NCBI RefSeq assembly: GCF_013403985.1
Contig: NZ_JABFDF010000005.1
Span: 1-64,000, forward strand
DNA length: 64,000 nt
Origin: Winogradskyella ludwigii
GTDB taxonomy: Bacteria > Bacteroidota > Bacteroidia > Flavobacteriales > Flavobacteriaceae
Reading direction: 5' to 3'
In this document: piece after piece, positions 1 through 64,000 of the stretch
Layout of the letters: each line of letters opens with the position of its first letter
How positions within the stretch are numbered: position 1 is the first letter of the stretch
Translations under genes and position numbers: made by a program
Notes under the pieces: model-generated
What the model saw: only the letters and a program-made list of their open reading frames with translations
The model's database searches: none
Told to the model about the DNA's origin: nothing

Positions 1-2060
1 TGTTCACTTAAATCAAACGATGCTAATCCATCATTACTATCGTCATCACAAACTTCTAAATCTGAGACGGGGTTGATGGTTGGTTGGCCTTCTGCAGATA
101 ACGTAAATGAGACGGTATCAAAACAAGTTTGAGAAATATCTGCTAAACGTGCCCAAATTGTTTGTGGACTAGATGTATTTGTGTAAAGACTAGGTAAGGC
201 TGCAATATTATCCATAGCATCTTGTTCTGAAAGGTGATAACTTACAGATAATTCTGCTGCAGATTGTGATCCCAAAATATCATCATCATTTTGAGATAAA
301 TCAAATTCTTCTGAACCCGTACCACTACATATTGATAAATTTGGAGATGGATTAGCGGTTACACTCTCCCTAAATTCAATAACTATAGGATCTGCAGAAC
401 CTGTACATACACCATCAGAGTCAAAATCTGCATAGTAAACTCCAGGTTCTGTAACTGTAATTACAGAAGAGGATTCACCATCAATCACAACACCATCTTT
501 GTACCAAATATGAGTTGCCATTTCAAGTCTTGTATCTAAAATAACTTCTGTACCATCACATCTTGCGTTTCCTGCCTCAATAGTGATATCATCACCTAAA
601 TCTCCACCTAAATTAAAACTACCGGCTTTTATGAAAACACCAGAATCAAAACTATTATCTCTATCATCTGCAATAACTAACTTTATCGTATAAGTTTCAC
701 CTGGAATAACAGCCGATTCTGCTGTAAAAACTGTAGTTCTTCCGTCAAATGAAATCGGTGATCCAGAGTTAGGAGTATAAGCACCAAAATATTCTTCGTT
801 AATACCACCACAAGTTGCATTATTATCTGGATGAATATTAGTTACTAAGATAGGTGTATTGGTGTTTGGTATAACAGCTAAATTTGTAACGTTATCTTCT
901 GAATCCATTAATAAAAACGCGAAGGCATCAGAATAGTTACACTCAAAAGTTCCCATATCATACTCCTCTGAAGCCATTAAAAAATCAAAACTAATAGTAT
1001 CTGCCTGAGGTGTAAAATCAAATTGAATAAAAGTAGCATCATTAGAATCGACTCCCAAATAGGTATCTAAATCTTCATCACCTGCCCAATTACCATCACT
1101 TAAATTATCATTATTAGGCCCACCTGCTCTACTCGCATCACCTGTTGTAAGCAGTAAGCCATCTTCGAATGGAAAGTCAATTCCATTACTAAAAAAATAA
1201 CCAATACCATTTGGCAAAATTGGACTAATAATAGACCCTGTTGAAGCAATAATATTAGAAACAGAAGCACAAGGACTATCAATTAAAACATCCTCAATAA
1301 GTTGTTCTGGAGTAAAAATATCTTGATCTACTACAACATTTTCTCCTAAAACAAAAACTGTAATTGTCGTCGTATTTGAGCATATCTGAGGATTATTATC
1401 TACAACTGTTAATTCTACTGTATAAGTGCCAGGACTAGTAAATACATGGCTTACATCAGCACCTGTTGCTTCGTTTGAATCTCCAAAATCCCAATTATAA
1501 GATGCATCTGTATCATCAAGCGAAAACGTAGCACTACCTGAAAAGTCAACATTTTCACCTGGAAGTATACCAACAACACCAGCTCCGTTAAGGGCTGGAG
1601 TTGTATTATCAATAGAAGCAACAATATCTTGACAAGGAGTTGCACATAAAATTTCTGCTTCCCAACCATTTATATTCCCACTGCTATTACTTGTAAACAC
1701 AAAAGTTAAACACCCTGAACTATTACTTTCCGATGCTGAAACAAATCCTGGAGAAGTAGAACCTGAATACGTCCCAATTATATCTGCGGTTATATCATCG
1801 CCATCATAAATAGTTAAAATATCTTGATTAAACTGTGTGATAAACTGAGTAAAATTAACTATCGTAAACTCGTCTTCATTTTGAGGACAAATTGTAGTCG
1901 TGAAATTTTCATCATTTTCGTAATTACCAAATTCTCCGCCTGAATCAAAAAACTTATCTGGTGCACATCTGTTGAATGTGTCATTTTGCATTGATAAGTC
2001 TTGCGCAAAACTTATTGTAGTTATTAAAAAAGATATTATAAAGATTGTAATTTTTACCAT
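1..2060 (-). CDS. Choice-of-anchor L surface protein with CUB-like and PKD domains, 3' end cut by window
   Basis: The reading frame stays open from an ATG at 2060 to the window edge (686 codons visible), so the C-terminus is missing. A signal peptide (residues 1-19, ending SFAQ) is followed by a CUB-like domain with a cysteine at each end (about 30-140), a PKD domain (about 150-230, with NWDFGDSN and a final TYTVELTV), and a choice-of-anchor L domain (about 245-440, with LPNGIGYF and FDFLMASEEY). Ig-like repeats containing YHLSEQDA follow. From the anchor-L domain on, it closely resembles the gene at 5448-9467, which ends in a type B T9SS sorting domain; this one probably does too, but that part is outside the window. 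It is likely an exported, surface-bound adhesin. The family is known only as a secreted-protein architecture, so ligand and exact role are unknown. Confidence 0.85.
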   Translation of the reverse strand, partial: MVKITIFIISFLITTISFAQDLSMQNDTFNRCAPDKFFDSGGEFGNYENDENFTTTICPQNEDEFTIVNFTQFITQFNQDILTIYDGDDITADIIGTYSGSTSPGFVSASESNSSGCLTFVFTSNSSGNINGWEAEILCATPCQDIVASIDNTTPALNGAGVVGILPGENVDFSGSATFSLDDTDASYNWDFGDSNEATGADVSHVFTSPGTYTVELTVVDNNPQICSNTTTITVFVLGENVVVDQDIFTPEQLIEDVLIDSPCASVSNIIASTGSIISPILPNGIGYFFSNGIDFPFEDGLLLTTGDASRAGGPNNDNLSDGNWAGDEDLDTYLGVDSNDATFIQFDFTPQADTISFDFLMASEEYDMGTFECNYSDAFAFLLMDSEDNVTNLAVIPNTNTPILVTNIHPDNNATCGGINEEYFGAYTPNSGSPISFDGRTTVFTAESAVIPGETYTIKLVIADDRDNSFDSGVFIKAGSFNLGGDLGDDITIEAGNARCDGTEVILDTRLEMATHIWYKDGVVIDGESSSVITVTEPGVYYADFDSDGVCTGSADPIVIEFRESVTANPSPNLSICSGTGSEEFDLSQNDDDILGSQSAAELSVSYHLSEQDAMDNIAALPSLYTNTSSPQTIWARLADISQTCFDTVSFTLSAEGQPTINPVSDLEVCDDDSNDGLASFDLSE

Positions 2061-2165
2061 AAGTTTCCTTTTACCAAACAGTCCATTATTAAGCATGAAA
2101 TTTAACCATTTCATATGAATCAGCATAAAATTTTAAACGCGAAATGTATTTTTTTAGTTTAAGTG

Positions 2166-2173
2166 CAAAAATA
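2166..2173 (-). promoter_or_regulatory. -7 box TATTTTTG upstream of the anchor-L gene
   Basis: Plus-strand CAAAAATA reads TATTTTTG on the minus strand and matches the Bacteroidota TAnnTTTG consensus. It lies about 105 bases upstream of the ATG at 2060. No clear TTG -33 element was found at the usual spacing, so support rests on the -7 box and its position. Confidence 0.5.
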
Positions 2174-2238
2174 AACTATAATATAAAGCTACCTCCACAC
2201 TTATTATAATTGCATGCACATTACAACTGAGATCCGTT

Positions 2239-2472
2239 TTATGCGATTTTTTTTATAACTCTACGCTTATTTTTAAGTAAAAATTCTCTTGCATTTTTTT
2301 TGGATTTTCTATTTAAAAAATTTTCGATTCTCGCTCTTATTTTCACCTTACTTCCATGAGTAGGCAAATCATTTTCTTTGCAAAATTCGATTAATTCAAA
2401 TTTTAAACAATAACGAAAATCATTTTCTGAATTCAAATCATCTAAAAGAGTCGCTTGTGAACTATATAACAT
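2239..2472 (-). CDS. Small SAP-domain protein, possibly a truncated remnant
   Basis: This 77-residue basic protein has a SAP-like helix-extension-helix segment (about 25-55: ELIEFCKENDLPTHGSK, then a second helix IRARIENFL) followed by a lysine/arginine-rich tail. SAP domains usually bind nucleic acid. Related Bacteroidota proteins with an N-terminal SAP segment are, as I recall, longer and carry a DUF6434 domain after it, which is absent here. It may be a truncated copy or a genuine mini-protein. It sits alone between the two anchor-L loci, with 114 bases to the gene upstream of it on plus coordinates and no obvious operon partner. Start chosen as the only in-frame ATG before the SAP segment. 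Confidence 0.55.
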   Translation of the reverse strand: MLYSSQATLLDDLNSENDFRYCLKFELIEFCKENDLPTHGSKVKIRARIENFLNRKSKKNAREFLLKNKRRVIKKIA

Positions 2473-2586
2473 TACTTTTTAAATTTAAGAATTAACTAAA
2501 CCATGCACTGATTGACATCTGCATTTTTTTAAAGTAAAAATGATATGGTTTACTAATCAAATATTAAAACTAAACACCCTATTTCA

Positions 2587-4491
2587 TTAGAGCGTTTTAT
2601 TAACAATAATAAACTCTGAACGTCTATTTTCTGCATGTTGCGCACTAGTACAACCATTAGTACAATCTACTTTAGGTTCGGTTTCACCTTTACCTTCACC
2701 TGTAATACGAGATTCGTCTATACCTTTAGAAATCACATACTGAACCGTAGTTTTTGCTCTACTATTAGACAATGCATTGTTGTAAACCTCTGTTCCTCTA
2801 TTATCTGTATGTGATGTGGCTTTAATAACCATTTCTGGATATTTATTCATGATCTGAACTAATTTATCTAATTCGAAAGCTGCTTGTGCTGTAATGTTTG
2901 ATTTATCAAATTCAAAGAAAATTGGCGCTAAATTTATAACTTGATCTGCGATTAACTTCTCAATAGGATCTAAAGAAATCTGAACATTATTTTCTTCTTC
3001 GTTAGAGCCTTTCACTTCTACTTTTTTGCTATCAAAACCTTCTATAACAACTTCTAACTCTGTGTCTTCTTCACATTCTACAATAAATTCTGCAACACCT
3101 TCTCCATTCGTTGTTTTTGAAACTACCTTATTACCTTCTGCATCAAATAAAGATACTGATGCACCACTAATAGGCTCAAGAGTTTTATCGTCTAAAACAG
3201 TAGCGCTAATTAATACATCGCAAAGTGGTTGTAGTTTTTTAAATGTGTAAATATCGTCACTACCTTTTCCACCTTCTCTATTAGAAGACACAAACCCTTC
3301 ATCACTTTCTTCGTCAATAGAGAACGCAAAATCATCTGCATTACTGTTTATAGGAATACCTACATTGCGTACAGGTGCTATTTTATCGTCAATTACTTTT
3401 GTATAAAACACATCTAATCCACCAAGTCCTAAATGGCCGTTTGAAGAGAAATAAAGAGTATTGTTACTACTAACGTATGGGAACATTTCTTGGCCTTCAG
3501 TATTTACTTTTTGACCTAAATTTTCCGCTTCACCTAGAGTACCATCAGTATTTATAGGTGCTTTATAAATATCAAATTGACCAAAACCTCCGGGCTTGTT
3601 TGAGGCAAAATATAAGGTTTTACCATCAGAACTTACTGCTGGATTCTTAACTGAGTAGTTTTCACTATTAACAGCTAATGCTTCTATAGTATTCCAATCA
3701 CTATCTAATTTAGTGGCTTTAAATAAATAAAGTTGACTAAATTTTGTTCTACTTAAAGAGTCCTTTTGAAAATCTTTCTCAAAATAACTTTCTCTAGAGA
3801 AATACATGGTTTTGCCATCTGGAGAAAAAGACACTAAACCTTCATGAAACCTTGTATTGATTTTATTATTTGCTAAAACTGCTTCTTGGTACGTCTCGTC
3901 TGTGTTTTTAGTGATTGTATAAATATCTAAAAATGGTTGATCGTTCCATCCATATGTTTTACGACTATCATTACGACCAGAAGTAATGTATAATTTGCCA
4001 TCATTAATAATACCTCCAAAATCTGATTGCTCAGAATTAAAATCAACGTTCTGAACATTAAACTTTTTACCCTGTTCTAAAATCTTAGGAATGTAATTTG
4101 GATTTTTTCTAAAAGCTACAGATCTATGATCTGCGGGACGCATAGATGCAAATTTTTCCATTTGTTGATTAGATACTTCATACTTACCATTAGCTTTAAG
4201 CATTTGTGAATACTTATATATCATTTCTGGTTTTTCTGATATTTCTAATGCTTTAGCATACCAATGTTCAGCTTCTTCTGTGTTAAAAACGTTATAGTAA
4301 CTTTCTGCAAGTTGCCCATAAACGTATGCATCAGAGTTACCATTAGCGATCAGTTTATTATAGCTCTCTATAGCCTTTATAAATTCGTATTGTGCAAATT
4401 GTTTATCTGCTTTTTTAGTGTCTTTATTCTGAGCAGTTAGGCCAAAGCTACTCATCAATGTAATTAATAATAATGTTTTATAGTTTTTCAT
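2587..4491 (-). CDS. PorE-like OmpA-family protein (TPR, PD40 propeller, carboxypeptidase-regulatory-like, OmpA)
   Basis: This 634-residue exported protein has a signal peptide (1-20), N-terminal TPR-like helices (about 25-110), a PD40/WD40-like beta-propeller (about 150-405, with repeats such as SFSPDGKTMYFS and AVSSDGKTLYFASN), a carboxypeptidase regulatory-like Ig fold (about 415-505), and a C-terminal OmpA domain (about 525-630). The OmpA part contains FFEFDKSNIT and ends in NRRSEFIIV, typical of peptidoglycan binding. This domain order matches PorE of Porphyromonas gingivalis, which anchors T9SS parts to the cell wall. It lies 20 bases after the PorP/SprF-like gene and 3' of a type B cargo gene, so a helper role in secreting or anchoring that cargo is likely. 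It is probably a cassette-specific paralogue, not necessarily the genome's core PorE. Location would be periplasm/outer membrane. Confidence 0.85.
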   Translation of the reverse strand: MKNYKTLLLITLMSSFGLTAQNKDTKKADKQFAQYEFIKAIESYNKLIANGNSDAYVYGQLAESYYNVFNTEEAEHWYAKALEISEKPEMIYKYSQMLKANGKYEVSNQQMEKFASMRPADHRSVAFRKNPNYIPKILEQGKKFNVQNVDFNSEQSDFGGIINDGKLYITSGRNDSRKTYGWNDQPFLDIYTITKNTDETYQEAVLANNKINTRFHEGLVSFSPDGKTMYFSRESYFEKDFQKDSLSRTKFSQLYLFKATKLDSDWNTIEALAVNSENYSVKNPAVSSDGKTLYFASNKPGGFGQFDIYKAPINTDGTLGEAENLGQKVNTEGQEMFPYVSSNNTLYFSSNGHLGLGGLDVFYTKVIDDKIAPVRNVGIPINSNADDFAFSIDEESDEGFVSSNREGGKGSDDIYTFKKLQPLCDVLISATVLDDKTLEPISGASVSLFDAEGNKVVSKTTNGEGVAEFIVECEEDTELEVVIEGFDSKKVEVKGSNEEENNVQISLDPIEKLIADQVINLAPIFFEFDKSNITAQAAFELDKLVQIMNKYPEMVIKATSHTDNRGTEVYNNALSNSRAKTTVQYVISKGIDESRITGEGKGETEPKVDCTNGCTSAQHAENRRSEFIIVNKTL

Positions 4492-4511
4492 AATTGATTT
4501 AGCTTAACTGA

Positions 4512-5417
4512 TTAAAAGTATCTAGGTGAACGAGAAACACGTTTTCCAAAATCAAGATCGAATAATAGCATGATCTCGTGAGATGCTGGTGCATAAGCTT
4601 TAATACTAGAAGATACAGCATCATAAGCATATCCAATTCTCACAGATGGTGATATAGCAAAATTAACTAAGCCAGAAACTGAATCATCTAATCTATATGA
4701 TGCCCCAATTTCAAATTTCTTATAAAACCTTGCATTAACATTAACATCAAAAGAAGTTGGAGCATCAAAAGCAGATTTAACCATAAGGGATGGCTTTAAT
4801 TCTGTATTTGGTGATAAATCAAACACGTAACCACCAGTTAAGAAATAGTGTTGTGTTTCAGAGCCTATTTTATTACCGTTTGCATCTAAATGAACAGAAG
4901 ACAAAAAGTTAGGAACAGAAAGTGATAAGTAATATTTATCTGTATAATAAAATAAACCTGCTCCAAAATTAGGTGTTGTACTATTAATGTCATCAGTAAA
5001 AAACACATCTGTATCATCTATGACATCTAAATCGGTTAAACCAATATCGTGGAAAGTTGCTCCAGCTTTAACACCAAAAGCCAAACGATGTTCACCACCC
5101 AATTGCAACGTATAAGAAACATCTGCATAGACATTTGTTTCTGTTACAGGTCCTATCTGATCTGAAATAATAGATAAACCTAATCCCATATTATTACCTA
5201 AAGGTGCATGGCCAAAAAACGTTCCTGTTTCTGGCGCTCCGCTTAGTTTATACCATTGTTTTCTGTACAATAACCCAAAAGAAAGGTTCTCCGTAGAGCC
5301 TGCATATGCAGGATTAATGACATTCATATTATACATGTACTGCGTGTACTGAGGGTCTTGTTGCCCATGCAACTGAAATGCTAAAAGCAAAACCGCTATA
5401 ATAGTGAGTTTTTTCAT
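4512..5417 (-). CDS. PorP/SprF-family type IX secretion outer-membrane protein
   Basis: This 301-residue protein has a signal peptide (1-18, ending LHGQ) and the family's hallmark N-terminus QQDPQYTQYMYNMNVINPAYAGS, here split for quotation as QDPQYTQYMYN and NPAYAGS. The rest is a predicted outer-membrane beta-barrel ending in an aromatic residue (SPRYF). In Flavobacterium johnsoniae, SprF is needed for surface export of the adhesin SprB, which carries a type B C-terminal domain; homologues are commonly paired with type B cargo. Here the gene follows such a cargo gene by 30 bases and precedes the PorE-like gene by 20 bases, indicating an operon. It most likely serves the 5448-9467 product. 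The sequence alone cannot show whether it is the main PorP or a paralogue; context favours a paralogue. Confidence 0.9.
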   Translation of the reverse strand: MKKLTIIAVLLLAFQLHGQQDPQYTQYMYNMNVINPAYAGSTENLSFGLLYRKQWYKLSGAPETGTFFGHAPLGNNMGLGLSIISDQIGPVTETNVYADVSYTLQLGGEHRLAFGVKAGATFHDIGLTDLDVIDDTDVFFTDDINSTTPNFGAGLFYYTDKYYLSLSVPNFLSSVHLDANGNKIGSETQHYFLTGGYVFDLSPNTELKPSLMVKSAFDAPTSFDVNVNARFYKKFEIGASYRLDDSVSGLVNFAISPSVRIGYAYDAVSSSIKAYAPASHEIMLLFDLDFGKRVSRSPRYF

Positions 5418-5447
5418 ATTATATTTTAAGTTGATTCTATTAATCTA

Positions 5448-8400
5448 TTATCTATTAATGTATATCCAAGAACTACGTGTTTTAGCACCACCTTCATATT
5501 CCATAGTATAGAAATAAGTACCTACTGGTAATTCCTTACCTTCATTGGTTTGTCCTTCCCATTCGTTGGTATAGTTCTTTTTAGAATACACAAGCATTCC
5601 ATTTCTATTAAATATTTCTAGCTTGGTAACATTAAAGCTACTTAAATCGAAATAATCATTTTGCCCAGGAGATACGCCTGGCGAAATGCCTTGAGGAATA
5701 ACACAGGTTTCTAATTCGATAACTGTAATTTCAGTAAATTCATTACAACCAGTATCATTATATATGACTTCAATTTCATATAATCCAGCTTCTAACACAG
5801 GTAAGCTTAAGCTACTCTGGTTATCTATAACACCACCATCACGGTACCAAACAATAGAAACTTCTGAAAGGGAATAGTTTTCTGGTATTGCCTCAAGAAT
5901 TATTGGTGTTGTTGTATTTGGACATACTTCATAATCAAAATCTGCAGGAAAATTTGTAACTGGCTCACTTCCTATTACTAAATTGAAACTATTAGTTACG
6001 TAACAATTGATGTAATCAATAGATTCTACTCTCACAAATAACATTTCACCTGAACTATCATAAGCTCCTGTAATAGCACCTGTACCTAATGTAGCATCTG
6101 CTTGAGACATATAATATGTAACATTAAACAATGAAGCATCTTGACCATTAAGAACAAATGAATTGTGTTCTGATAAATCAAAACTAACAATACCGTCATT
6201 ATCAAAATCACAGCCAATAAAGTCTATACTTTCTACTGTATGTGCTGGTGTAGAAGTTACCAAATCAAATGTTGTTAAAGCAAAACAACCTGTAGCGTTA
6301 TCTTGGACTCTAGCATAAATTGTCTGAGGATTTGAAATATTAGTATAAGGAGATGTCAATGCACTTAAGTTATCTATAACATCCTGTTCCGATAAGTGAT
6401 AAGTAACTGTATATTCTGATGAATCTTGAACACCTAAAATAACATCATCATTTTCTGCAAGATTAAATAATGCCTGATTTGTTGTAGAACACCCAAATAA
6501 ATCATCAGCTGAATTCGCTGTTGGTGCTGGAAGAAATTCAACAAGAATACTATCTGATATCATACAGTCATCTGAAAAAACGACTTGAACATCATAATAA
6601 TCAGGTTCAGTAACCGTTAATGTAGAAGAATTTTCACCAGAAATAACAAAACCATCCTTATACCAAACATGTGGAAATTCTGGCGCATGCGTATCTAGGA
6701 TTATAGGCTCATTTGAACAACTTGCTGTACCAGCATCAATAGTAATATCATCTCCTAAACTTAATTCTCCAATTTCAAAACTTCCTGCTTTAAGAAAAAC
6801 ACCAGTGTCATACTGTGAATCTCTATCATCTGCAACTATGAGCTTTATATGGTAAATCTCCCCAATATTCACAGGAGATTGTGCCGTAAACACAGCCGTT
6901 CTACCATTATAATTCATCGGTGGCAAATTTTCAGTGATATATTCACCAAAATACGCTTCATTAATAGCTGCACACTCTGTATTTTGAGGATGAACATTAG
7001 TTGTTAAAATAGGAGTATTTGTATTTGGAATAACTGCTAAATTAGTTGTATTATCGTTTGAATCTGTTAAGAAAAAAGCAAAGGCATCAGAAAAATTACA
7101 TTCATCAGTACCTCCAATAGCCCCAGTATATTCCTCTGAAGCCATTAAGAAATCAAAACTTATATTGGGTGAATAAGGCACAAAATCAAATTCTATTATA
7201 GTAGCATTTCTTGAATCTACACCTAGAATATTATCTAAATAATAATCACCAGGCCATGCACCTCCGCCTGCACTCATTAAATTATTATTTGGACCAGCTG
7301 CTGCTATAGCATGTCCTGTACTCATTAAAACTCCTTCACCAAAAGGAAATTCATCTCCGTCCATTGTAAAATAACCAATACCATTTGGCTGACCACTATC
7401 AAAGCTACTGCCTGTTGAAAATGTAATATTTGAAACATTAGCACAATCACTTCCAAATAATACGTCTTGTATCAATTCTTCAATAGTATGAGAATCATCA
7501 CTAACCTCTATACTATTAAAACCGGCCTTTATACATAAATCAAAAGTAACATCTTCAGCTTCAGAACCTTCTGAAAAAACTCTTATAAAATAGGTATTAC
7601 CTATTACTAATTGTGGTGTAACACTAGTAGTACTATCCATACAATATAGTTCACTAAGATTTCCACAACTACCTTCATACACAGCATGATTGATACCTGA
7701 TGAATTACCATTAACAACTATATTCTCAAATGTTATAATTTGACTGTTATTTAAGGCTATAAACTGAAACCATACATCATCATCAGAATCCCCTGAACAA
7801 GACGATGCAGGAACACCTGATGGAGTTGCCGACAAAAGCGTACCAGAGTTTAATTGCGTACAATTTTCATCTGTATTTACAACCGCAACTGCCGCATTTA
7901 AACAGTCATTATTCTCTGGAATACAAGCCGCTAATTGTATAGGCAAACTATTAAACACACAATTAAAATCTTGATCATTATTTAAAGTATATATAACATC
8001 TACACCAAAAGGAAAAGGACCGATTTGATATATTCCTGCTGATGTTACACTAGTTGTATTTAAATCTATATTATTAGATAAAGTTAATGATGTAGCACTA
8101 CCTAAAGATCCAACATTAACATCTATTAAATATTGATCACCATTATCACAATCATCTACAAATGCATATGTTGACTCTGAATTTGTACATGTAGCACAAG
8201 CAACGGTATAGTTAATACCATTTTTCATAGGCAAGTCACCATTTGCACAACTCGATGGTAAAAAATCATCTGAAGCAATATAAAATGATATTCTATTACC
8301 ACTAGACGTATAAGAAAATCCAGCAAGATCACCATCATCACCAAAGAAATAATCAGTGTATGCAACAATAGGCGAACCATTAGTATCAAGAACAACCAAA

Positions 8401-9467
8401 GGATCCCATCCTTGTTGAACATAACCAGATTGAAAAGTTAAAGTTAAAGGTGTACCGTCTGTACTTGTAAAAGTGAACACTTCAGGATTTACAACTCCGT
8501 TATCACCATAGCACATAGACTCTACTAAAGGGCCAGCACTACAATCTACTATAAAATCTGTTTGTATTGGAGTTGTAAAAGTTAAGGGGCCCGCCCAAAT
8601 ACTATTACCATTTGTACAATTTGCTCTTACATATACCTCATACTCCATTCCAAATAATAAATCATTTTCAATAATATTTGTAACTGTAGACACTATACCT
8701 GAGGTTGGAATATCAGATCCAGAAGGCTGTATAACATACTCCCAAGACGTTTCACTATCATTAGCTACCCAATAAAAACTAGCAGATGCATTTGAATCAT
8801 TAGAATTGACATAATTAAGAGAAAGCGTTGGTGAGATACAAAATGTCCCACAGGTTTCTACACGCACCAAATCAATAGAAATATCTGCTCTACTACTAAA
8901 AGTGGCTCGTGTATTCTTAAATTCAAGATATATAGATTGCCCAAGATAAGCATCCAAATTAATACCTACCGGAACCCAAGCTTCAGAACTAGACGTCTGT
9001 AATTGACCAGCCCATGTAAATACATTTGTAAAGGGACCCGAAATTGAAGTAGAAATACCGACTTCCAATTCCCCCATATTATCACCATAAGCATGCATAT
9101 AAAAAGACAATTCAGCCCCATCTGTAGCTGTAGTAAGATCAATTACAGGACTAATGATTGATGCTGAGGCCTGGTTAGCATTACCTGAAGCCTCAAAATT
9201 CATATAATTAGAACCGCTAAATGCTGAACTTGGTCCGGTTCCGCTACTATCTGAATTACCCGGAACTTCCCAATTACCACCAATATTATTTGTTGTTATA
9301 TCACCTATCCATCCATCAGAATCATCAAATTCTTCTGTAAATACGTAAGTAGAATTATTAGAAGGACAAGACACCCCAACTGGTGAGGGTATTGTTTGAC
9401 ATAAAGCGATTGAACTCCCAAGCAAACAGAAAGCTAAAAAGGTCAGTTTGAAGATTTTCTTATTCAT
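5448..9467 (-). CDS. Large choice-of-anchor L adhesin with type B (gliding-associated) T9SS sorting domain
   Basis: This 1339-residue protein has a signal peptide (1-23), an N-terminal MAM/jelly-roll-like segment (about 40-200), a fibronectin III-like segment (about 210-300), and a cysteine-rich middle with pre-peptidase-like folds (about 305-655). A choice-of-anchor L domain follows (about 660-860, FDFLMASEEY), then Ig-like repeats (YHLSEQDV, YYMSQADA) and a type B gliding motility-associated C-terminal domain (about 1260-1339, containing LEIFNRNGMLVYS, NEWEGQ and GTYFYTMEY). Type B domains direct export by T9SS and typically need a SprF partner; one is encoded directly downstream. Expected location is the cell surface or medium. 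The core resembles the truncated gene at 1-2060, but the N-terminus differs. Ligand is unknown. Middle domain boundaries are approximate. Confidence 0.9.
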   Translation of the reverse strand: MNKKIFKLTFLAFCLLGSSIALCQTIPSPVGVSCPSNNSTYVFTEEFDDSDGWIGDITTNNIGGNWEVPGNSDSSGTGPSSAFSGSNYMNFEASGNANQASASIISPVIDLTTATDGAELSFYMHAYGDNMGELEVGISTSISGPFTNVFTWAGQLQTSSSEAWVPVGINLDAYLGQSIYLEFKNTRATFSSRADISIDLVRVETCGTFCISPTLSLNYVNSNDSNASASFYWVANDSETSWEYVIQPSGSDIPTSGIVSTVTNIIENDLLFGMEYEVYVRANCTNGNSIWAGPLTFTTPIQTDFIVDCSAGPLVESMCYGDNGVVNPEVFTFTSTDGTPLTLTFQSGYVQQGWDPLVVLDTNGSPIVAYTDYFFGDDGDLAGFSYTSSGNRISFYIASDDFLPSSCANGDLPMKNGINYTVACATCTNSESTYAFVDDCDNGDQYLIDVNVGSLGSATSLTLSNNIDLNTTSVTSAGIYQIGPFPFGVDVIYTLNNDQDFNCVFNSLPIQLAACIPENNDCLNAAVAVVNTDENCTQLNSGTLLSATPSGVPASSCSGDSDDDVWFQFIALNNSQIITFENIVVNGNSSGINHAVYEGSCGNLSELYCMDSTTSVTPQLVIGNTYFIRVFSEGSEAEDVTFDLCIKAGFNSIEVSDDSHTIEELIQDVLFGSDCANVSNITFSTGSSFDSGQPNGIGYFTMDGDEFPFGEGVLMSTGHAIAAAGPNNNLMSAGGGAWPGDYYLDNILGVDSRNATIIEFDFVPYSPNISFDFLMASEEYTGAIGGTDECNFSDAFAFFLTDSNDNTTNLAVIPNTNTPILTTNVHPQNTECAAINEAYFGEYITENLPPMNYNGRTAVFTAQSPVNIGEIYHIKLIVADDRDSQYDTGVFLKAGSFEIGELSLGDDITIDAGTASCSNEPIILDTHAPEFPHVWYKDGFVISGENSSTLTVTEPDYYDVQVVFSDDCMISDSILVEFLPAPTANSADDLFGCSTTNQALFNLAENDDVILGVQDSSEYTVTYHLSEQDVIDNLSALTSPYTNISNPQTIYARVQDNATGCFALTTFDLVTSTPAHTVESIDFIGCDFDNDGIVSFDLSEHNSFVLNGQDASLFNVTYYMSQADATLGTGAITGAYDSSGEMLFVRVESIDYINCYVTNSFNLVIGSEPVTNFPADFDYEVCPNTTTPIILEAIPENYSLSEVSIVWYRDGGVIDNQSSLSLPVLEAGLYEIEVIYNDTGCNEFTEITVIELETCVIPQGISPGVSPGQNDYFDLSSFNVTKLEIFNRNGMLVYSKKNYTNEWEGQTNEGKELPVGTYFYTMEYEGGAKTRSSWIYINR

Positions 9468-9542
9468 TTCAATTTTTATTTAATTCGGTAAAAAAAATTA
9501 GTCAATTTTTAAACAGACATCTGTTAAATCCTAAATCAATAA

Positions 9543-9578
9543 AAACAACAAAAGCCACATAGTAAAATTAAGTGGCTT
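9543..9578 (-). terminator. Rho-independent terminator after the fibronectin/anchor-J gene
   Basis: A 7-bp stem (9552-9558 with 9572-9578, GTGGCTT/AAGCCAC) and 13-base loop are followed on the minus strand by the T-rich tract TTGTTGTTTTTATT. It lies 18 bases past the stop codon of the 9597-12662 gene, separating it from the adhesin cassette downstream. Confidence 0.65.
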
Positions 9579-9596
9579 CTGCGTTCTATAGTAAAT

Positions 9597-12500
9597 TTAT
9601 TGTTTAATTACTCGTATCGTTTGCGTCACACTTTCAATAGTAACCTTAACAAAATAAGCACCAGTACTTAAGCCAGACATATCTAACTCACTAGCAATAC
9701 TATTAGGCGCTGTATTTAACACCCTTTGCCCTAACATATTGTACACTATTATATTTTCAATACTTTTTTGAGCATTAAATGACAACGTGTTTTTAACTGG
9801 ATTAGGATAGTAAGTAAATGCCGCTTCGTTAATTACATCTTCAACACCTAAAACAGCGCATGACACTGTTGCTTCCCAACCCGTTAAATTGGTATAAGGA
9901 CTAGACCTAAACTCGATAGTTAAGGCTCCTGATGCATCTGTAGATGTAAAAGAATCACCGATATGAAGTTCACTATCGGCTACGATTGTATTATCTCCAT
10001 TGCTACTGTCTTGGCCACACAATGTTTGTGCTAAAACAGGATATGTATTATCTGGCCCATTATAAATAGTTAAGTAGTCATAACAACCATCTTGTTCACC
10101 TGTACCAAAAGTATCAACCTCTATATCAACATATGTAAATGTAATAGTTACGGCTTCTCCAGCTGAATCTGGAAGAATAGTCGAAGACGAAAATTCAGAT
10201 TCCGAATAACCTCCATGACTTCCTCCTCCATCAACAAAAATACCTTCACAAGCTGGTGGAACAATTGCTGTTGCAAACACAAATGGACCTGTCCATGTAG
10301 AAACTCCTTCTGCACCACAATCGGCCTGCACATAAACTTCGTAATGGTTATCAGCTGTTAAACCTATAAGTGTATACGGATTTGTAACTCCTGTTACTGT
10401 TGCTACTCCTGTAGCTGTTTCACCTGCTGTTAGATTAACAACTTCAATATTCCAAGTAGTACCATTACCATTAGCTGTCCACGCGACGTCTGCTGTAGTT
10501 AATGTAATATTAGATACAGATAAATCTGTAGGAGCCATACAAGCAGGCGCCTCTCCAAAAGTAACATCATCAATAGCAATATCATCGTCAACATCACCAG
10601 GGGCAATAACTTCAGAATATGTAAAACGCGCTTGTGCTGGTCCGGTAAACGTTAAACCACTAATGTCTAAAGTCTTCAATTCCCAACCTACTGTATTTGT
10701 ATTATAAGTTGCCATTAGATTCCAAGCTGCACCATCCCAAACTTCCACATCTAGTTGTGCATTTTCTGAATCTTCAGAATTACTTATTTCATAAAAACTT
10801 AATGCTGGTGTTGTTAATGTACTAACATCTACAAAAGGACTCACCAAATATCTAGGACCATGATCCTGAGAAGCATCTGCTGCGGCATAGAAACCTCCTG
10901 TCGCTGTACTTCCTATTATGACACCATGATCACCAACATGACTTAATCCTGAATCTTGAAAAATCCAATCTTCCTCACCTGAATCACTATACATTCTCCA
11001 ACAATCTGGTATGGCACCACCATTATCAAAACCTTCTGTATATGGTGCTGTCAGAGCTTCACAATCCGTTATAATAGACACTGGTCCTATCCAAGACGAA
11101 TTTCCATCTGTGGCACCACAATTTGATTGGATATAAAATTCATAAACGGTATTAGATAATAAACCTGTTACTGTATAAGGATTAGTAACTCCAGTTAGTG
11201 TTGCTGTACCTGTTACAGTTTCTCCCGCAGTTAAATTTACAATTTCAATATTCCAAGCAGTAGCACTACCAGTTTCTGTCCATGCCAAATCTGCTGTTGT
11301 AGCAGTAACATTTGCAACTAATAAATCTGCAGGAAAGATACAAGGTATAGGGTTATCAAAAATTACATCATCAATCGCGATATCATCATCACTACCTCCG
11401 TTAGGTTCAGAAAAGGTAAAGCGAGCTTGTGCTGGCCCTGTATATGTTAATGTACTTATATCTATTATTTTTAACTCCCAACCATCTGTATTGGTATCAA
11501 ATGTAGCCATAAGATTCCAGGCAACACCATCCCAAATTTCTACATCCAATTGAGCGTTACTTGAATCTTCTGCATTACTTATTTCATAAAAACGTAATTC
11601 AGGTGTCGCTAATGTACTTACATCTACAAAAGGACTCAATAAATATCTTGGACCATGAGTACTCGATGCATCACAAACAGCGTAATAGCCATCTGATAAT
11701 GTACTGCCTGAGAGGTCTCCACCATCTCCTACATGACTTGGACCAGAATCTCTAAAAAACCAATCTTCTTCTCCTGAATCACTATACATTGTCCAACAAG
11801 CTGGAATATCACCTGCATTTTCAAAATTTTGTGTATAAGGTGCTGTAAAAGTATCACAAACCGTCGTAAATGACATTGGACCTACCCAAATAGAAGAACC
11901 ATCAACCACACCACAATCTGCTTGCACATAAAATTCATATTGGGTACCTGACATTAAACTAGTTGCCGTATAAGGGTTAGTAACGTCACTAATTGTGGAA
12001 ACTCCAGTTATAGTTCCACCTGCAGTAATATCTACAATTTCTATATTCCAAGCTGTAGCAGTACCATTCTCTGTCCAAGCTAAATCTACTGTTGTAGTAG
12101 AAATATTATCTACTGTTAACTCTGTAGGCTCCATACAAGCAGGAAATGTGTCATTCACAAAATTATCTACATACAATTCCCAATTATCACTTGACGTTGA
12201 TTTAATAGCAACATAAACTGATTGGCCATTATAAGATGACAGGTCTAAAGTAACCTTAGTCCATTCATCAGAAGCTTCGCTATCTGGTTGTAGAATTACA
12301 GTAAAACCAGCTGCAGTAGCTGTGGTTGTGGATAATACCACCTCATAAGGATCTAAAAACAAACCACTTCTTGATTTTACATAAAATGTCAATCTATCGT
12401 TTAAATCAGAAGTCACTGAAATTTGAGGGGTAATTAAGTAATCATCGTTAGAATCAGGAAACCCAGATCCAATCTTTGCAACTGAAGAACCATCTTGTGC

Positions 12501-12662
12501 TCCATTTTCTGGTGCACCTTCCCACACCCACGATGTTGTACTAGCAAGATCTAAAACAGTCCATGTCGCTGGTATTTCGGTTTCAAAGCTCTCTGTGAAT
12601 TGCGCATTTGATTGCCAACAAAAAGCAATCATTAGAATAAATAGAAAAGTAATTTTTTTCAT
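9597..12662 (-). CDS. Secreted multidomain protein: three anchor-J domains, three fibronectin III, CUB-like, type A T9SS tail
   Basis: This 1021-residue protein has a signal peptide (1-20, ending SNAQ), an anchor-J/MAM-like domain (about 21-170), fibronectin III (about 175-268), anchor-J (about 272-438), fibronectin III (about 440-535), anchor-J (about 540-705), fibronectin III (about 707-800), a CUB-like domain (about 804-940) and a type A C-terminal sorting domain (about 948-1021). The sorting domain contains YPNPVKNTLSF, IIVYNMLGQRVL and the end GAYFVKVTI...IRVIKQ. Type A domains are removed on T9SS export and usually replaced by a lipid anchor. The fibronectin plus anchor-J unit is duplicated (see repeat). 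No catalytic domain was recognised, so adhesion or matrix binding is an inference. It has its own terminator. Confidence 0.9.
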   Translation of the reverse strand: MKKITFLFILMIAFCWQSNAQFTESFETEIPATWTVLDLASTTSWVWEGAPENGAQDGSSVAKIGSGFPDSNDDYLITPQISVTSDLNDRLTFYVKSRSGLFLDPYEVVLSTTTATAAGFTVILQPDSEASDEWTKVTLDLSSYNGQSVYVAIKSTSSDNWELYVDNFVNDTFPACMEPTELTVDNISTTTVDLAWTENGTATAWNIEIVDITAGGTITGVSTISDVTNPYTATSLMSGTQYEFYVQADCGVVDGSSIWVGPMSFTTVCDTFTAPYTQNFENAGDIPACWTMYSDSGEEDWFFRDSGPSHVGDGGDLSGSTLSDGYYAVCDASSTHGPRYLLSPFVDVSTLATPELRFYEISNAEDSSNAQLDVEIWDGVAWNLMATFDTNTDGWELKIIDISTLTYTGPAQARFTFSEPNGGSDDDIAIDDVIFDNPIPCIFPADLLVANVTATTADLAWTETGSATAWNIEIVNLTAGETVTGTATLTGVTNPYTVTGLLSNTVYEFYIQSNCGATDGNSSWIGPVSIITDCEALTAPYTEGFDNGGAIPDCWRMYSDSGEEDWIFQDSGLSHVGDHGVIIGSTATGGFYAAADASQDHGPRYLVSPFVDVSTLTTPALSFYEISNSEDSENAQLDVEVWDGAAWNLMATYNTNTVGWELKTLDISGLTFTGPAQARFTYSEVIAPGDVDDDIAIDDVTFGEAPACMAPTDLSVSNITLTTADVAWTANGNGTTWNIEVVNLTAGETATGVATVTGVTNPYTLIGLTADNHYEVYVQADCGAEGVSTWTGPFVFATAIVPPACEGIFVDGGGSHGGYSESEFSSSTILPDSAGEAVTITFTYVDIEVDTFGTGEQDGCYDYLTIYNGPDNTYPVLAQTLCGQDSSNGDNTIVADSELHIGDSFTSTDASGALTIEFRSSPYTNLTGWEATVSCAVLGVEDVINEAAFTYYPNPVKNTLSFNAQKSIENIIVYNMLGQRVLNTAPNSIASELDMSGLSTGAYFVKVTIESVTQTIRVIKQ
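10545..12140 (-). repeat. Two tandem copies of a ~800-base fibronectin III + anchor-J coding unit
   Basis: Within the 9597-12662 gene, approximately 11345-12140 and 10545-11345 encode the same pair of domains. Shared phrases include SDSGEEDW, SHVGD, SPFVDVSTL, SNAQLDVE/ENAQLDVE, GPAQARFT and DDIAIDDV. A third fibronectin domain without an anchor-J partner follows. Boundaries are approximate and were set by matching the C-x-x-P-x-D/E-L start of each fibronectin unit. Confidence 0.8.
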
Positions 12663-13271
12663 AAAGTCAAGATTAAATAGTTAGTGTTTTTTTATAGTTT
12701 AAAAACTAAATCTTCTTAAAGAGAATTAAATATTTTAAACTTATGAAGCTCAAGTTGAACATTATCTTCCTTATTTTTGAATTTTAAGGGTTATCAAAAG
12801 GTAATCACGTTAAAATAAACAAAAACACAACCGCATAAAAACTTAACAAACAACTAGTTAACGAAATAAATAAATTACAATAAAAAATACAGAGATATTA
12901 CTAAATAAATGAGAATTAAGTAAAACTATTGGGTTTTAGCTGAATTTATCTTAGAAAAAACAACATTATCCAAAGCGTCGACCACCAAAAAAATAATTAA
13001 GAGTAAAAAAAAATTAACATATAAACTACTCCAAGAAGAAAAATATTAGAGTTCAATATTACGCTTAAAAATGCATTAATTTCAGCAAAAACACACTCCA
13101 AAATCATGATTATCACAAAAAGATCCAAATAAATTTAAAAGCCTTAATTATATTATAAACTTTCATTATCATTAAAGGCTTTAAAGAACCTTTTAATAAT
13201 AAAAGAAAAATAATAACTCATTTTTTTGAGAAGAATTAGCACATCAAATTAACAAAAACCATAAAGCAATT
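12663..13271. other. 609-base AT-rich divergent intergenic region
   Basis: The region separates minus-strand surface-protein genes from the plus-strand LuxR-type regulator gene. No convincing gene or RNA was found. It holds a near-consensus minus-strand -7 box TACCTTTT (plus 12796-12803) that could serve the 9597-12662 gene, and an imperfect inverted repeat at about 13139-13182 (AAAGCCTT...AAGGCTTT, 8-bp arms, loop over 20 bases) roughly 90 bases upstream of the regulator ATG. The repeat may be an operator. No exact TAnnTTTG box was found for the regulator. Confidence 0.5.
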
Positions 13272-15023
13272 ATGTTTTTAAATGCCTTAAAAAAATCAAG
13301 TATACTCTTTTACATCCTTCTTTTTGTTAATACATGCTATGCTCAAGATAATGAACCCTTAATTAAAATTAATGACTTAGACAGTTTACACAATCAATTT
13401 TACGGACAAGCCTCTGAAGAAGCTTATTATATTCACAACAAACTTTTAAGACAATCAAAAAAACTTTCTTACGACCAAGGCATACTTTCTGCCTATAAAG
13501 GATTAATGTGGTATCATGGTGTAAATTCAAACCCAAATATTGATAGTGTTTTACATTATGCCGATCTTTTTGAAACAAAAATTGCAACAAAAAGTATCAA
13601 AGAAGATACCTTACTAATTAAAGCATTAAAACTTCCTCAATATTACTTAAATAAAGGGCAGATATTAGCCAATGGATTTGGATTACCAGAACAAGGCTTA
13701 GAAAGTTACTTTAAGGTTTATCCATTCATTTCAGAGGGCGACACTAAACTATTTATAGGCTACAACATTTCAATCGCTGAAATTTATTACCATAAATTCC
13801 AATACGATAAAGCACTCGAAGTACTCACGCCACTATTAAAAGACACTGTTAATATAGGATCTTTTACAAAAAAGTTATTATTAAAAAATATTTCAGCAAA
13901 TTATGTCCATAAGGAAATGCCCGAAAAAAGTTATCCTTTACATAAAGAACTATTAAAAATAGCCAAAAAAGATAATGACATTCCAGAAATCTGGTGGACT
14001 ACAAACAGGTTAGCAAATGATTATTATAAATTAGGAGATATCCAAAAAGCCATTGACTCTGCCGTAGTTGTGAGAAAATATTGCCTAGAAAACAAAGACT
14101 ATCGGCTTCTTTTTAATAACACGGCTTATTTAAGCACATTTTATCATGCTGCTGGAGATCTTAATAAAGCAATTGCTTATAGAGAAGAAGCCATTAAACT
14201 ATCTTCTGGCCCTGAATCTAAGAAAGATTCTTATGACAGACTAGCAGAGTATTATACAGAAAAAAAGCACTACTCAAAAGCTATAGAAACATATCAAAAA
14301 AAAGATGCGCTAGTAGATAGTTTAAGATCTAATGAAAAAAAAGCCCTTTCTAGTTATATAGACTCTAATATAAAACTTCTAAAAGAGAAACAAAAAAGTC
14401 AACAAATAAGTTTTGACATTGAGTTATTAGAAATAGAAAACAAAAAGCAAAAACTCTATTATTTAAGTATTAGCACCATACTTGTAAGTATCATTTTAAT
14501 ATTAGGTAGCATTCTTTTATTTAGAAAATATAAAAAAGGAGAAAAAATTATAGAAGTTCTAAAGAGTAATGAGAAAAAATTACTCGAAGAAAAAATTATA
14601 CTTCGTGAAAACGAACTAGAAGCTTCTGCTATAGCATTATCGCAACGGATAGAAACACTAACATTAATTAAGAACGAACTAAACGAAATAAAAAAACCAA
14701 TAATACCAAAGTTGGAAGCTGCCAAACAAAAAGTAAATGATCTTATCAAATCTGCTTCAGACGTATCCATTATTACAAAAAGAATAGAATCAGAATACCC
14801 AACCATGTCGGCTAAATTATTAAACAAATATCCCAATCTATCAGATACACAAATTCGCTATTGTTTATTAACTAAAATGAATTTGTCTATAAAAGAAACT
14901 GCTACAATCTTAAATGTAACACCAGATACTGTAAAAGTCGCTAGAAGTAGATTGAAAAAGAAATTAGGAATACCAGCAGAAATATCCATTAAAATGTTTT
15001 TAGATCAATTATCGGCCGAGTAA
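13272..15023 (+). CDS. Membrane-anchored TPR sensor with C-terminal LuxR-type helix-turn-helix
   Basis: This 583-residue protein has a signal peptide or first membrane segment (about 8-24, ending CYAQ), a run of TPR-like helical repeats (about 30-370), a coiled coil around 340-390, one membrane segment (about 395-418, YLSISTILVSIILILGSIL), a second charged coiled coil, and a C-terminal LuxR/GerE-like helix-turn-helix (about 520-578, with LSDTQIRYCLL, SIKETATIL and TPDTVKVARSRLKKKLGI). The layout puts the TPR part in the periplasm and the DNA-binding part in the cytoplasm. This is a familiar Bacteroidota regulator architecture with no phosphoacceptor. It is divergent from the T9SS surface-protein genes, so it may regulate them; that is inference from position. 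Targets and ligand are unknown. Confidence 0.85.
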   Translation: MFLNALKKSSILFYILLFVNTCYAQDNEPLIKINDLDSLHNQFYGQASEEAYYIHNKLLRQSKKLSYDQGILSAYKGLMWYHGVNSNPNIDSVLHYADLFETKIATKSIKEDTLLIKALKLPQYYLNKGQILANGFGLPEQGLESYFKVYPFISEGDTKLFIGYNISIAEIYYHKFQYDKALEVLTPLLKDTVNIGSFTKKLLLKNISANYVHKEMPEKSYPLHKELLKIAKKDNDIPEIWWTTNRLANDYYKLGDIQKAIDSAVVVRKYCLENKDYRLLFNNTAYLSTFYHAAGDLNKAIAYREEAIKLSSGPESKKDSYDRLAEYYTEKKHYSKAIETYQKKDALVDSLRSNEKKALSSYIDSNIKLLKEKQKSQQISFDIELLEIENKKQKLYYLSISTILVSIILILGSILLFRKYKKGEKIIEVLKSNEKKLLEEKIILRENELEASAIALSQRIETLTLIKNELNEIKKPIIPKLEAAKQKVNDLIKSASDVSIITKRIESEYPTMSAKLLNKYPNLSDTQIRYCLLTKMNLSIKETATILNVTPDTVKVARSRLKKKLGIPAEISIKMFLDQLSAE

Positions 15024-15131
15024 TTTATGTTTATACAGCACTTATGAATATATAAATGATGTAAGATAAAAAATCAATTACAGTAGATTAAAACTTAGTT
15101 AAAAGTCTGAATATTTAAGCATCATATTCCC

Positions 15132-15139
15132 TATTTTTG
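15132..15139 (+). promoter_or_regulatory. -7 box TATTTTTG for the NifU-family gene
   Basis: An exact TAnnTTTG match ends 12 bases before the ATG at 15152, giving a very short leader. The upstream TTG at 15137 that could start a longer frame lies inside this box, which supports the ATG as the true start. No good -33 TTG was seen. Confidence 0.55.
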
Positions 15140-15151
15140 CAAATAAAAAAG

Positions 15152-16054
15152 ATGGCACAGACCAAAATTTCCATAGTAAATACTTCTAACGATACCATAA
15201 AGAAGTTTGAAGCAGACCGATTTTTAACTAATCATAACAGCTTTGAATTTAACAACATAGACGACGCTAAACATTCGCCATTAGCCCAACAACTCTTCTA
15301 CCTTCCATTTGTAAAAAAAGTATATATATCCTCAAACTTCATCGCTATTGAGCGTTATAACATTGTTGAATGGAAAGATGTCGAAAACGAAGTTGCACTT
15401 CAGATTGAAGATTACTTGTCTAACGACGGAGTTGTAGTAAGCGAAGATGCCAGTAAGCCTAAGGCTGCAGTTACTGTTTATGCAGAAAGTACCCCAAACC
15501 CTGCAGTACTAAAATTTGTATGTAATAAAGTATTAGTGCCAAACTTATATGAATTTACATCTATAGAAGATGCTAAACCGTCTCCTCTTGCCACAGCATT
15601 ATTCCAATTTCCATTTATAAAAAATGTATACATGGAAAAGAATTTTATTTCCCTCACAAAGTTTGATATTGTAGAATGGGAAGATATTACCCTTCAATTA
15701 AGAGAATTTTTAAAATCTTATGTCGAAGATGGAAAAACGATTCTAAATGATGACGCTCCAAAAAAACTTCAGAAAACAGAAGAAGCCATAGAGCAAAAGT
15801 TTGAAGCTTTAGATGATACATCTAAGAATATTATAAATATATTGGAGGAATACATAAAGCCAGCTGTTGAAAGTGATGGAGGGAATATTGAATTTATATC
15901 TTACGATGAAGCAACTAAAAAAGTTGAAGTGTTATTACAAGGAGCTTGCAGTGGTTGTCCGTCATCAACTTTCACCCTTAAAAACGGTATTGAAACTATG
16001 TTAAAAGATATGCTGAATGACGATTCGATTAGTGTAAATGCTATAAATGGTTAA
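15152..16054 (+). CDS. NifU-family Fe-S carrier with two Nfu N-domains
   Basis: This 300-residue cytoplasmic protein has two Nfu N-terminal domains in tandem (about 4-95 and 105-200, sharing the pattern F-x-x-I-x-D-A-K-x-S-P-L-A) and a C-terminal NifU domain (about 220-295). The NifU domain has CSGC (C266 and C269), the pair that holds a transferable Fe-S cluster between two subunits. Nfu proteins deliver 4Fe-4S clusters to target enzymes; this genome needs them for ActB and QueG, both encoded in this window. The first N-domain has diverged from the second (no STPNP motif). Start ATG 15152 was preferred over TTG 15137 because of the overlapping promoter box. Transcribed alone as far as can be seen. 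Confidence 0.9.
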   Translation: MAQTKISIVNTSNDTIKKFEADRFLTNHNSFEFNNIDDAKHSPLAQQLFYLPFVKKVYISSNFIAIERYNIVEWKDVENEVALQIEDYLSNDGVVVSEDASKPKAAVTVYAESTPNPAVLKFVCNKVLVPNLYEFTSIEDAKPSPLATALFQFPFIKNVYMEKNFISLTKFDIVEWEDITLQLREFLKSYVEDGKTILNDDAPKKLQKTEEAIEQKFEALDDTSKNIINILEEYIKPAVESDGGNIEFISYDEATKKVEVLLQGACSGCPSSTFTLKNGIETMLKDMLNDDSISVNAING

Positions 16055-16131
16055 AATACATTAACTTTAAACGATGCCTATTTAAACTATACTAATGACT
16101 TTTCTTTCAGATCAAAACTAAAACCATAATT

Positions 16132-16824
16132 ATGAAAACATACTTAAAAAAAATTTGGGTTGCATTAATCTGTTTTGGTCTACATAGTAATATGGCCATT
16201 TCCCAAAATCAAGGTTTAGATTTAGCAGAAATAGATTTAAATATAAAAAATATAAGCACAACCGTTTTAGCAGAAGGTTCACCTTACATTACAGAAGAGT
16301 TTCTATCCTTAAAATTAGAAGATCTTACTACCAAAATATATAGCGGAAGGTATAATGCATATAATGGTGAAATGGAAATAAAACTGAGTGATGATAAAAT
16401 CATTGCTTTAGATAATAATGCTGATTACACAATAACATTTATTGCAAGTAATAAAAAATACAAAACTTATACTTATAAAGATGCCGACTTAAATCTTCAA
16501 CGAGAGTTTTTAGTTGTTGTGAGCAAAGATTCAAGTTTTACACTCTTAAAAAAAGAACATATAAAGTTTCAAGATAAAGTGAAACCAAAATCGTCTTATG
16601 ACAAAGAAAAACCCGCTAAATTTATAAAAGCAAATGACACATATTATCTAAATTTTGAGAATAATACTAGGGTTTTATCTCTAAATAAAAAACAATTTCT
16701 AAGTTCTTTCCCAAAGACTGAGGTTCAACTAAAATCATACATTAAAAAAAATAAGCTAAGCCTTAAAGATGAAAATGACCTCATAAAAATTGTCGCTTAT
16801 TTATCTTCTATTTCTAAACCATAA
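16132..16824 (+). CDS. Secreted protein of unknown function, paralogue A
   Basis: This 230-residue protein has a signal peptide (1-25, ending AISQ) and no recognised domain. It is clearly homologous to the next plus-strand gene (17109-17813): both have AKG/AEGSP-(Y/F)-I near residue 45-55, a RYNA-x-x-GEM segment, a YKTYxY segment, a YDK-x-KPA segment, and the closing pattern IK-x-NK-(L/I)-SLKDE-x-DLIKIV-x-YLS. No cysteines or catalytic motif stand out in the mature part. I recognise it only as a flavobacterial-type exported protein, with no known function. Location is probably periplasm or outer-membrane associated. No lipobox was seen. Confidence 0.75.
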   Translation: MKTYLKKIWVALICFGLHSNMAISQNQGLDLAEIDLNIKNISTTVLAEGSPYITEEFLSLKLEDLTTKIYSGRYNAYNGEMEIKLSDDKIIALDNNADYTITFIASNKKYKTYTYKDADLNLQREFLVVVSKDSSFTLLKKEHIKFQDKVKPKSSYDKEKPAKFIKANDTYYLNFENNTRVLSLNKKQFLSSFPKTEVQLKSYIKKNKLSLKDENDLIKIVAYLSSISKP

Positions 16825-16947
16825 AAGCATTTTATTACACTGATCCTATTTATATAGATATATTTACCTCATACTTAATTTAAAGATAACGCAAAGACTA
16901 TGGTAATGTTAAATCCGTGTTGAAATTTTATTACTAATTAGAATTTA

Positions 16948-17043
16948 TTAGTTTTGTATTCTAGGTTGTTCTTTTTCAATAAACTTAGTGATAAAAAGCA
17001 TTATAAATATTGATAAAACAACAGCAATATTAATTTGGTACAT
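16948..17043 (-). CDS. Possible 31-residue membrane mini-protein between the paralogues
   Basis: An ATG-to-TAA frame on the minus strand encodes a hydrophobic segment (about 5-20, INIAVVLSIFIMLFIT) followed by a charged, polar tail (KFIEKEQPRIQN). This is a typical small-membrane-protein layout. A near-consensus promoter, TAGG then TTTTG, lies just upstream. Against it, a 31-codon open frame in such AT-rich DNA is quite likely by chance and tends to look hydrophobic. No homologue is recognised. Confidence 0.3.
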   Translation of the reverse strand: MYQINIAVVLSIFIMLFITKFIEKEQPRIQN

Positions 17044-17108
17044 TGATTAATAAACCCAAAACCTATTATATTATTATCTGTAGTATAAATTAAATTTTAA
17101 AATAAATT

Positions 17109-17813
17109 ATGATACGTATTAAACATCTACTTCCTATAATCCTTATTAGCCTAAGTGCTTCTGAAATAAGTTATGCTCAATTTCAAAACACCAACGAAAC
17201 TACTTTACACAGTAGTTTAGATGGCGTAAATTTTGCTATTAAACAAAATGCTGATAAATCATTTTACGCTAAAGGTTCTCCTTTTATAAACGAAAATTTC
17301 GAAGTTGTTAAATTCAAAAAAATTAAAAACAAAACTTTCGTTGCTAGATATAATGCTAATTTGGGTGAAATGCAGATTCAAAGGGAAAATGACACCATTG
17401 CGCTATTCAATTCCGAAGATTATGAAATAACATTTACTCTAAGAAAAAAAGTATATAAAACCTACAACTACTCAAATAAGCAAGGTGATTTAAAACAAGG
17501 ATTTCTTGTTGTTTTAAAAGAGATTGATTCCATTTCACTTTTAAAAGAAGAATTAGTACAGTTCATAGAAAGCAAACCTGCATTAACTGGGTATGACAAA
17601 GCAAAACCAGCTGAATATAAAAGATTAAATGATGTCTATTATTATAAAACTGGTGATAAGGTTTTGTTACTACCATCTAAACGTAAAGATTTTCTTAAAT
17701 TATTCCCGGATAATTCAGAGAAAATAAAAGCATATATCAAGGAAAATAAAATAAGCCTAAAGGACGAAGACGATCTTATTAAAATTGTTGGTTATTTATC
17801 TACAATTAAATAG
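17109..17813 (+). CDS. Secreted protein of unknown function, paralogue B
   Basis: This 234-residue protein has a signal peptide (1-23, ending SYAQ) and is a paralogue of the gene at 16132-16824, with matching motifs in the same order and nearly the same length. It has no recognised domain. The two copies are separated by 284 bases, so they probably have separate promoters; a strong terminator follows this copy. A recent-to-old tandem duplication with divergence is the simplest explanation. Function unknown. Confidence 0.75.
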   Translation: MIRIKHLLPIILISLSASEISYAQFQNTNETTLHSSLDGVNFAIKQNADKSFYAKGSPFINENFEVVKFKKIKNKTFVARYNANLGEMQIQRENDTIALFNSEDYEITFTLRKKVYKTYNYSNKQGDLKQGFLVVLKEIDSISLLKEELVQFIESKPALTGYDKAKPAEYKRLNDVYYYKTGDKVLLLPSKRKDFLKLFPDNSEKIKAYIKENKISLKDEDDLIKIVGYLSTIK

Positions 17814-17862
17814 TGGTTACAATTCTTATACATTTATAAAATCTTATAAAGTGTTCTAAAAT

Positions 17863-17913
17863 AATCTTCGATTAGCTCAAGTATAAAATGGGTTGATCGA
17901 AGATTTTGTTTTT
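17863..17913 (+). terminator. Rho-independent terminator after paralogue B
   Basis: A perfect 10-bp stem (17863-17872 AATCTTCGAT with 17896-17905 ATCGAAGATT) and 23-base loop are followed by TTGTTTTT. It lies 50 bases past the stop codon of 17109-17813 and before the dodecin gene. Confidence 0.65.
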
Positions 17914-17987
17914 AATAAATATAGTAAAAGTGACTTTTTTAAACTTATAGTGTCTAAAAAATATAACCATTAACAATTTATAACACT

Positions 17988-18188
17988 ATGGCAGTATTAA
18001 AAGTAATTGAAGTATTATCTAACTCAGACATCAGTTGGGAAGACGCAACAAAGAAAGCAGTAAAAGAAGCTTCTAAATCCGTTAAAAACATACGTTCAGT
18101 GTATGTGCAAGATCAGAGTGCCATCGTTAACAACGATGCTGTAACAGAATTTAGAGTGGCTTTAAAATTAACGTTCGAAGTAAAATAA
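17988..18188 (+). CDS. Dodecin family flavin-binding protein
   Basis: This 66-residue protein matches the whole dodecin fold: beta strand (VLKVIEVLSNS), then SWEDATKKAVKEASKSV as the single helix, then two strands (FRVALKLTFEV). The conserved tryptophan (W17) before the helix stacks on flavin in this family. Dodecins form hollow dodecamers that store or buffer flavins in the cytoplasm. It lies between a terminator and the MscS gene, 65 bases upstream of the latter, and may be co-transcribed with it. Confidence 0.93.
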   Translation: MAVLKVIEVLSNSDISWEDATKKAVKEASKSVKNIRSVYVQDQSAIVNNDAVTEFRVALKLTFEVK

Positions 18189-18253
18189 TAAACTAAAACT
18201 CAACATTTAAAACGTTGAATTTTTCTAACTAAACTAAAACTAATAAAATTAAC

Positions 18254-19066
18254 ATGGATACACAAAAATGGATTGACTCAGGCTATAATTTCATAATTGA
18301 GTTTGGCCCAAAAGTTATTGGAGCTATACTTATATGGATTATAGGAAGCTGGGTAATAAAAATGCTATTAAAAACGGTCAAAAAAGTCATGGCTAAAGGC
18401 GACTATGACGAGAGTCTAAGTAAATTTTTATTAAATCTTATCAATTGGATTTTAAAAATTGTCTTAATCATTGTAGTATTAGGTACTGTTGGAGTAGAAA
18501 CCACCTCTTTTGCCGCAATTCTAGCAGCAGCTGGTTTAGCTATTGGCTTAGCTTTACAAGGCTCATTAGGTAACTTTGCTGGTGGAGTTTTAATCATGAT
18601 TTTTAAACCTATTAAAATTGGGGATTTAATTGAAGCACAAGGAGAAATAGGTGTTGTTAAAGAGATTGAAATTTTTACCACAAAATTAATCGGCCTTTCT
18701 AATAAAGAAATCATCATTCCAAATGGATCGCTTTCTAATGGAAACATTGTTAATTACACCACTCAAGGAACTCGACGTGTCGATTTAGTATTTGGAGTAA
18801 GCTATGATGCAGACATTAAGCAAACAAAAGACGTTTTTAGCAAAGTATTAGCTGCACATCCTTTAATAATGAAGGATCCTGCGCCAACAATTGCTTTATC
18901 AGAATTAGCTGATAGCTCAATAAACTTTGTGGTTAGACCTTGGTGTAAAACAGAAGATTATTGGACTGTATTTTTTGATGTTACAGAACAAGTTAAAGAA
19001 GCTTTAGATGTTGCTGGTATTGAAATACCTTATCCTCATCAAGTAGAAATACACAAAGAAGCTTAA
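18254..19066 (+). CDS. MscS-family small-conductance mechanosensitive channel
   Basis: This 270-residue inner-membrane protein is of E. coli MscS length. It has three membrane segments (about 12-38, 58-80 and 88-110), a glycine/alanine-rich pore helix (about 85-115, with AAAGLAIGLALQGSLGNFAGG), and a cytoplasmic beta domain starting IKIGDLIEAQGEIGVV, with the IIIPNGSLSNG motif typical of the family. It opens under membrane tension to release solutes during osmotic downshock. Its TAA stop lies within the palindrome TTAA that also holds the stop of convergent tsaB. Confidence 0.95.
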   Translation: MDTQKWIDSGYNFIIEFGPKVIGAILIWIIGSWVIKMLLKTVKKVMAKGDYDESLSKFLLNLINWILKIVLIIVVLGTVGVETTSFAAILAAAGLAIGLALQGSLGNFAGGVLIMIFKPIKIGDLIEAQGEIGVVKEIEIFTTKLIGLSNKEIIIPNGSLSNGNIVNYTTQGTRRVDLVFGVSYDADIKQTKDVFSKVLAAHPLIMKDPAPTIALSELADSSINFVVRPWCKTEDYWTVFFDVTEQVKEALDVAGIEIPYPHQVEIHKEA

Positions 19067-19734
19067 GCTTTCTTTTTTAAAGCTACAAAATCCTTTAAAT
19101 AATAAGGTTCAAAATAAGCGACATCTTCGGTGTCGCTTTTTTTATGCTTAATTTCTGCTAAAAAAGACATTTCGTTTGCAGAAGGTAATTTTCCATCTAC
19201 AAAAACAGCATTAGGATGCTTAATTAGACCTTTAGTCTTCTCTACACCACTTCCTATAAAATAAACTTTATTTGTTTCAAGAAGCACTTTATAACTGTCT
19301 TCTGTAAGGATTTCTGCTTTAATCTCTCTATGCAATTCTAAATTTGAATTATATATTGCAGAATACACTTCCATACGTCTAGCATCTAACATAGGAATAA
19401 TAAATCCGTCAGTCTCTTTAACTTGATGCGCCAAACTTTCTAATGTCGAAATAGAAATCAATGGTTTATTTAAAGCGAAGCACAAGCCTTTGGCAGACGA
19501 CACACCAATACGCAAACCTGTATAAGAACCAGGCCCTTTACTCACCGAAACAGCATCTATTTCTGACGGTTGTAATTTTGCTGTTTTAAAAACGTCGTCT
19601 ATAAACAAATGCAATGTTTCTGCATGCGAATACCCAACACTATTATCTTCTCTTAAAACTAAAGTCTCCCCATCCTTAGACAGAGAGACCGAACAATTTG
19701 TTGTTGCTGTTTCTATATTTAGCACTAATGCCAT
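19063..19734 (-). CDS. tsaB: tRNA threonylcarbamoyladenosine biosynthesis protein TsaB
   Basis: This 223-residue protein belongs to the ASKHA fold. It starts LNIETATTNCSVSL and contains SKGPGSYTGLRIGVSSAKGL, both diagnostic of TsaB (YeaZ). TsaB is the dimerisation partner of TsaD in the t6A modification of ANN-decoding tRNAs; it lacks the metal-binding catalytic site of TsaD, which is expected. It ends by overlapping the MscS gene by four bases tail to tail. The adaptor gene lies 70 bases upstream on the same strand and they may be co-transcribed. Confidence 0.94.
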   Translation of the reverse strand: MALVLNIETATTNCSVSLSKDGETLVLREDNSVGYSHAETLHLFIDDVFKTAKLQPSEIDAVSVSKGPGSYTGLRIGVSSAKGLCFALNKPLISISTLESLAHQVKETDGFIIPMLDARRMEVYSAIYNSNLELHREIKAEILTEDSYKVLLETNKVYFIGSGVEKTKGLIKHPNAVFVDGKLPSANEMSFLAEIKHKKSDTEDVAYFEPYYLKDFVALKKKA

Positions 19735-19804
19735 TGCGTTGTTAATTTTTTGATAGCTAATTTAAAACTATTGCTAAAACACAATAATGAAATCAATTAT
19801 CTAT

Positions 19805-21103
19805 TTATTTTTCAGAAGCATCTTCTGATTTTTTATTCTTATCTTCAATTAAATCACCAGCATTCAAGGTTTTTGAAACCATATTATATGGTCCTGTAAT
19901 GATTTTATCATCTTTACTTAAACCCGAAATAATTTCGATATTAGTATCATCTTGAATTCCAGTTTTAACAACTCTTAGTTTTGCTTTTCCGTTTACATTC
20001 ACAAAAACACACTCAAACTTCACCTCTTCTTTCCCTGAATTATCATCAACTATATTAGATTTTTCACCATAATTTTTCTTAGTAGAACTTGTATCTGTTT
20101 TAATCACAATAGCACTAATAGGTACAGAAATAGCATCCTTTCGCGTTTTTGTAATCACATCTACAGTGGCAGTCATTCCTGGTCTAAATGGTGAGTATGT
20201 TTCAGGTTTACCTTCTGTTAAATCTTTATATGACTCTTCAATGATTCTAACTTTTACTTTGAAGTTTGTAACCTGATCTGCGGCTAAATCTCCTGCAGCA
20301 GAATTAGCAATCTCGGTAACTATTCCTTTAAATTCTTTCTTTAAGTAAGCATCTACTTCAACAATTGTAGAATCACCTATATTCACTTTTACAATGTCAT
20401 TTTCATTAACATCGACTTCAACTTCCATATTATTTAAGTTGGCTACTCTTAAAATTTCGGTTCCTGCCATTTGTTGCGTACCAACAACACGTTCACCTAA
20501 CTCTACATTTAAAAGTGAAATTGTACCACTCATTGGTGCATAAATCGTAGTTCTGTTTAAGTTGTCTTTTGCTTCATTTACTGTAGCTGCTGCACTCTGT
20601 ACACTATAGTAAGCTGAGCTTTTCCCTGCCACAGATGTTTCATAAGCGGCAATAGAACGGTCCCAATCTGCTTTAGAAATTACACCTTTATTAAAAAGTG
20701 TTTTGTTTCTTTCGTAATCTGCTTTTGCTTGTTTCAAGTTCGCTTCTGCTTGTTCTAAACCTGCTCTTACGTTTTGATACGACGCTTGAGAACGACTTAC
20801 TGCAGATTGAATTAAATCTGGATTTACTCTTACCAACAGATCACCTTTTTTAACTTCTTGACCTTCTTTAAATGGTAATTCTAATATTTCACCAGAAACT
20901 TCTGAAGAAATCTTTACTTCTACTTCTGGTTGAATTTTACCCGTTGCAGATACAGTTTCTACAATATCTTGTAAGGTTACTTCTTTGACTGTAACTTCTT
21001 TAAAATTACCTTTTTTACCAAACCATCCCATTGATTTACCTGCGATTAATACAATCGAGGCCACAACGACAATTCCGATAACTATTTTTACTGTTTTGCT
21101 CAT
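19805..21103 (-). CDS. Efflux periplasmic adaptor (HlyD/RND MFP family)
   Basis: This 432-residue protein has an N-terminal membrane anchor (about 5-24), a biotinyl-lipoyl-like half (about 45-75, ISSEVSGEILELPFKEGQEVKKGDLLVRV), a long coiled-coil hairpin (about 85-165), the second lipoyl half (IYAPMSGTISLLNVELGERV), and a beta-barrel and membrane-proximal domain. It links an inner-membrane transporter to a TolC-type outer-membrane channel. It is two bases after the TolC-family gene, so they are certainly co-transcribed. No pump gene (RND or MacB-type ABC) accompanies them, so the partner must be encoded elsewhere; substrate unknown. Its length and sequence fit adaptors that in this phylum often work with MacB. 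Confidence 0.9.
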   Translation of the reverse strand: MSKTVKIVIGIVVVASIVLIAGKSMGWFGKKGNFKEVTVKEVTLQDIVETVSATGKIQPEVEVKISSEVSGEILELPFKEGQEVKKGDLLVRVNPDLIQSAVSRSQASYQNVRAGLEQAEANLKQAKADYERNKTLFNKGVISKADWDRSIAAYETSVAGKSSAYYSVQSAAATVNEAKDNLNRTTIYAPMSGTISLLNVELGERVVGTQQMAGTEILRVANLNNMEVEVDVNENDIVKVNIGDSTIVEVDAYLKKEFKGIVTEIANSAAGDLAADQVTNFKVKVRIIEESYKDLTEGKPETYSPFRPGMTATVDVITKTRKDAISVPISAIVIKTDTSSTKKNYGEKSNIVDDNSGKEEVKFECVFVNVNGKAKLRVVKTGIQDDTNIEIISGLSKDDKIITGPYNMVSKTLNAGDLIEDKNKKSEDASEK

Positions 21104-21105
21104 AA

Positions 21106-22428
21106 TTAAAACTTTAATTCAGTTGCTGGTATACCAAAATATAACTCAAGAACTTTTAACTTAAAAATGTAATCGTATTTAGCACGATTTAATTGAATAT
21201 TAGCATTATCAAATCTTTGTTTAGATTGGCTAAAGTCGAAAGCATTGGTTAAACCAACATCATAACGTTCTTTAGCATAATCATAAGCTAAGGCTTGAGA
21301 TTCTAAGGACTTACTTGCTGCTTCAAAAGATTTTAATGCTCCTTTAGCATCTACATAAGCCTGATATACGGTAGACTCTAGAGTCAATTCCTCTTGTTCT
21401 AATTGAAATTTAGTACGTTCTAAGTTGATTTGATTTCGTTGTACATTTCCTTTAACCGAAAACCCATTAAATATAGGCACATTAAGACTTAAGCCATAAC
21501 CAATACCGTCATTTAGATAAATTTGTTCATTAAACGGAATGTCGTTAGCATCTGTATAACGTGTATCATAGCCTAAAAAAGCTCTTAAAGTTGGCCAATA
21601 AGATCCTTTTGCAATTTGAACATCTTTTTCTGCTAAGGCAACATTCTGCTCCGCTATTTTAATCTCAGATCTATTTGCTTTTGCATTTTCAATAATTTCA
21701 GAAACGGACTTCGTAGAAATACCATCATCTACAATATCATAACCTTCATCTTCAATATCAAAATTTTCATAATCCTTAATTAACAACAATTGCGCTAAAC
21801 TTATTAATGAAATCTGAATGGTATTTTCTGCATTTACAATATTCTGTTTCTCACTAGCATCTGTTGCTTGTATCTCTAATAAATCTCCCCTTGGCAAAGA
21901 ACCTGCTTCTACTAATTGATTTGTTCGTTCTATTTGTTCTTGAGTTACTGCATTTTGAGATTGCAAAACTTCAAGATTAGCTTTATTTAAAATTACTGTA
22001 ATGTATCCATTGGCTACAAATAATGAAATATCATCTTTCATTTTAGACAACCTATAATCTGCCGCTAGTTTTGAAATTTCGGCACGTTGGACTTGTCTAA
22101 TATTCTGCAATCCATCAAATAAATTGTAACCTAGACTTATATTTCCTGATGAAGAAAGGAATGTTGTAGTTGATGAGTTTCCTGTAGTAGGATCAAAATT
22201 TAAACCTGTATTCTTAGAAACACTACCTCCAATGTTTACTGATGGCAAAAATTGACCTATAGCAGTTAATTTTTCTATATCTGTGGTTTTTACGTCTAGC
22301 TCACTCTGCTTTACCGAAATATTATTTTCTAAAGCATACTCTACACATTCTTTAAGCGTCCATTTTTTATTTTGGGCTTGTGCAAAAACTCCAAAAAGAA
22401 GTAATGTTATAAGGATTGATTTTTTCAT
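21106..22428 (-). CDS. TolC-family outer-membrane efflux channel
   Basis: This 440-residue protein has a signal peptide (1-18, ending FAQAQ), then two outer-membrane efflux protein repeats: the first begins WTLKECVEYALENNISV and the second is marked by NVPIFNGFSVKGNV and long amphipathic helices. It should trimerise into an outer-membrane and periplasm-spanning tunnel. ATG 22428 is preferred over an upstream TTG at 22446, because it gives a normal signal peptide MKKSILITLLLFGVFAQAQ. The periplasmic adaptor gene follows after two bases. A promoter box lies at 22565-22572. Confidence 0.92.
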   Translation of the reverse strand: MKKSILITLLLFGVFAQAQNKKWTLKECVEYALENNISVKQSELDVKTTDIEKLTAIGQFLPSVNIGGSVSKNTGLNFDPTTGNSSTTTFLSSSGNISLGYNLFDGLQNIRQVQRAEISKLAADYRLSKMKDDISLFVANGYITVILNKANLEVLQSQNAVTQEQIERTNQLVEAGSLPRGDLLEIQATDASEKQNIVNAENTIQISLISLAQLLLIKDYENFDIEDEGYDIVDDGISTKSVSEIIENAKANRSEIKIAEQNVALAEKDVQIAKGSYWPTLRAFLGYDTRYTDANDIPFNEQIYLNDGIGYGLSLNVPIFNGFSVKGNVQRNQINLERTKFQLEQEELTLESTVYQAYVDAKGALKSFEAASKSLESQALAYDYAKERYDVGLTNAFDFSQSKQRFDNANIQLNRAKYDYIFKLKVLELYFGIPATELKF

Positions 22429-22564
22429 GATGTCTATTTGTCTCAATAAATCGTTATGTGTTACACTAATTTATAATTAATTATTCCTATCAAAATCTAA
22501 AACCTCTCGAAATTAGTTAAAATCGTAATTTCATTTAATTCTGAAATTCTGTATTTCACATTGA

Positions 22565-22572
22565 CAAAGATA
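22565..22572 (-). promoter_or_regulatory. -7 box TATCTTTG upstream of the TolC/adaptor operon
   Basis: Plus-strand CAAAGATA gives TATCTTTG on the minus strand, matching TAnnTTTG. It is about 137 bases upstream of the ATG at 22428. No -33 TTG was found at 17-23 bases. The leader is long and AT-rich. Confidence 0.5.
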
Positions 22573-22612
22573 GCATTACAAGACTCTAATTGAACCTAAT
22601 ACATAAAAGAAA

Positions 22613-22837
22613 CTATTCTGATTTATTTGGTCCACTAAATTTTTTGTAAATAATAAAACCAATAACAGCCACTAAAATATAAGGTATCGCCATTAAGAAA
22701 ACGATGCCGTCATTAATACCTTCTGCCGCAGATTGATCTTCGCCACTTTCTAATACAGCTCTACACATAGCACATTGGGCATTAGTCTTTAAAAAGAATA
22801 AAACCGAAAACACTAAAAAAATAATCTTGCGTTTCAT
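22613..22837 (-). CDS. Exported CxxC mini-membrane protein in the oxidase assembly operon
   Basis: This 74-residue protein has a signal peptide (1-21, ending TNAQ), a CAMC motif at C22 to C25 immediately after the predicted cleavage site, a short acidic linker (ESGEDQSAAEG), and one membrane segment (about 45-64, VFLMAIPYILVAVIGFIIY) ending in a cytoplasmic lysine-rich tail. The mature protein would carry a periplasmic CxxC right at its N-terminus. Similar sequences occur beside oxidase genes in Bacteroidota as I remember them, with no assigned function. It is the last gene after DUF420 (13-base gap) and SCO, so a role in copper or thiol handling for cytochrome oxidase is plausible inference. 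Confidence 0.75.
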   Translation of the reverse strand: MKRKIIFLVFSVLFFLKTNAQCAMCRAVLESGEDQSAAEGINDGIVFLMAIPYILVAVIGFIIYKKFSGPNKSE

Positions 22838-22850
22838 AAATATCTACTAA

Positions 22851-23396
22851 TTATACATAATAAGGTGAAATCATTATATAAACGATAACTCCTGTAACGG
22901 CAACATATAACCACATTGGAAATGTAATTTTGGCTATTTTTCTATGACGTTCTATATTATTTGATATGGCTCTTACATATGTAATTAATACAAAAGGTAT
23001 AATGATTACAGACAACATTATATGAGTAATTAAAATGATATAATAGATGTATTTTATAGCTCCTTCACCTCCAAACTTAGTTGAATCACTAGTCATGTGA
23101 TAAGCCACATAAAGCACCAAAAATATAACAGAGCTCCAAACAGCAGTGGTCATTAGACTTTCATGAAGTACTATTCTTTTGTTTTTTATTGCAACAAAAG
23201 CCGCAATTAAAACTAGTGCAGTAAACCCGTTGATCGTAGCATAAATTGGAGGTAATATGTTTAATGGCTCTACATCGAAACCTAATTCTTTAAGGTTAAC
23301 ACCGAACAATGCAGCAACTGCAATAGGAATAACTATGGATAGAATAACAATCCACTTATTATATTTCTTTTCTTTTTCTAAATCAATTGAATTCAT
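22851..23396 (-). CDS. DUF420 membrane protein, oxidase-associated
   Basis: This 181-residue protein has five predicted membrane segments (about 15-34, 47-66, 80-101, 115-140, 155-178) and belongs to the DUF420 family. Members such as CtaM of Gram-positive bacteria are needed for functional heme-copper oxidase, perhaps in maturation. Conserved histidines fall in the helices (H79, H100, H129 region HIMLS). It lies between SCO (40 bases) and the CxxC mini-protein (13 bases), all on minus strand, consistent with an oxidase-assembly operon. Confidence 0.85.
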   Translation of the reverse strand: MNSIDLEKEKKYNKWIVILSIVIPIAVAALFGVNLKELGFDVEPLNILPPIYATINGFTALVLIAAFVAIKNKRIVLHESLMTTAVWSSVIFLVLYVAYHMTSDSTKFGGEGAIKYIYYIILITHIMLSVIIIPFVLITYVRAISNNIERHRKIAKITFPMWLYVAVTGVIVYIMISPYYV

Positions 23397-23436
23397 TAGG
23401 CCAACATTTTAATTCTGAATGGTAAAGCTACAATTT

Positions 23437-24204
23437 CTATTCCTTTAATAACTTAGCAATATCTTCTTTTAAAATCGTTATTTCTTGAGGAATCCCATCT
23501 TCATCAACTCCTACGGCTTCCTCGATTAGTCCATTGTAGAAAATTTTAGGGTTTCCAAAATCATCTTGTCTAGATCTAATATAACCTTCTTTATCTATTA
23601 ATGCAAAGTTTCCAGAATGTTCAAATCCACCTTCTACACTATCATCCTTAGCAGTATATAAATTAAACCCTTCATTTGCTAATTTATAAATTGCTGTTTC
23701 ATCTCCTGTCATTAGGTGCCAATTAGGGTTTGAAATACCATACTTATCTGCATAAGCTTTTAAAACTTCAGGAGTATCAATGTCTGGAGAAATGGTAAAT
23801 GAAGCAACACCAAAATTATCAAAGCTTTGAAATTGATTCTGAACCTCTACTAAGTTTCTATTCATAATAGGACAAATGGTTGGACATGTGGTAAAGAAAA
23901 ACTCTACTACATAGACTTTACCTATATAATCTTCATTGGTAATTGTCTTACCCTCTTGGTTTGTAAAACTAAAGGCTGGTACTTTTTTCGATTCACCGTT
24001 GATTTCTAGATAAACCAAGTCAGTTTTTGAAGGCTTATTAGCGTTTTCTTCGGAATTAGACGTGGAAACATCTTGACTGCGACTTTCGTCTCTTATAATG
24101 TCTCCCTCGCTAACGCGATCTATGATTTTAGGAACAAATATAATTCCGAAAATTAAAATTATGAATGTAATACCGACGTAAGAATAGTTTGTTTTATTAC
24201 TCAT
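23437..24204 (-). CDS. SCO family copper-delivery/thiol protein for cytochrome oxidase
   Basis: This 255-residue protein has an N-terminal membrane anchor (about 9-26) and a periplasmic thioredoxin-like SCO domain (about 75-250). The CxxxC copper site is C107 and C111 (TTCPTICPIMN) and the third ligand is H196 (FEHSGNF). SCO proteins insert copper into or reduce the CuA site of subunit II, which is encoded at 52134-53192. Its first eight bases overlap the end of the cysteine-free SCO-like gene upstream (24197-24916), implying translational coupling. An acidic linker of about 40 residues separates the anchor and the domain. Confidence 0.95.
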   Translation of the reverse strand: MSNKTNYSYVGITFIILIFGIIFVPKIIDRVSEGDIIRDESRSQDVSTSNSEENANKPSKTDLVYLEINGESKKVPAFSFTNQEGKTITNEDYIGKVYVVEFFFTTCPTICPIMNRNLVEVQNQFQSFDNFGVASFTISPDIDTPEVLKAYADKYGISNPNWHLMTGDETAIYKLANEGFNLYTAKDDSVEGGFEHSGNFALIDKEGYIRSRQDDFGNPKIFYNGLIEEAVGVDEDGIPQEITILKEDIAKLLKE

Positions 24205-24916
24205 TATCTTTCAATATTTCTTTATTTCTTCTCGTATTAGAATCGTCAAATTTACCTTGTCGCTTTTCTCGGTATTCTGTAAACAGAATTCTAACATCAT
24301 CACTCATCATGTTTTTAATCTCTGCAACTTCAATCATGTTATAGGAATATACACTAAAAGCAGCTTTATTATCTTCTACCTGTTTCTCATCCCTTCCATC
24401 AAGTCTACCACGTTGACTTAAGTCTTTATCAATAATAAACACGTTGTTAGAAGATAAGTTTGGATCTAATCGTTCTTTAGACTTAAGGGTATTGTATAAC
24501 ATTTTTATTTCACCTTCAGTTGCGAATGCATAATCCCAGTACTTTAAATCTTCATAGGTATTAATCTCCTTTTTAAGCGTTTTAATATCTTCTTCAGTAC
24601 CATTAGGAACAACGATTATAATTTGAAAGTTCTTAAACCCCTTAAATTTATCGTACACTAACTCTTTAAGATTAGATACTGCAATCATTTTATCCAAAGG
24701 ATTTTTCCCTAAAAAGCCTAGAACTGTAATTTGATCTTTTAAGGCAATACTATCGCCTCTATCTGAAGTAAAATTAGATATATCTGAGATATTGGTGTTT
24801 ACGATATCTAACGGATCGTAATTATGCTTTGCAGGATAAAGCATTAATAAAAAAGCAACAGGCAAAAAGAATAATATACCTAGAACTATATAGCGTTTAA
24901 CTTTTACTATTTCCAT
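24197..24916 (-). CDS. Membrane-anchored SCO/thioredoxin-like protein without any cysteine
   Basis: This 239-residue protein has one N-terminal membrane segment (about 8-26) and a periplasmic domain whose order of elements follows the thioredoxin/SCO fold: a strand ITVLGFLG at the usual active-site strand, then NPLDK where SCO has its CxxxC, a strand FQIIIVVPNG, a helix, and late strand NVFIIDKDLSQRGRLDG. There is no cysteine anywhere, so it cannot bind copper or exchange thiols in the SCO way. It is first in the operon with SCO, which it overlaps by eight bases. A structural partner or scaffold for SCO or CuA assembly is inference. Fold assignment is by pattern only. Confidence 0.65.
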   Translation of the reverse strand: MEIVKVKRYIVLGILFFLPVAFLLMLYPAKHNYDPLDIVNTNISDISNFTSDRGDSIALKDQITVLGFLGKNPLDKMIAVSNLKELVYDKFKGFKNFQIIIVVPNGTEEDIKTLKKEINTYEDLKYWDYAFATEGEIKMLYNTLKSKERLDPNLSSNNVFIIDKDLSQRGRLDGRDEKQVEDNKAAFSVYSYNMIEVAEIKNMMSDDVRILFTEYREKRQGKFDDSNTRRNKEILKDNE

Positions 24917-24956
24917 CTTTTGAGAACTGAAGCTCTTATTTAGTGGGATAAATTAC

Positions 24957-24979
24957 TACTAACCTGAGTTAGGTTAGTA
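24957..24979. promoter_or_regulatory. Perfect 9-bp inverted repeat in the leader of the SCO operon
   Basis: TACTAACCT and AGGTTAGTA are separated by GAGTT. The repeat begins about where transcription from the TATTTTTG box at 24986-24993 should start and ends 41 bases before the ATG at 24916. There is no T-run after it, so it does not look like a terminator. It could be a repressor operator or a 5' mRNA hairpin. Confidence 0.5.
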
Positions 24980-24985
24980 ATTATG

Positions 24986-24993
24986 CAAAAATA
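24986..24993 (-). promoter_or_regulatory. -7 box TATTTTTG for the SCO-like/SCO/DUF420 operon
   Basis: Plus-strand CAAAAATA gives TATTTTTG on minus, an exact TAnnTTTG match about 70 bases upstream of ATG 24916. It abuts the terminator of the upstream oxidase operon, so the T-run of the terminator and the -7 box partly share the same bases. No -33 TTG was seen. Confidence 0.5.
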
Positions 24994-25022
24994 AAAAAGG
25001 TGGTTTAGAAAAACCACCTTTT
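24986..25022 (-). terminator. Rho-independent terminator of the oxidase III/IV operon
   Basis: A 12-bp stem (24995-25006 with 25011-25022, AAAAGGTGGTTT and its complement), 4-base loop, then TTTATTTTTG on the minus strand. It lies 62 bases past the stop codon of the subunit IV gene. The stem is also suited to termination on the plus strand. Confidence 0.8.
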
Positions 25023-25083
25023 AATTGTATTTAACACTTCGATTTAACTTAGTGTAAGCATTTAATAAGATGCTATAAAACTT

Positions 25084-25530
25084 TTAAAAATCTCTCTTTA
25101 TCAAGGCATCTTCACCATTATATACTCCAAAGACATAACCACCTTCTTGTAATAAGATAAACATTATATAGCAGATTAAGAACACAGACGTCCATACCAC
25201 CATTTTTCTCATACTTCCTTGCTCATCTCTCATGTGCATAAAATCCCATGTGATATAATATGCTTTAACTAAAGTTAGTAAAATGAATAGTAAGTTTAAA
25301 GGTTTCATGTAAACTATAGGTGAAAACAAAATATTACCTAAAGTTGCAAAGAATCCTCCTTCAAATGGATCCATCCACATATCCATAAGGATACTTGGCT
25401 TATAGATACCTAAAACGACCTCTATAATTGTTATAAATGTAAGGAAAGCTAAAACTCCCCAAATTTTCTGAATGTTAGATTTAAATTTCCAACGTCCTCT
25501 AAATATTTCTAATTTATGTTCGTGTGCCAT
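25084..25530 (-). CDS. Cytochrome c oxidase subunit IV-like membrane protein
   Basis: This 148-residue protein has an N-terminal cytoplasmic stretch (AHEHKLEIFRGRWKFKS), then three or four membrane segments (about 25-45, 65-80, 83-100, 108-128). Length and position match the bacterial cytochrome c oxidase subunit IV family (COX4_pro/CtaF-like), which stabilises the core of aa3-type enzymes. It is the last gene after two subunit III genes and is followed by a strong terminator. Assignment rests partly on context. Confidence 0.8.
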   Translation of the reverse strand: MAHEHKLEIFRGRWKFKSNIQKIWGVLAFLTFITIIEVVLGIYKPSILMDMWMDPFEGGFFATLGNILFSPIVYMKPLNLLFILLTLVKAYYITWDFMHMRDEQGSMRKMVVWTSVFLICYIMFILLQEGGYVFGVYNGEDALIKRDF

Positions 25531-25616
25531 AATTTACTCTTAATTTCATGTGAATCTACATATTGATATTATAGGACACATGTTGTTCGCTAATAACTAT
25601 ATATTCTCGTTTCTTA

Positions 25617-26618
25617 TTATACTAAATAGAAGAATGTGAATACGAATACCCATACAAGATCGACAAAGTGCCAGTATAACCCAACTTTTTCTACCATCTC
25701 ATAACTTCCACGACGCTCATAGGTTCCAAGAATAACATTAAAGAAAATAATAATGTTAATCACAACACCTGAAAATACGTGAAATCCATGAAATCCTGTG
25801 ATAAAGAAAAAGAAATCAGCAAATAAAGATGGACCATATTCATTTACATGAAGATTAGCACCTTTTACTACCAGCTTTCCGTTTTCTTTTATTTGCTTCA
25901 GCGATTCTGCTCTAGATAAAATGGTTTTATGACCATTCTCATCAATGATTTGGTTTCTTACTAAAACATTTTCATTTGCAGCCAAACCAGCATATATTTC
26001 ATTTACTGAGTATGGAGGTAATGATTCACCACCAACAAACCAAAGTCCATTTTTACGCTCATGATCAACACGATCACTTTTTTGTTCGATAGCAATATCA
26101 TCAATTGAGACACGCTTAAACTCTGCGACACCATCAACAGTAACATACTCTCCAAACTGCAGAATGTTACCTCCTTTTGTTTGCACAGCACCATAGTCTC
26201 CTTGAATAAATGTTGCCCATTCCCAAGCCTGAGATCCAACGAATATAGCACCACCAATAACGGTTAAGAACATATACAACGTTACTTTCGCTTTATTCAT
26301 ATGGTGACCAGCATCTACTGCTAACACCATTGTTACTGACGACATAATAAGTACAAACGTCATAAATGCCACATAGATCATTGGCAATTCTTGACCATGT
26401 AAAAACGGTACGTGAGTAAACACTTCATCAGCAATTGGCCATTCGTTTACAAACTTAAACCTTGAAAAACCATAAGCTGCCAAGAAGCCTGAAAATGTTA
26501 ATGCATCAGATACGATGAAAAACCACATCATCAGTTTACCGTAACTTGCTTTAAGAGGTCTATTGCCTCCACCCCAAGTTTTTTCTTCTGTACCAGTACT
26601 AGCTACTGTAGAATCCAT
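25617..26618 (-). CDS. Cytochrome c oxidase subunit III, long form with a ~115-residue insert
   Basis: This 333-residue protein is a heme-copper oxidase subunit III with membrane segments at about 28-50, 78-100, 112-135, 265-290 and 308-332. Helices with SQAWEWATFI, FFITGFHGFHVFSG and GLYWHFVDLVWVFVFTFFY are diagnostic. Residues about 141-258 form a hydrophilic insert between the third and fourth helices, absent from the neighbouring short copy. The insert has no cysteine or recognised domain and is predicted outside the membrane. Subunit III stabilises the catalytic core; subunits I/II are at 50308-53192. ATG start at 26618 follows the short copy by 36 bases. Confidence 0.92.
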   Translation of the reverse strand: MDSTVASTGTEEKTWGGGNRPLKASYGKLMMWFFIVSDALTFSGFLAAYGFSRFKFVNEWPIADEVFTHVPFLHGQELPMIYVAFMTFVLIMSSVTMVLAVDAGHHMNKAKVTLYMFLTVIGGAIFVGSQAWEWATFIQGDYGAVQTKGGNILQFGEYVTVDGVAEFKRVSIDDIAIEQKSDRVDHERKNGLWFVGGESLPPYSVNEIYAGLAANENVLVRNQIIDENGHKTILSRAESLKQIKENGKLVVKGANLHVNEYGPSLFADFFFFITGFHGFHVFSGVVINIIIFFNVILGTYERRGSYEMVEKVGLYWHFVDLVWVFVFTFFYLV

Positions 26619-26654
26619 AGAATTAGTTTAATTTTTAAGATTGGACAAAAATAA

Positions 26655-27254
26655 TCAAATTATATATCTAAAAAAATATAAAAACAAAAAGAGCACAAGC
26701 CAAAGCATATCTACGAAATGCCAAAAATTCGCTGCTAGTTCAAAACCCAACATATTGTTGGAGTTATACTTTTGTTTAAAATGATTATAAATTACAACAA
26801 TCAAACATATTAGGCCAGCAATGACGTGTGCTATGTGCAATACTGCTATGACATAAATGTAAGACATCGTTATATTACTCGTTGGTCCTGTAAAATAATA
26901 ACCCGTTGCAATAATTTGACTAAAACCAGCAAACTGACTGTAAACGAACGCAATACCTAAACCTAACGTTACTAACAACCAAACAGATACCATCTGCATT
27001 TTGTTGTGTTGCAATGCTTTTTTAGCTAATATAAAAGTAAGACTACTTAATAAGATTAATACGAGACTTATTAAGAATGCGCTAGGCAGTTCAAAATCAA
27101 TTAACCAATCTTCGTTTAACCGTTGCTTACTGCTCACTATAAACGCACTAATTAAGCCAGCAAAGGACATTATTAAAGATCCAATACCAAACCAAAGCAT
27201 CATCTTTTTAGATCTTGCTTTTTTAACTTGCTGTGTTCCTTCTGTTAAATCCAT
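26655..27254 (-). CDS. Cytochrome c oxidase subunit III-like protein, short form
   Basis: This 199-residue protein has five membrane segments (about 18-41, 51-72, 88-110, 128-155, 172-198) and the subunit III signatures HIAHVIAG and NFWHFVDMLWLVLFLFLYF. It is shorter than the next gene and lacks its insert. The two tandem subunit III genes may form a heterodimer or act as separate parts of a seven-helix subunit. Its ATG follows the heme O synthase stop directly, with no gap (27255/27254), so the two are translationally linked. Confidence 0.88.
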   Translation of the reverse strand: MDLTEGTQQVKKARSKKMMLWFGIGSLIMSFAGLISAFIVSSKQRLNEDWLIDFELPSAFLISLVLILLSSLTFILAKKALQHNKMQMVSVWLLVTLGLGIAFVYSQFAGFSQIIATGYYFTGPTSNITMSYIYVIAVLHIAHVIAGLICLIVVIYNHFKQKYNSNNMLGFELAANFWHFVDMLWLVLFLFLYFFRYII

Positions 27255-28148
27255 CTATCTTAAAAATTTATCTGCAACATATATAATTTGCAATAATGTA
27301 ATATAAAACACACTCGATAACATAAGTTGTTTCGCGGCCTTTATAGAGCGTTCCTTAAATAATCTTAATGCGTAAAACACCATTACTAAACCAAGTATAA
27401 AAACTAATACAGCACCAACAATAGACAATTTTAAATCGCCCGTAAACCCAAATACAGGTATTATGGATACTAATGTTGTCCATACACTATACATAATAAT
27501 TTGCACTGCAGTTCCTTTATCGGGCTTCCCTGTTGGCAACATGTGGAATCCTCCTTTTGTATAATCTTCGTGTAAAAACCAACCTATAGACCAAAAATGT
27601 GGAAACTGCCAAAAAAACTGAATAGCAAACAACATTCCAGGCTCAATACCAAAACTATTACGAGCTGCAACCCATCCTAACATAAAAGGAATTGCACCTG
27701 GTAAAGCTCCTACAAAAACAGATAAAGACGTTTTTGTTTTTAAAGGTGTGTAAACACTTGTGTATAAAAATATAGAAATAGCACCATACATCGCCGTCTT
27801 AGGATTTATAATATATAGTGTAATTAATCCTAGAATTGTAAAGGTCGTCGCAATTATGAATGCTGTATTTACAGACATTCTGCCTGCAGGAATTGGCCTA
27901 TTTTTGGTTCTATCCATGAGTGCGTCTAAATCGCGCTCAATAATTTGATTATATGCATTAGATGCTCCAACCATAAAATACCCTCCAAAAGCCAATAAAA
28001 CAATAGTAACCAAGCTTATAGTCTCTGCACCAAGAAAATAACCAGCAATTGAAGAAAACACAACACTAAGGGATAAACCCATTTTTGTGATTTCTTTAAA
28101 ATCTGTTACCAAACTAGCTGTTGATATTGAGGATTTTGTACTATTCAA
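27255..28148 (-). CDS. cyoE: Protoheme IX farnesyltransferase (heme O synthase)
   Basis: This 297-residue inner-membrane UbiA-family enzyme adds a farnesyl group to heme B, making heme O, the precursor of heme A for the oxidase. Prenyl-diphosphate binding motifs are visible: NAYNQIIERDLDALMDRTKNRP (the N-x-x-x-D-x-x-x-D type, about residues 65-86) and the loop near YTKGGFHMLP. There are eight or nine membrane segments. The start is TTG at 28148, since an in-frame stop lies two codons upstream and the next ATG would remove 22 residues that include a family-like N-terminus. A consensus promoter lies just upstream, and subunit III, III and IV genes follow. Confidence 0.93.
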   Translation of the reverse strand: MNSTKSSISTASLVTDFKEITKMGLSLSVVFSSIAGYFLGAETISLVTIVLLAFGGYFMVGASNAYNQIIERDLDALMDRTKNRPIPAGRMSVNTAFIIATTFTILGLITLYIINPKTAMYGAISIFLYTSVYTPLKTKTSLSVFVGALPGAIPFMLGWVAARNSFGIEPGMLFAIQFFWQFPHFWSIGWFLHEDYTKGGFHMLPTGKPDKGTAVQIIMYSVWTTLVSIIPVFGFTGDLKLSIVGAVLVFILGLVMVFYALRLFKERSIKAAKQLMLSSVFYITLLQIIYVADKFLR

Positions 28149-28181
28149 ACTATACTATCTTTATTCTTTTTAAAGCGACTG

Positions 28182-28212
28182 CAAAGATAGATTGAAAATT
28201 AATTCTGACCAA
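28182..28212 (-). promoter_or_regulatory. Consensus promoter TTG-N20-TATCTTTG for the cyoE/oxidase III-IV operon
   Basis: On the minus strand TTG (28212-28210) is followed after 20 bases by TATCTTTG (28189-28182), an excellent match to the Bacteroidota -33/-7 pattern. The expected start of transcription gives a leader of about 27 bases before the TTG start codon at 28148. Confidence 0.75.
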
Positions 28213-28409
28213 TGTAAAAGCTTATTATATCGCATATAAGAATTGAGCTACACTATTTATACAAAACTCAGGATATTTAAAGATGAAAACAAAAGCTAAA
28301 GAAAAAAAAAGAAACATTTATTCTGATAAATTCATTTCAATTGATTTAACTGTAACTTTAATGTAAGTTTATATCTTTATAAAAGACCAACCATTCTTAA
28401 AACACCGAT

Positions 28410-29273
28410 ATGAAAACGATAACAAAACTATCTATTCTAACTTTATTCCTTACATTAAACATCCAAGCCCAACGCTTTGATAAGGTTACCATAAAACCTA
28501 CAAAACTAACGGAACGTGTTTACATGCTAGAAGGTGCTGGCGGAAATATTGGAGTCTCTGTTGGAGATGATGGTGTTTTTGTAATCGATGATCAGTTTGC
28601 TCCACTTTCTGAAAAGATTTTAACAGCAATAAAAACTATAAGTGATAAACCGCTTAAATATTTAGTAAACACGCACTACCATGGAGATCATTCTGGTGGT
28701 AATGAAAACATGGCTAAAGCTGGAGCTGTAATCATTGCTCATGATAATGTTAAGAAACGCTTAGTGGAAAAGGAATCTCCAAAAGAAGCCTTACCTGTAA
28801 TTACTTTTAATGATCAATTAAACATCTCAATTAATAATGAAAGTATCGCAGTATTTCATGTTGCAAATGCACACACAGATGGTGATGCCTTACTTTATTT
28901 TACAGAAAGCAATGTATTGCATACAGGAGATACTTTTTTCAACGCACGTTATCCTTATATAGATTTAGATTCAGGTGGAAGTGTTAAAGGGTATATTGAA
29001 GCTGTAAAAAAAGGATTAATGCTTATTGATAGTGATACCAAAATTATTCCAGGACATGGAGAGCTAGCTAATAAAGAAGATTACAAAACGTTTTTAACAA
29101 TGCTTGAAACACTTCAAAGTAATATTCAACAAGCCATTGATGCTGGAAAGTCAGAAGACGACGTTAAAATGGACACAAGCCTCACTAAAGTCTATGACGA
29201 TTTAGATTATGGTACTGGATTTATTAATAGTAAAAAAATTAGAGTTACGTTTTACAACAGCTTAAAACTATAA
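28410..29273 (+). CDS. Secreted MBL-fold metallo-hydrolase
   Basis: This 287-residue protein has a signal peptide (1-20, ending IQAQ) and a metallo-beta-lactamase fold. The zinc ligands are visible: H89, H91, D93 and H94 (THYHGDH), a later histidine in NAHTDGD, an aspartate in HTGDTFF, and a histidine in IPGHGEL. All ligands for two zinc ions are present, so it should be active. This exported group is common in Flavobacteriaceae; whether it acts on beta-lactams or another ester or amide is not shown by the sequence. A near-consensus -7 box TATCTTTA is at 28372-28379. It converges on remB with a 5-base gap. Confidence 0.9.
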   Translation: MKTITKLSILTLFLTLNIQAQRFDKVTIKPTKLTERVYMLEGAGGNIGVSVGDDGVFVIDDQFAPLSEKILTAIKTISDKPLKYLVNTHYHGDHSGGNENMAKAGAVIIAHDNVKKRLVEKESPKEALPVITFNDQLNISINNESIAVFHVANAHTDGDALLYFTESNVLHTGDTFFNARYPYIDLDSGGSVKGYIEAVKKGLMLIDSDTKIIPGHGELANKEDYKTFLTMLETLQSNIQQAIDAGKSEDDVKMDTSLTKVYDDLDYGTGFINSKKIRVTFYNSLKL

Positions 29274-29278
29274 TAATT

Positions 29279-31387
29279 CTAAAAATCGTTATACCAATTA
29301 AATAAGTCTGTACGTAAACCTATACTAAACCAAAGTGTATTAGAATCTTGAGTTGATGCAGTGATAGCATCTGGGTTAAAATCTCTATATATAATATTTG
29401 TAAACACTTTTAAGTTAGTCGTTGGATTTAATACATAACCTGCTTGAATCTCTGTCATAAAACTATTTGTTTTATTTCCCTGACCTATCTCAATACCTGT
29501 ATCTGCATTACGATCGTTATAATCCCTGTAAATATCTCCGCCATAAGAAAAGCTATCTTCATCAGTATTAAAATCAAAACCTCGCTTACCTACTATAAAT
29601 TTAGCATCACCAAACCATCGTTTATAATTATACCTTCCAATTAACAATAATTCTTTGAAATTTGCTCCCCAAAGATGTGCCATTGGTTGATTGAAATTTG
29701 CATAGTTAAGAATTTGAGTGTTGTGCGAATACGTGTAAGGTCGCACCTGATTGTACTCTGCTTGGATTAGTAAATTATCAACATCAAAAGCATTAAAATA
29801 CTTAACACCTAATTGATAGCCATATTTATTCTTCCAACTTTTATCACCCGCTTTCACATCACTTAAAGAGAATTCATCTAAAATAAATTGCCCATAAAGA
29901 TTCACTTTATTGTTCCATTTGTATTTAGAAGAAAGGCCCAATATGGCATTACCAGCACCTTGACCAGTTTGAAATTCGATAGCTCTAAAAAATATAATTG
30001 GGTTTAAATAATTAACATCAAAACCTCTTCCGTTACTATCTGACCATACAACAGATTCAAAAAAACCAATATTCAAGCGTTTAGAAACATTCCAACTTAA
30101 ATAATGATTGGCCATATATTTCGTTAAAAAGGCCTTGTCTTCAATTACTTCATCTCTAACATCCTTTAACCACATCCAAGTACTGGTATATTTAATCTTC
30201 CAGAACGTCGCATTTAATTTTAAGAATGGATAGGGGCTAGAAACATCACTTTGCAATAATGAACGGTAACCATCTCCTATAAAGTTTTTACCATGACCAA
30301 ATTGAATATTTAAAAAATCTGCAGGTGTATAAGACAAATAGGCTTCCGCTACTGGATAATCATAAGAATTGTCTTTAAAACTTTTAGCAATACCACGACC
30401 TGGTATAATAGCTGGATCTGGTCCAAATGCTTTTAAACTTTCTGCAAACTGATTAAAATAGTCTGCAAAACGTCCTTGACTTTCATAAACCGAAGCTGTT
30501 AAATTAAAGCGTTTTCCTAAACCGGCTTGTATATTAATCCCTCGAGTATTATTCCACGTAGAACTGAAATCTGCTTCAGTATCCTTACCTACTTGCAAAT
30601 CCAAAATTGGGTCTACAGTAAACCAATAGTCTTTACCTTGTACTTCTACTAAATGTTCATTAAATATTTTTTTACCTAACCAAGAACTTGTTTCTTTTGC
30701 TAAGCTTTCTTTTTCGGCCTTAATATCATAATACCTCGCTACATCACTATATACAAATGGTTTTGCTCCAGTATGGCTATTAGTCCCAATAGCATTCATT
30801 TCGTCATCGAAGCGTGCATAATACGAATGTGTAAAAGGAATATTAAGTTGGCTATTATATTCTAATTTATCGTAGGCTTTAATTTCTTTAGTAATATCAT
30901 CGAACTCACTAGATAAAACAGCATTAATACTGTCTTTAACTATAATCTTATCTGGATCTATAGGCTCATTTACTTTTAAAACAGGCTCAACTAATGGTAT
31001 TGCAATACTAATACTATATTGAACAAATGTTGGATTACCATTATAGGTTCCTGGTTGTATTTTAGGTAGTGAATCAAAAACACGTTTGCTTTCTTCTTTT
31101 AATTCTTCATAAATAGCATCTGTATAAATTGCTTTAAACTCACCTTCTTTATTTACTTCGAATAAGACTTTAATATCTCCTACGTAAGATTCATCTATAA
31201 CAATTTGAGGTATTTTAAAGTTTTCATAAATAAAACTATTCAATGTAAAATTGAAACAAGACTTTAATTGATCTACAGCTACAGAATCACATTCTTTAAA
31301 AACTGGAGATTTCTCGTAAGTCAATACCGTTTGGGCATACCCAAAAGTGGTAGTTAATAGAATAGCAAATAGCACTATGCGCTTCAT
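29279..31387 (-). CDS. remB: Gliding motility outer-membrane protein RemB with N-terminal TonB-C-like domain
   Basis: This 702-residue protein has a signal peptide (1-18, ending FGYAQ), an N-terminal domain (about 25-135), and a long C-terminal beta-barrel-like part rich in aromatic strands ending LRTDLFNWYNDF. RemB of Flavobacterium johnsoniae is needed for spreading and lies close to sprA; here too the gene follows sprA, gcvH, vanZ and tonB. The N-terminal domain resembles the C-terminal domain of the adjacent TonB proteins: a cysteine pair ten residues apart (FKECDS...LKSCFN), then a strand FEVNKEGEF, then ESKRVFDSLPKIQPG. In TonB the matching part is EAKRVIGQLPKMKPG. Identification as RemB rests on size, architecture and synteny. 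Confidence 0.75.
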   Translation of the reverse strand: MKRIVLFAILLTTTFGYAQTVLTYEKSPVFKECDSVAVDQLKSCFNFTLNSFIYENFKIPQIVIDESYVGDIKVLFEVNKEGEFKAIYTDAIYEELKEESKRVFDSLPKIQPGTYNGNPTFVQYSISIAIPLVEPVLKVNEPIDPDKIIVKDSINAVLSSEFDDITKEIKAYDKLEYNSQLNIPFTHSYYARFDDEMNAIGTNSHTGAKPFVYSDVARYYDIKAEKESLAKETSSWLGKKIFNEHLVEVQGKDYWFTVDPILDLQVGKDTEADFSSTWNNTRGINIQAGLGKRFNLTASVYESQGRFADYFNQFAESLKAFGPDPAIIPGRGIAKSFKDNSYDYPVAEAYLSYTPADFLNIQFGHGKNFIGDGYRSLLQSDVSSPYPFLKLNATFWKIKYTSTWMWLKDVRDEVIEDKAFLTKYMANHYLSWNVSKRLNIGFFESVVWSDSNGRGFDVNYLNPIIFFRAIEFQTGQGAGNAILGLSSKYKWNNKVNLYGQFILDEFSLSDVKAGDKSWKNKYGYQLGVKYFNAFDVDNLLIQAEYNQVRPYTYSHNTQILNYANFNQPMAHLWGANFKELLLIGRYNYKRWFGDAKFIVGKRGFDFNTDEDSFSYGGDIYRDYNDRNADTGIEIGQGNKTNSFMTEIQAGYVLNPTTNLKVFTNIIYRDFNPDAITASTQDSNTLWFSIGLRTDLFNWYNDF

Positions 31388-31452
31388 AAAGGACTAAATT
31401 TTAATGTGCGAAAGATACTTAATTTTTTTAGTAACCGAGATTAGAATTAGCG

Positions 31453-31485
31453 TATAAAAAAACCGTTACTATAAAAATAACGGTT
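31453..31485 (-). terminator. Terminator after the distal tonB gene
   Basis: An 8-bp stem (31461-31468 AACCGTTA with 31478-31485 TAACGGTT) is followed on minus by TTTTTTATACG. It lies 28 bases past the TonB stop codon. A T-run also follows on plus, so it may work both ways. It separates remB from the tonB genes, so remB needs its own promoter. Confidence 0.75.
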
Positions 31486-31512
31486 AGTTTTTTTCTTTAC
31501 AATTGAATTTAA

Positions 31513-32307
31513 TTAGTTACTCACCTGATATGAAATTGGTAAAGTATAAATAACACCTACTGGCACATTACCTTGTATACCTGGTTTCATTTTAGGAATC
31601 TTATTAATCACTCGGTTTGCTTCTTTCTCTAAAGCAGGATGCGGACCTCTAATTTTCACATCAGACACATTACCCAATTTATCAATGGTAAACTGCGTAT
31701 AAATTTTCTGTTTTCCAGAAATACCGTAGTTTGAACCTATATCTACATTGAATTTTTTTCCAATTAATTTTGTGATTTTATCAGACATACATTTTTTTCG
31801 ATCCATATTAGTTGAGTATTTTTCGCAACCAGGATAAACAGGTACTTTTTCTACACTAATAAAATCTACGATTACAGGATCCTTTACCTTTTCAATATTT
31901 GGGATGTCACCGACTTTAAAAGGGACATCAATTTTAGATTTAGAATCTACAGGAACATCGACAACGGTTTGAATAACTGGGTCATCATCTTTTACAACCT
32001 TAAATACATCTTTTAAATCTACACTTGGCTTTGGTGTGGGCTGTTTAACCTTAACCTCTTCTACAACATAAGGAGGCACATAGTCTATTGTAAGTGTCTC
32101 TGCATAAGCAGTGTCTTCTACAAGTTTGAACTTTTGCTCTTGAAACTGCATTTCAAAAAGTGCATACGTACCCAATAAACAAAGAATCAAACCTATTTGG
32201 AAATAAAGGGTTGAGTTTTTTTGTAAATTTGCATCATGCTTTTGTGATTTCTTTACTTCAGTAGAGCTCTGACCAGCAATACCGAAGTCTTTGTTAGAAT
32301 TCTTCAT
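31513..32307 (-). CDS. tonB: Energy transducer TonB, second copy
   Basis: This 264-residue protein has one N-terminal membrane segment (about 33-52), a proline-poor periplasmic linker with acidic and valine-rich stretches, and a TonB C-terminal domain (about 155-262). The domain begins VPVYPGC, has a cysteine pair spaced by 11 residues (C and C in PGCEKYSTNMDRKKC), and contains FTIDKLGNVSDV, RGPHPALEKEA and NKIPKMKPG. TonB couples the proton gradient, through ExbBD, to outer-membrane receptors. It is a paralogue of the next gene (32427-33155), with which it shares all C-terminal motifs but not the linker. It is flanked by terminators on both sides. Confidence 0.92.
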   Translation of the reverse strand: MKNSNKDFGIAGQSSTEVKKSQKHDANLQKNSTLYFQIGLILCLLGTYALFEMQFQEQKFKLVEDTAYAETLTIDYVPPYVVEEVKVKQPTPKPSVDLKDVFKVVKDDDPVIQTVVDVPVDSKSKIDVPFKVGDIPNIEKVKDPVIVDFISVEKVPVYPGCEKYSTNMDRKKCMSDKITKLIGKKFNVDIGSNYGISGKQKIYTQFTIDKLGNVSDVKIRGPHPALEKEANRVINKIPKMKPGIQGNVPVGVIYTLPISYQVSN

Positions 32308-32360
32308 AATATTTATTATTTAAATGTTAATATTATGTCAAAGTCACAATAAGTATACCA

Positions 32361-32399
32361 AAACGAAAATCCCGCTCAATTAATTTTGAACGGGATTTT
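32361..32399 (-). terminator. Terminator between the two tonB genes
   Basis: AAAATCCCG (32366-32374) pairs with CGGGATTTT (32391-32399), extended by TCAA/TTGA across one mismatch. On minus it is followed by the T-rich sequence TTTTCGTTTTGG. It lies 28 bases past the stop of the 32427-33155 gene. Confidence 0.7.
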
Positions 32400-32426
32400 T
32401 ATTATAAAAATAATTCTATAAATGTC

Positions 32427-33155
32427 TTAGTCTTGCACTTGAAACACAATAGGAATAGAGAATGGCATAACCACTGATTTTCCTCTTTGTTTACCTGGCT
32501 TCATTTTAGGAAGCTGACCGATAACACGTTTTGCTTCTTTCTCTAATCCTGGGTGAGGACCACGAGCTACAATACTAGTTATGTTACCTGTTTTATCTAC
32601 TTTAAACTGAACAAAGATTCTCTTTTTGCCAGGAGGCAATCCTAAATCTCCAGCTAAGTCTGTATTAAACTTTTTACCGATAAATTTATTCACCTTTTCG
32701 TTCATACATGCTTTTTTAGCAGCATTCCCTTTTTTATTTTCACAACCAGGGAAAACAGCCACATTCTCAATAACAGAAAATGGAACTTCTAGATCTTCCT
32801 CTACTTCTACAACTTCTACTTCTTCAACTTCCACAATTTCTGTTTCCATTTCTGTTTCAGTCGATTCTATAACTGTTTCCTCTACTTCTACCTCATCTTC
32901 TACAACTTCAATTATTTCTGGAGCTGCTGGTGGTGGCGGTGGTGGTGGTGGCGGTGTAACAATTTGTTCTGTAACTGGCACTTCTTCATCTAGATCATCA
33001 TCTAAATTTAGAGAGTCTGCAATGACATCGATTTTATCGTAAGTTTTGTAGTTAATTGCCATGTAAGTTATACCTAACATTAAGGCAAGACCAACAGCAA
33101 AGTACAGCGAACTGTTTCTACTTACGTCTGATTTCGGATTTTTTTTAGGTTCCAT
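32427..33155 (-). CDS. tonB: Energy transducer TonB, first copy, with proline and acidic linker
   Basis: This 242-residue protein has a membrane segment (about 14-31), a nine-proline run (about 66-74) and a long linker of glutamate-valine repeats (about 80-120), then a TonB C-terminal domain (about 130-242). The domain begins VAVFPGC, with a cysteine pair spaced by 11 residues, then FKVDKTGNITSI, RGPHPGLEKEA and GQLPKMKPGKQ. The linker is a rigid extended arm of the kind needed to span the periplasm. It lies downstream of vanZ-like and gcvH on the same strand, with 66 bases between, and upstream of the second TonB after a terminator. Confidence 0.93.
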   Translation of the reverse strand: MEPKKNPKSDVSRNSSLYFAVGLALMLGITYMAINYKTYDKIDVIADSLNLDDDLDEEVPVTEQIVTPPPPPPPPPAAPEIIEVVEDEVEVEETVIESTETEMETEIVEVEEVEVVEVEEDLEVPFSVIENVAVFPGCENKKGNAAKKACMNEKVNKFIGKKFNTDLAGDLGLPPGKKRIFVQFKVDKTGNITSIVARGPHPGLEKEAKRVIGQLPKMKPGKQRGKSVVMPFSIPIVFQVQD

Positions 33156-33221
33156 AGGATTCTTTTTTTTTACAACGTCGCTAATTTAACTAATTAATAG
33201 TAAAAAAAACAAGGCTTTAGG

Positions 33222-33584
33222 TTATTTTAATTCATATATATTTATTTGACGTGCAATTAACGTACCAAAAAGGGCACCTATACTATTTGCAATCAAATCA
33301 TACGTATCATACGTTCTATTGGGATTAAAAAGGTATTGTAACAATTCTAATATAAAACCAAGAAAGGCAGCAGCAAAAAACACTTTAAAAGGAATGTCCT
33401 TTGTTTTAAAGGGTTTAAAATAAAAAGTCCACAATCCAGCTAAACCAAGATACGCAATAACATGATAAATTTTATCATCGAAAGACGAGCCTAAACTTGG
33501 CACGGCATTTAGAGTAATTAAACTGGCAACAATTAACGCTAATGTATACGCTATCGCGACAAGTAAAAACACTTTTTTAACCAC
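33222..33584 (-). CDS. VanZ-like small membrane protein
   Basis: This 120-residue protein has four membrane segments (about 4-25, 42-58, 66-86, 96-113). It fits the VanZ-like family: YHVIAYLGLAGLW in the second helix, FAAAFLGFILELLQYLF in the third, and DTYDLIANSIGALFGT in the fourth. The family is named for a teicoplanin-resistance gene, but most members have no tested function. It overlaps gcvH by eight bases, so the two are translationally coupled; this linkage beside sprA is common in Flavobacteriaceae to my knowledge. Confidence 0.85.
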   Translation of the reverse strand: MVKKVFLLVAIAYTLALIVASLITLNAVPSLGSSFDDKIYHVIAYLGLAGLWTFYFKPFKTKDIPFKVFFAAAFLGFILELLQYLFNPNRTYDTYDLIANSIGALFGTLIARQINIYELK

Positions 33585-33957
33585 TAATAAGTGCTTTATA
33601 AGCGTCTGCAGACAATAAGTTCTCTATTTGAGATTCGTCTGAGAATTTTAATTTAATCATCCAACCAGCTCCATAAGGGTCCGAATTTACATTTTCTGGT
33701 TCATCTTCTAAACCTTCATTAAATTCAATTATTTCACCTGATAGTGGTAAAAATAAATCTGAAACTGTTTTTACAGCTTCAACAGTACCAAAAACTTCAT
33801 CTACTTCTAAGGTTTCATCTAAAGTTTCTACTTCTACATAAACAATATCACCAAGTTCTCCTTGAGCAAAATCGGTAATTCCGATAATTGCTACATCTCC
33901 TTCAATTTTTACCCACTCGTGGTCTTTGGTGTATTTTAATTCTGATGGTATATTCAT
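33577..33957 (-). CDS. gcvH: Glycine cleavage system H protein
   Basis: This 126-residue protein matches GcvH along its whole length: start MNIPSELKYTKDHEWV, FAQGELGDIVYVE, and the lipoylation site in GTVEAVKTVSDLF with K63 as the lipoyl lysine. It carries the aminomethyl intermediate between the P and T proteins in glycine cleavage. No other gcv gene is in the window, so it is expressed apart from the rest of the system. A promoter at 33983-34012 precedes it and overlaps the end of sprA; the VanZ-like gene overlaps its end by eight bases. Confidence 0.97.
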   Translation of the reverse strand: MNIPSELKYTKDHEWVKIEGDVAIIGITDFAQGELGDIVYVEVETLDETLEVDEVFGTVEAVKTVSDLFLPLSGEIIEFNEGLEDEPENVNSDPYGAGWMIKLKFSDESQIENLLSADAYKALISG

Positions 33958-33982
33958 TTTAATAAAATCTAATATTTAATTA

Positions 33983-34012
33983 CAAATGTAATTTTTTATG
34001 GTTTCAATTCAA
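33983..34012 (-). promoter_or_regulatory. Consensus promoter TTG-N19-TACATTTG for gcvH
   Basis: On minus, TTG (34012-34010) is followed after 19 bases by TACATTTG (33990-33983). It ends 26 bases before the gcvH ATG. The -33 element lies 3 bases past the sprA stop codon, so the promoter fills the 57-base gap. Confidence 0.75.
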
Positions 34013-34014
34013 GC

Positions 34015-37000
34015 TTAATTACCAAAATTATAACGTAAAGTAATTCCTGATCTTAAAGAGGTCTGTGGGAATGACGTTGATATGGCAAATTCAGAAAAAG
34101 TATAATCAAAATAAAATATAGCGGTTAAGTTCTTACTAAAGGCATAATCTGCATTGTACTTAAGTCCCCAAATTGTCTGACCTGCTGTAATTTGATTGTT
34201 ATCTAAATCTAAATATCTAATAATGGTTTTATTGTCTCTAACGGTAACATCTAAACTCATGTTTAAATCACTAACAACAATCTGTTTTGGTCCTGCAAGC
34301 TGAGATCTAATTCTTAAATCTTTAATACGGTAACCTAATCCTAGTGTGTATTCTTTACCTTGTATTTCGGTCATTAAATTATTATCAAAACTTAATGATA
34401 ATGTTCTATCTGTTTTAATTTCTGCTAAGACTTTAATTGAGTTTTTCATTTCAAAATCTAAACGCACCAATGGACTAAATTGCTCTTCTAAGTTAATGTT
34501 ACTATAAAGTGTTTCAGATTTAAAATTACCTGCAGCATCTAAAGCATCTGCGTTTCCAGGAGCCGTAAACCCTAAATCTAAATCATAGTCTTCATAATCT
34601 AAATTAGTTCTAAACTGATTTATAGTATATCGAGATCTGTAACCATGTTGGACTGAAAAACGTTTAAAGGTTTTCTTAAACCATGGTAATTTCATCAACC
34701 CAGTATACTTTAACGTCCAATTTGGAATTGGAACATCACGAAATGCATCTGTACTTACTTTATTTGGATCTGTACCTTGATAAGCAGATAAAAAAGCTGG
34801 TAATAATACACGTTGGCTATTTTTTCCGAAACCTTCAGGATAACCTTCTGCATCTGTACCAAATGGTGTAGTACCATAAAAATCTTTAGCTAAACGATTT
34901 GCTAAAACTAATCGGTTTGCTCTAAAATCGTTAAAAGTCGCTGATTGGTTTTCGTCACTTTTACTAAAAGCCGTTTTAATCATTGTGGTAGAAATATTAA
35001 AATTACCATAAGAATTGGTAATTAAATCTTCGTATACATCACTAAAACCGTCACCTGTAATATCTACCGCTATAAAACTTTCTGTAACATTATTAGCATA
35101 CGTTCTGTTTCCTATTAAATCGATTTTTAAATCTCTCATAGGCTCAACGTTAACTGAATAATCGAGGGTTTTATTTTCTACCTCTGTATATTGTTCGTTA
35201 AAATTGTCATATGTAGTTAACCAACCGTTACTTGCTGATAAATCTCTAATATTACTTTGGCTACCAAAGGTGTAACCTAAAGTAGGTTTTAATGTTCCAA
35301 CAAAACCTGGCGTTGGTAAATATCCTGGTAAAAATGTACCATTGTTTTCAGTATAACTAAACTGGACCCGCTTAACCATTGTTACAACACCAATTAGTGT
35401 ATTATAAGCTTGCTTTCCTGCACTTAACTTATTTGGGTCTTTTGCTTCTCCATCTTTACCGTCTAATGAAGCATCTGGTGTTGTTGAACGTTGCCTTGGA
35501 GCTGAACTTCTAGTACGTCCTTTAACTTTGGGTTTCCCTTTTTTAACTAAACCTAATGTTTTATATAAGGTTTCCATATTAAGGGTTGTATTAATATTAT
35601 GCGTATTAGAGTTTTGAATAGAGTTTCCTAAATTCACAGTTTCATAAAGACCCGTATCTTCATCTAGCACCTCTAATCCTGTATTTAAATCGGATCCTTT
35701 TTGCCATTGAAATGCTCCGTTATAAGCATACGTTGTTCTTAAGAAATTTAATGCTGGTATCTTGTATAAAGGCAGTTCATAATTTAATTGAAATTGCTGC
35801 GTTTGGAAATTAGGATCTCCAAAATCAAAGAAACCATCCCAAACATTAAGTTCTGAATCTTGTACTCCGTTTATACGATCATCAATAAAATAATTACGAA
35901 CAATATTAGTGTTAGCTGCTGTAAAGTTTAAACTCAAAGCATCTGTAAGGTTATAATTTATAGCATACTGAAAATCGAAGGTGTAATTCCTTCTATATAG
36001 TTCTTCTATTCCAATATTACCAGCTTCCAATTCTACTTCTCTAAATTTTTGTCTGCTAAACTGTCTATTAATATCTGTATTTACTGAAATATTTGATGGC
36101 AATAAATTAAGATTGAAATCTTTTAGTAATTTCCAATTTTTCCCTGTAAATAGTGAATCATTATCTTTAAATGGTTCATATTTTAAGGGTTCAAATGCAA
36201 AACTATAATTAGCTCCCGCTCTTACCGTTTGGTCTAGTGAATTTTCAATTTCGAAATCGCGATGCTCTACTTTATTATATGAATAATTAAACGTTAGATT
36301 TTCTACATCGTAAACACGTCGTTTAGAATCTCCTGTTTTTTGCTTTCTTACTCCTATAAAATTAATACTTTGTCGTTTGGTATAATCTTCAGACTGCTCA
36401 CTAATTTGATCTGCCTCACTTTCGCTAGTGGCAGCATCTATTCTCGATTCTAGTGTAAGATCATTATAATATTGATCGAATTTAGGTGTTATTAACTCTT
36501 CACTCTGAGCATAATTAAATGGGACTTGAACTCCCCATTTTTTTGGTAATAATTGCCCTAATTGTATGTTAGTAACAACATCATATTGCTTAACATCTTC
36601 TAAACTTCGTTCGCTTGGTCCTTGTTCTACACCACCAAAACCAACAGTACTTCTTCTTCCTGTTGCACTGATATTTGCAAAATCTGCAATTTGAGTATCC
36701 ATGCTTAAAACGGCTGCCCAACCTCCTTCGTTGTCCATATCAGACATACGCAGCTCGTTAAACCAAACTTCTCCACATGAACTCATCCCTGTAGATCCGG
36801 AATTTTTTACACCAACCATTAATACTCTAATATCTCCAAAATTTGGATTTCCTTTAATCCCAATACGTTGTTGTTTTTGAGTACCTACAATATCTGCATA
36901 AGGAACGTTTATTGAGCTTAATGCTGATTCATCTAGAACACCATCTACAACATTATAAATGGTAGGATCTTCATTACTTAATGTTCCTGCAGATATACCA

Positions 37001-40000
37001 AGTGCTTTTATTTTTTGTAAAAATTCTAATGGTATTTCAATTTCATTTTGTTCTGGCCAAACACGTTCTCTTGCACTCCCTTCTGCATCTGAAGAAGGCA
37101 ATAATGGAACTTCAATCTGATAGTAGTTTTGTGTAAAATCATTACCCATTCTAATAAATCCAACCATTTCGGCAGGTTCTAAAAGTGCTCCTTCTTGAGC
37201 TTCTGCGTGAATAAACATACGTAGTTTCTTATACTGACGCATATCTATACTAATGTTTTTGTAAACACCGTGAGAATCTGTAGGTTCCAAATCACAAGCC
37301 TGAAGTACTAATGATTGTTCATTCTGTCTTATAATACTATTATTATTATTTAACTCTTCTTGCTCTACTCCTGGTGGTCTTAAATAACCTGCGTTATCTT
37401 GAACACTAACAACACCTACACTAAATTCTGGATTAACACTATTGTTGGTATCATCGTTATCCAAATCTAAAGCATATTGTCTCCAATCACTTCTTACCAA
37501 ATCTAAACTAGCAAAACGTAATACCGTATTTTCTGTAAAATCTGAAACATACAAACGTGCAAAACGAATTGAACGAATATCTGAAATACCACCGATTGAT
37601 TCCCGAATATCACTTTCTCCAATTGGAATTCTAAACTGATACCATTTTACATCTCTAGAATCACCATTTGGTAAGGTTACTGTATTTTCTTTGATATCAT
37701 TAATTATTGGGTTATCAATGTTTAATACAGCACTATTAATGTCTACTTCATATTGATAATAGCTATCAATAGTATTCATCGTGTTATCTCTATTAATATC
37801 CTCAACATCTGGTTGTGTTGTAGATCCTCTATTGGTATCGGTAAAAGTCTCTGGTGTGTTTCCTTGTGTACCATTATATTTTTTATAACGGTTAAAAACA
37901 TCCCCATCTGTATTTAAATAATACTGATAATTATCATTTGATGGATCATCTCCAAATAGTCCACCAAATTCTGCAACTTCTTCTGCATCATTGAAACCAT
38001 CAAAACCTACATCTTGATTTATACGTTCTGTTCCTGTAGTTCCAAAGGTGTAAATAAGAGATTGATTTTGAGGTACCACACCTCCAAAGTCTGTTCTCTC
38101 TAAAGTAGAAACATCTCCATCTTCTGGCAAACCGTTTTCATAGAGTTTTTTACCATCCCTTAGAATATCTTCTGAGATATTACCTAGGTTTAAAAATAAC
38201 TTACCGCCTGGGTTTGATGGATTATCTAAAAATGGATCTTGAACCCAAAATTCTATATATTCTACATTAGATTGTTCAAAATCCGTAGATGTAATTTGCC
38301 TTGTTATACCAGCCCAACTTCTTGACCCATCTAAAGCTGCGTTATTCGCAGCAGTTGGATCAAAGTTATAAGGACCACGTTCTGTCGGATAATATGCCAA
38401 ATCTAACGTGTTTATTACAGAAGTTTGCCCTTGTACAATATCTTGGTTAAATATTTCTTCGATAAAAACACGGCGTGTGTATAAATCGCTCATATCGTCG
38501 TCAGTGATACCACTTGGACGTTGTGTACTATAAAAAATAGGATCAATAGTATACCAGTTTAAGAGTGCTCTACCATAACCATTTTCCGGCCCATTAAAAT
38601 CACCTCCAGGAACGGTATTTGGTAAATCTATAGGACGACTCGATAACGTCCATGATAATGGACTTAATAAATCTATAGCTCCTTGTGTGCCTTCAAAATC
38701 ATCTATATATGCTGTAGCCTCATCATCGAAATCTGCTCCACTAGATGCACCTGGTAATAGATATGCAAACTCTCCTCTTAAAGAAAGACTAGATGGTACA
38801 TCTGTATCTATATTAGGTAATTTGTTAACCATTCTAGTTAAAAACGGAACTTCAGTTGAGTAATTCCCATTAAATCCAAAAATAGTATTGTTGATAGGTT
38901 CTGAATTGAAATTAGCTTTTTGGGTAATTGGACGTTCATTAAGGTTTAATAAGGTAGCGCCCAAAACAAAATTCTCGTTGAATTGATGCTCTACATTAAT
39001 CCCTGTAAAACGTTTTGTTTGCTGACCAAAAACAGCATTATTTTCTACGGACACATTAATTGGAGTGTTAGATGCTTTTAAAGCTTCGTCTAAAATCTCT
39101 ACACGTCCTAATTGATAATTCACGGTATAATCTACTCCTTCTACAAGCGTGCGACCACCAGCTGTTACAGTTACAGAACCTCTAGGTACATTAAATGCAC
39201 CTATAGGAATACCACTATCTCCTCCACTACTTTTATACGTTCCCTTTATTTGGAATTTATTCTTTTCTGCTTCATTTAAGGCATCTGTCTTCGTAGACTT
39301 ATAAAGAATATCGTAAACGTATTTCTTTTGATTTTCATTGAAACCACTTTGAGTATCTGTAATATCATCATAGTCTATGGTGTTATTACCTGAATTACCA
39401 TCATCATCTAAAACATCGAATAAGTAACGACCAAAAGGTTCTTTTTTAGTGAAAATAATTTTACCGTTTTGCGATAATACTGTTACTCCTTCAACATAAT
39501 CAAAGAAACCATCACCAAGTTCTTGCGGATCTCCATTATAATTCAATTTATCTAAATGAAAAAGTCTAATTAATGGAGTTTCTCTTATTTCTGTATCATC
39601 AGCAGTATTAACGGTATTGTTATCAAAGGTTGGAAACGGAACTTCAACGCCACCAACAACTGCAGGTGTTATGTAATTTAATGCAGACGATTCTGTATAA
39701 AAGATATTAAGTTTAAAATCCTCTTGATCTAATTGATATGAACCTGTATCATAGATGTTTTTCATCATTAAATCCCAAATAGGTTGTTCCACAGAAGTCA
39801 CGGCACTTTTTAGCATTTTTAGTACCAAACTTTGATTACTTACAACTTCAGTACCAGAACTATCGTCTACAGTAGTTGCCTCTACACCATCAGTAGCAAA
39901 TTCACCGACTTGAAATACTTCTCCTCCAATAGTATATTGAAATGCAACTGCTAAAACCTCGTCATTTAATAAACGTTGACTTAAAGAAATATATCCTAAA

Positions 40001-41331
40001 TCTGCATTTAAAACGTACTCTTGATTTTCTACTAACTTTCTTGCAGACTCTAATTTCCCGTAATCAAAACCTTCTTGAATACTAATATTTACGCCACCTT
40101 GTACATTGGTAATGTTTCTAACTCCTTCCGTTAATACAGATCCAGCACCTCCTATATTAGTTGGATCAAAATCATTATTTTCATTATCTGGTTTTGCTCC
40201 TAGATTATTCACAAAACCAGCTGGTATTGGGTCAAGTCCTATGTTAGCTGCTGTAGATTCTCCTAAATCCTGAAATGCAACAATATTTCTAACATTATCT
40301 GTTTGGTTATTCCTGTTAGTAACCCAAACTTCTACTCTAGTAATATTTAGGCCTTGGTTATCTATAAAAGGATATTGCAACAATGCTTTATCATAGTTTT
40401 CACTAAAGTATTGTGATAAGAAAAAGTGTCTGTTTTCGTCGTAATCTTGTGCAAAGAACTCAAATTCTTCTACAGTTCCTCCTCCTTCTACAACAACAGA
40501 TGTTGATTCTGACTGTTGCTCAGAAAATACGGCTGTAACCCGAGTTTTTCCAAATTGCAATTCTGTTTTCACACCAAAGAGACTCTGCGCACCTGTGATT
40601 AGAGAACTGTTTAATGGCATGCTAACGTTACCTACTTCAATTTTACGTATAATATCATCTTCAGTTGGAGTGTATTCTAACTTTACTACTTGTTGAAAAT
40701 CGAAGGTTGCTTCAGTATCATAATTCGCAGTCACTTGAAGTCGTGTTCCTACTTTCCCTAATAAACTTAAGCTAATTCTCTGATCAAAATCAAAGGTGAA
40801 ATTTGTTCTATTCTGCGGTGAAATAGACGGGTTATCTTGTTTTGAAAACAAAATACCTAAATCTACCTCTACAGAACCTTGAGGTATAACATTTATGGTG
40901 TTTCCTCCAAATATGGTTTCAAACAAACCAGAATTCACATAAAATTCGGGTAATAAATTCTTCTGATCTTCTTCTGAACCTTCTTTTTGTCCAGCTTTAG
41001 CATCAGCCATTTTTTTATAATATGCTTTTAATTTTTCTTGCAATACCAGTTCTTGATATTCTGCTGGTGTAAGAATTAAAGGGTAATTGATACTAAAATC
41101 CCCAATCTTTTCAGAGTAAACATAACGATCTAAAACGGCATCGTAAGTATATTTTGAAACAATGCTACTTGGATTTGGCATATTTAATTTACCAAATGCA
41201 TATGTTGTTTTAGTTGAATCTTGTTCTGTTTCTTGGGCATTTACTAAATTACCAACTAGCATAATTAAGGCTAGTACGTAAAAACACCTATAAGGAAAGC
41301 GTTGCTTATGTGGAGATCTATTCAATTGCAT
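34015..41331 (-). CDS. sprA: T9SS outer-membrane translocon protein SprA
   Basis: This 2438-residue protein has a signal peptide (about 1-32, ending NLVNAQ) and the size and architecture of SprA, the 36-stranded outer-membrane barrel through which T9SS cargo leaves the cell (about 2400 residues in F. johnsoniae). Its N-terminal part contains LNMPNPSSIVSKYTYD and LTPAEYQELVLQEKLKAYY, conserved in the family. Many strand-like repeats follow, and the last strand ends in FPQTSLRSGITLRYNFGN. It is essential for secretion and gliding. Its ATG shares one base with the ruvA stop (TAATG), so the two are translationally coupled. gcvH follows. No frameshift was seen over the full length. Confidence 0.96.
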   Translation of the reverse strand: MQLNRSPHKQRFPYRCFYVLALIMLVGNLVNAQETEQDSTKTTYAFGKLNMPNPSSIVSKYTYDAVLDRYVYSEKIGDFSINYPLILTPAEYQELVLQEKLKAYYKKMADAKAGQKEGSEEDQKNLLPEFYVNSGLFETIFGGNTINVIPQGSVEVDLGILFSKQDNPSISPQNRTNFTFDFDQRISLSLLGKVGTRLQVTANYDTEATFDFQQVVKLEYTPTEDDIIRKIEVGNVSMPLNSSLITGAQSLFGVKTELQFGKTRVTAVFSEQQSESTSVVVEGGGTVEEFEFFAQDYDENRHFFLSQYFSENYDKALLQYPFIDNQGLNITRVEVWVTNRNNQTDNVRNIVAFQDLGESTAANIGLDPIPAGFVNNLGAKPDNENNDFDPTNIGGAGSVLTEGVRNITNVQGGVNISIQEGFDYGKLESARKLVENQEYVLNADLGYISLSQRLLNDEVLAVAFQYTIGGEVFQVGEFATDGVEATTVDDSSGTEVVSNQSLVLKMLKSAVTSVEQPIWDLMMKNIYDTGSYQLDQEDFKLNIFYTESSALNYITPAVVGGVEVPFPTFDNNTVNTADDTEIRETPLIRLFHLDKLNYNGDPQELGDGFFDYVEGVTVLSQNGKIIFTKKEPFGRYLFDVLDDDGNSGNNTIDYDDITDTQSGFNENQKKYVYDILYKSTKTDALNEAEKNKFQIKGTYKSSGGDSGIPIGAFNVPRGSVTVTAGGRTLVEGVDYTVNYQLGRVEILDEALKASNTPINVSVENNAVFGQQTKRFTGINVEHQFNENFVLGATLLNLNERPITQKANFNSEPINNTIFGFNGNYSTEVPFLTRMVNKLPNIDTDVPSSLSLRGEFAYLLPGASSGADFDDEATAYIDDFEGTQGAIDLLSPLSWTLSSRPIDLPNTVPGGDFNGPENGYGRALLNWYTIDPIFYSTQRPSGITDDDMSDLYTRRVFIEEIFNQDIVQGQTSVINTLDLAYYPTERGPYNFDPTAANNAALDGSRSWAGITRQITSTDFEQSNVEYIEFWVQDPFLDNPSNPGGKLFLNLGNISEDILRDGKKLYENGLPEDGDVSTLERTDFGGVVPQNQSLIYTFGTTGTERINQDVGFDGFNDAEEVAEFGGLFGDDPSNDNYQYYLNTDGDVFNRYKKYNGTQGNTPETFTDTNRGSTTQPDVEDINRDNTMNTIDSYYQYEVDINSAVLNIDNPIINDIKENTVTLPNGDSRDVKWYQFRIPIGESDIRESIGGISDIRSIRFARLYVSDFTENTVLRFASLDLVRSDWRQYALDLDNDDTNNSVNPEFSVGVVSVQDNAGYLRPPGVEQEELNNNNSIIRQNEQSLVLQACDLEPTDSHGVYKNISIDMRQYKKLRMFIHAEAQEGALLEPAEMVGFIRMGNDFTQNYYQIEVPLLPSSDAEGSARERVWPEQNEIEIPLEFLQKIKALGISAGTLSNEDPTIYNVVDGVLDESALSSINVPYADIVGTQKQQRIGIKGNPNFGDIRVLMVGVKNSGSTGMSSCGEVWFNELRMSDMDNEGGWAAVLSMDTQIADFANISATGRRSTVGFGGVEQGPSERSLEDVKQYDVVTNIQLGQLLPKKWGVQVPFNYAQSEELITPKFDQYYNDLTLESRIDAATSESEADQISEQSEDYTKRQSINFIGVRKQKTGDSKRRVYDVENLTFNYSYNKVEHRDFEIENSLDQTVRAGANYSFAFEPLKYEPFKDNDSLFTGKNWKLLKDFNLNLLPSNISVNTDINRQFSRQKFREVELEAGNIGIEELYRRNYTFDFQYAINYNLTDALSLNFTAANTNIVRNYFIDDRINGVQDSELNVWDGFFDFGDPNFQTQQFQLNYELPLYKIPALNFLRTTYAYNGAFQWQKGSDLNTGLEVLDEDTGLYETVNLGNSIQNSNTHNINTTLNMETLYKTLGLVKKGKPKVKGRTRSSAPRQRSTTPDASLDGKDGEAKDPNKLSAGKQAYNTLIGVVTMVKRVQFSYTENNGTFLPGYLPTPGFVGTLKPTLGYTFGSQSNIRDLSASNGWLTTYDNFNEQYTEVENKTLDYSVNVEPMRDLKIDLIGNRTYANNVTESFIAVDITGDGFSDVYEDLITNSYGNFNISTTMIKTAFSKSDENQSATFNDFRANRLVLANRLAKDFYGTTPFGTDAEGYPEGFGKNSQRVLLPAFLSAYQGTDPNKVSTDAFRDVPIPNWTLKYTGLMKLPWFKKTFKRFSVQHGYRSRYTINQFRTNLDYEDYDLDLGFTAPGNADALDAAGNFKSETLYSNINLEEQFSPLVRLDFEMKNSIKVLAEIKTDRTLSLSFDNNLMTEIQGKEYTLGLGYRIKDLRIRSQLAGPKQIVVSDLNMSLDVTVRDNKTIIRYLDLDNNQITAGQTIWGLKYNADYAFSKNLTAIFYFDYTFSEFAISTSFPQTSLRSGITLRYNFGN

Positions 41332-41912
41332 TATAAGTTTTTTAGAGCTTCTTTAATAATCTGCTCCACTTGGGCGTCTGGTTGGGCTTGTAAAATTTTA
41401 TCGACAACTTTTTCGGATTGTTTTTTATTAAATCCTAAAACGTCTAATGCTGATAACGCTTCATCTTTGTGTGTATTGTTTGGTATGGAAGAAAGTTCGT
41501 CTATCCCATACACTTTTAACACTTTATCTTTTAAATCTATGATAACACGTTGTGCTGTTTTTACTCCAATACCTTTTACACTTTGAATTAATGCAACATC
41601 TCCACCTGCAATTCCTTCTTTTACTTGATCTGGAGTTAATGAAGACAACATAGTACGTGCAGTATTGGTACCAATACCACTTACAGAAATTAATAATTTA
41701 AAAATTTCGCGCTCTACTGTTGAAGAAAACCCATAAAGGCTCTGAGAATCTTCACGTACTTGAAGATACGTGTAAAGTCTTAAATGTTCTTGATCTGGAA
41801 TTTGAGAAAATGTATGTAATGAAATATTGATGAAATACCCAACACCATTACAATCTATAACAACGTCTGTTGGATTTTTCTCTACAAGTTTGCCCTCTAT
41901 ATGTGTAATCAT
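41331..41912 (-). CDS. ruvA: Holliday junction DNA helicase subunit RuvA
   Basis: This 193-residue protein has the three RuvA domains: an OB fold (1-65, MITHIEGKLVEKNPTDVVIDCNGVGY split as MITHIEGKLVEK and VVIDCNGVGY), two helix-hairpin-helix motifs (about 70-140, with LISVSGIGTNTARTML and IQSVKGIGVKTAQRVI), and a C-terminal RuvB-binding helix bundle (about 145-193). RuvA tetramers bind four-way junctions and load RuvB, encoded at 49130-50152. It is first in the unit with sprA, preceded by a promoter box at 41935-41942 and overlapping sprA by one base. Confidence 0.97.
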   Translation of the reverse strand: MITHIEGKLVEKNPTDVVIDCNGVGYFINISLHTFSQIPDQEHLRLYTYLQVREDSQSLYGFSSTVEREIFKLLISVSGIGTNTARTMLSSLTPDQVKEGIAGGDVALIQSVKGIGVKTAQRVIIDLKDKVLKVYGIDELSSIPNNTHKDEALSALDVLGFNKKQSEKVVDKILQAQPDAQVEQIIKEALKNL

Positions 41913-41934
41913 TTATAACGAATAGTTAAGAAAC

Positions 41935-41942
41935 CAAATGTA
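41935..41942 (-). promoter_or_regulatory. -7 box TACATTTG for ruvA-sprA
   Basis: Plus-strand CAAATGTA gives TACATTTG on minus, 23 bases before the ruvA ATG at 41912. A TTG at 41969-41967 is 24 bases upstream, one more than the usual limit. It also lies in the 78-base gap after maeB. Confidence 0.6.
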
Positions 41943-41990
41943 ATAAAATTATTTTCAATTCAGGGACAAGATAAAAAACTAAGAAAATGC

Positions 41991-44273
41991 CTATTTCTGT
42001 TGTTTTTTATCTCTTTCCTGAGCATCGATAACAGCTATTGCCGTCATATTTACAATTTCATCTACACTTGCTCCCAGTTGCAAAATATGCACTGGTTTCT
42101 GCATTCCCATCATAATGGGACCAATTGATTCTGCATTGTTAAGTTCTTTCAACAATTTGTAAGTAATATTAGCGGAATCCAAATTAGGAAAAATAAGCGT
42201 ATTGACTTTACGACCGGCTAATTTTGAAAACGGAAAAATATCCTGAAGCATTTTCTGGTTAAGTGCAAAATCTGTTTGCAATTCACCATCAACCACCATT
42301 TCTGGATACGCTTTATGTAAATAAGACACAGCTTCTCTTACTTTCTCTGCTCTTGGATTGTCTGAAGAGCCGAAGTTAGAATACGAAATCATAGCTGTTA
42401 CGGATTCTATTCCAAACATTTTTGAAACTCGCGAAGTCATTCTTGCAATCTTAGCTAAATCTTTAGCTGTAGGATCGATATTTATAGAAGTATCACTTAA
42501 AAACATTGGTCCACGTTGCGTCATCATCACATTGGTCGTCGCCACTCTAGTCACACCATCTGCCATACCAATTAATTCTAACATAGGTCTTACAACCGAT
42601 GGGTAATTGCGTGAATAACCTGTAATAAGTGCATCTGCATCTCCTTCATTAACCATCATTGCCGCAAAATAATTACGCTCTCGCATTTTCTTTTCTGCAG
42701 CGTAAATCGTTACACCTTGACGTTTTCGTTTTTTCCAATATGCTTCTGCATATCTATTTTTACGCTCTAATTCTTCATCTGATTTTGGATCTACAATTTG
42801 AACATCTGCATCAAATTCAATCTCTTCCATCAATGCAATAATTGTTTCTCTTCGTCCTAAAAGAATAGGGTAAGCAACACCTTCATCATGAGCAATTTGT
42901 GCAGCTTTAAGAACATCTAACTGATCTGCTTCTGCAAACACAACACGCTTAGGATTGTTTTTAGCTCTACCTAATAACATACGAACCAACTTATTATCTG
43001 AACCTAAACGTTCTAATAATGAGTTTCTGTAACGATCCCAATCTTCTATAGGTTCTTTAGCAACTCCACTATCCATCGCTGCTTTTGCTACAGCTGGTGG
43101 TACTACTGCAATCAGTCTTGGGTCAAAAGGCTTTGGTATAATATAATCTTTACCAAAAGTAAGACGTGTTTCTGCGTATGCAATATTAACTTGTTCTGGT
43201 ACAGATTCCTTTGCTAAATCCGACAAGGCTTTAACTGCTGCCATTTTCATCGCTTCATTTATTTTTGTCGCTCTAACATCTAAAGCACCTCTAAAAATAA
43301 ATGGAAATCCAAGCACATTATTAACTTGGTTAGGATGGTCACTTCGACCTGTGGCCATAATAATATCTTCTCTAGTATCTATAGCTAGTTGATAATTAAT
43401 CTCGGGTACTGGATTTGCCATAGCAAACACAATAGGGTTTACTGCCATAGAGATTAGCATATCTGGAGTTACAATATCTGGTTGCGATAAGCCTACAAAT
43501 ACGTCAGCATTTTGCATCGCTTCATCTAAAGTATCGATTCTACGATGTGTTGCAAATTCAGATTTCTCTGGAGTTAAATTGGTTCTATCGTCTCTAATAA
43601 CACCTTTGCTATCTAGCATAACAATGTTTTCTCGTTTAGCACCAAAAGCTTGATACAAACGTGTACATGAAATGGCTGCAGCTCCCGCTCCACTAACCAC
43701 AATTTTAGCTTCTTCAATCTTTTTTTCTGCAATCTCTAATGCATTTATTAAAGCAGCTGCAGAAATAATCGCTGTTCCATGTTGATCATCGTGCATTACA
43801 GGAATATCCAATTCTTCCTTTAAGCGACGTTCTATTTCAAAAGCTTCAGGAGCTTTTATATCTTCTAAGTTAATTCCTCCAAAAGTTGGAGCTATATTCT
43901 TTACGGTTGCAATGAACGCTTCAACATCTTCGGTGTCAACTTCAATATCAAACACATCAATATCAGCGAATATTTTAAAGAGCAACCCTTTCCCCTCCAT
44001 GACTGGTTTAGAGGCTTCTGGCCCAATATTTCCTAGACCTAAAACTGCAGTTCCATTAGAAATTACAGCAACTAAATTTCCTTTAGCTGTATACTTATAG
44101 ACATTTTCAACATCTTTTGCAATCTCTAAACAAGGTTCTGCAACACCTGGAGAATATGCTAAAGACAAATCGCGTTGCGACGCATACTTCTTTGTTGGAA
44201 CTACTTTAATTTTACCAGGAGTAGGTTTAGCGTGATATACTAAGGCTTCTAGACGTTTGCTCTGTTTGCTCAT
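41991..44273 (-). CDS. maeB: NADP-dependent malic enzyme with C-terminal phosphotransacetylase-like domain
   Basis: This 760-residue protein has a malic enzyme N-domain (about 15-150, with YSPGVAEPC and GLGNIGPEASKPVMEGKG quoted in parts), the NAD(P)-binding domain (about 160-395, with VVSGAGAAAISC), and a C-terminal phosphate acetyl/butyryltransferase-like domain (about 430-750, with RVVFAEADQLDVLKAA and GPMFLSDTSIN). This is the MaeB architecture, which oxidises malate to pyruvate and CO2 with NADP+; the C-terminal domain normally lacks transferase activity and acts in acetyl-CoA-dependent control. It supplies NADPH and pyruvate. It is a single gene with its own promoter box at 44294-44301. 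Confidence 0.96.
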   Translation of the reverse strand: MSKQSKRLEALVYHAKPTPGKIKVVPTKKYASQRDLSLAYSPGVAEPCLEIAKDVENVYKYTAKGNLVAVISNGTAVLGLGNIGPEASKPVMEGKGLLFKIFADIDVFDIEVDTEDVEAFIATVKNIAPTFGGINLEDIKAPEAFEIERRLKEELDIPVMHDDQHGTAIISAAALINALEIAEKKIEEAKIVVSGAGAAAISCTRLYQAFGAKRENIVMLDSKGVIRDDRTNLTPEKSEFATHRRIDTLDEAMQNADVFVGLSQPDIVTPDMLISMAVNPIVFAMANPVPEINYQLAIDTREDIIMATGRSDHPNQVNNVLGFPFIFRGALDVRATKINEAMKMAAVKALSDLAKESVPEQVNIAYAETRLTFGKDYIIPKPFDPRLIAVVPPAVAKAAMDSGVAKEPIEDWDRYRNSLLERLGSDNKLVRMLLGRAKNNPKRVVFAEADQLDVLKAAQIAHDEGVAYPILLGRRETIIALMEEIEFDADVQIVDPKSDEELERKNRYAEAYWKKRKRQGVTIYAAEKKMRERNYFAAMMVNEGDADALITGYSRNYPSVVRPMLELIGMADGVTRVATTNVMMTQRGPMFLSDTSINIDPTAKDLAKIARMTSRVSKMFGIESVTAMISYSNFGSSDNPRAEKVREAVSYLHKAYPEMVVDGELQTDFALNQKMLQDIFPFSKLAGRKVNTLIFPNLDSANITYKLLKELNNAESIGPIMMGMQKPVHILQLGASVDEIVNMTAIAVIDAQERDKKQQK

Positions 44274-44293
44274 AATTTGAATTGAATAAGACG

Positions 44294-44301
44294 CAAAGAT
44301 A
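44294..44301 (-). promoter_or_regulatory. -7 box TATCTTTG upstream of maeB
   Basis: Plus-strand CAAAGATA reads TATCTTTG on minus and ends 21 bases before the maeB ATG at 44273. It lies in the divergent gap with the DUF5686 gene. No -33 TTG at the normal distance was seen. Confidence 0.55.
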
Positions 44302-44383
44302 ATGATTTTGAATGTTTGTTATAAATAACAAGCGATCTAAAAAAAAAATCCGATATTTAGTTACTGCTAAGCGACACATACTA

Positions 44384-46747
44384 ATGAGATACTTACTTCT
44401 GTTTACTTTGCTTTTTATAAATTTTGTAACTTTTAGTCAAACTAATAAAAAATTTATACTAATTGATAACTCTACAGATCAAGTTATACCTTTTGCTAAT
44501 GTACTTTTTAATGAATTAGAAAACAAAGGAACATCTACAGATATTGATGGCGTTTTTTATGTATCTAACACTATCAAAACCATAACAATTAGTTATGTTG
44601 GTTATGAAACAAAAGTTTTAAAACTAAACGAAATTAATTCTCAAATTATAAGACTTGATTCAAAATTTAGTGAATTAGATGAAGTTGTAATTAATGGAGA
44701 AAACCCTGCTCATCGTATAATTAGATTAGCAATTGCTAATAAGACGCTTAACAAGCCTAAAAATTTAAATTCCTTTACCTATAAATCATATGATAAGGTT
44801 TTTGCTGATATTAATGAAGACCAACCTTTAAATGATTCTCTCAAGGATGTTAGTTCCTTTTTTAAGGATTCTTATATTTTTATTACTGAAACTATAGCGA
44901 AGCATAAATATTTAAAACCGCGATTTACAGTAGACAGTGTTATCGCCAGAAGAACTTCAGGGTTTAAAAGTCCTAATTTTGCTGTATTAGCCAATAGTTT
45001 ACAACCCTTTTCATTTTATGACGAGTATATTTCACTTTTTGAAACCAACTATCTTAATCCCATTTCTAGCGGGAGTACGAACAAATATAAATTCAGATTA
45101 AAAGACGAATATGTAAAGGGACAAGACACCGTTTTTGTGATTTCGTTTGTACCTAAAGCTAATCGCAATTTTGAAGGTTTAGAAGGTTTGCTTTATATTA
45201 ATTCTAATCAATATGCTGTAGAGAGCGTTGATGCCAATACATACAATTCAGGAAAAATAGATTTTACCATTCAACAGAAATATAAATTTATAGATAATAA
45301 ATATTGGTTTCCTGAACAGTTAAATTTCGTCATTATTCTAGGTGAAGGCTTTGGTAGTTTTAAATATGTTGGAAAAAGTTATTTGTCTGAAATTATAACA
45401 AACCCTCCATTACAAAAGAAAGATTTTCCATTAGTCGCACTCACTATACCTGATAACGTTCAAGGCAGAAATTCGCCATATTGGGAGCTATACAGAAAAG
45501 CCCCCTTAGACATCAAAGAACAACGCACCTATGTTTTGATAGACAGTATTGGGGAAGAAATAAAATTAGACAAATTTTTAAAATGGGCTCCAAGTTTGGC
45601 CAAATGGAGAATTCCATTAAAGTATGTTGATCTCGACTTAAAACATCTAATTCGATACAATAAATACGAAGGCACAAGATTAGGACTTGGACTATATACA
45701 AATGATGATGTTTTTAAACATGTGTCTATTGGTGGTTATAGTGCCTATGGATTTAAAGACCATACTTGGAAATATGGAGGAGAGATTTTGATCGATGTTC
45801 CTGGAGAAAAAGATATTTCGGTAAGTTTAAAATACAATAATGATTTACGAGAAACAGGAAGCTATTCTGGAAATACTGTTGATAATCCTTTGGTTCAACG
45901 CAACTGGATTGCTAGCCAAATGGACGCTGTAGAATCCATTAGTATACATACAGAGATGAAACTATTGCGGAATATAAATTGGAATGTAGGCTTTAATACA
46001 GCTGATGTAACTCCGCTTTACAACTATCAATTTATAAACAATGGGCTACCAATAACCACGTATACTAATTCTGAAATAAATGTTGGTATTGGCTATCATG
46101 TTAATGAACAGTTAGTAAGAACCTTTGGAATTACAACAAGAATACCGAGTGACGCCCCTGTTTTTAATCTTATCTATTCAAGAGGATTAAAACGCACATT
46201 TAATAGTGATTTTAGCTATAACAAATTACGTTTTACTTTAGACCATAGCTTTATAACTAAAGGACTTGGAAAAACAACGTATCACTTAGATTTGGGTTAT
46301 ATTGATACTGCACTGCCTTATGGCTTGCTTTTTACTGGAGAAGGGACTTTAGACAAAAAAATTCCTTTTGTGGTGAGAAATTATTTTCAAACTATAAAAC
46401 CTTATGAGTTTTTATCTGATCGTTATGCTAATTTGTTCATAACACATAACTTCGGACGGCTTTTTAATAACAAAGGCCAATTTCAACCTGATGTTCTACT
46501 TTATAATAATTTTGGAATAGGAAGTTTAGATCAGGCATCGTATCATCAAAATATTGAATTTAAAACCAAAGACGAGTTGTTTTTAGAAACAGGTTTAGAA
46601 CTTCAAAATATTATTAAAATTCCGTATTTAAATATTGGTTATTTGGGAATGGGTATTGGTGCTTTTTATCGTTATGGGTATCATAATCTCGAAACCTCTA
46701 GTGATAATTTTGCTTTTAAATATTCTATGAGCTTTACGTTTAAGTAA
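44384..46747 (+). CDS. DUF5686 outer-membrane protein with carboxypeptidase regulatory-like domain
   Basis: This 787-residue protein has a signal peptide (1-19, ending FVTFSQ), a carboxypeptidase regulatory-like/plug-associated Ig domain (about 25-105, with VIPFANVLFN, GTSTDIDGVFYV and TISYVGYETKVL), and a DUF5686 region that resembles an outer-membrane barrel, ending YSMSFTFK. The start was set at ATG 44384; an upstream ATG at 44312 would add 24 residues (basic, no signal-like features). DUF5686 proteins are abundant in Bacteroidota and their function is unknown. It is divergent from maeB and converges on queG with a 6-base gap. Confidence 0.82.
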   Translation: MRYLLLFTLLFINFVTFSQTNKKFILIDNSTDQVIPFANVLFNELENKGTSTDIDGVFYVSNTIKTITISYVGYETKVLKLNEINSQIIRLDSKFSELDEVVINGENPAHRIIRLAIANKTLNKPKNLNSFTYKSYDKVFADINEDQPLNDSLKDVSSFFKDSYIFITETIAKHKYLKPRFTVDSVIARRTSGFKSPNFAVLANSLQPFSFYDEYISLFETNYLNPISSGSTNKYKFRLKDEYVKGQDTVFVISFVPKANRNFEGLEGLLYINSNQYAVESVDANTYNSGKIDFTIQQKYKFIDNKYWFPEQLNFVIILGEGFGSFKYVGKSYLSEIITNPPLQKKDFPLVALTIPDNVQGRNSPYWELYRKAPLDIKEQRTYVLIDSIGEEIKLDKFLKWAPSLAKWRIPLKYVDLDLKHLIRYNKYEGTRLGLGLYTNDDVFKHVSIGGYSAYGFKDHTWKYGGEILIDVPGEKDISVSLKYNNDLRETGSYSGNTVDNPLVQRNWIASQMDAVESISIHTEMKLLRNINWNVGFNTADVTPLYNYQFINNGLPITTYTNSEINVGIGYHVNEQLVRTFGITTRIPSDAPVFNLIYSRGLKRTFNSDFSYNKLRFTLDHSFITKGLGKTTYHLDLGYIDTALPYGLLFTGEGTLDKKIPFVVRNYFQTIKPYEFLSDRYANLFITHNFGRLFNNKGQFQPDVLLYNNFGIGSLDQASYHQNIEFKTKDELFLETGLELQNIIKIPYLNIGYLGMGIGAFYRYGYHNLETSSDNFAFKYSMSFTFK

Positions 46748-46753
46748 TAAAAT

Positions 46754-47680
46754 TTATTTTTTCAAAAACTTAATATTACGTTCCAAACCAGAGAACTTAG
46801 TCCGTTTTACAGCCGATTTCTGAAACACTTTTTTAAAGGTATCTTCTGTAATTTCTTCCCAATCCTTTTTAGTCATATCCAATAATTCAGGATGTGGATT
46901 AAATAAAGGCTCATTGTGTGGCTTACTAAATTTATTCCAAGGGCATACATCTTGGCAGATATCACAACCAAACATCCAATCGTTAAATTGACCTTTAACA
47001 TCGTTTGGAATATTTTCTTTAAGTTCTATGGTAAAATAAGAAATGCACTTGCTGCCATCTACCACATAAGGCTCTGTAATCGCCTCCGTTGGGCACGCAT
47101 CTATACAGGCTGTGCACGTACCACAATGATCTGTGGTTGCATGGTCGTAGTCTAGTTCTAAGTCTATGATTAATTCGGCTATAAAATAAAATGAACCGAC
47201 TTGTTGTGTCAATAAATTAGAGTGTTTCCCTATCCAACCCAAACCCGACTTTGCAGCCCAAGCTTTATCCAAGACTGGTGCAGAATCTACAAAGGCTCGT
47301 CCACCAACTTCCCCTATTTCATCTTGAATATGAAGTAATAACGATTTTAATTTATGTTTTATGACATGATGATAGTCGTTACCATAGGCATATTTAGATA
47401 ATTTATATGAATCATCAGTTTGAGTTTCTGTTGGATAATAATTTAACAATAAAGACACGACACTTTTAGAACCTTCTACTAACAATGTTGGATCTAAACG
47501 CTTATCGAAATGGTTTTCCATATAACGCATTTCACCATTCATGTTCTTATTTAACCAAGCCTCTAATCTCGGAGCGTCTTCTTCTAGAAAGCCTGCTTTA
47601 CTAATGCCACATGACAAAAAACCAAGACGTTTTGCTTCGGTTTTGATAATCTCAGTATATTTAGCCTTGTTATTTAGCAC
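46754..47680 (-). CDS. queG: Epoxyqueuosine reductase QueG
   Basis: This 308-residue enzyme reduces epoxyqueuosine in tRNA to queuosine using cobalamin and two 4Fe-4S clusters. The clusters' motifs are [12 protein letters not shown] and [10 protein letters not shown] (about residues 188-250). The N-terminal cobalamin-binding half includes [14 protein letters not shown] and the later [14 protein letters not shown]. It starts with GTG at 47680, which overlaps the P450 stop by one base (TAGTG), so the two genes are translationally coupled. The Nfu protein (15152-16054) is a candidate cluster donor. No other queuosine gene is in the window. Confidence 0.95.
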
Positions 47681-49014
47681 TAATTTCTTTTTTCAAACTT
47701 TAAGAATGCATTTTTAGGCTTCAACGTAATAAGCGGAGTAATATCTATGGTTTCAAACGTTGAAGAAATTTTATAGTTTGAAACTAATTCTGAAACGGCA
47801 ATAATCATTTCGAACATAGCGAAATTATTCCCTATACATTTTCGTGGACCTGCTCCAAATGGAAAATACTGCGATGAAAATTTCCGACTACCTTCACTAA
47901 AACGTTCTGGAAGAAAATCGTCTGGTTTGTCCCATAATTTTGGATGTCTATGGATTTCATAAACTGAAAACAAAAGATTTGATCCAGCTTCAAAATCTAA
48001 TCCATTAAATGAATCTGGTTTTATATTAACACGATCTATAAAATAAGCTGGAGGATAGAGTCTCATAGCTTCTTCTAAAACTTGCTGGCAGACTTTAGAT
48101 TTGGTTACCAAATCCATTAAATCGTCGCTAGATTCTTTTAAAACTAAACGCTCCTTATAGATTTTATCTTGCCATTCTGGATGCAAGGCCAATAATTGTG
48201 TGGTAAATGTAAGGGCATTCGAAGTGGTTTCATGACCTGCCGTAAATAAAATTAAGATTTCATCAATGAGTTGCTCTTCTTCCATTGAATTCCCATCTTC
48301 ATATTTTGCATCGAGCAACATATCTAATAAATCGTGCTGTTTTTCATTTGCAGCTTTACGTTCATTAACAATTCTTTTTAAGATAAGTCGTGCTTCGTTG
48401 GTAAGGTCAATGTGTTTTTTAATTTCTCCACTAAAGTTAAACCACCAACCTAAGTAAGGTTGTCGTAATTCTTTAACCAACATTTTTTGAGCCTGTTCAG
48501 TAATATATTGCAAACGATTAATATCATCTTGATTCGCTGCACTACTAAATAATGATTTTACCACGGTTTGAAATGCTAAATCATTCAAAATAGGAAATAT
48601 GTCTATTTCACTATTTGGTGTAATTTTATCATATTCTAAAAGGATAGCATTCTTAAGACTTTCTAAAAGATTTTCAAGTTGCTTTTTATGGAAGGCTGGC
48701 TGAATAAGTTTTCGTTGTTTTTTCCAATGTTCACCTTCAGACGTTAATAAGCCTTTTCCAACATACTTAACCAAATCTTCTGTCTGAATTTTTGATTTTG
48801 TATAGTTTCTCTGATTCTTTTGAAGTACGTATTCTGCAAAAGCTGCATCACGAACAAAAACAACACTATTCTTAAATCCAATTTTCAATCTAAAAACATC
48901 ACCTTGTTCAATAAAATTTTGATGATGAAATGGTAAGGGATTTTTCAGGATTTCTAATGAATGTTTAAAAAATCGACTTAGTGGAACTGTAGGTATGTTT
49001 TCTTTTGAATTCAA
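47680..49014 (-). CDS. Cytochrome P450 (class CYP, unknown substrate)
   Basis: This 444-residue protein has all P450 hallmarks: the I-helix oxygen-binding motif [11 protein letters not shown] (about 250-262), the K-helix ExxR ([10 protein letters not shown]), and the heme-ligand loop [15 protein letters not shown] with C393 as thiolate ligand. No transmembrane segment is evident, so it is probably soluble; no ferredoxin or reductase gene is adjacent, so its redox partner is unknown. The start is TTG at 49014, since no in-frame ATG lies upstream within the local sequence; this gives the N-terminus [14 protein letters not shown], which resembles this family. It couples to queG by a 1-base overlap. 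Substrate unknown. Confidence 0.88.
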
Positions 49015-49129
49015 AATTGTGACATCTAATTTAAATGAACTTAGTATTATTTCTTGAGTATATGTTCCTATTGAAATCTAATAAACGTAAATGCAAAAAA
49101 GCCCCTCAATAAAGCGCACTAAAGATGAA

Positions 49130-50152
49130 TTAAAACAATCCTCCTTGAGTTGGTCCTTTTATCTTCCCAAGATGCTTGTAGGCCTGTTCTGTAACTTCAC
49201 GACCACGTGGTGTTCGCATTATAAAACCTTGTTGAATTAAGAATGGCTCGTATACTTCTTCAATAGTTTCTGTACTTTCACTAACAGCTGTTGCAATAGT
49301 ACTAATTCCTACTGGTCCACCTTTGAACTTTTCAATAATGGTCATTAAAATCTTATTATCCATTTCGTCCAATCCATAAGCATCTACATTTAAAGCTTTT
49401 AAAGCGAATTGTGCAATTTCAATATCTATTTTCCCATTACCTTTTATTTGCGCAAAATCTCTAACACGTCTTAACAAGGCATTAGCTATACGAGGTGTTC
49501 CTCTACTTCTACCTGCAATTTCTATAGCAGCTTCCATAGAGATTGGCATATTTAAGATGGAAGCACTACGCTGTACAATGGTAGTTAGTAATTCTGTTTT
49601 ATAATATTGTAATCGACTTTGAATACCAAATCTCGCTCGCATTGGAGCAGTAAGTAAACCTGAACGTGTTGTGGCACCAATTAACGTAAATGGATTTAAA
49701 TTGAGTTGCACACTTCTAGCGTTTGGGCCAGACTCAATCATAATATCAATTTTATAATCTTCCATTGCCGAGTACAAATACTCTTCTACAATTGGACTTA
49801 ACCGATGAATTTCATCTATAAAAAGTACATCACGATCATCAAGGTTAGTTAACAATCCTGCTAGGTCACCTGGCTTGTCTAAAACCGGTCCGGAAGTTAC
49901 TTTAATACCAACATCTAACTCATTAGCTAAAATATGTGCTAAAGTTGTTTTCCCTAAGCCTGGAGGTCCATGAAATAAGGTATGGTCTAATGCCTCTTCT
50001 CTTAAGTTCGCCGCCTGTACAAAGACTAATAGATTTTCCAATACTTGATCCTGTCCCGTAAAGTCTTCAAACGTTAAGGGTCTTAATTTCTTTTCAACAT
50101 CTAGTTCTTCTGGACTGAAATTATCGTTGTTTGGATTGAGGTTGTCGTTCAT
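49130..50152 (-). CDS. ruvB: Holliday junction DNA helicase subunit RuvB
   Basis: This 340-residue AAA+ motor has Walker A GPPGLGKT (62-69), Walker B FIDEIH (111-116), the family motif [13 protein letters not shown], and the arginine-finger region PMRARFG, followed by the C-terminal winged helix ending [17 protein letters not shown]. It drives branch migration with RuvA (41331-41912). ATG 50152 (MNDNLNPNN) was chosen because the longer frame would start at TTG 50224, which lies in the promoter box at 50222-50229 and would add 24 residues not typical of RuvB. It is downstream of the coxA terminator and has its own promoter. Confidence 0.96.
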
Positions 50153-50221
50153 AGTACTTCCCATAAAAACGGGAATCTCTTTAATTATTTTTAAAAGAAG
50201 CTGAACTAAATTCAGCTTAAA

Positions 50222-50229
50222 CAAATATA
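50222..50229 (-). promoter_or_regulatory. -7 box TATATTTG for ruvB
   Basis: Plus-strand CAAATATA reads TATATTTG on minus, an exact TAnnTTTG match that ends 70 bases before the ATG at 50152. It abuts the terminator of the act-cox operon. No -33 TTG at the normal distance was seen. Confidence 0.55.
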
Positions 50230-50262
50230 ACGAAAAAGCCTTTCTGAAAACAGAAAGGCTTT
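50230..50262 (-). terminator. Rho-independent terminator of the act-cox operon
   Basis: A perfect 12-bp stem (50235-50246 with 50251-50262, AAAGCCTTTCTG and complement), 4-base loop, then TTTTTCG on minus. Another hairpin (50287-50306, ATCCCTTTT/AAAAGGGAT) begins two bases past the coxA stop, and a weak 5-bp one (50273-50288) lies between. The main stem is the terminator. Confidence 0.8.
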
Positions 50263-50307
50263 GATATTGTGAATCTCTTTAATGAGATCCCTTTTTTAAA
50301 AGGGATT

Positions 50308-52101
50308 TTAATGTTGTAGTTCTTCTTCACCTTCTTTAAGTGGAACATTTTGAGGAACAAAATCTACATCATGTCCTGGCTTACTATAATCATAAGACCA
50401 ACGGTATACATGAGGTATTGCACCTGGCCAGTTTCCATGAATATGTTCTACTGGTGTTGTCCACTCCAAAGTTGTAGATCTCCAAGGGTTTTGAACGGCT
50501 TTCTTACCATAATACATACTACTAAAGAAGTTATATAAGTAAATAAGCTGTGCTAAACCACCGATGATAGCAAATACAGTAATAATAACATTTGTATTAG
50601 CTAAATCATCGAATAATGGAAAGTTTGAATTTGTATAATAACGTCTTGGTAAACCTGCCATTCCAATGAAGTGCATTGGGAAAAATACTCCGTAAGCACA
50701 TATTGCTGTTATCCAAAAATGTAAATACCCTAAGTTCTTGTTCATCATGCGACCAAACATTTTTGGATACCAATGGTAGATACCTGCAAACATACCGTAA
50801 AGAGCAGATATACCCATTACTAAGTGGAAATGCGCAATAACAAAATAAGTATCGTGAACGTTAATATCTAAAGCACTATCACCTAAAATAATACCTGTTA
50901 ATCCACCTGTTATAAATGTAGAAACAAAACCTATTGAAAACAACATGGCTGGATTCATTTGAAGGTTACCTTTCCATAATGTGGTAATCCAGTTAAAGGC
51001 TTTTACTGCTGAAGGAATAGCAATTAATAATGTTGTAAATGTAAATACAGATCCTAAGAAAGGATTCATACCTGAAATAAACATATGGTGACCCCAAACA
51101 ATAGTAGATAAGAATGCAATTGCTAAAATCGAAGCAATCATGGCACGATACCCAAAGATTGGTTTACGTGAGTTAGATGCCATAATTTCTGACACTAATC
51201 CCATTGCTGGTAAAATTACAATATATACTTCTGGGTGACCTAAGAACCAAAATAAGTGTTCAAATAATACTGGTGATCCTCCTTGATAATGTAAAACTTC
51301 ACCTTGAATAAATATATCCGATAAGAAGAATGATGTTCCAAAACTTCTATCCATGATTAACAACAAAGCTGCTGATAATAATACAGGGAAAGAAACAACG
51401 CCAATTACAGCAGTAACAAAGAATGCCCAAATTGTAAGTGGCAATCTTGTCATTGACATTCCTTTAGTACGAAGGTTAATAACCGTAACAATATAGTTTA
51501 ACGAACCTATTAAAGACGACGCAATAAAGATAGCCATTGATACAAGCCATAACGTCATACCTAAACCAGATCCACCTGAAGCCATAGGCAACGCAGATAA
51601 TGGTGGGTAAATTGTCCAACCTGCAGCAGCTGGTCCAGCTTCTACAAATAAAGAACTAATCATTATAACACAAGATATAAAGAATAACCAATAAGAGACC
51701 ATATTAAGGAATCCTGAAGCCATATCTCTTGCTCCAATTTGAAGCGGAATTAACAGATTACTAAATGTACCACTCAAACCGGCTGTTAATACAAAGAATA
51801 CCATAATGGTACCATGAATGGTTACCAATGCTAAATAAACATCTGCATCCATAACTCCATCAGGAGCCCATTTACCTAATAATGCTTCAAACAAAACGTT
51901 TGGCTCTTCTGGCCAAGCTATTTGCATACGGAACATTATAGACATTAAAACACCAATAACGCCCATTAAAGTACCTGTTACCAAGTATTGTTTAGCAATC
52001 ATTTTATGATCAATGCTAAAGATGTACTTAGTTACAAATGTTTCTTTGTGATGATGTACGTCGTGATCGTCGTGACCGTGTGTATCTAATATTGCTGACA
52101 T
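50308..52101 (-). CDS. coxA: Cytochrome c oxidase subunit I (aa3-type, heme-copper)
   Basis: This 597-residue inner-membrane protein has 12 or more membrane segments and the heme-copper signatures: GHPEVYIVILPAMG (CuB histidine and the cross-linked tyrosine, with the type A1 glutamate), WGHHMFISGMNPF (the CuB histidine pair), and HDTYFVIAHFHLVMG (heme a and a3 histidines). It oxidises cytochrome c and pumps protons. It has a short histidine-rich N-terminus (six histidines in residues 8-18). It is the last gene of the act-cox operon, after coxB, and is followed by a strong terminator. Confidence 0.96.
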   Translation of the reverse strand: MSAILDTHGHDDHDVHHHKETFVTKYIFSIDHKMIAKQYLVTGTLMGVIGVLMSIMFRMQIAWPEEPNVLFEALLGKWAPDGVMDADVYLALVTIHGTIMVFFVLTAGLSGTFSNLLIPLQIGARDMASGFLNMVSYWLFFISCVIMISSLFVEAGPAAAGWTIYPPLSALPMASGGSGLGMTLWLVSMAIFIASSLIGSLNYIVTVINLRTKGMSMTRLPLTIWAFFVTAVIGVVSFPVLLSAALLLIMDRSFGTSFFLSDIFIQGEVLHYQGGSPVLFEHLFWFLGHPEVYIVILPAMGLVSEIMASNSRKPIFGYRAMIASILAIAFLSTIVWGHHMFISGMNPFLGSVFTFTTLLIAIPSAVKAFNWITTLWKGNLQMNPAMLFSIGFVSTFITGGLTGIILGDSALDINVHDTYFVIAHFHLVMGISALYGMFAGIYHWYPKMFGRMMNKNLGYLHFWITAICAYGVFFPMHFIGMAGLPRRYYTNSNFPLFDDLANTNVIITVFAIIGGLAQLIYLYNFFSSMYYGKKAVQNPWRSTTLEWTTPVEHIHGNWPGAIPHVYRWSYDYSKPGHDVDFVPQNVPLKEGEEELQH

Positions 52102-52133
52102 AATATCTCTTTATCTTTTTCTTAAAACCTTTG

Positions 52134-53192
52134 TTAATTTAACGAATTTGGGAATGTTTTTTGATCTTTCATCCATGCATCAAATTCTTCTTGAGTTTCT
52201 ACAATAATCTTCATTTGCATATTGTAGTGCGATTTTCCACAAATTTTATTACACAATAAAAGGTAATCAAATTCATACATTAAGTCTTGTCCTGACTCTT
52301 CAATCTCAGCTTTTCTTTCTTTTCTAAGTTCATTAATATTTTGAACTTTTTCAATCATGTCTGGATTTTGACGCATATCTACAGTCGTAACCGTTGGCGT
52401 AAAAGCAAATTGTGTAACCATACCAGGAACACAGTTCATTTGTGCTCTAAAGTGTGGCATATACGCAGAGTGTAATACATCTTGTGAACGCATTTTAAAC
52501 ACTACTTGTTGACCAACAGGTAAATGAAGCTCTGTTACAATAACATCATCTTTAGCATTAGGATCTTCTTCATCTACACCTAAGATGTTAGCGCGATCTA
52601 AATCAATCAATCTTACATTCGCTTTTCCTAAGACATTATCTGCACCACTGTATCTTGCTTTCCAGTTAAACTGTTGAGCGTACAATTCAATAACCATAGG
52701 ATCTTCATCTTCATCAACATTCATAATGTCGTTCCAAGTGAATAAACCATAGATAATTAAACCTGCTAAAACAATAACAGGTATAACGGTCCAAATAAAT
52801 TCTAAGGTATTATTATCAGCATAGAAAAATGCTTTTTTACCCTTTTCACCTTTATATTTAAAAGCGAAGTAATGTAATAAGAATTGTGTTATAGTTTGAA
52901 CAATGAATATAACTACCATAGAGATAATCATAAGATTATCTACCTCTAATCCATGCTCTGAAGCAGCATTAGACATTAATGGTAAATCACCTATGTACCA
53001 AAAACATAGTATAGTAATTACATAAATAAATACTAAAAATCCCATCATTAAGTAACCATTGATCTTGTTATCATGATCATCAGCCACTTGTGTGTTAATC
53101 GTTCCAACCTGTGCAAGGTCAAATATTTTTACCATTTGCCATAAGGCAACAGCTACAAAGAGTACAATTATAATTGTTAATAAAGCAGTCAT
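52134..53192 (-). CDS. coxB: Cytochrome c oxidase subunit II (CuA)
   Basis: This 352-residue protein has four predicted membrane segments (about 5-25, 46-65, 80-105, 132-150), two more than usual at the N-terminus, and a periplasmic cupredoxin domain. The CuA site is complete: a histidine in LHSAYMPHF, then C314, C318, H322 and M325 (CNKICGKSHYNM). It receives electrons from alternative complex III or its cytochrome. The C-terminus has no fused cytochrome c. It follows actF by 24 bases, before coxA. Copper delivery is likely by the SCO protein at 23437-24204. Confidence 0.95.
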   Translation of the reverse strand: MTALLTIIIVLFVAVALWQMVKIFDLAQVGTINTQVADDHDNKINGYLMMGFLVFIYVITILCFWYIGDLPLMSNAASEHGLEVDNLMIISMVVIFIVQTITQFLLHYFAFKYKGEKGKKAFFYADNNTLEFIWTVIPVIVLAGLIIYGLFTWNDIMNVDEDEDPMVIELYAQQFNWKARYSGADNVLGKANVRLIDLDRANILGVDEEDPNAKDDVIVTELHLPVGQQVVFKMRSQDVLHSAYMPHFRAQMNCVPGMVTQFAFTPTVTTVDMRQNPDMIEKVQNINELRKERKAEIEESGQDLMYEFDYLLLCNKICGKSHYNMQMKIIVETQEEFDAWMKDQKTFPNSLN

Positions 53193-53216
53193 TATCGTTT
53201 CTGTTCTAATTTATAA

Positions 53217-54605
53217 TTAATAATGGAAATGTTCACTTTCTTCAATAAACGGATTTCCTTTTGCCGTTAATGGATATTTACCAAGTGCTGAGAATACAAT
53301 AAGTAAAAATAATCCGCCAAAAAATAAGATTGATCCTATTTCTGGAATTCCTATAAACCATCTATCGCCAACAGTTGCAGGCATAATCATATTGAATATA
53401 TCTATATAGTGACCACAAAGAATTACTATTCCAGCCATGATTACAAACCAATTTACACGTTTGAAATCACTATTCATTAATAATAATAGTGGGAATAAGA
53501 AGTTCATAGCAATCATACCAAAGAATGGTAAATTATAATCCTCGATTCTCGTAACAAAATAGGTAACCTCTTCAGGTATGTTTGAATACCAAATTAACAT
53601 AAATTGAGAGAACCATAAGTAAGTCCAGAAAACACTAAAACCGAACATGAACTTCGCTAAATCATGAATATGACTATCATTAACATGTTCTAGTAAACCT
53701 TTTGATTTTAGGTATATGGTAATCATAGATATTACAGTAACACCACAAACTAGCATACCTGCTAATAAATACCATCCAAACAATGTACTAAACCAGTGAG
53801 GATCTACACTCATTATCCAATCCCAAGACATCATTGACTCAGAATACATAAAGAATACTAAGAAAGCTGCAGAGATTCTAAAGTTCTTTTTAAAGAAACG
53901 ATTATCATCTGAACTATCTTGAGCTACTGAGAATTTTCTTGAAAAATGACGGTATAAAGACCAACCTCCTAAGAAGATTAAACCTCTTATAAAAAACCAT
54001 GGTTTATTTAACCAACTTGCTTTACCAGCAACTAATGCATCATAGTTTTCATGACCTTCTGTAGTCATACCTTCTTTTAACCATACAAACAAATGACTGT
54101 CTGCCATGAAAGCAATTATTAAGACCAATAAACCTCCAGGTAAAACATAAGAAGTAATACCTTCCATAACTCTAAATAATACTGGCGACCATCCGGCTTG
54201 AGCAGCATATTGTACCGCATAAAATGCTAAGACACCTAAGGCTATCATAAAGAAAAAGAAAGCCGCTATATACAATGCAGACCATGGTCTGTTATGTATT
54301 TGGTGTAATACATGTTCTTCATGAGTAGCTTGATGATCTTCTACATGTTCCGCACCATGGGCATCATCACCATGAGAGTCTTCACTGTGAGCCTCTTCTC
54401 CATGTCCAGCAGATTCAACGTGAACATCCTCATGACCTTCTACTTCGTGTGCATCACCATGATGAGATTCACTAGCTAGAAATTCAGTAATGTTGTCCTC
54501 ATTTACTGTATGTGCATTCCAAAAACCGTAGCTAATACCTAACAATCCTAAGACCATTAAGATGATAGCTCCCATTTTTAATCGATTTGAAATTTTATAT
54601 TCCAT
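53217..54605 (-). CDS. actF: Alternative complex III subunit ActF, with histidine-rich segment
   Basis: This 462-residue membrane protein belongs to the ActF/NrfD-like group and has about ten membrane segments (the first at 11-30, the rest from about 110 to 445). Between them, residues 48-104 carry 15 histidines in a segment of aspartate, glutamate and glycine, on what should be the periplasmic or cytoplasmic loop after the first helix. This segment is not a usual part of the family. ActF helps form the membrane quinol site of alternative complex III with ActC. It lies between actE and coxB. Confidence 0.88.
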   Translation of the reverse strand: MEYKISNRLKMGAIILMVLGLLGISYGFWNAHTVNEDNITEFLASESHHGDAHEVEGHEDVHVESAGHGEEAHSEDSHGDDAHGAEHVEDHQATHEEHVLHQIHNRPWSALYIAAFFFFMIALGVLAFYAVQYAAQAGWSPVLFRVMEGITSYVLPGGLLVLIIAFMADSHLFVWLKEGMTTEGHENYDALVAGKASWLNKPWFFIRGLIFLGGWSLYRHFSRKFSVAQDSSDDNRFFKKNFRISAAFLVFFMYSESMMSWDWIMSVDPHWFSTLFGWYLLAGMLVCGVTVISMITIYLKSKGLLEHVNDSHIHDLAKFMFGFSVFWTYLWFSQFMLIWYSNIPEEVTYFVTRIEDYNLPFFGMIAMNFLFPLLLLMNSDFKRVNWFVIMAGIVILCGHYIDIFNMIMPATVGDRWFIGIPEIGSILFFGGLFLLIVFSALGKYPLTAKGNPFIEESEHFHY

Positions 54606-54627
54606 TTATATAATCTTTATCTAAATC

Positions 54628-55188
54628 TTATTTTTCTAAATCTGACTTCAGTTTCTCAACGTAAGCAACAACTTGCCAACGCTCTTGTTCGTTCAATTGG
54701 TTAGCATAAGAACCCATTGTGTTTTTACCATAATATATAACATGGTAAATACTTCCAGTTGTAATTGCTCTACCTACATCATCGTAACTAGGAACACCTA
54801 ATATTTTTTCACGATCTACAAGCTTTCCTTTACCATTTCCTTTTGTACCATGACAAATTCCACAATAAATATCAAACAACATTTTACCTTTTTCATAATC
54901 CACTTCAGTCGAATCTAAAGGACTCTTTAAACTAGCCTTAGCTAGAGCAAAACCTTCATTGGTGTTATCTATTTCATAAGGCATAAAATCTCCTCTAGGA
55001 ATAGTTCCTTCTGCTGGTAATTGTGCTTCAACACCATTACCAAAAGCACTAGATTCTTGGTAAGTTTCATAACCAATCGATTCGTACATGTTAGGCATGT
55101 ATTGATAGTTTGGTCTAGAGTTCTCTTGGCAAGAAATAAGCCCTACCAACATAACTAATACTACGATATATTTTAACGATGTCTTCAT
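54628..55188 (-). CDS. actE: Alternative complex III subunit ActE, lipoprotein monoheme cytochrome c
   Basis: This 186-residue protein has a lipoprotein signal (lipobox LISC, lipidated cysteine C20) and one cytochrome c motif CGICH (109-113), with MGSYANQLNEQERW near the C-terminus as the likely methionine ligand. ActE is the monoheme cytochrome that takes electrons from the ActA hemes to the oxidase. ATG 55188 is preferred over TTG 55218: it gives a normal lipoprotein signal and lies one base after the actD stop. It lies between actD and actF. Confidence 0.92.
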   Translation of the reverse strand: MKTSLKYIVVLVMLVGLISCQENSRPNYQYMPNMYESIGYETYQESSAFGNGVEAQLPAEGTIPRGDFMPYEIDNTNEGFALAKASLKSPLDSTEVDYEKGKMLFDIYCGICHGTKGNGKGKLVDREKILGVPSYDDVGRAITTGSIYHVIYYGKNTMGSYANQLNEQERWQVVAYVEKLKSDLEK

Positions 55189-55189
55189 A

Positions 55190-55729
55190 TTAATGTGCAT
55201 CTTCATTTTTATCAACAATATTTATTTCAACTGCTCCTGTATTCCTCAAAAGATCTGTTAAAGATTCTTCATTATTATGAACAGCAATTTCCATTAAAAA
55301 ATGATCATCTGTTGTCCTTGGATCTGGATTCTCAGCCTTTTTAAATGGCCACATTCTACTTCTTAAATAAAATGTAATTACCATTAAATGGGCTGCGAAA
55401 AATACCGTAAGCTCAAACATAATAGGAACAAATGAAGGCATGTTCTCTAAATAACTAAAGCTTGGTTTACCACCAATATCTTGTGGCCAATCTTGAATCA
55501 TTATAAAGTTCATCATTACAGTCGCAACTGTAATACCAACACAACCATATAAAAAAGCTGTTATTGCTAAACGTGTAGGTGCTAAACCCATTGCCTTATC
55601 TAGCCCATGAACCGGAAAAGGTGTGTATATCTCTTCGATATGATATTTTTCTGCCTTAACCGATTTAACGGCTGACATTAGTACATCATCATCTGTATAA
55701 ATAGCATGAATTACTTTTGAAGCTTCCAT
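55190..55729 (-). CDS. actD: Alternative complex III subunit ActD (DUF3341)
   Basis: This 179-residue protein belongs to the DUF3341 family and has two membrane segments (about 60-80 and 100-120) with a soluble N-terminus (MEASKVIHAIYTDDDVLM) that resembles a nucleotide-binding-like fold. It has no heme or Fe-S ligands, as expected of ActD, a structural subunit of alternative complex III. It lies between actC and actE, eight bases from actC and one from actE. Confidence 0.92.
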   Translation of the reverse strand: MEASKVIHAIYTDDDVLMSAVKSVKAEKYHIEEIYTPFPVHGLDKAMGLAPTRLAITAFLYGCVGITVATVMMNFIMIQDWPQDIGGKPSFSYLENMPSFVPIMFELTVFFAAHLMVITFYLRSRMWPFKKAENPDPRTTDDHFLMEIAVHNNEESLTDLLRNTGAVEINIVDKNEDAH

Positions 55730-55737
55730 ATACTATA

Positions 55738-57480
55738 TTAGTTGTTTAATAAATTTTTAGCTTGTCCTGACCAATCATCACGTTCTGCCCTTCCTGGGAA
55801 AGAACCTGTAATTGAATCTAACAAATCATATTCTTTTTTTGTCATCTTACTAACTTGAAGGAAAGTAAAAATACCGATACTGTTAAGTACTTCTTCCATC
55901 TTAGGGCCAATTCCATTAACAATCTTTAAATCATCAGCCGTTTGAGATGCTGAATCAAAAGAACCAATAGAACCTAATAAGTCATTTACTTTAGTTGAAT
56001 TATCTTGACTATGAGAAACCTCTACTTTCTTAGGTGATGACTTACCCACAGTTGGATGAGATGTTCTAGCATCTGCACCAGTTCCTGATAAGCTTTCACC
56101 ACGCTCTCTAATATTCTTGTAACGTTCACCAGATGACTTTAAGATCGTTTTCACTTCCGCTTGTGCAATTACTGGGAATGTACGTGAGTACAATAAAAAT
56201 AGTACAAAGAAGAATCCTATAGTTCCGATAAATATTCCAATATCAACAAATGTTGGTGAGAACATAGACCAAGATGATGGTAAATAATCTCTATGTAATG
56301 AGGTTACAATAATAACAAAACGCTCAAACCACATTCCGATGTTTACAACAATCGAGATAAAGAAAGAAAACATAATACTTGTTCTTAATTTCTTAAACCA
56401 CATAAACTGTGGAGAGAATACATTACAAGACATCATTGCCCAATAAGCCCACCAGTAAGGTCCAGTTGCTCTGTTTAAGAAAGCGTACTGTTCATACTCT
56501 ACACCAGAGTACCATGCAATAAACAACTCCGTAATATAAGCTACACCTACAATAGAACCTGTAATCATAATTACAATGTTCATTAATTCGATGTGTTGTA
56601 CTGTAATATAATCTTCAAGGTTACATACTTTTCTCATAATTATAAGAAGTGTATTTACCATGGCGAATCCTGAGAATACAGCACCTGCTACGAAGTAAGG
56701 CGGAAAAATCGTTGTATGCCAACCAGGAATTACCGAAGTAGCAAAATCAAAAGATACAATGGTGTGTACAGAAAGTACTAAAGGTGTTGCTAAACCAGCA
56801 AGTACTAAAGATACTTCTTCAAAACGTTGCCAATCTTTTGCTCTACCTGACCAACCGAAACTTACTAAAGAGTAAATCTTCTTTTGAAAAGGTCTAACCG
56901 CTCTATCTCTCAACATTGCAAAATCAGGTAATAAACCTGTCCACCAGAATACTAATGATACAGATAAATAGGTAGATATTGCAAATACATCCCAAAGTAA
57001 AGGCGAGTTAAAGTTTACCCATAACGAACCAAATTGATTTGGAATTGGTAATACCCAATATGCTAACCATGGACGACCCATGTGAATAATTGGAAATAAC
57101 CCTGCTTGTACAACAGAGAAAATTGTCATGGCTTCCGCAGAACGGTTAATTGCCATCCTCCATTTTTGACGGAATAATAATAGTACCGCCGAAATCAAAG
57201 TTCCTGCGTGACCAATACCAACCCACCAAACAAAGTTAGTAATATCCCAAGCCCAGTTTACAGTCTTGTTCAGACCCCAAACACCAATACCTGTAGATAC
57301 GGTATAAATAATACAACCTATTCCCCAAAGGAACGCTACCAATGCAATACTGAAAACAATCCACCAAGCTCTGTTGGCTTTCCCCTCTACAGGTCTAGCT
57401 ACATCAACAGTAACATCGTGATAGGATTTTTCTCCGGTTACTAAAGGTCTTCTAATAGGTGCTTCGTAATGAGACGCCAT
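55738..57480 (-). CDS. actC: Alternative complex III subunit ActC (NrfD-like) with C-terminal helix-hairpin-helix domain
   Basis: This 580-residue protein has an NrfD/PsrC-like membrane part (about 30-440, about ten segments), where menaquinol is oxidised. A linker of about 65 polar residues follows, then a C-terminal domain (about 518-580) starting LKIVNGIGPKMEEVL, with later FTFLQVSKMT and FPGRAERDDWSGQA. This matches a helix-hairpin-helix (DUF4332-like) module that I know from the C-terminus of some NuoE proteins of complex I. The module has no redox ligands. It is 28 bases after actB. The linker carries many serines and is likely disordered. The fusion could be lineage-specific. Confidence 0.9.
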   Translation of the reverse strand: MASHYEAPIRRPLVTGEKSYHDVTVDVARPVEGKANRAWWIVFSIALVAFLWGIGCIIYTVSTGIGVWGLNKTVNWAWDITNFVWWVGIGHAGTLISAVLLLFRQKWRMAINRSAEAMTIFSVVQAGLFPIIHMGRPWLAYWVLPIPNQFGSLWVNFNSPLLWDVFAISTYLSVSLVFWWTGLLPDFAMLRDRAVRPFQKKIYSLVSFGWSGRAKDWQRFEEVSLVLAGLATPLVLSVHTIVSFDFATSVIPGWHTTIFPPYFVAGAVFSGFAMVNTLLIIMRKVCNLEDYITVQHIELMNIVIMITGSIVGVAYITELFIAWYSGVEYEQYAFLNRATGPYWWAYWAMMSCNVFSPQFMWFKKLRTSIMFSFFISIVVNIGMWFERFVIIVTSLHRDYLPSSWSMFSPTFVDIGIFIGTIGFFFVLFLLYSRTFPVIAQAEVKTILKSSGERYKNIRERGESLSGTGADARTSHPTVGKSSPKKVEVSHSQDNSTKVNDLLGSIGSFDSASQTADDLKIVNGIGPKMEEVLNSIGIFTFLQVSKMTKKEYDLLDSITGSFPGRAERDDWSGQAKNLLNN

Positions 57481-57508
57481 AATTATATACTTGTTACTTA
57501 AATTTATT

Positions 57509-60500
57509 TTACGCTTTTGATGTGTTTCTCACTTTTGTCTGATAAATCACGTTAGGTTTTGTTCCAACGTGTTCTAACAAGTGATACATACGATCATCTT
57601 CTTTTAATGCTGTAATCTTACTGTCTTTGTCATTAATATCTCCAAATATCATGGCACCGTTTCCACAGGCTGCAGAACAAGCTGTTTGAAACTCACCATC
57701 TTTAACAAGACGTCCATCACGCTTAGCATCAAGAATTGTTTTTTGTGTTTTTTGCATACACATAGAACATTTTTCCATTACACCACGAGAACGAACAGTA
57801 ACATCTGGATTCAGTACCATACGACCCAAATCATCATTCATATAATAATCGAATTCATCATTCTTATTATATAAGAACCAGTTAAAACGACGTACTTTAT
57901 ATGGACAGTTATTTGCACAATATCTTGTACCTACACAACGGTTATAAGCCATGTGATTTTGACCTTGACGACCATGAGCTGTTGCGGCAACAGGACAAAC
58001 AGTTTCACAAGGTGCATGATTACAATGCTGACACATTACGGGTTGGAAAGCAACCTGAGGATTATCTGCAGGATGTTCCATTTCACCAAACTCACTTAAT
58101 GAGCTACTTAAACCTGAAATATTATCTTTCTTTTCGTTATCACCTTCAAATGTATCTTCAGAAGAATAGTATCTATCAATACGCAACCAATGCATATCTC
58201 TACTACGTCTCATTTCAGATTTACCAACTACAGGAACGTTGTTTTCTGCGTGACATGCTATTACACAAGATCCACAACCAGTACAAGCATTCAAATCGAT
58301 TGACAAATTGAAGTGATGACCAACTGAACGGTCAAACTCATCCCATAAATCTACATCTGGAGATGTTACAGGAGTTTCTATATGATTAAGAGACACTTTA
58401 GGAATTGCATTCCAGTGTTCCTTATTTTTTGTATTAAATATCTCTAAGCTAGTTTCCTTAATAATATCACCACGTCCCATTAACGTATTGTGCAACTGAA
58501 CACAAGCAAACTCATGCACACCAGCAACTTTACTAATTGTAACGTCTTGAGATGTATTAAAATCTTGATATAAAGGGTACGCACTAACACCTGTTTGCAT
58601 TTCGGCTTTTAAACCTGCGGTTCTACCAAAACCAAATGCCATACCTACAGAACCTACTGCTTGTCCCGGCTGAATTATGACTGGGACATTTGAAACCGTA
58701 ACTCCATTTACAGTAACATCTACATAACTACCATTAAGACCACCATTAGCAGCATTCTCATTGATAAGCTTATAAGATTCTGCATCTGCTTTAGATACTG
58801 TAATGTAATTATCCCAAGTTGTTCTTGTAATAGGATCTGGAAATTCTTGTAACCATGGGTTGTTGGCTTGTTGACCGTCTCCCATACCTACTTTAGTATA
58901 AAGTGACAATTCTAAATCACCACCTTTAGTAGATTTAGCTAGTGCTCTTGCAGCTTCACCTCCTGATGCCGCTAAAACTCCAGCTCCACCATTACCATTT
59001 GTAGTAGATGATGTACTCGTTACATATTCGTCCTTATCTTCGTCCTTGATACCAACACCTACAGCGACATCATGAATAACACCACCTAAAAATGTTCTAT
59101 CTTTTTTATCCTTTAACTCTGTAGTAGATTCCACAGTTGTAGAAGATCCATTAGAACCATTTCTACCTCCTGCTATAGCTGTTACAAAAACACCATCTTG
59201 AACTGCTTTGTTAAAAGAAGAACCATTTAATACCGTCTGTGTCCAAACAGATTTTAAATAATCGCGGTAAGAACCAGTAGAACCTGTCCAACCCATTAAG
59301 ACTTCTTGAAACTGCTTTGTATCAAACAATGGACGAATTGTAGGCTGCATTAATGAATAATGACCAGCTTTCATTTCAACATCTCCCCAAGATTCTAAAT
59401 AATGAGGTGCTGCTGCTATATATTGACAATTTGTTGACGTCTCATCTTGTTTCATTGAAAACGCAACAGATAATTCTGTTTTTGCTAAACCGTCTTTAAA
59501 GTCTGAAGCATTTGGAAGTGTATACAATGGATTAACACCACTCATAATAACAGCTCCAACTTTACCAGCTTTCATATCAGAAACCAATTGCATTACTGCT
59601 TTGTCGCTTCCTTGTCTTGTTTTTATTGTTGTTTCAGGATCAAATGCCTTACTTCTTAAATATGAATTAATTTCTAAAACAACTGTTTGAGCATTGACAT
59701 CCTGAATACCAGTAACAACGACAGCGTTACTTCCTGCTAAACTTATTTCTTTAGCAGCTGCTTTTACTGCTGCATCTAATCCTTCTGGAAGTTTTACACC
59801 TCCTGCAGAATTACCCGTAACTTCACTATATAATTTAGCTAAAGCTAATTTTTGTTGACTTGGTGTTAGTGGCACACGCTTATCTGCGTTTGCACCAGAC
59901 AATGACATATTAGATTCAAATTGAATATGTCTTGACATTTTACCATGTGTAGGAATACGTTTTTTAGCATATTCAGACTCAAAACCTCCACCTTGCCAAT
60001 CTCCTAAGAAATCTGCTCCGATAGAAACTATAGTCTTTGCTTTAGAAAAATCGTAATTAGCCATTCCTCTAGTACCATACTTAGCTTCGTATGCATCTAG
60101 TGTTGCAGATTCTGAAATAGCATCATAAGCAACATGACTTACATTACCATACTTAGATTTAAATTCTGCAATTAATTTGTTTGTAGAAGGACTAGGCATT
60201 GATTGCGTTAATAACACAATAGCTTTACCATTAAGTCCATTTAATTTTGAAGTCGTTTCAGACATGAAAGCATCCCAAGAAATAGAAGATTCACCTTTCA
60301 TAGGTGACTTCACTCTAAGGTTATCATACAATCCTAAAACTGATGCATTAACTCTAGCGTTAGCAACACCATTTGTACCAGCGTCTGTATTGTTTTCAAT
60401 TTTAATCGGTCTCCCTTCTCTTGTCTTTACTAAAACACTTGTAAAATCATAACCATCTGCAATTGTTGTTGCATAATAATTAGCCACACCAGGAATAATT

Positions 60501-60760
60501 TCTGTTGGCTGAACAATATAAGGTATTGATTTAATTACTGGTCCCTCACACGCTGCTAAAGAAGCGGCTGCTGTACTAAAACCAACGTATTTTAAGAAAT
60601 CACGACGCGACGTAGAAGAAGACTCTAACGATTCTTTATCTCCTAAAAACTCATCTGTAGGAATTGCTTCCACAAACTCATTCTGTTGTAGCGCCTCAAC
60701 AATAGAGCTATTTTCGTTTAGCTCTTCAACACTTTTCCAGTATTTCTTGTTTGATGACAT
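57509..60760 (-). CDS. actB: Alternative complex III subunit ActB (molybdopterin-like plus Fe-S domain)
   Basis: This 1083-residue protein has a twin-arginine signal (about 51-61, SRRDFLKYVGF) with a following LAAC that could be lipidated. A molybdopterin-oxidoreductase-like domain lies at about 85-790 and an Fe-S domain at the C-terminus. The Fe-S motifs are CTGCGSCVIAC, CQHCNHAPCETVCP, CVGTRYCANNCP and CSMCMQ...ACSAACG. ActB is not known to bind molybdopterin; its Fe-S clusters are part of complex III. A low-complexity serine/glycine-rich insert of about 80 residues lies at 533-613. It is between actA and actC. Confidence 0.94.
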   Translation of the reverse strand: MSSNKKYWKSVEELNENSSIVEALQQNEFVEAIPTDEFLGDKESLESSSTSRRDFLKYVGFSTAAASLAACEGPVIKSIPYIVQPTEIIPGVANYYATTIADGYDFTSVLVKTREGRPIKIENNTDAGTNGVANARVNASVLGLYDNLRVKSPMKGESSISWDAFMSETTSKLNGLNGKAIVLLTQSMPSPSTNKLIAEFKSKYGNVSHVAYDAISESATLDAYEAKYGTRGMANYDFSKAKTIVSIGADFLGDWQGGGFESEYAKKRIPTHGKMSRHIQFESNMSLSGANADKRVPLTPSQQKLALAKLYSEVTGNSAGGVKLPEGLDAAVKAAAKEISLAGSNAVVVTGIQDVNAQTVVLEINSYLRSKAFDPETTIKTRQGSDKAVMQLVSDMKAGKVGAVIMSGVNPLYTLPNASDFKDGLAKTELSVAFSMKQDETSTNCQYIAAAPHYLESWGDVEMKAGHYSLMQPTIRPLFDTKQFQEVLMGWTGSTGSYRDYLKSVWTQTVLNGSSFNKAVQDGVFVTAIAGGRNGSNGSSTTVESTTELKDKKDRTFLGGVIHDVAVGVGIKDEDKDEYVTSTSSTTNGNGGAGVLAASGGEAARALAKSTKGGDLELSLYTKVGMGDGQQANNPWLQEFPDPITRTTWDNYITVSKADAESYKLINENAANGGLNGSYVDVTVNGVTVSNVPVIIQPGQAVGSVGMAFGFGRTAGLKAEMQTGVSAYPLYQDFNTSQDVTISKVAGVHEFACVQLHNTLMGRGDIIKETSLEIFNTKNKEHWNAIPKVSLNHIETPVTSPDVDLWDEFDRSVGHHFNLSIDLNACTGCGSCVIACHAENNVPVVGKSEMRRSRDMHWLRIDRYYSSEDTFEGDNEKKDNISGLSSSLSEFGEMEHPADNPQVAFQPVMCQHCNHAPCETVCPVAATAHGRQGQNHMAYNRCVGTRYCANNCPYKVRRFNWFLYNKNDEFDYYMNDDLGRMVLNPDVTVRSRGVMEKCSMCMQKTQKTILDAKRDGRLVKDGEFQTACSAACGNGAMIFGDINDKDSKITALKEDDRMYHLLEHVGTKPNVIYQTKVRNTSKA

Positions 60761-60787
60761 ATAATTCTGAATTACTTCTTATTTAAT

Positions 60788-62140
60788 TTAATAATGACAT
60801 TTTCCACATTCCAATCCACCCATCTGAGCAACAGTCAACTGATCAACTCCATACTTCTTAGATAATTCTTCGTGAATTTTAGTATAGTACGCGTTGTCTT
60901 TAACTTTTACATTTGTCTCTCTGTGACAGTTAATACACCAACCCATTGTTAATGGTGCATGCTGATACATAATCTCCATTTCTTCAACAGGACCATGACA
61001 AGTCTGACATTCAATACCACCAACCATTACGTGTTGAGAGTGATTAAAATATACGAAGTCTGGTAAATTATGAACACGAATCCACTTTACAGGCTGAGAC
61101 TCTCCAGTGTAACCTGTTCCATCCCATCCAACAGCATCGTATAATTTCTGAATTTCAGCATTATAATCGACTCCAAATTCTTCACCTTCTGCTAACGTAG
61201 CTGGTGCCACTTCTGAAATTGATTTGTGACAATTCATACACACATTCAATGAAGGAATACCTGATGTCTTACTTACCCTTGCAGAAGAGTGACAGTACTT
61301 ACAATCGATACCGTTATCACCTGCATGAATTCTATGTGAATAATGTATTGGTTGAATAGGTTCGTAACCTTGATCAACACCAACTTGCATTAAGTAACCA
61401 TAAACAAAATAACCACTCGCTAATAAAAAGATGATTGAAGTTACTAAAACCAAAAATTGATTTTGAGCGAATGCTTTCCATAATGGTGTTCTTTTCGTTT
61501 GTTCTGCCACATCTAAACCTTTAGCATCTGCAAAACGATCTAACGTACGCTTCACTAAAACTAAAGCCATTGCTAATAATGCAAACAATAATGCTAAAGC
61601 ACCAAGAATTAAATCATTTGAAATACCGCCTTCTGAACTACCTCCAGCAACTGGAGCCACATAGTTTGCACAACCAGGTTGTGGATTTGCGACACAAGGA
61701 TCAACCTTCTCTGCAGTATAAGCAAGAATATCAGAAATATTCTCATCACTTAACTGAGGAAACGCTGTCATCGCTGTTCCATTATATTCGTTGTATATTT
61801 TATTTGCGTAAGCATCACCTGATTTAATCAGCGACGAACTATTTCTAATCCATGCACTAAGCCAAGCTCTATCTAGACCTTGTTCTTCAGACAACCTTGT
61901 TTCTACATTACGTAGAGCAGGTCCTGTCATTGGCTTATCTAACTTGTGACATGCTGCACAATTAGAATTAAATAGTGACTTTCCATTAGCTGGATCACCT
62001 TCCTGAGCTGTAAGTGAGGACGAAAACGCAAGTAATAGAACAAGACAAAGACTGTACATCTTTGAGGTTAAACTACGGTAAATCACCTGTTTCATATTAT
62101 AATTTGGATTATCTTCTAAACTTTGGTACGGTTTTTTCAT
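60788..62140 (-). CDS. actA: Alternative complex III subunit ActA, cytochrome c with six heme motifs
   Basis: This 450-residue protein has six CxxCH motifs: CAACH (61-65) in an N-terminal monoheme cytochrome c domain, then CKYCH, CMNCH, CQTCH, CINCH and CGKCH (about 285-449) as the pentaheme part. Two membrane segments (about 178-197 and 218-238) separate them. A cleavable signal peptide comes first (about 28-46, ending LTAQ). ActA carries electrons from ActB to ActE or the oxidase. ATG 62140 gives a long N-terminus before the signal peptide; ATG at 62095 (residue 16) is an alternative. It is the first gene of the act-cox operon and has a promoter box upstream. Confidence 0.92.
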   Translation of the reverse strand: MKKPYQSLEDNPNYNMKQVIYRSLTSKMYSLCLVLLLAFSSSLTAQEGDPANGKSLFNSNCAACHKLDKPMTGPALRNVETRLSEEQGLDRAWLSAWIRNSSSLIKSGDAYANKIYNEYNGTAMTAFPQLSDENISDILAYTAEKVDPCVANPQPGCANYVAPVAGGSSEGGISNDLILGALALLFALLAMALVLVKRTLDRFADAKGLDVAEQTKRTPLWKAFAQNQFLVLVTSIIFLLASGYFVYGYLMQVGVDQGYEPIQPIHYSHRIHAGDNGIDCKYCHSSARVSKTSGIPSLNVCMNCHKSISEVAPATLAEGEEFGVDYNAEIQKLYDAVGWDGTGYTGESQPVKWIRVHNLPDFVYFNHSQHVMVGGIECQTCHGPVEEMEIMYQHAPLTMGWCINCHRETNVKVKDNAYYTKIHEELSKKYGVDQLTVAQMGGLECGKCHY

Positions 62141-62176
62141 TCAAAAAGTGAAAAAAGTTCTTTATAAAAACTTTGG

Positions 62177-62184
62177 CAAAAATA
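62177..62184 (-). promoter_or_regulatory. -7 box TATTTTTG for the act-cox operon
   Basis: Plus-strand CAAAAATA reads TATTTTTG on minus, an exact TAnnTTTG match 36 bases upstream of ATG 62140. A TTG lies 30 bases further upstream, too far for a normal -33. It would drive eight genes. Confidence 0.55.
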
Positions 62185-62340
62185 ACATATAAAGTGGGTT
62201 TTGAAAATCTTAGCCAACTGTTCATATATAATTTATACCAATTCTAAATAATATGTTAAGAAATTTTATGTGAGAATATTCGTTCTTCATTTATCGACTA
62301 CTTGAAGCGCAATTGATTACAGCCTAAATGTAGTTAAAAT

Positions 62341-62372
62341 TTGTACAAGTATCAACGAATTCTATACCTTTG
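62341..62372 (+). promoter_or_regulatory. Consensus promoter TTG-N21-TACCTTTG for the SPOR protein gene
   Basis: TTG (62341-62343) is followed after 21 bases by TACCTTTG (62365-62372), which is 17 bases before the ATG at 62390. This is a good match to the Bacteroidota -33/-7 pattern. Confidence 0.75.
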
Positions 62373-62389
62373 TCTATAAATACAACTCT

Positions 62390-62770
62390 ATGAAATTTAA
62401 AAATAAACCCTTTGTCTTAGCATTATTTGGCTTAGGCATGACTATATCTTTACAAGCACAACAAGGCGTTGTTAACGTAAGCCAAGACAACGACATTGAT
62501 AAGTTGTTGGAATACAAGAAAGACATTAAAACCTCTAAAGTATACAGAATACAAGTCTATCAGAGTGTGGATATAGATAAAGTAAAACGCGAAAAGGCTA
62601 ATTTCTTAAACCTATATAATGAATGGCCTGTAGAAATAGTTTGGAACACTCCAAATTATAAACTTTGGGTTGGTAATTTTGCTAAACGTATTGAAGCTGA
62701 TCGTGCAGATGCTAAAATCAGAAAAAAATACATGAACACTAACGTGATTCAGCCAAGAACAGATAAGTAA
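62390..62770 (+). CDS. Exported SPOR-domain protein
   Basis: This 126-residue protein has a signal peptide (1-23, ending LQAQ) and a SPOR domain (about 50-118) with the pattern YRIQVYQS, then EWPVEIVWNTPNYKLWVGNF, and a final helix. SPOR domains bind denuded peptidoglycan glycan strands, usually at division sites. With no other domain, it is probably a periplasmic peptidoglycan-binding protein. It is divergent from actA with its own promoter, and converges on infB over a shared terminator. Confidence 0.88.
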   Translation: MKFKNKPFVLALFGLGMTISLQAQQGVVNVSQDNDIDKLLEYKKDIKTSKVYRIQVYQSVDIDKVKREKANFLNLYNEWPVEIVWNTPNYKLWVGNFAKRIEADRADAKIRKKYMNTNVIQPRTDK

Positions 62771-62791
62771 AAACTTAACGTTTATATCAAA

Positions 62792-62823
62792 AAAAATACC
62801 GACAATTGCTTGTCGGTATTTTT
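62792..62823. terminator. Bidirectional terminator between the SPOR gene and infB
   Basis: A perfect 14-bp stem (62792-62805 with 62810-62823, AAAAATACCGACAA and complement) and 4-base loop TTGC. T-tracts are built into both arms, so it can stop transcription from either side. It lies 21 bases past the SPOR stop codon and 25 bases past the infB stop. Confidence 0.85.
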
Positions 62824-62848
62824 GTTTCTATGAATTGTAGTTGATTTA

Positions 62849-64000
62849 TTATTTCAACTTTTTCTTTACTTCTACTTCTTGGAACGCCTCAATTACATCT
62901 CCAATAACAATGTCATTGTAGTTTTTAATTTGCATACCACAATCGTATCCTTTAGCGACTTCTCTTACATCATCCTTGAATCGTTTTAAGGCTTCTAGTG
63001 ATCCTGTATGAACCACAACACCATCTCTAATAATTCTTATGTTAGAGTTTCTAAAGATTTTACCATTCATTACCATACAACCAGCAATGTTACCAACCTT
63101 AGAGACTTTAAATACTTCTCTAATCTCTGCAGTACCTGTAACCTCTTCTTTCAATTCTGGAGATAACATACCTTCCATAGCATCTTTAAGATCGTTGATT
63201 GCTGCATAGATAATAGAATAGGTTCTGATATCAATTTCTTCCTTATCTGCAATCATTCTTGCATTTCCAACAGGACGAACATTAAATCCAACAATAATAG
63301 CATCTGAAGCTGTTGCTAGTAACACATCACTTTCTGTAATGGCACCAACACCCTTATGTATAATATTAACCTGAATTTCTTCAGTAGATAATTTCTGGAA
63401 TGAATCCGTTAATGCTTCCACAGAACCGTCAACATCACCTTTAAGAATGATATTAAGCTCTTGGAAATCACCAAGTGCAATACGTCTTCCAATTTCATCT
63501 AATGTAATATGACGTTGTGTTCTAACAGACTGCTCACGTTGTAATTGTGTACGTTTCGTTGCAATTTGTTTTGCTTCGCGCTCATCTGCAAAGACATTAA
63601 ACTTATCACCTGCTTGAGGTGCTCCGTCTAGACCAAGAATAGATACTGGAGTAGCAGGACCTGCTTCTCTTACATCATGTCCTCGTTCATCTTGCATGGC
63701 TTTTACTTTACCACTATTTTTTCCGGCTAAAACATAATCACCAACTTTTAAGGTACCTGCTTGTACTAAAATTGTTGATACATAACCTCTACCTTTATCT
63801 AAGTAAGCTTCAACCACTGTTCCGCTTGCCGCTTTGTTAGGATTTGCTGTTAACTCTAATAATTCAGCTTCAAGTAATACTTTTTCAAGTAATTCTTTAA
63901 CACCGGTTCCTACTTTCGCAGAGATGTCATGAGATTGAATTTTTCCACCCCAATCTTCTACTAAAAGATTCATTTGAGCTAAACCTTCTTTTACTTTTTC
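62849..64000 (-). CDS. infB: Translation initiation factor IF-2, 3' part only
   Basis: The frame is open to the window edge, and 383 residues are visible. They cover the end of the G-domain ([20 protein letters not shown]), domain II ([19 protein letters not shown] and later [15 protein letters not shown]), domain III, and the C-terminal fMet-tRNA-binding domain ending [23 protein letters not shown] (quoted as [17 protein letters not shown]). IF-2 brings initiator tRNA to the ribosome as a GTPase. The G1-G4 motifs lie beyond the window. An internal ATG at 63973 is not the true start. Confidence 0.96.

Follow-up and report, generated by a model that had tools for sequence, protein, structure and literature searches.

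Four papers list RemB among the adhesin-like proteins of bacterial gliding (PMC4572689, PMC4891872, PMC4910214, PMC6801697). In Flavobacterium johnsoniae, remB has the locus number Fjoh_1657 and lies four locus numbers from sprA (Fjoh_1653) (PMC4572689), and the same spacing between remB and sprA is printed for Gillisia limnaea (PMC3570806). Two non-gliding Flavobacterium species are given as lacking remB, together with remA and sprB (PMC6801697), and F. suncheonense, which is marked as not gliding, possesses remB (PMC4910214). In the available part of the literature that names RemB together with Flavobacterium, a body of text to which subscription papers do not belong, no description of the domain make-up of the protein was found. 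The C-terminal domains (CTDs) of TonB and TolA take their targets by β-strand addition (PMC12204202), and the outer-membrane proteins SprF and PorG are disulfide-bonded to GldK (PMC12635249).

The window analyzed here, a stretch of 64,000 nucleotides from Winogradskyella ludwigii, encodes a RemB-like protein that appears to be a composite of a Wzi-like barrel and an N-terminal TonB-type domain (Table 1). We favor, with a probability of roughly 0.58, the joint explanation that in the Flavobacteriaceae a Wzi-like barrel captured a TonB-type domain, which would now serve it as a docking module. Upstream of remB in its reading direction follow the genes for TonB1, TonB2 and a VanZ-like protein, the presumptive gcvH, and sprA. 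Among named relatives, the RemB of W. pacifica matches the protein best (88% identity), and an alignable relative is encoded in each of the best 80 loci, of more, from a contig search that favors near relatives; the 80th RemB (L160), whose reading frame is broken inside the domain, is excluded from all counts of 79 given below. Scanning the protein against NCBIfam gave nothing usable, and a Tox-HDC match at residues 505-564 (E 0.016, under the cut-off), which sits in the barrel, was dismissed.

Table 1. Features of the remB locus, with their positions in the 64,000-nucleotide window
Feature	Position	Strand	Basis of the assignment
RemB-like outer-membrane protein, 702 amino acids	29279..31387	-	ORF translation; alignable relatives; position relative to sprA
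Signal peptide, residues 1-19, ending in GYAQ, without lipobox cysteine	31331..31387	-	by eye; modeled helix at residues 2-17
TonB-CTD-type domain, residues about 25-132	30992..31315	-	homology, profiles, predicted fold
Cys33, first of the invariant pair	31289..31291	-	present in 79 of 79 RemBs
Cys44, second of the invariant pair	31256..31258	-	present in 79 of 79 RemBs
Variable linker, residues about 133-177	30857..30991	-	low pLDDT at 139-153; dN/dS 0.344
Wzi-like part, residues 178-702, with a helical segment and a predicted barrel of 18 strands	29282..30856	-	full model, PDB comparison
TonB1	31513..32307	-	TonB_C 35.6 bits, above cut-off 24.6
TonB2	32427..33155	-	TonB_C 31.9 bits, above cut-off 24.6
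VanZ-like gene, conserved neighborhood	33222..33584	-	Pfam; gene order in related loci
Gene that we take to be gcvH, conserved neighborhood	33577..33957	-	gene order in related loci
sprA, type 9 secretion translocon	34015..41331	-	matches TIGR04189 (surface_SprA) genes of relatives
Gene that we take to be cyoE-like, other flank of remB	27255..28148	-	gene order in related loci

The initial annotation had noticed that the N-terminus of the RemB-like protein repeats the layout of the CTDs of both adjacent TonBs, an observation now confirmed by BLASTP, shuffled sequences, profile comparisons and the predicted fold. Residues 19-150 of RemB align with the C-terminal 125 residues of TonB2 (29% identity, E 3e-13) and TonB1 (24% identity, E 3e-10; both values from BLASTP with a two-sequence database). 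The Smith-Waterman scores lie 19 (TonB2) and 14 (TonB1) standard deviations above those of shuffled sequences, and none of 2000 shuffles of the RemB segment scored as high as the real TonB comparisons. A profile of 116 TonB CTDs from related loci, built free of RemB, found all 79 RemB N-termini at 31 to 73 bits (median 50), the maximum for reversed RemB decoys being 0.5 bits, and a profile-against-profile comparison by hhalign returned a probability of 99.2% and an E value of 3.6e-19. The match to the Pfam profile TonB_C (PF03544), proposed as a check, holds for most of the family rather than for the window protein, which stays under the cut-off of 24.6 bits (14.7 bits for the whole protein, 18.9 for the domain alone), whereas 61 of 75 RemB N-domains are matched at E <= 0.01, the best at 1.4e-9. 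The motif E-x-KRV-xxx-LPK-x-xPG, ascribed to all three proteins, is exact in RemB and TonB2, but TonB1 has NRV and IPK instead; the spacing of the cysteine pair is as claimed, 10 intervening residues in RemB and 11 in TonB1 and TonB2. Core residues common to RemB and the TonB CTD are E25, P28, C33, C44, F57, G70 and F76, and further along G82, L96, E99, R102, V103, P108 and P112 (RemB numbering). When the N-domain profile was run against the sequences of the PDB, TonB was not among the six matches obtained; we take all six (the best, a PPR design, at E 0.0008, then PUF60) to be spurious. Judged by these sequence comparisons, residues about 25-132 of RemB are homologous to the CTDs of the adjacent TonBs.

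The domain is predicted to have the TonB/TolA-CTD fold, with TonB CTDs as its best matches in the PDB. The AlphaFold2 model (pLDDT 92.2, pTM 0.84) was computed from an alignment of 75 RemB N-domains (74 of the 79 relatives and the window protein) that contained no TonB; the alignment for the other structure prediction held 58 of the 79 relatives plus the window protein. In a Foldseek comparison with the PDB, the top nine rows are all CTDs of TonB or FusB (best 6i97_D, E 1.8e-3), but no row gets down to an E value of 0.001. In VIA-align, 6i97_D again heads the list (Z 8.2, with an rmsd of 2.2 across 86 residues), in a tie with domain III of TolA (1lr0, Z 8.0), and each of its 22 rows at Z >= 5 is a TonB, FusB or TolA domain. 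It should be noted that a Z-score around 8 may, as the tool itself warns, reflect a common arrangement of secondary structure, a doubt that is answered here by the sequence homology. The modeled fold alone does not tell TonB from TolA. The last strand of the fold (residues 104-112 in the model) is present in the RemB domain.

Both cysteines are invariant in the 79 RemBs and in all 116 TonBs of the same loci. In a wider set of 149 domains, of which 62 come from other loci and proteins, both cysteines are present in 148 and both are missing from one, and no domain has a single one. Hence, the pair is kept or lost together, as disulfide partners would be, which supports the common disulfide suggested by the initial annotation and points, on sequence grounds, to a bond within the domain. 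Since the TonBs also have the pair, these cysteines are specific neither to RemB nor to gliding.

The remainder of the protein resembles a known outer-membrane barrel. In the full-length model, which is of moderate confidence (pLDDT 74.5), we count 18 long strands from residue 254 on, preceded by short helices. The first PDB match of this model in VIA-align is the Wzi barrel 2ynk, which covers RemB residues 179-694 at Z 23.2 (rmsd 3.3, 369 aligned residues, 14% identity), the next match having a Z-score of 18.3; Foldseek ranks 2ynk second, with a TM-score by target length of 0.62, the top value among the rows listed. The Pfam profile Caps_assemb_Wzi (PF14052) has no match in the window protein. 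In relatives that are free of the N-terminal domain, it comes just under its cut-off of 30.1 bits in one (L106; E 7.9e-7, 28.8 bits) and has no match in the six others scanned.

Outside the Flavobacteriaceae, domain-free homologues are mostly preceded by a polysaccharide gene. In 14 of the 19 loci from other families, a core polysaccharide gene lies directly upstream of the homologue, a Polysacc_synt_2 gene in seven (L082, L083, L089, L091, L093, L095, L100), a Glycos_transf_4 gene in five (L084, L086, L090, L092, L094), and a Glycos_transf_1 (L085) and a Bac_transf gene (L102) in one each. Two further loci have a hexapeptide transferase gene upstream (L087, L088), one has a polysaccharide deacetylase gene 880 bases away (L101), and two have neither a core polysaccharide nor a related gene upstream (L105, L106). 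The scan of upstream genes covered the whole set of 19 loci, L085 being represented by the same gene in L256, and the scan of downstream genes covered part of the set. In L256, genes of the flippase, Wzy, sulfotransferase, epimerase and glycosyltransferase types run ahead of the homologue, and exosortase-type genes lie downstream of it in L082, L083 and L100. Two of the domain-free loci of the Flavobacteriaceae were scanned in the same way, with L069 left out: G365 has only a hexapeptide transferase gene nearby, and a polysaccharide cluster was not found at G270. At the sprA locus of the Flavobacteriaceae, remB is no longer among polysaccharide genes. The Wzi fold and the polysaccharide context agree in pointing to a Wzi-type polysaccharide barrel as the ancestor, and the RemB barrel has most likely descended from proteins that hold or export surface polysaccharide. 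As remB at the sprA locus lies away from polysaccharide genes, we infer polysaccharide binding by RemB today from this ancestry.

Whether homologues keep the N-terminal domain, a check that the initial annotation had proposed, depends on the family: most RemBs of the Flavobacteriaceae do, but none of the 19 loci of other families. A RemB match at E <= 1e-20 occurs in 150 of 249 Flavobacteriaceae genomes; some rows of this survey are fragments, and domain-free cases were read among the matches listed, where three that are in one piece and reach the C-terminus (G270, G365, G371) start at residues 170-176 and thus are devoid of the domain. In a sample of the order, RemB-like matches outside the Flavobacteriaceae start at residue 176 or later. 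Among 40 chosen loci, the 18 with the domain all belong to the Flavobacteriaceae, and the 22 without it comprise three from this family and 19 from other families of the order. The domain is present in all of the best 80 loci (of more; L160 with its broken frame), a figure that says little about distant RemBs because the set favors near relatives. The claim that a TonB-type CTD at the N-terminus of a barrel protein is unusual was borne out in a class-wide sample of 60 genomes, in which the arrangement was judged from frame lengths and stops rather than from protein sequences. Among the matches listed, frames of at least 450 amino acids other than RemB number four plus one tandem case; in the four, the match runs into the stop codon and is hence C-terminal, and the remaining frame is the 803-residue tandem protein of the window genome itself.

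Phylogenetic trees allow a tentative history of the domain. In the domain tree, 35 RemB domains form one side of a branch (93/90, and 91% of 200 bootstrap trees in a bootstrap that had not settled). In the tree of the barrels, the domain-bearing proteins do not form one clade, and the presence of the domain requires three changes (gains or losses), two of which are forced by the starred branches; the domain-bearing L070 and L073 sit in an unresolved fork with domain-free barrels. The domain-free G365 falls inside a clade of domain-bearing proteins (99/94); there the domain was lost while the barrel was kept, so the domain is not indispensable. The barrel tree does not settle the placement of G270 and G371, the other two domain-free Flavobacteriaceae. 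One early gain with later losses would account for this pattern.

The sprA stretch offers a plausible setting for such a gain. Among the 18 loci with the domain, sprA lies in the stretch in 16, and all but one of these 16 also have a tonB (15 loci), at a distance from remB of 32 to 4087 bases (within 130 bases in seven). None of the 22 loci without the domain has sprA in the stretch, and in G008 and G270 it lies farther away on the same contig. All 13 Flavobacterium loci keep the domain, and 12 of them have no tonB in the stretch. A TonB-type gene follows sprA-gcvH in 11 of 12 sprA stretches from outside families (all but G021), so the linkage of sprA and tonB is probably older and remB joined it later. 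The order sprA-gcvH-VanZ-tonB-tonB-inositol phosphatase-cyoE is found without remB in G007 and G059 (family f7), and G116 has a similar order plus a gene of 270 amino acids; domain-free remB genes adjoin cyoE/cox genes in L085 (f8), L086 (f14) and L090 (f11). In the simplest story, remB would have moved to a place after tonB and then captured a CTD. The neighborhood would suit the adjacent tonB as the donor but does not prove it, and the domain trees name no donor. When the tree is left unconstrained, it groups the RemB domains with the TonBs of the sprA locus; a tree that places them outside the adjacent-TonB side has a slightly better score (AU p 0.593). The TonB of the window genome that matches best is encoded elsewhere and not next door.

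The surface of the domain differs from that of the TonB CTDs. Its mean net charge is -3.7 (n=79), versus +4.6 in TonB1 (n=53) and +6.2 in TonB2 (n=63), with overlapping ranges; 67 of the 79 RemB domains carry a negative charge, whereas 109 of the 116 TonB domains carry a positive one. The [G/A]-P-[H/D] motif, found in 86 of 116 TonBs, occurs in none of the 79 RemBs. At position 77, all RemBs but no TonB have E (K in 87 TonBs); at position 115, Y is found in 78 of 79 RemBs but never in TonB (Q in 110); and position 90 is mostly D in RemB (61) and R in TonB (106); Y88 (75) and T114 (73) are likewise near-invariant among the 79 RemBs. Positions 114-116, before the last strand, read T-Y-N in RemB and K-Q-R in TonB. 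With dS close to saturation and 23 to 33 of 45 pairs usable, the dN/dS ratio in ten Winogradskyella-type sequences is 0.115 for the N-domain (23 pairs, none at or above 1), which indicates purifying selection; the linker has a ratio of 0.344 and the barrel one of 0.044. From these sequence patterns, the surface of the domain seems to have been rebuilt for another partner, and to have been kept.

The even number of strands, together with the N-terminal signal peptide, suggests a periplasmic position of the domain. Both ends of the barrel would face the periplasm, and the N-domain would sit there, stiffened by one disulfide. Lacking a membrane helix and any means of reaching ExbB/ExbD, the domain is unable to transduce energy on its own. 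Most likely it would act as a docking module that adds a strand of a periplasmic partner by β-strand addition, and this partner would be something other than an ordinary TonB box.

Several other explanations deserve to be weighed against this docking module. That the similarity to TonB arose by chance or from composition has a negligible probability in our view: the window protein does fall under the cut-off of Pfam TonB_C, but shuffles, reversed decoys, the profile-profile comparison and the predicted fold all contradict such an origin. Binding of TonB boxes by the RemB domain in competition with TonB, which the initial annotation had considered, is also quite improbable; the predicted fold is the same and the last strand is present, yet competition for the same ligand is weakened by the reversal of the mean charge, by the loss of the [G/A]-P-[H/D] motif from all 79 RemBs, and by the replacement of K-Q-R with T-Y-N. 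Still harder to credit is a covalent tie of RemB to the gliding track through its cysteines, in the manner of SprF and PorG with GldK. The invariant pair, in what is probably a periplasmic part of an outer-membrane protein, and the precedent in the same machinery (PMC12635249) would suit it; however, the same pair in all 116 TonBs, kept or lost as a pair, marks a feature of the domain family, and RemB is absent from the main text of that paper.

Two readings with a higher, though still low, probability concern what the domain does beneath the barrel. A static spacer or peptidoglycan tether, devoid of a specific protein partner, is unlikely: the domain evolves faster than the barrel and can go while the barrel stays, as in G365, but the near-invariant, RemB-specific residues E77, Y88, T114 and Y115 suggest a specific surface. 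We are slightly more doubtful that TonB drives RemB, with the CTD of TonB1 or TonB2 gripping the RemB domain, so that force from the inner membrane would be handed on to a barrel that holds polysaccharide. The opposite mean net charges of the partners and the closeness of remB and tonB in most loci seen are in keeping with such a grip, as is the dimerization of TonB CTDs in crystals. On the other side stand the 12 Flavobacterium loci that have the domain and no tonB in the stretch (a tonB may lie elsewhere), and a co-loss of TonB and the RemB domain was not found, as a TonB2-like gene is present in 10 of 10 genomes, three of which are without the RemB domain. It is equally doubtful that RemB is a polysaccharide anchor coupled mechanically to inner-membrane motors, such that TonB or another transducer pulls or repositions surface polysaccharide; if true, a motor-coupled RemB would join the handling of slime or capsule with energy transfer and gliding in the Flavobacteriaceae.

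The connection of RemB to gliding is positional and comes from print. In the 13 Flavobacterium loci, the RemB relative lies near sprA, in agreement with the locus numbers printed for Fjoh_1657. An attempt to tie RemB to the gliding-track gene gldJ by genome content was given up for want of discrimination: GldJ exceeds its cut-off in all 20 of the genomes that have RemB and in 19 of the 20 that lack it, and genome content thus gives no tie between RemB and the track. TonB domains outside TonB, of which the window genome has several, and Wzi barrels are kinds of proteins already known, but the joining of a TonB-type domain to a Wzi barrel is, to our knowledge, undescribed so far. If the docking-module explanation is correct, RemB would not be a secreted adhesin; it would be an outer-membrane barrel of the Wzi type that has captured a TonB domain. 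That domain would have found a second use as the arm of a barrel on the periplasmic side, opposite to where it normally sits in a protein. Two separate questions would then be posed for this gliding gene, namely whether its barrel holds polysaccharide, and what its periplasmic domain grips.

Among described proteins, the Wzi lectin (2ynk; PF14052) is similar to RemB in a helical segment and a barrel over RemB residues 179-694, and the RemB relatives without the N-domain mostly come after polysaccharide genes; RemB differs in the added TonB-type domain and in its position at the sprA locus instead of in a capsule cluster. With the TonB CTD (PF03544), the RemB domain has the predicted fold, the cysteine pair and the core residues in common. 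Unlike that CTD, it is N-terminal after a signal peptide, acidic on average where TonB is basic, and devoid of the [G/A]-P-[H/D] motif, and RemB has neither the membrane helix nor the proline-rich spacer of TonB. The layout of the energy transducer is an N-terminal membrane anchor, a periplasmic spacer and a C-terminal CTD; that of RemB is a signal peptide, a CTD and a barrel. The window genome encodes further proteins with a TonB-type domain outside TonB, namely secreted proteins (L005) and the 803-residue frame, which has two copies of it (L003); in these the domain is C-terminal or in tandem and not N-terminal as in RemB. SprF and PorG also belong to the outer membrane of gliding Bacteroidota and have cysteines that matter for function (PMC12635249), but the twin cysteines of SprF sit within a tail at its C-terminus and are bonded to GldK, whereas the RemB pair belongs to a domain family common to TonB. 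The RemB of F. johnsoniae, compared by gene position, agrees with the Flavobacterium loci in its spacing from sprA (PMC4572689).

A RemB match at E <= 1e-20 was absent from 99 of the 249 sampled genomes of the Flavobacteriaceae, and gldJ, a gene of the gliding track, lay over the cut-off in 19 of the 20 genomes that were checked from this RemB-less set. In Lacinutrix himadriensis (locus L160), remB (7464-9565) is present as two frames, and the split, which reflects either an assembly error or a real break of the gene, falls within the TonB-type domain.

The genome of W. ludwigii encodes TonB-type domains in several further proteins. An 803-amino-acid frame (L003; contig C11, near 812000), which by eye looks like a membrane peptidase of the M56/BlaR1 type, carries a tandem pair of these domains in its C-terminal half. 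Two neighbouring proteins of 152 and 292 amino acids (L005; contig C24, near 194500) each possess one such domain with paired cysteines, and a signal peptide was read by eye in both. The domain of a 308-amino-acid protein (L007; contig C25, near 168000) lacks both cysteines, and it is the only one among the 149 TonB-type domains scored from which both are missing.

A convergent gene located between remB and the cyoE-like gene is present in part of the best 80 remB loci and absent from the others.

Gene between remB and the cyoE-like gene in the window
Feature	Position	Strand	Evidence
Secreted metallo-beta-lactamase-fold hydrolase gene	28410-29273	+	By eye

Outside the Flavobacteriaceae, the domain-free RemB homologues of family f7 at three loci (L082, L083, L100) are followed by exosortase-type (EpsH) genes, a position that points to an exopolysaccharide/exosortase cluster.
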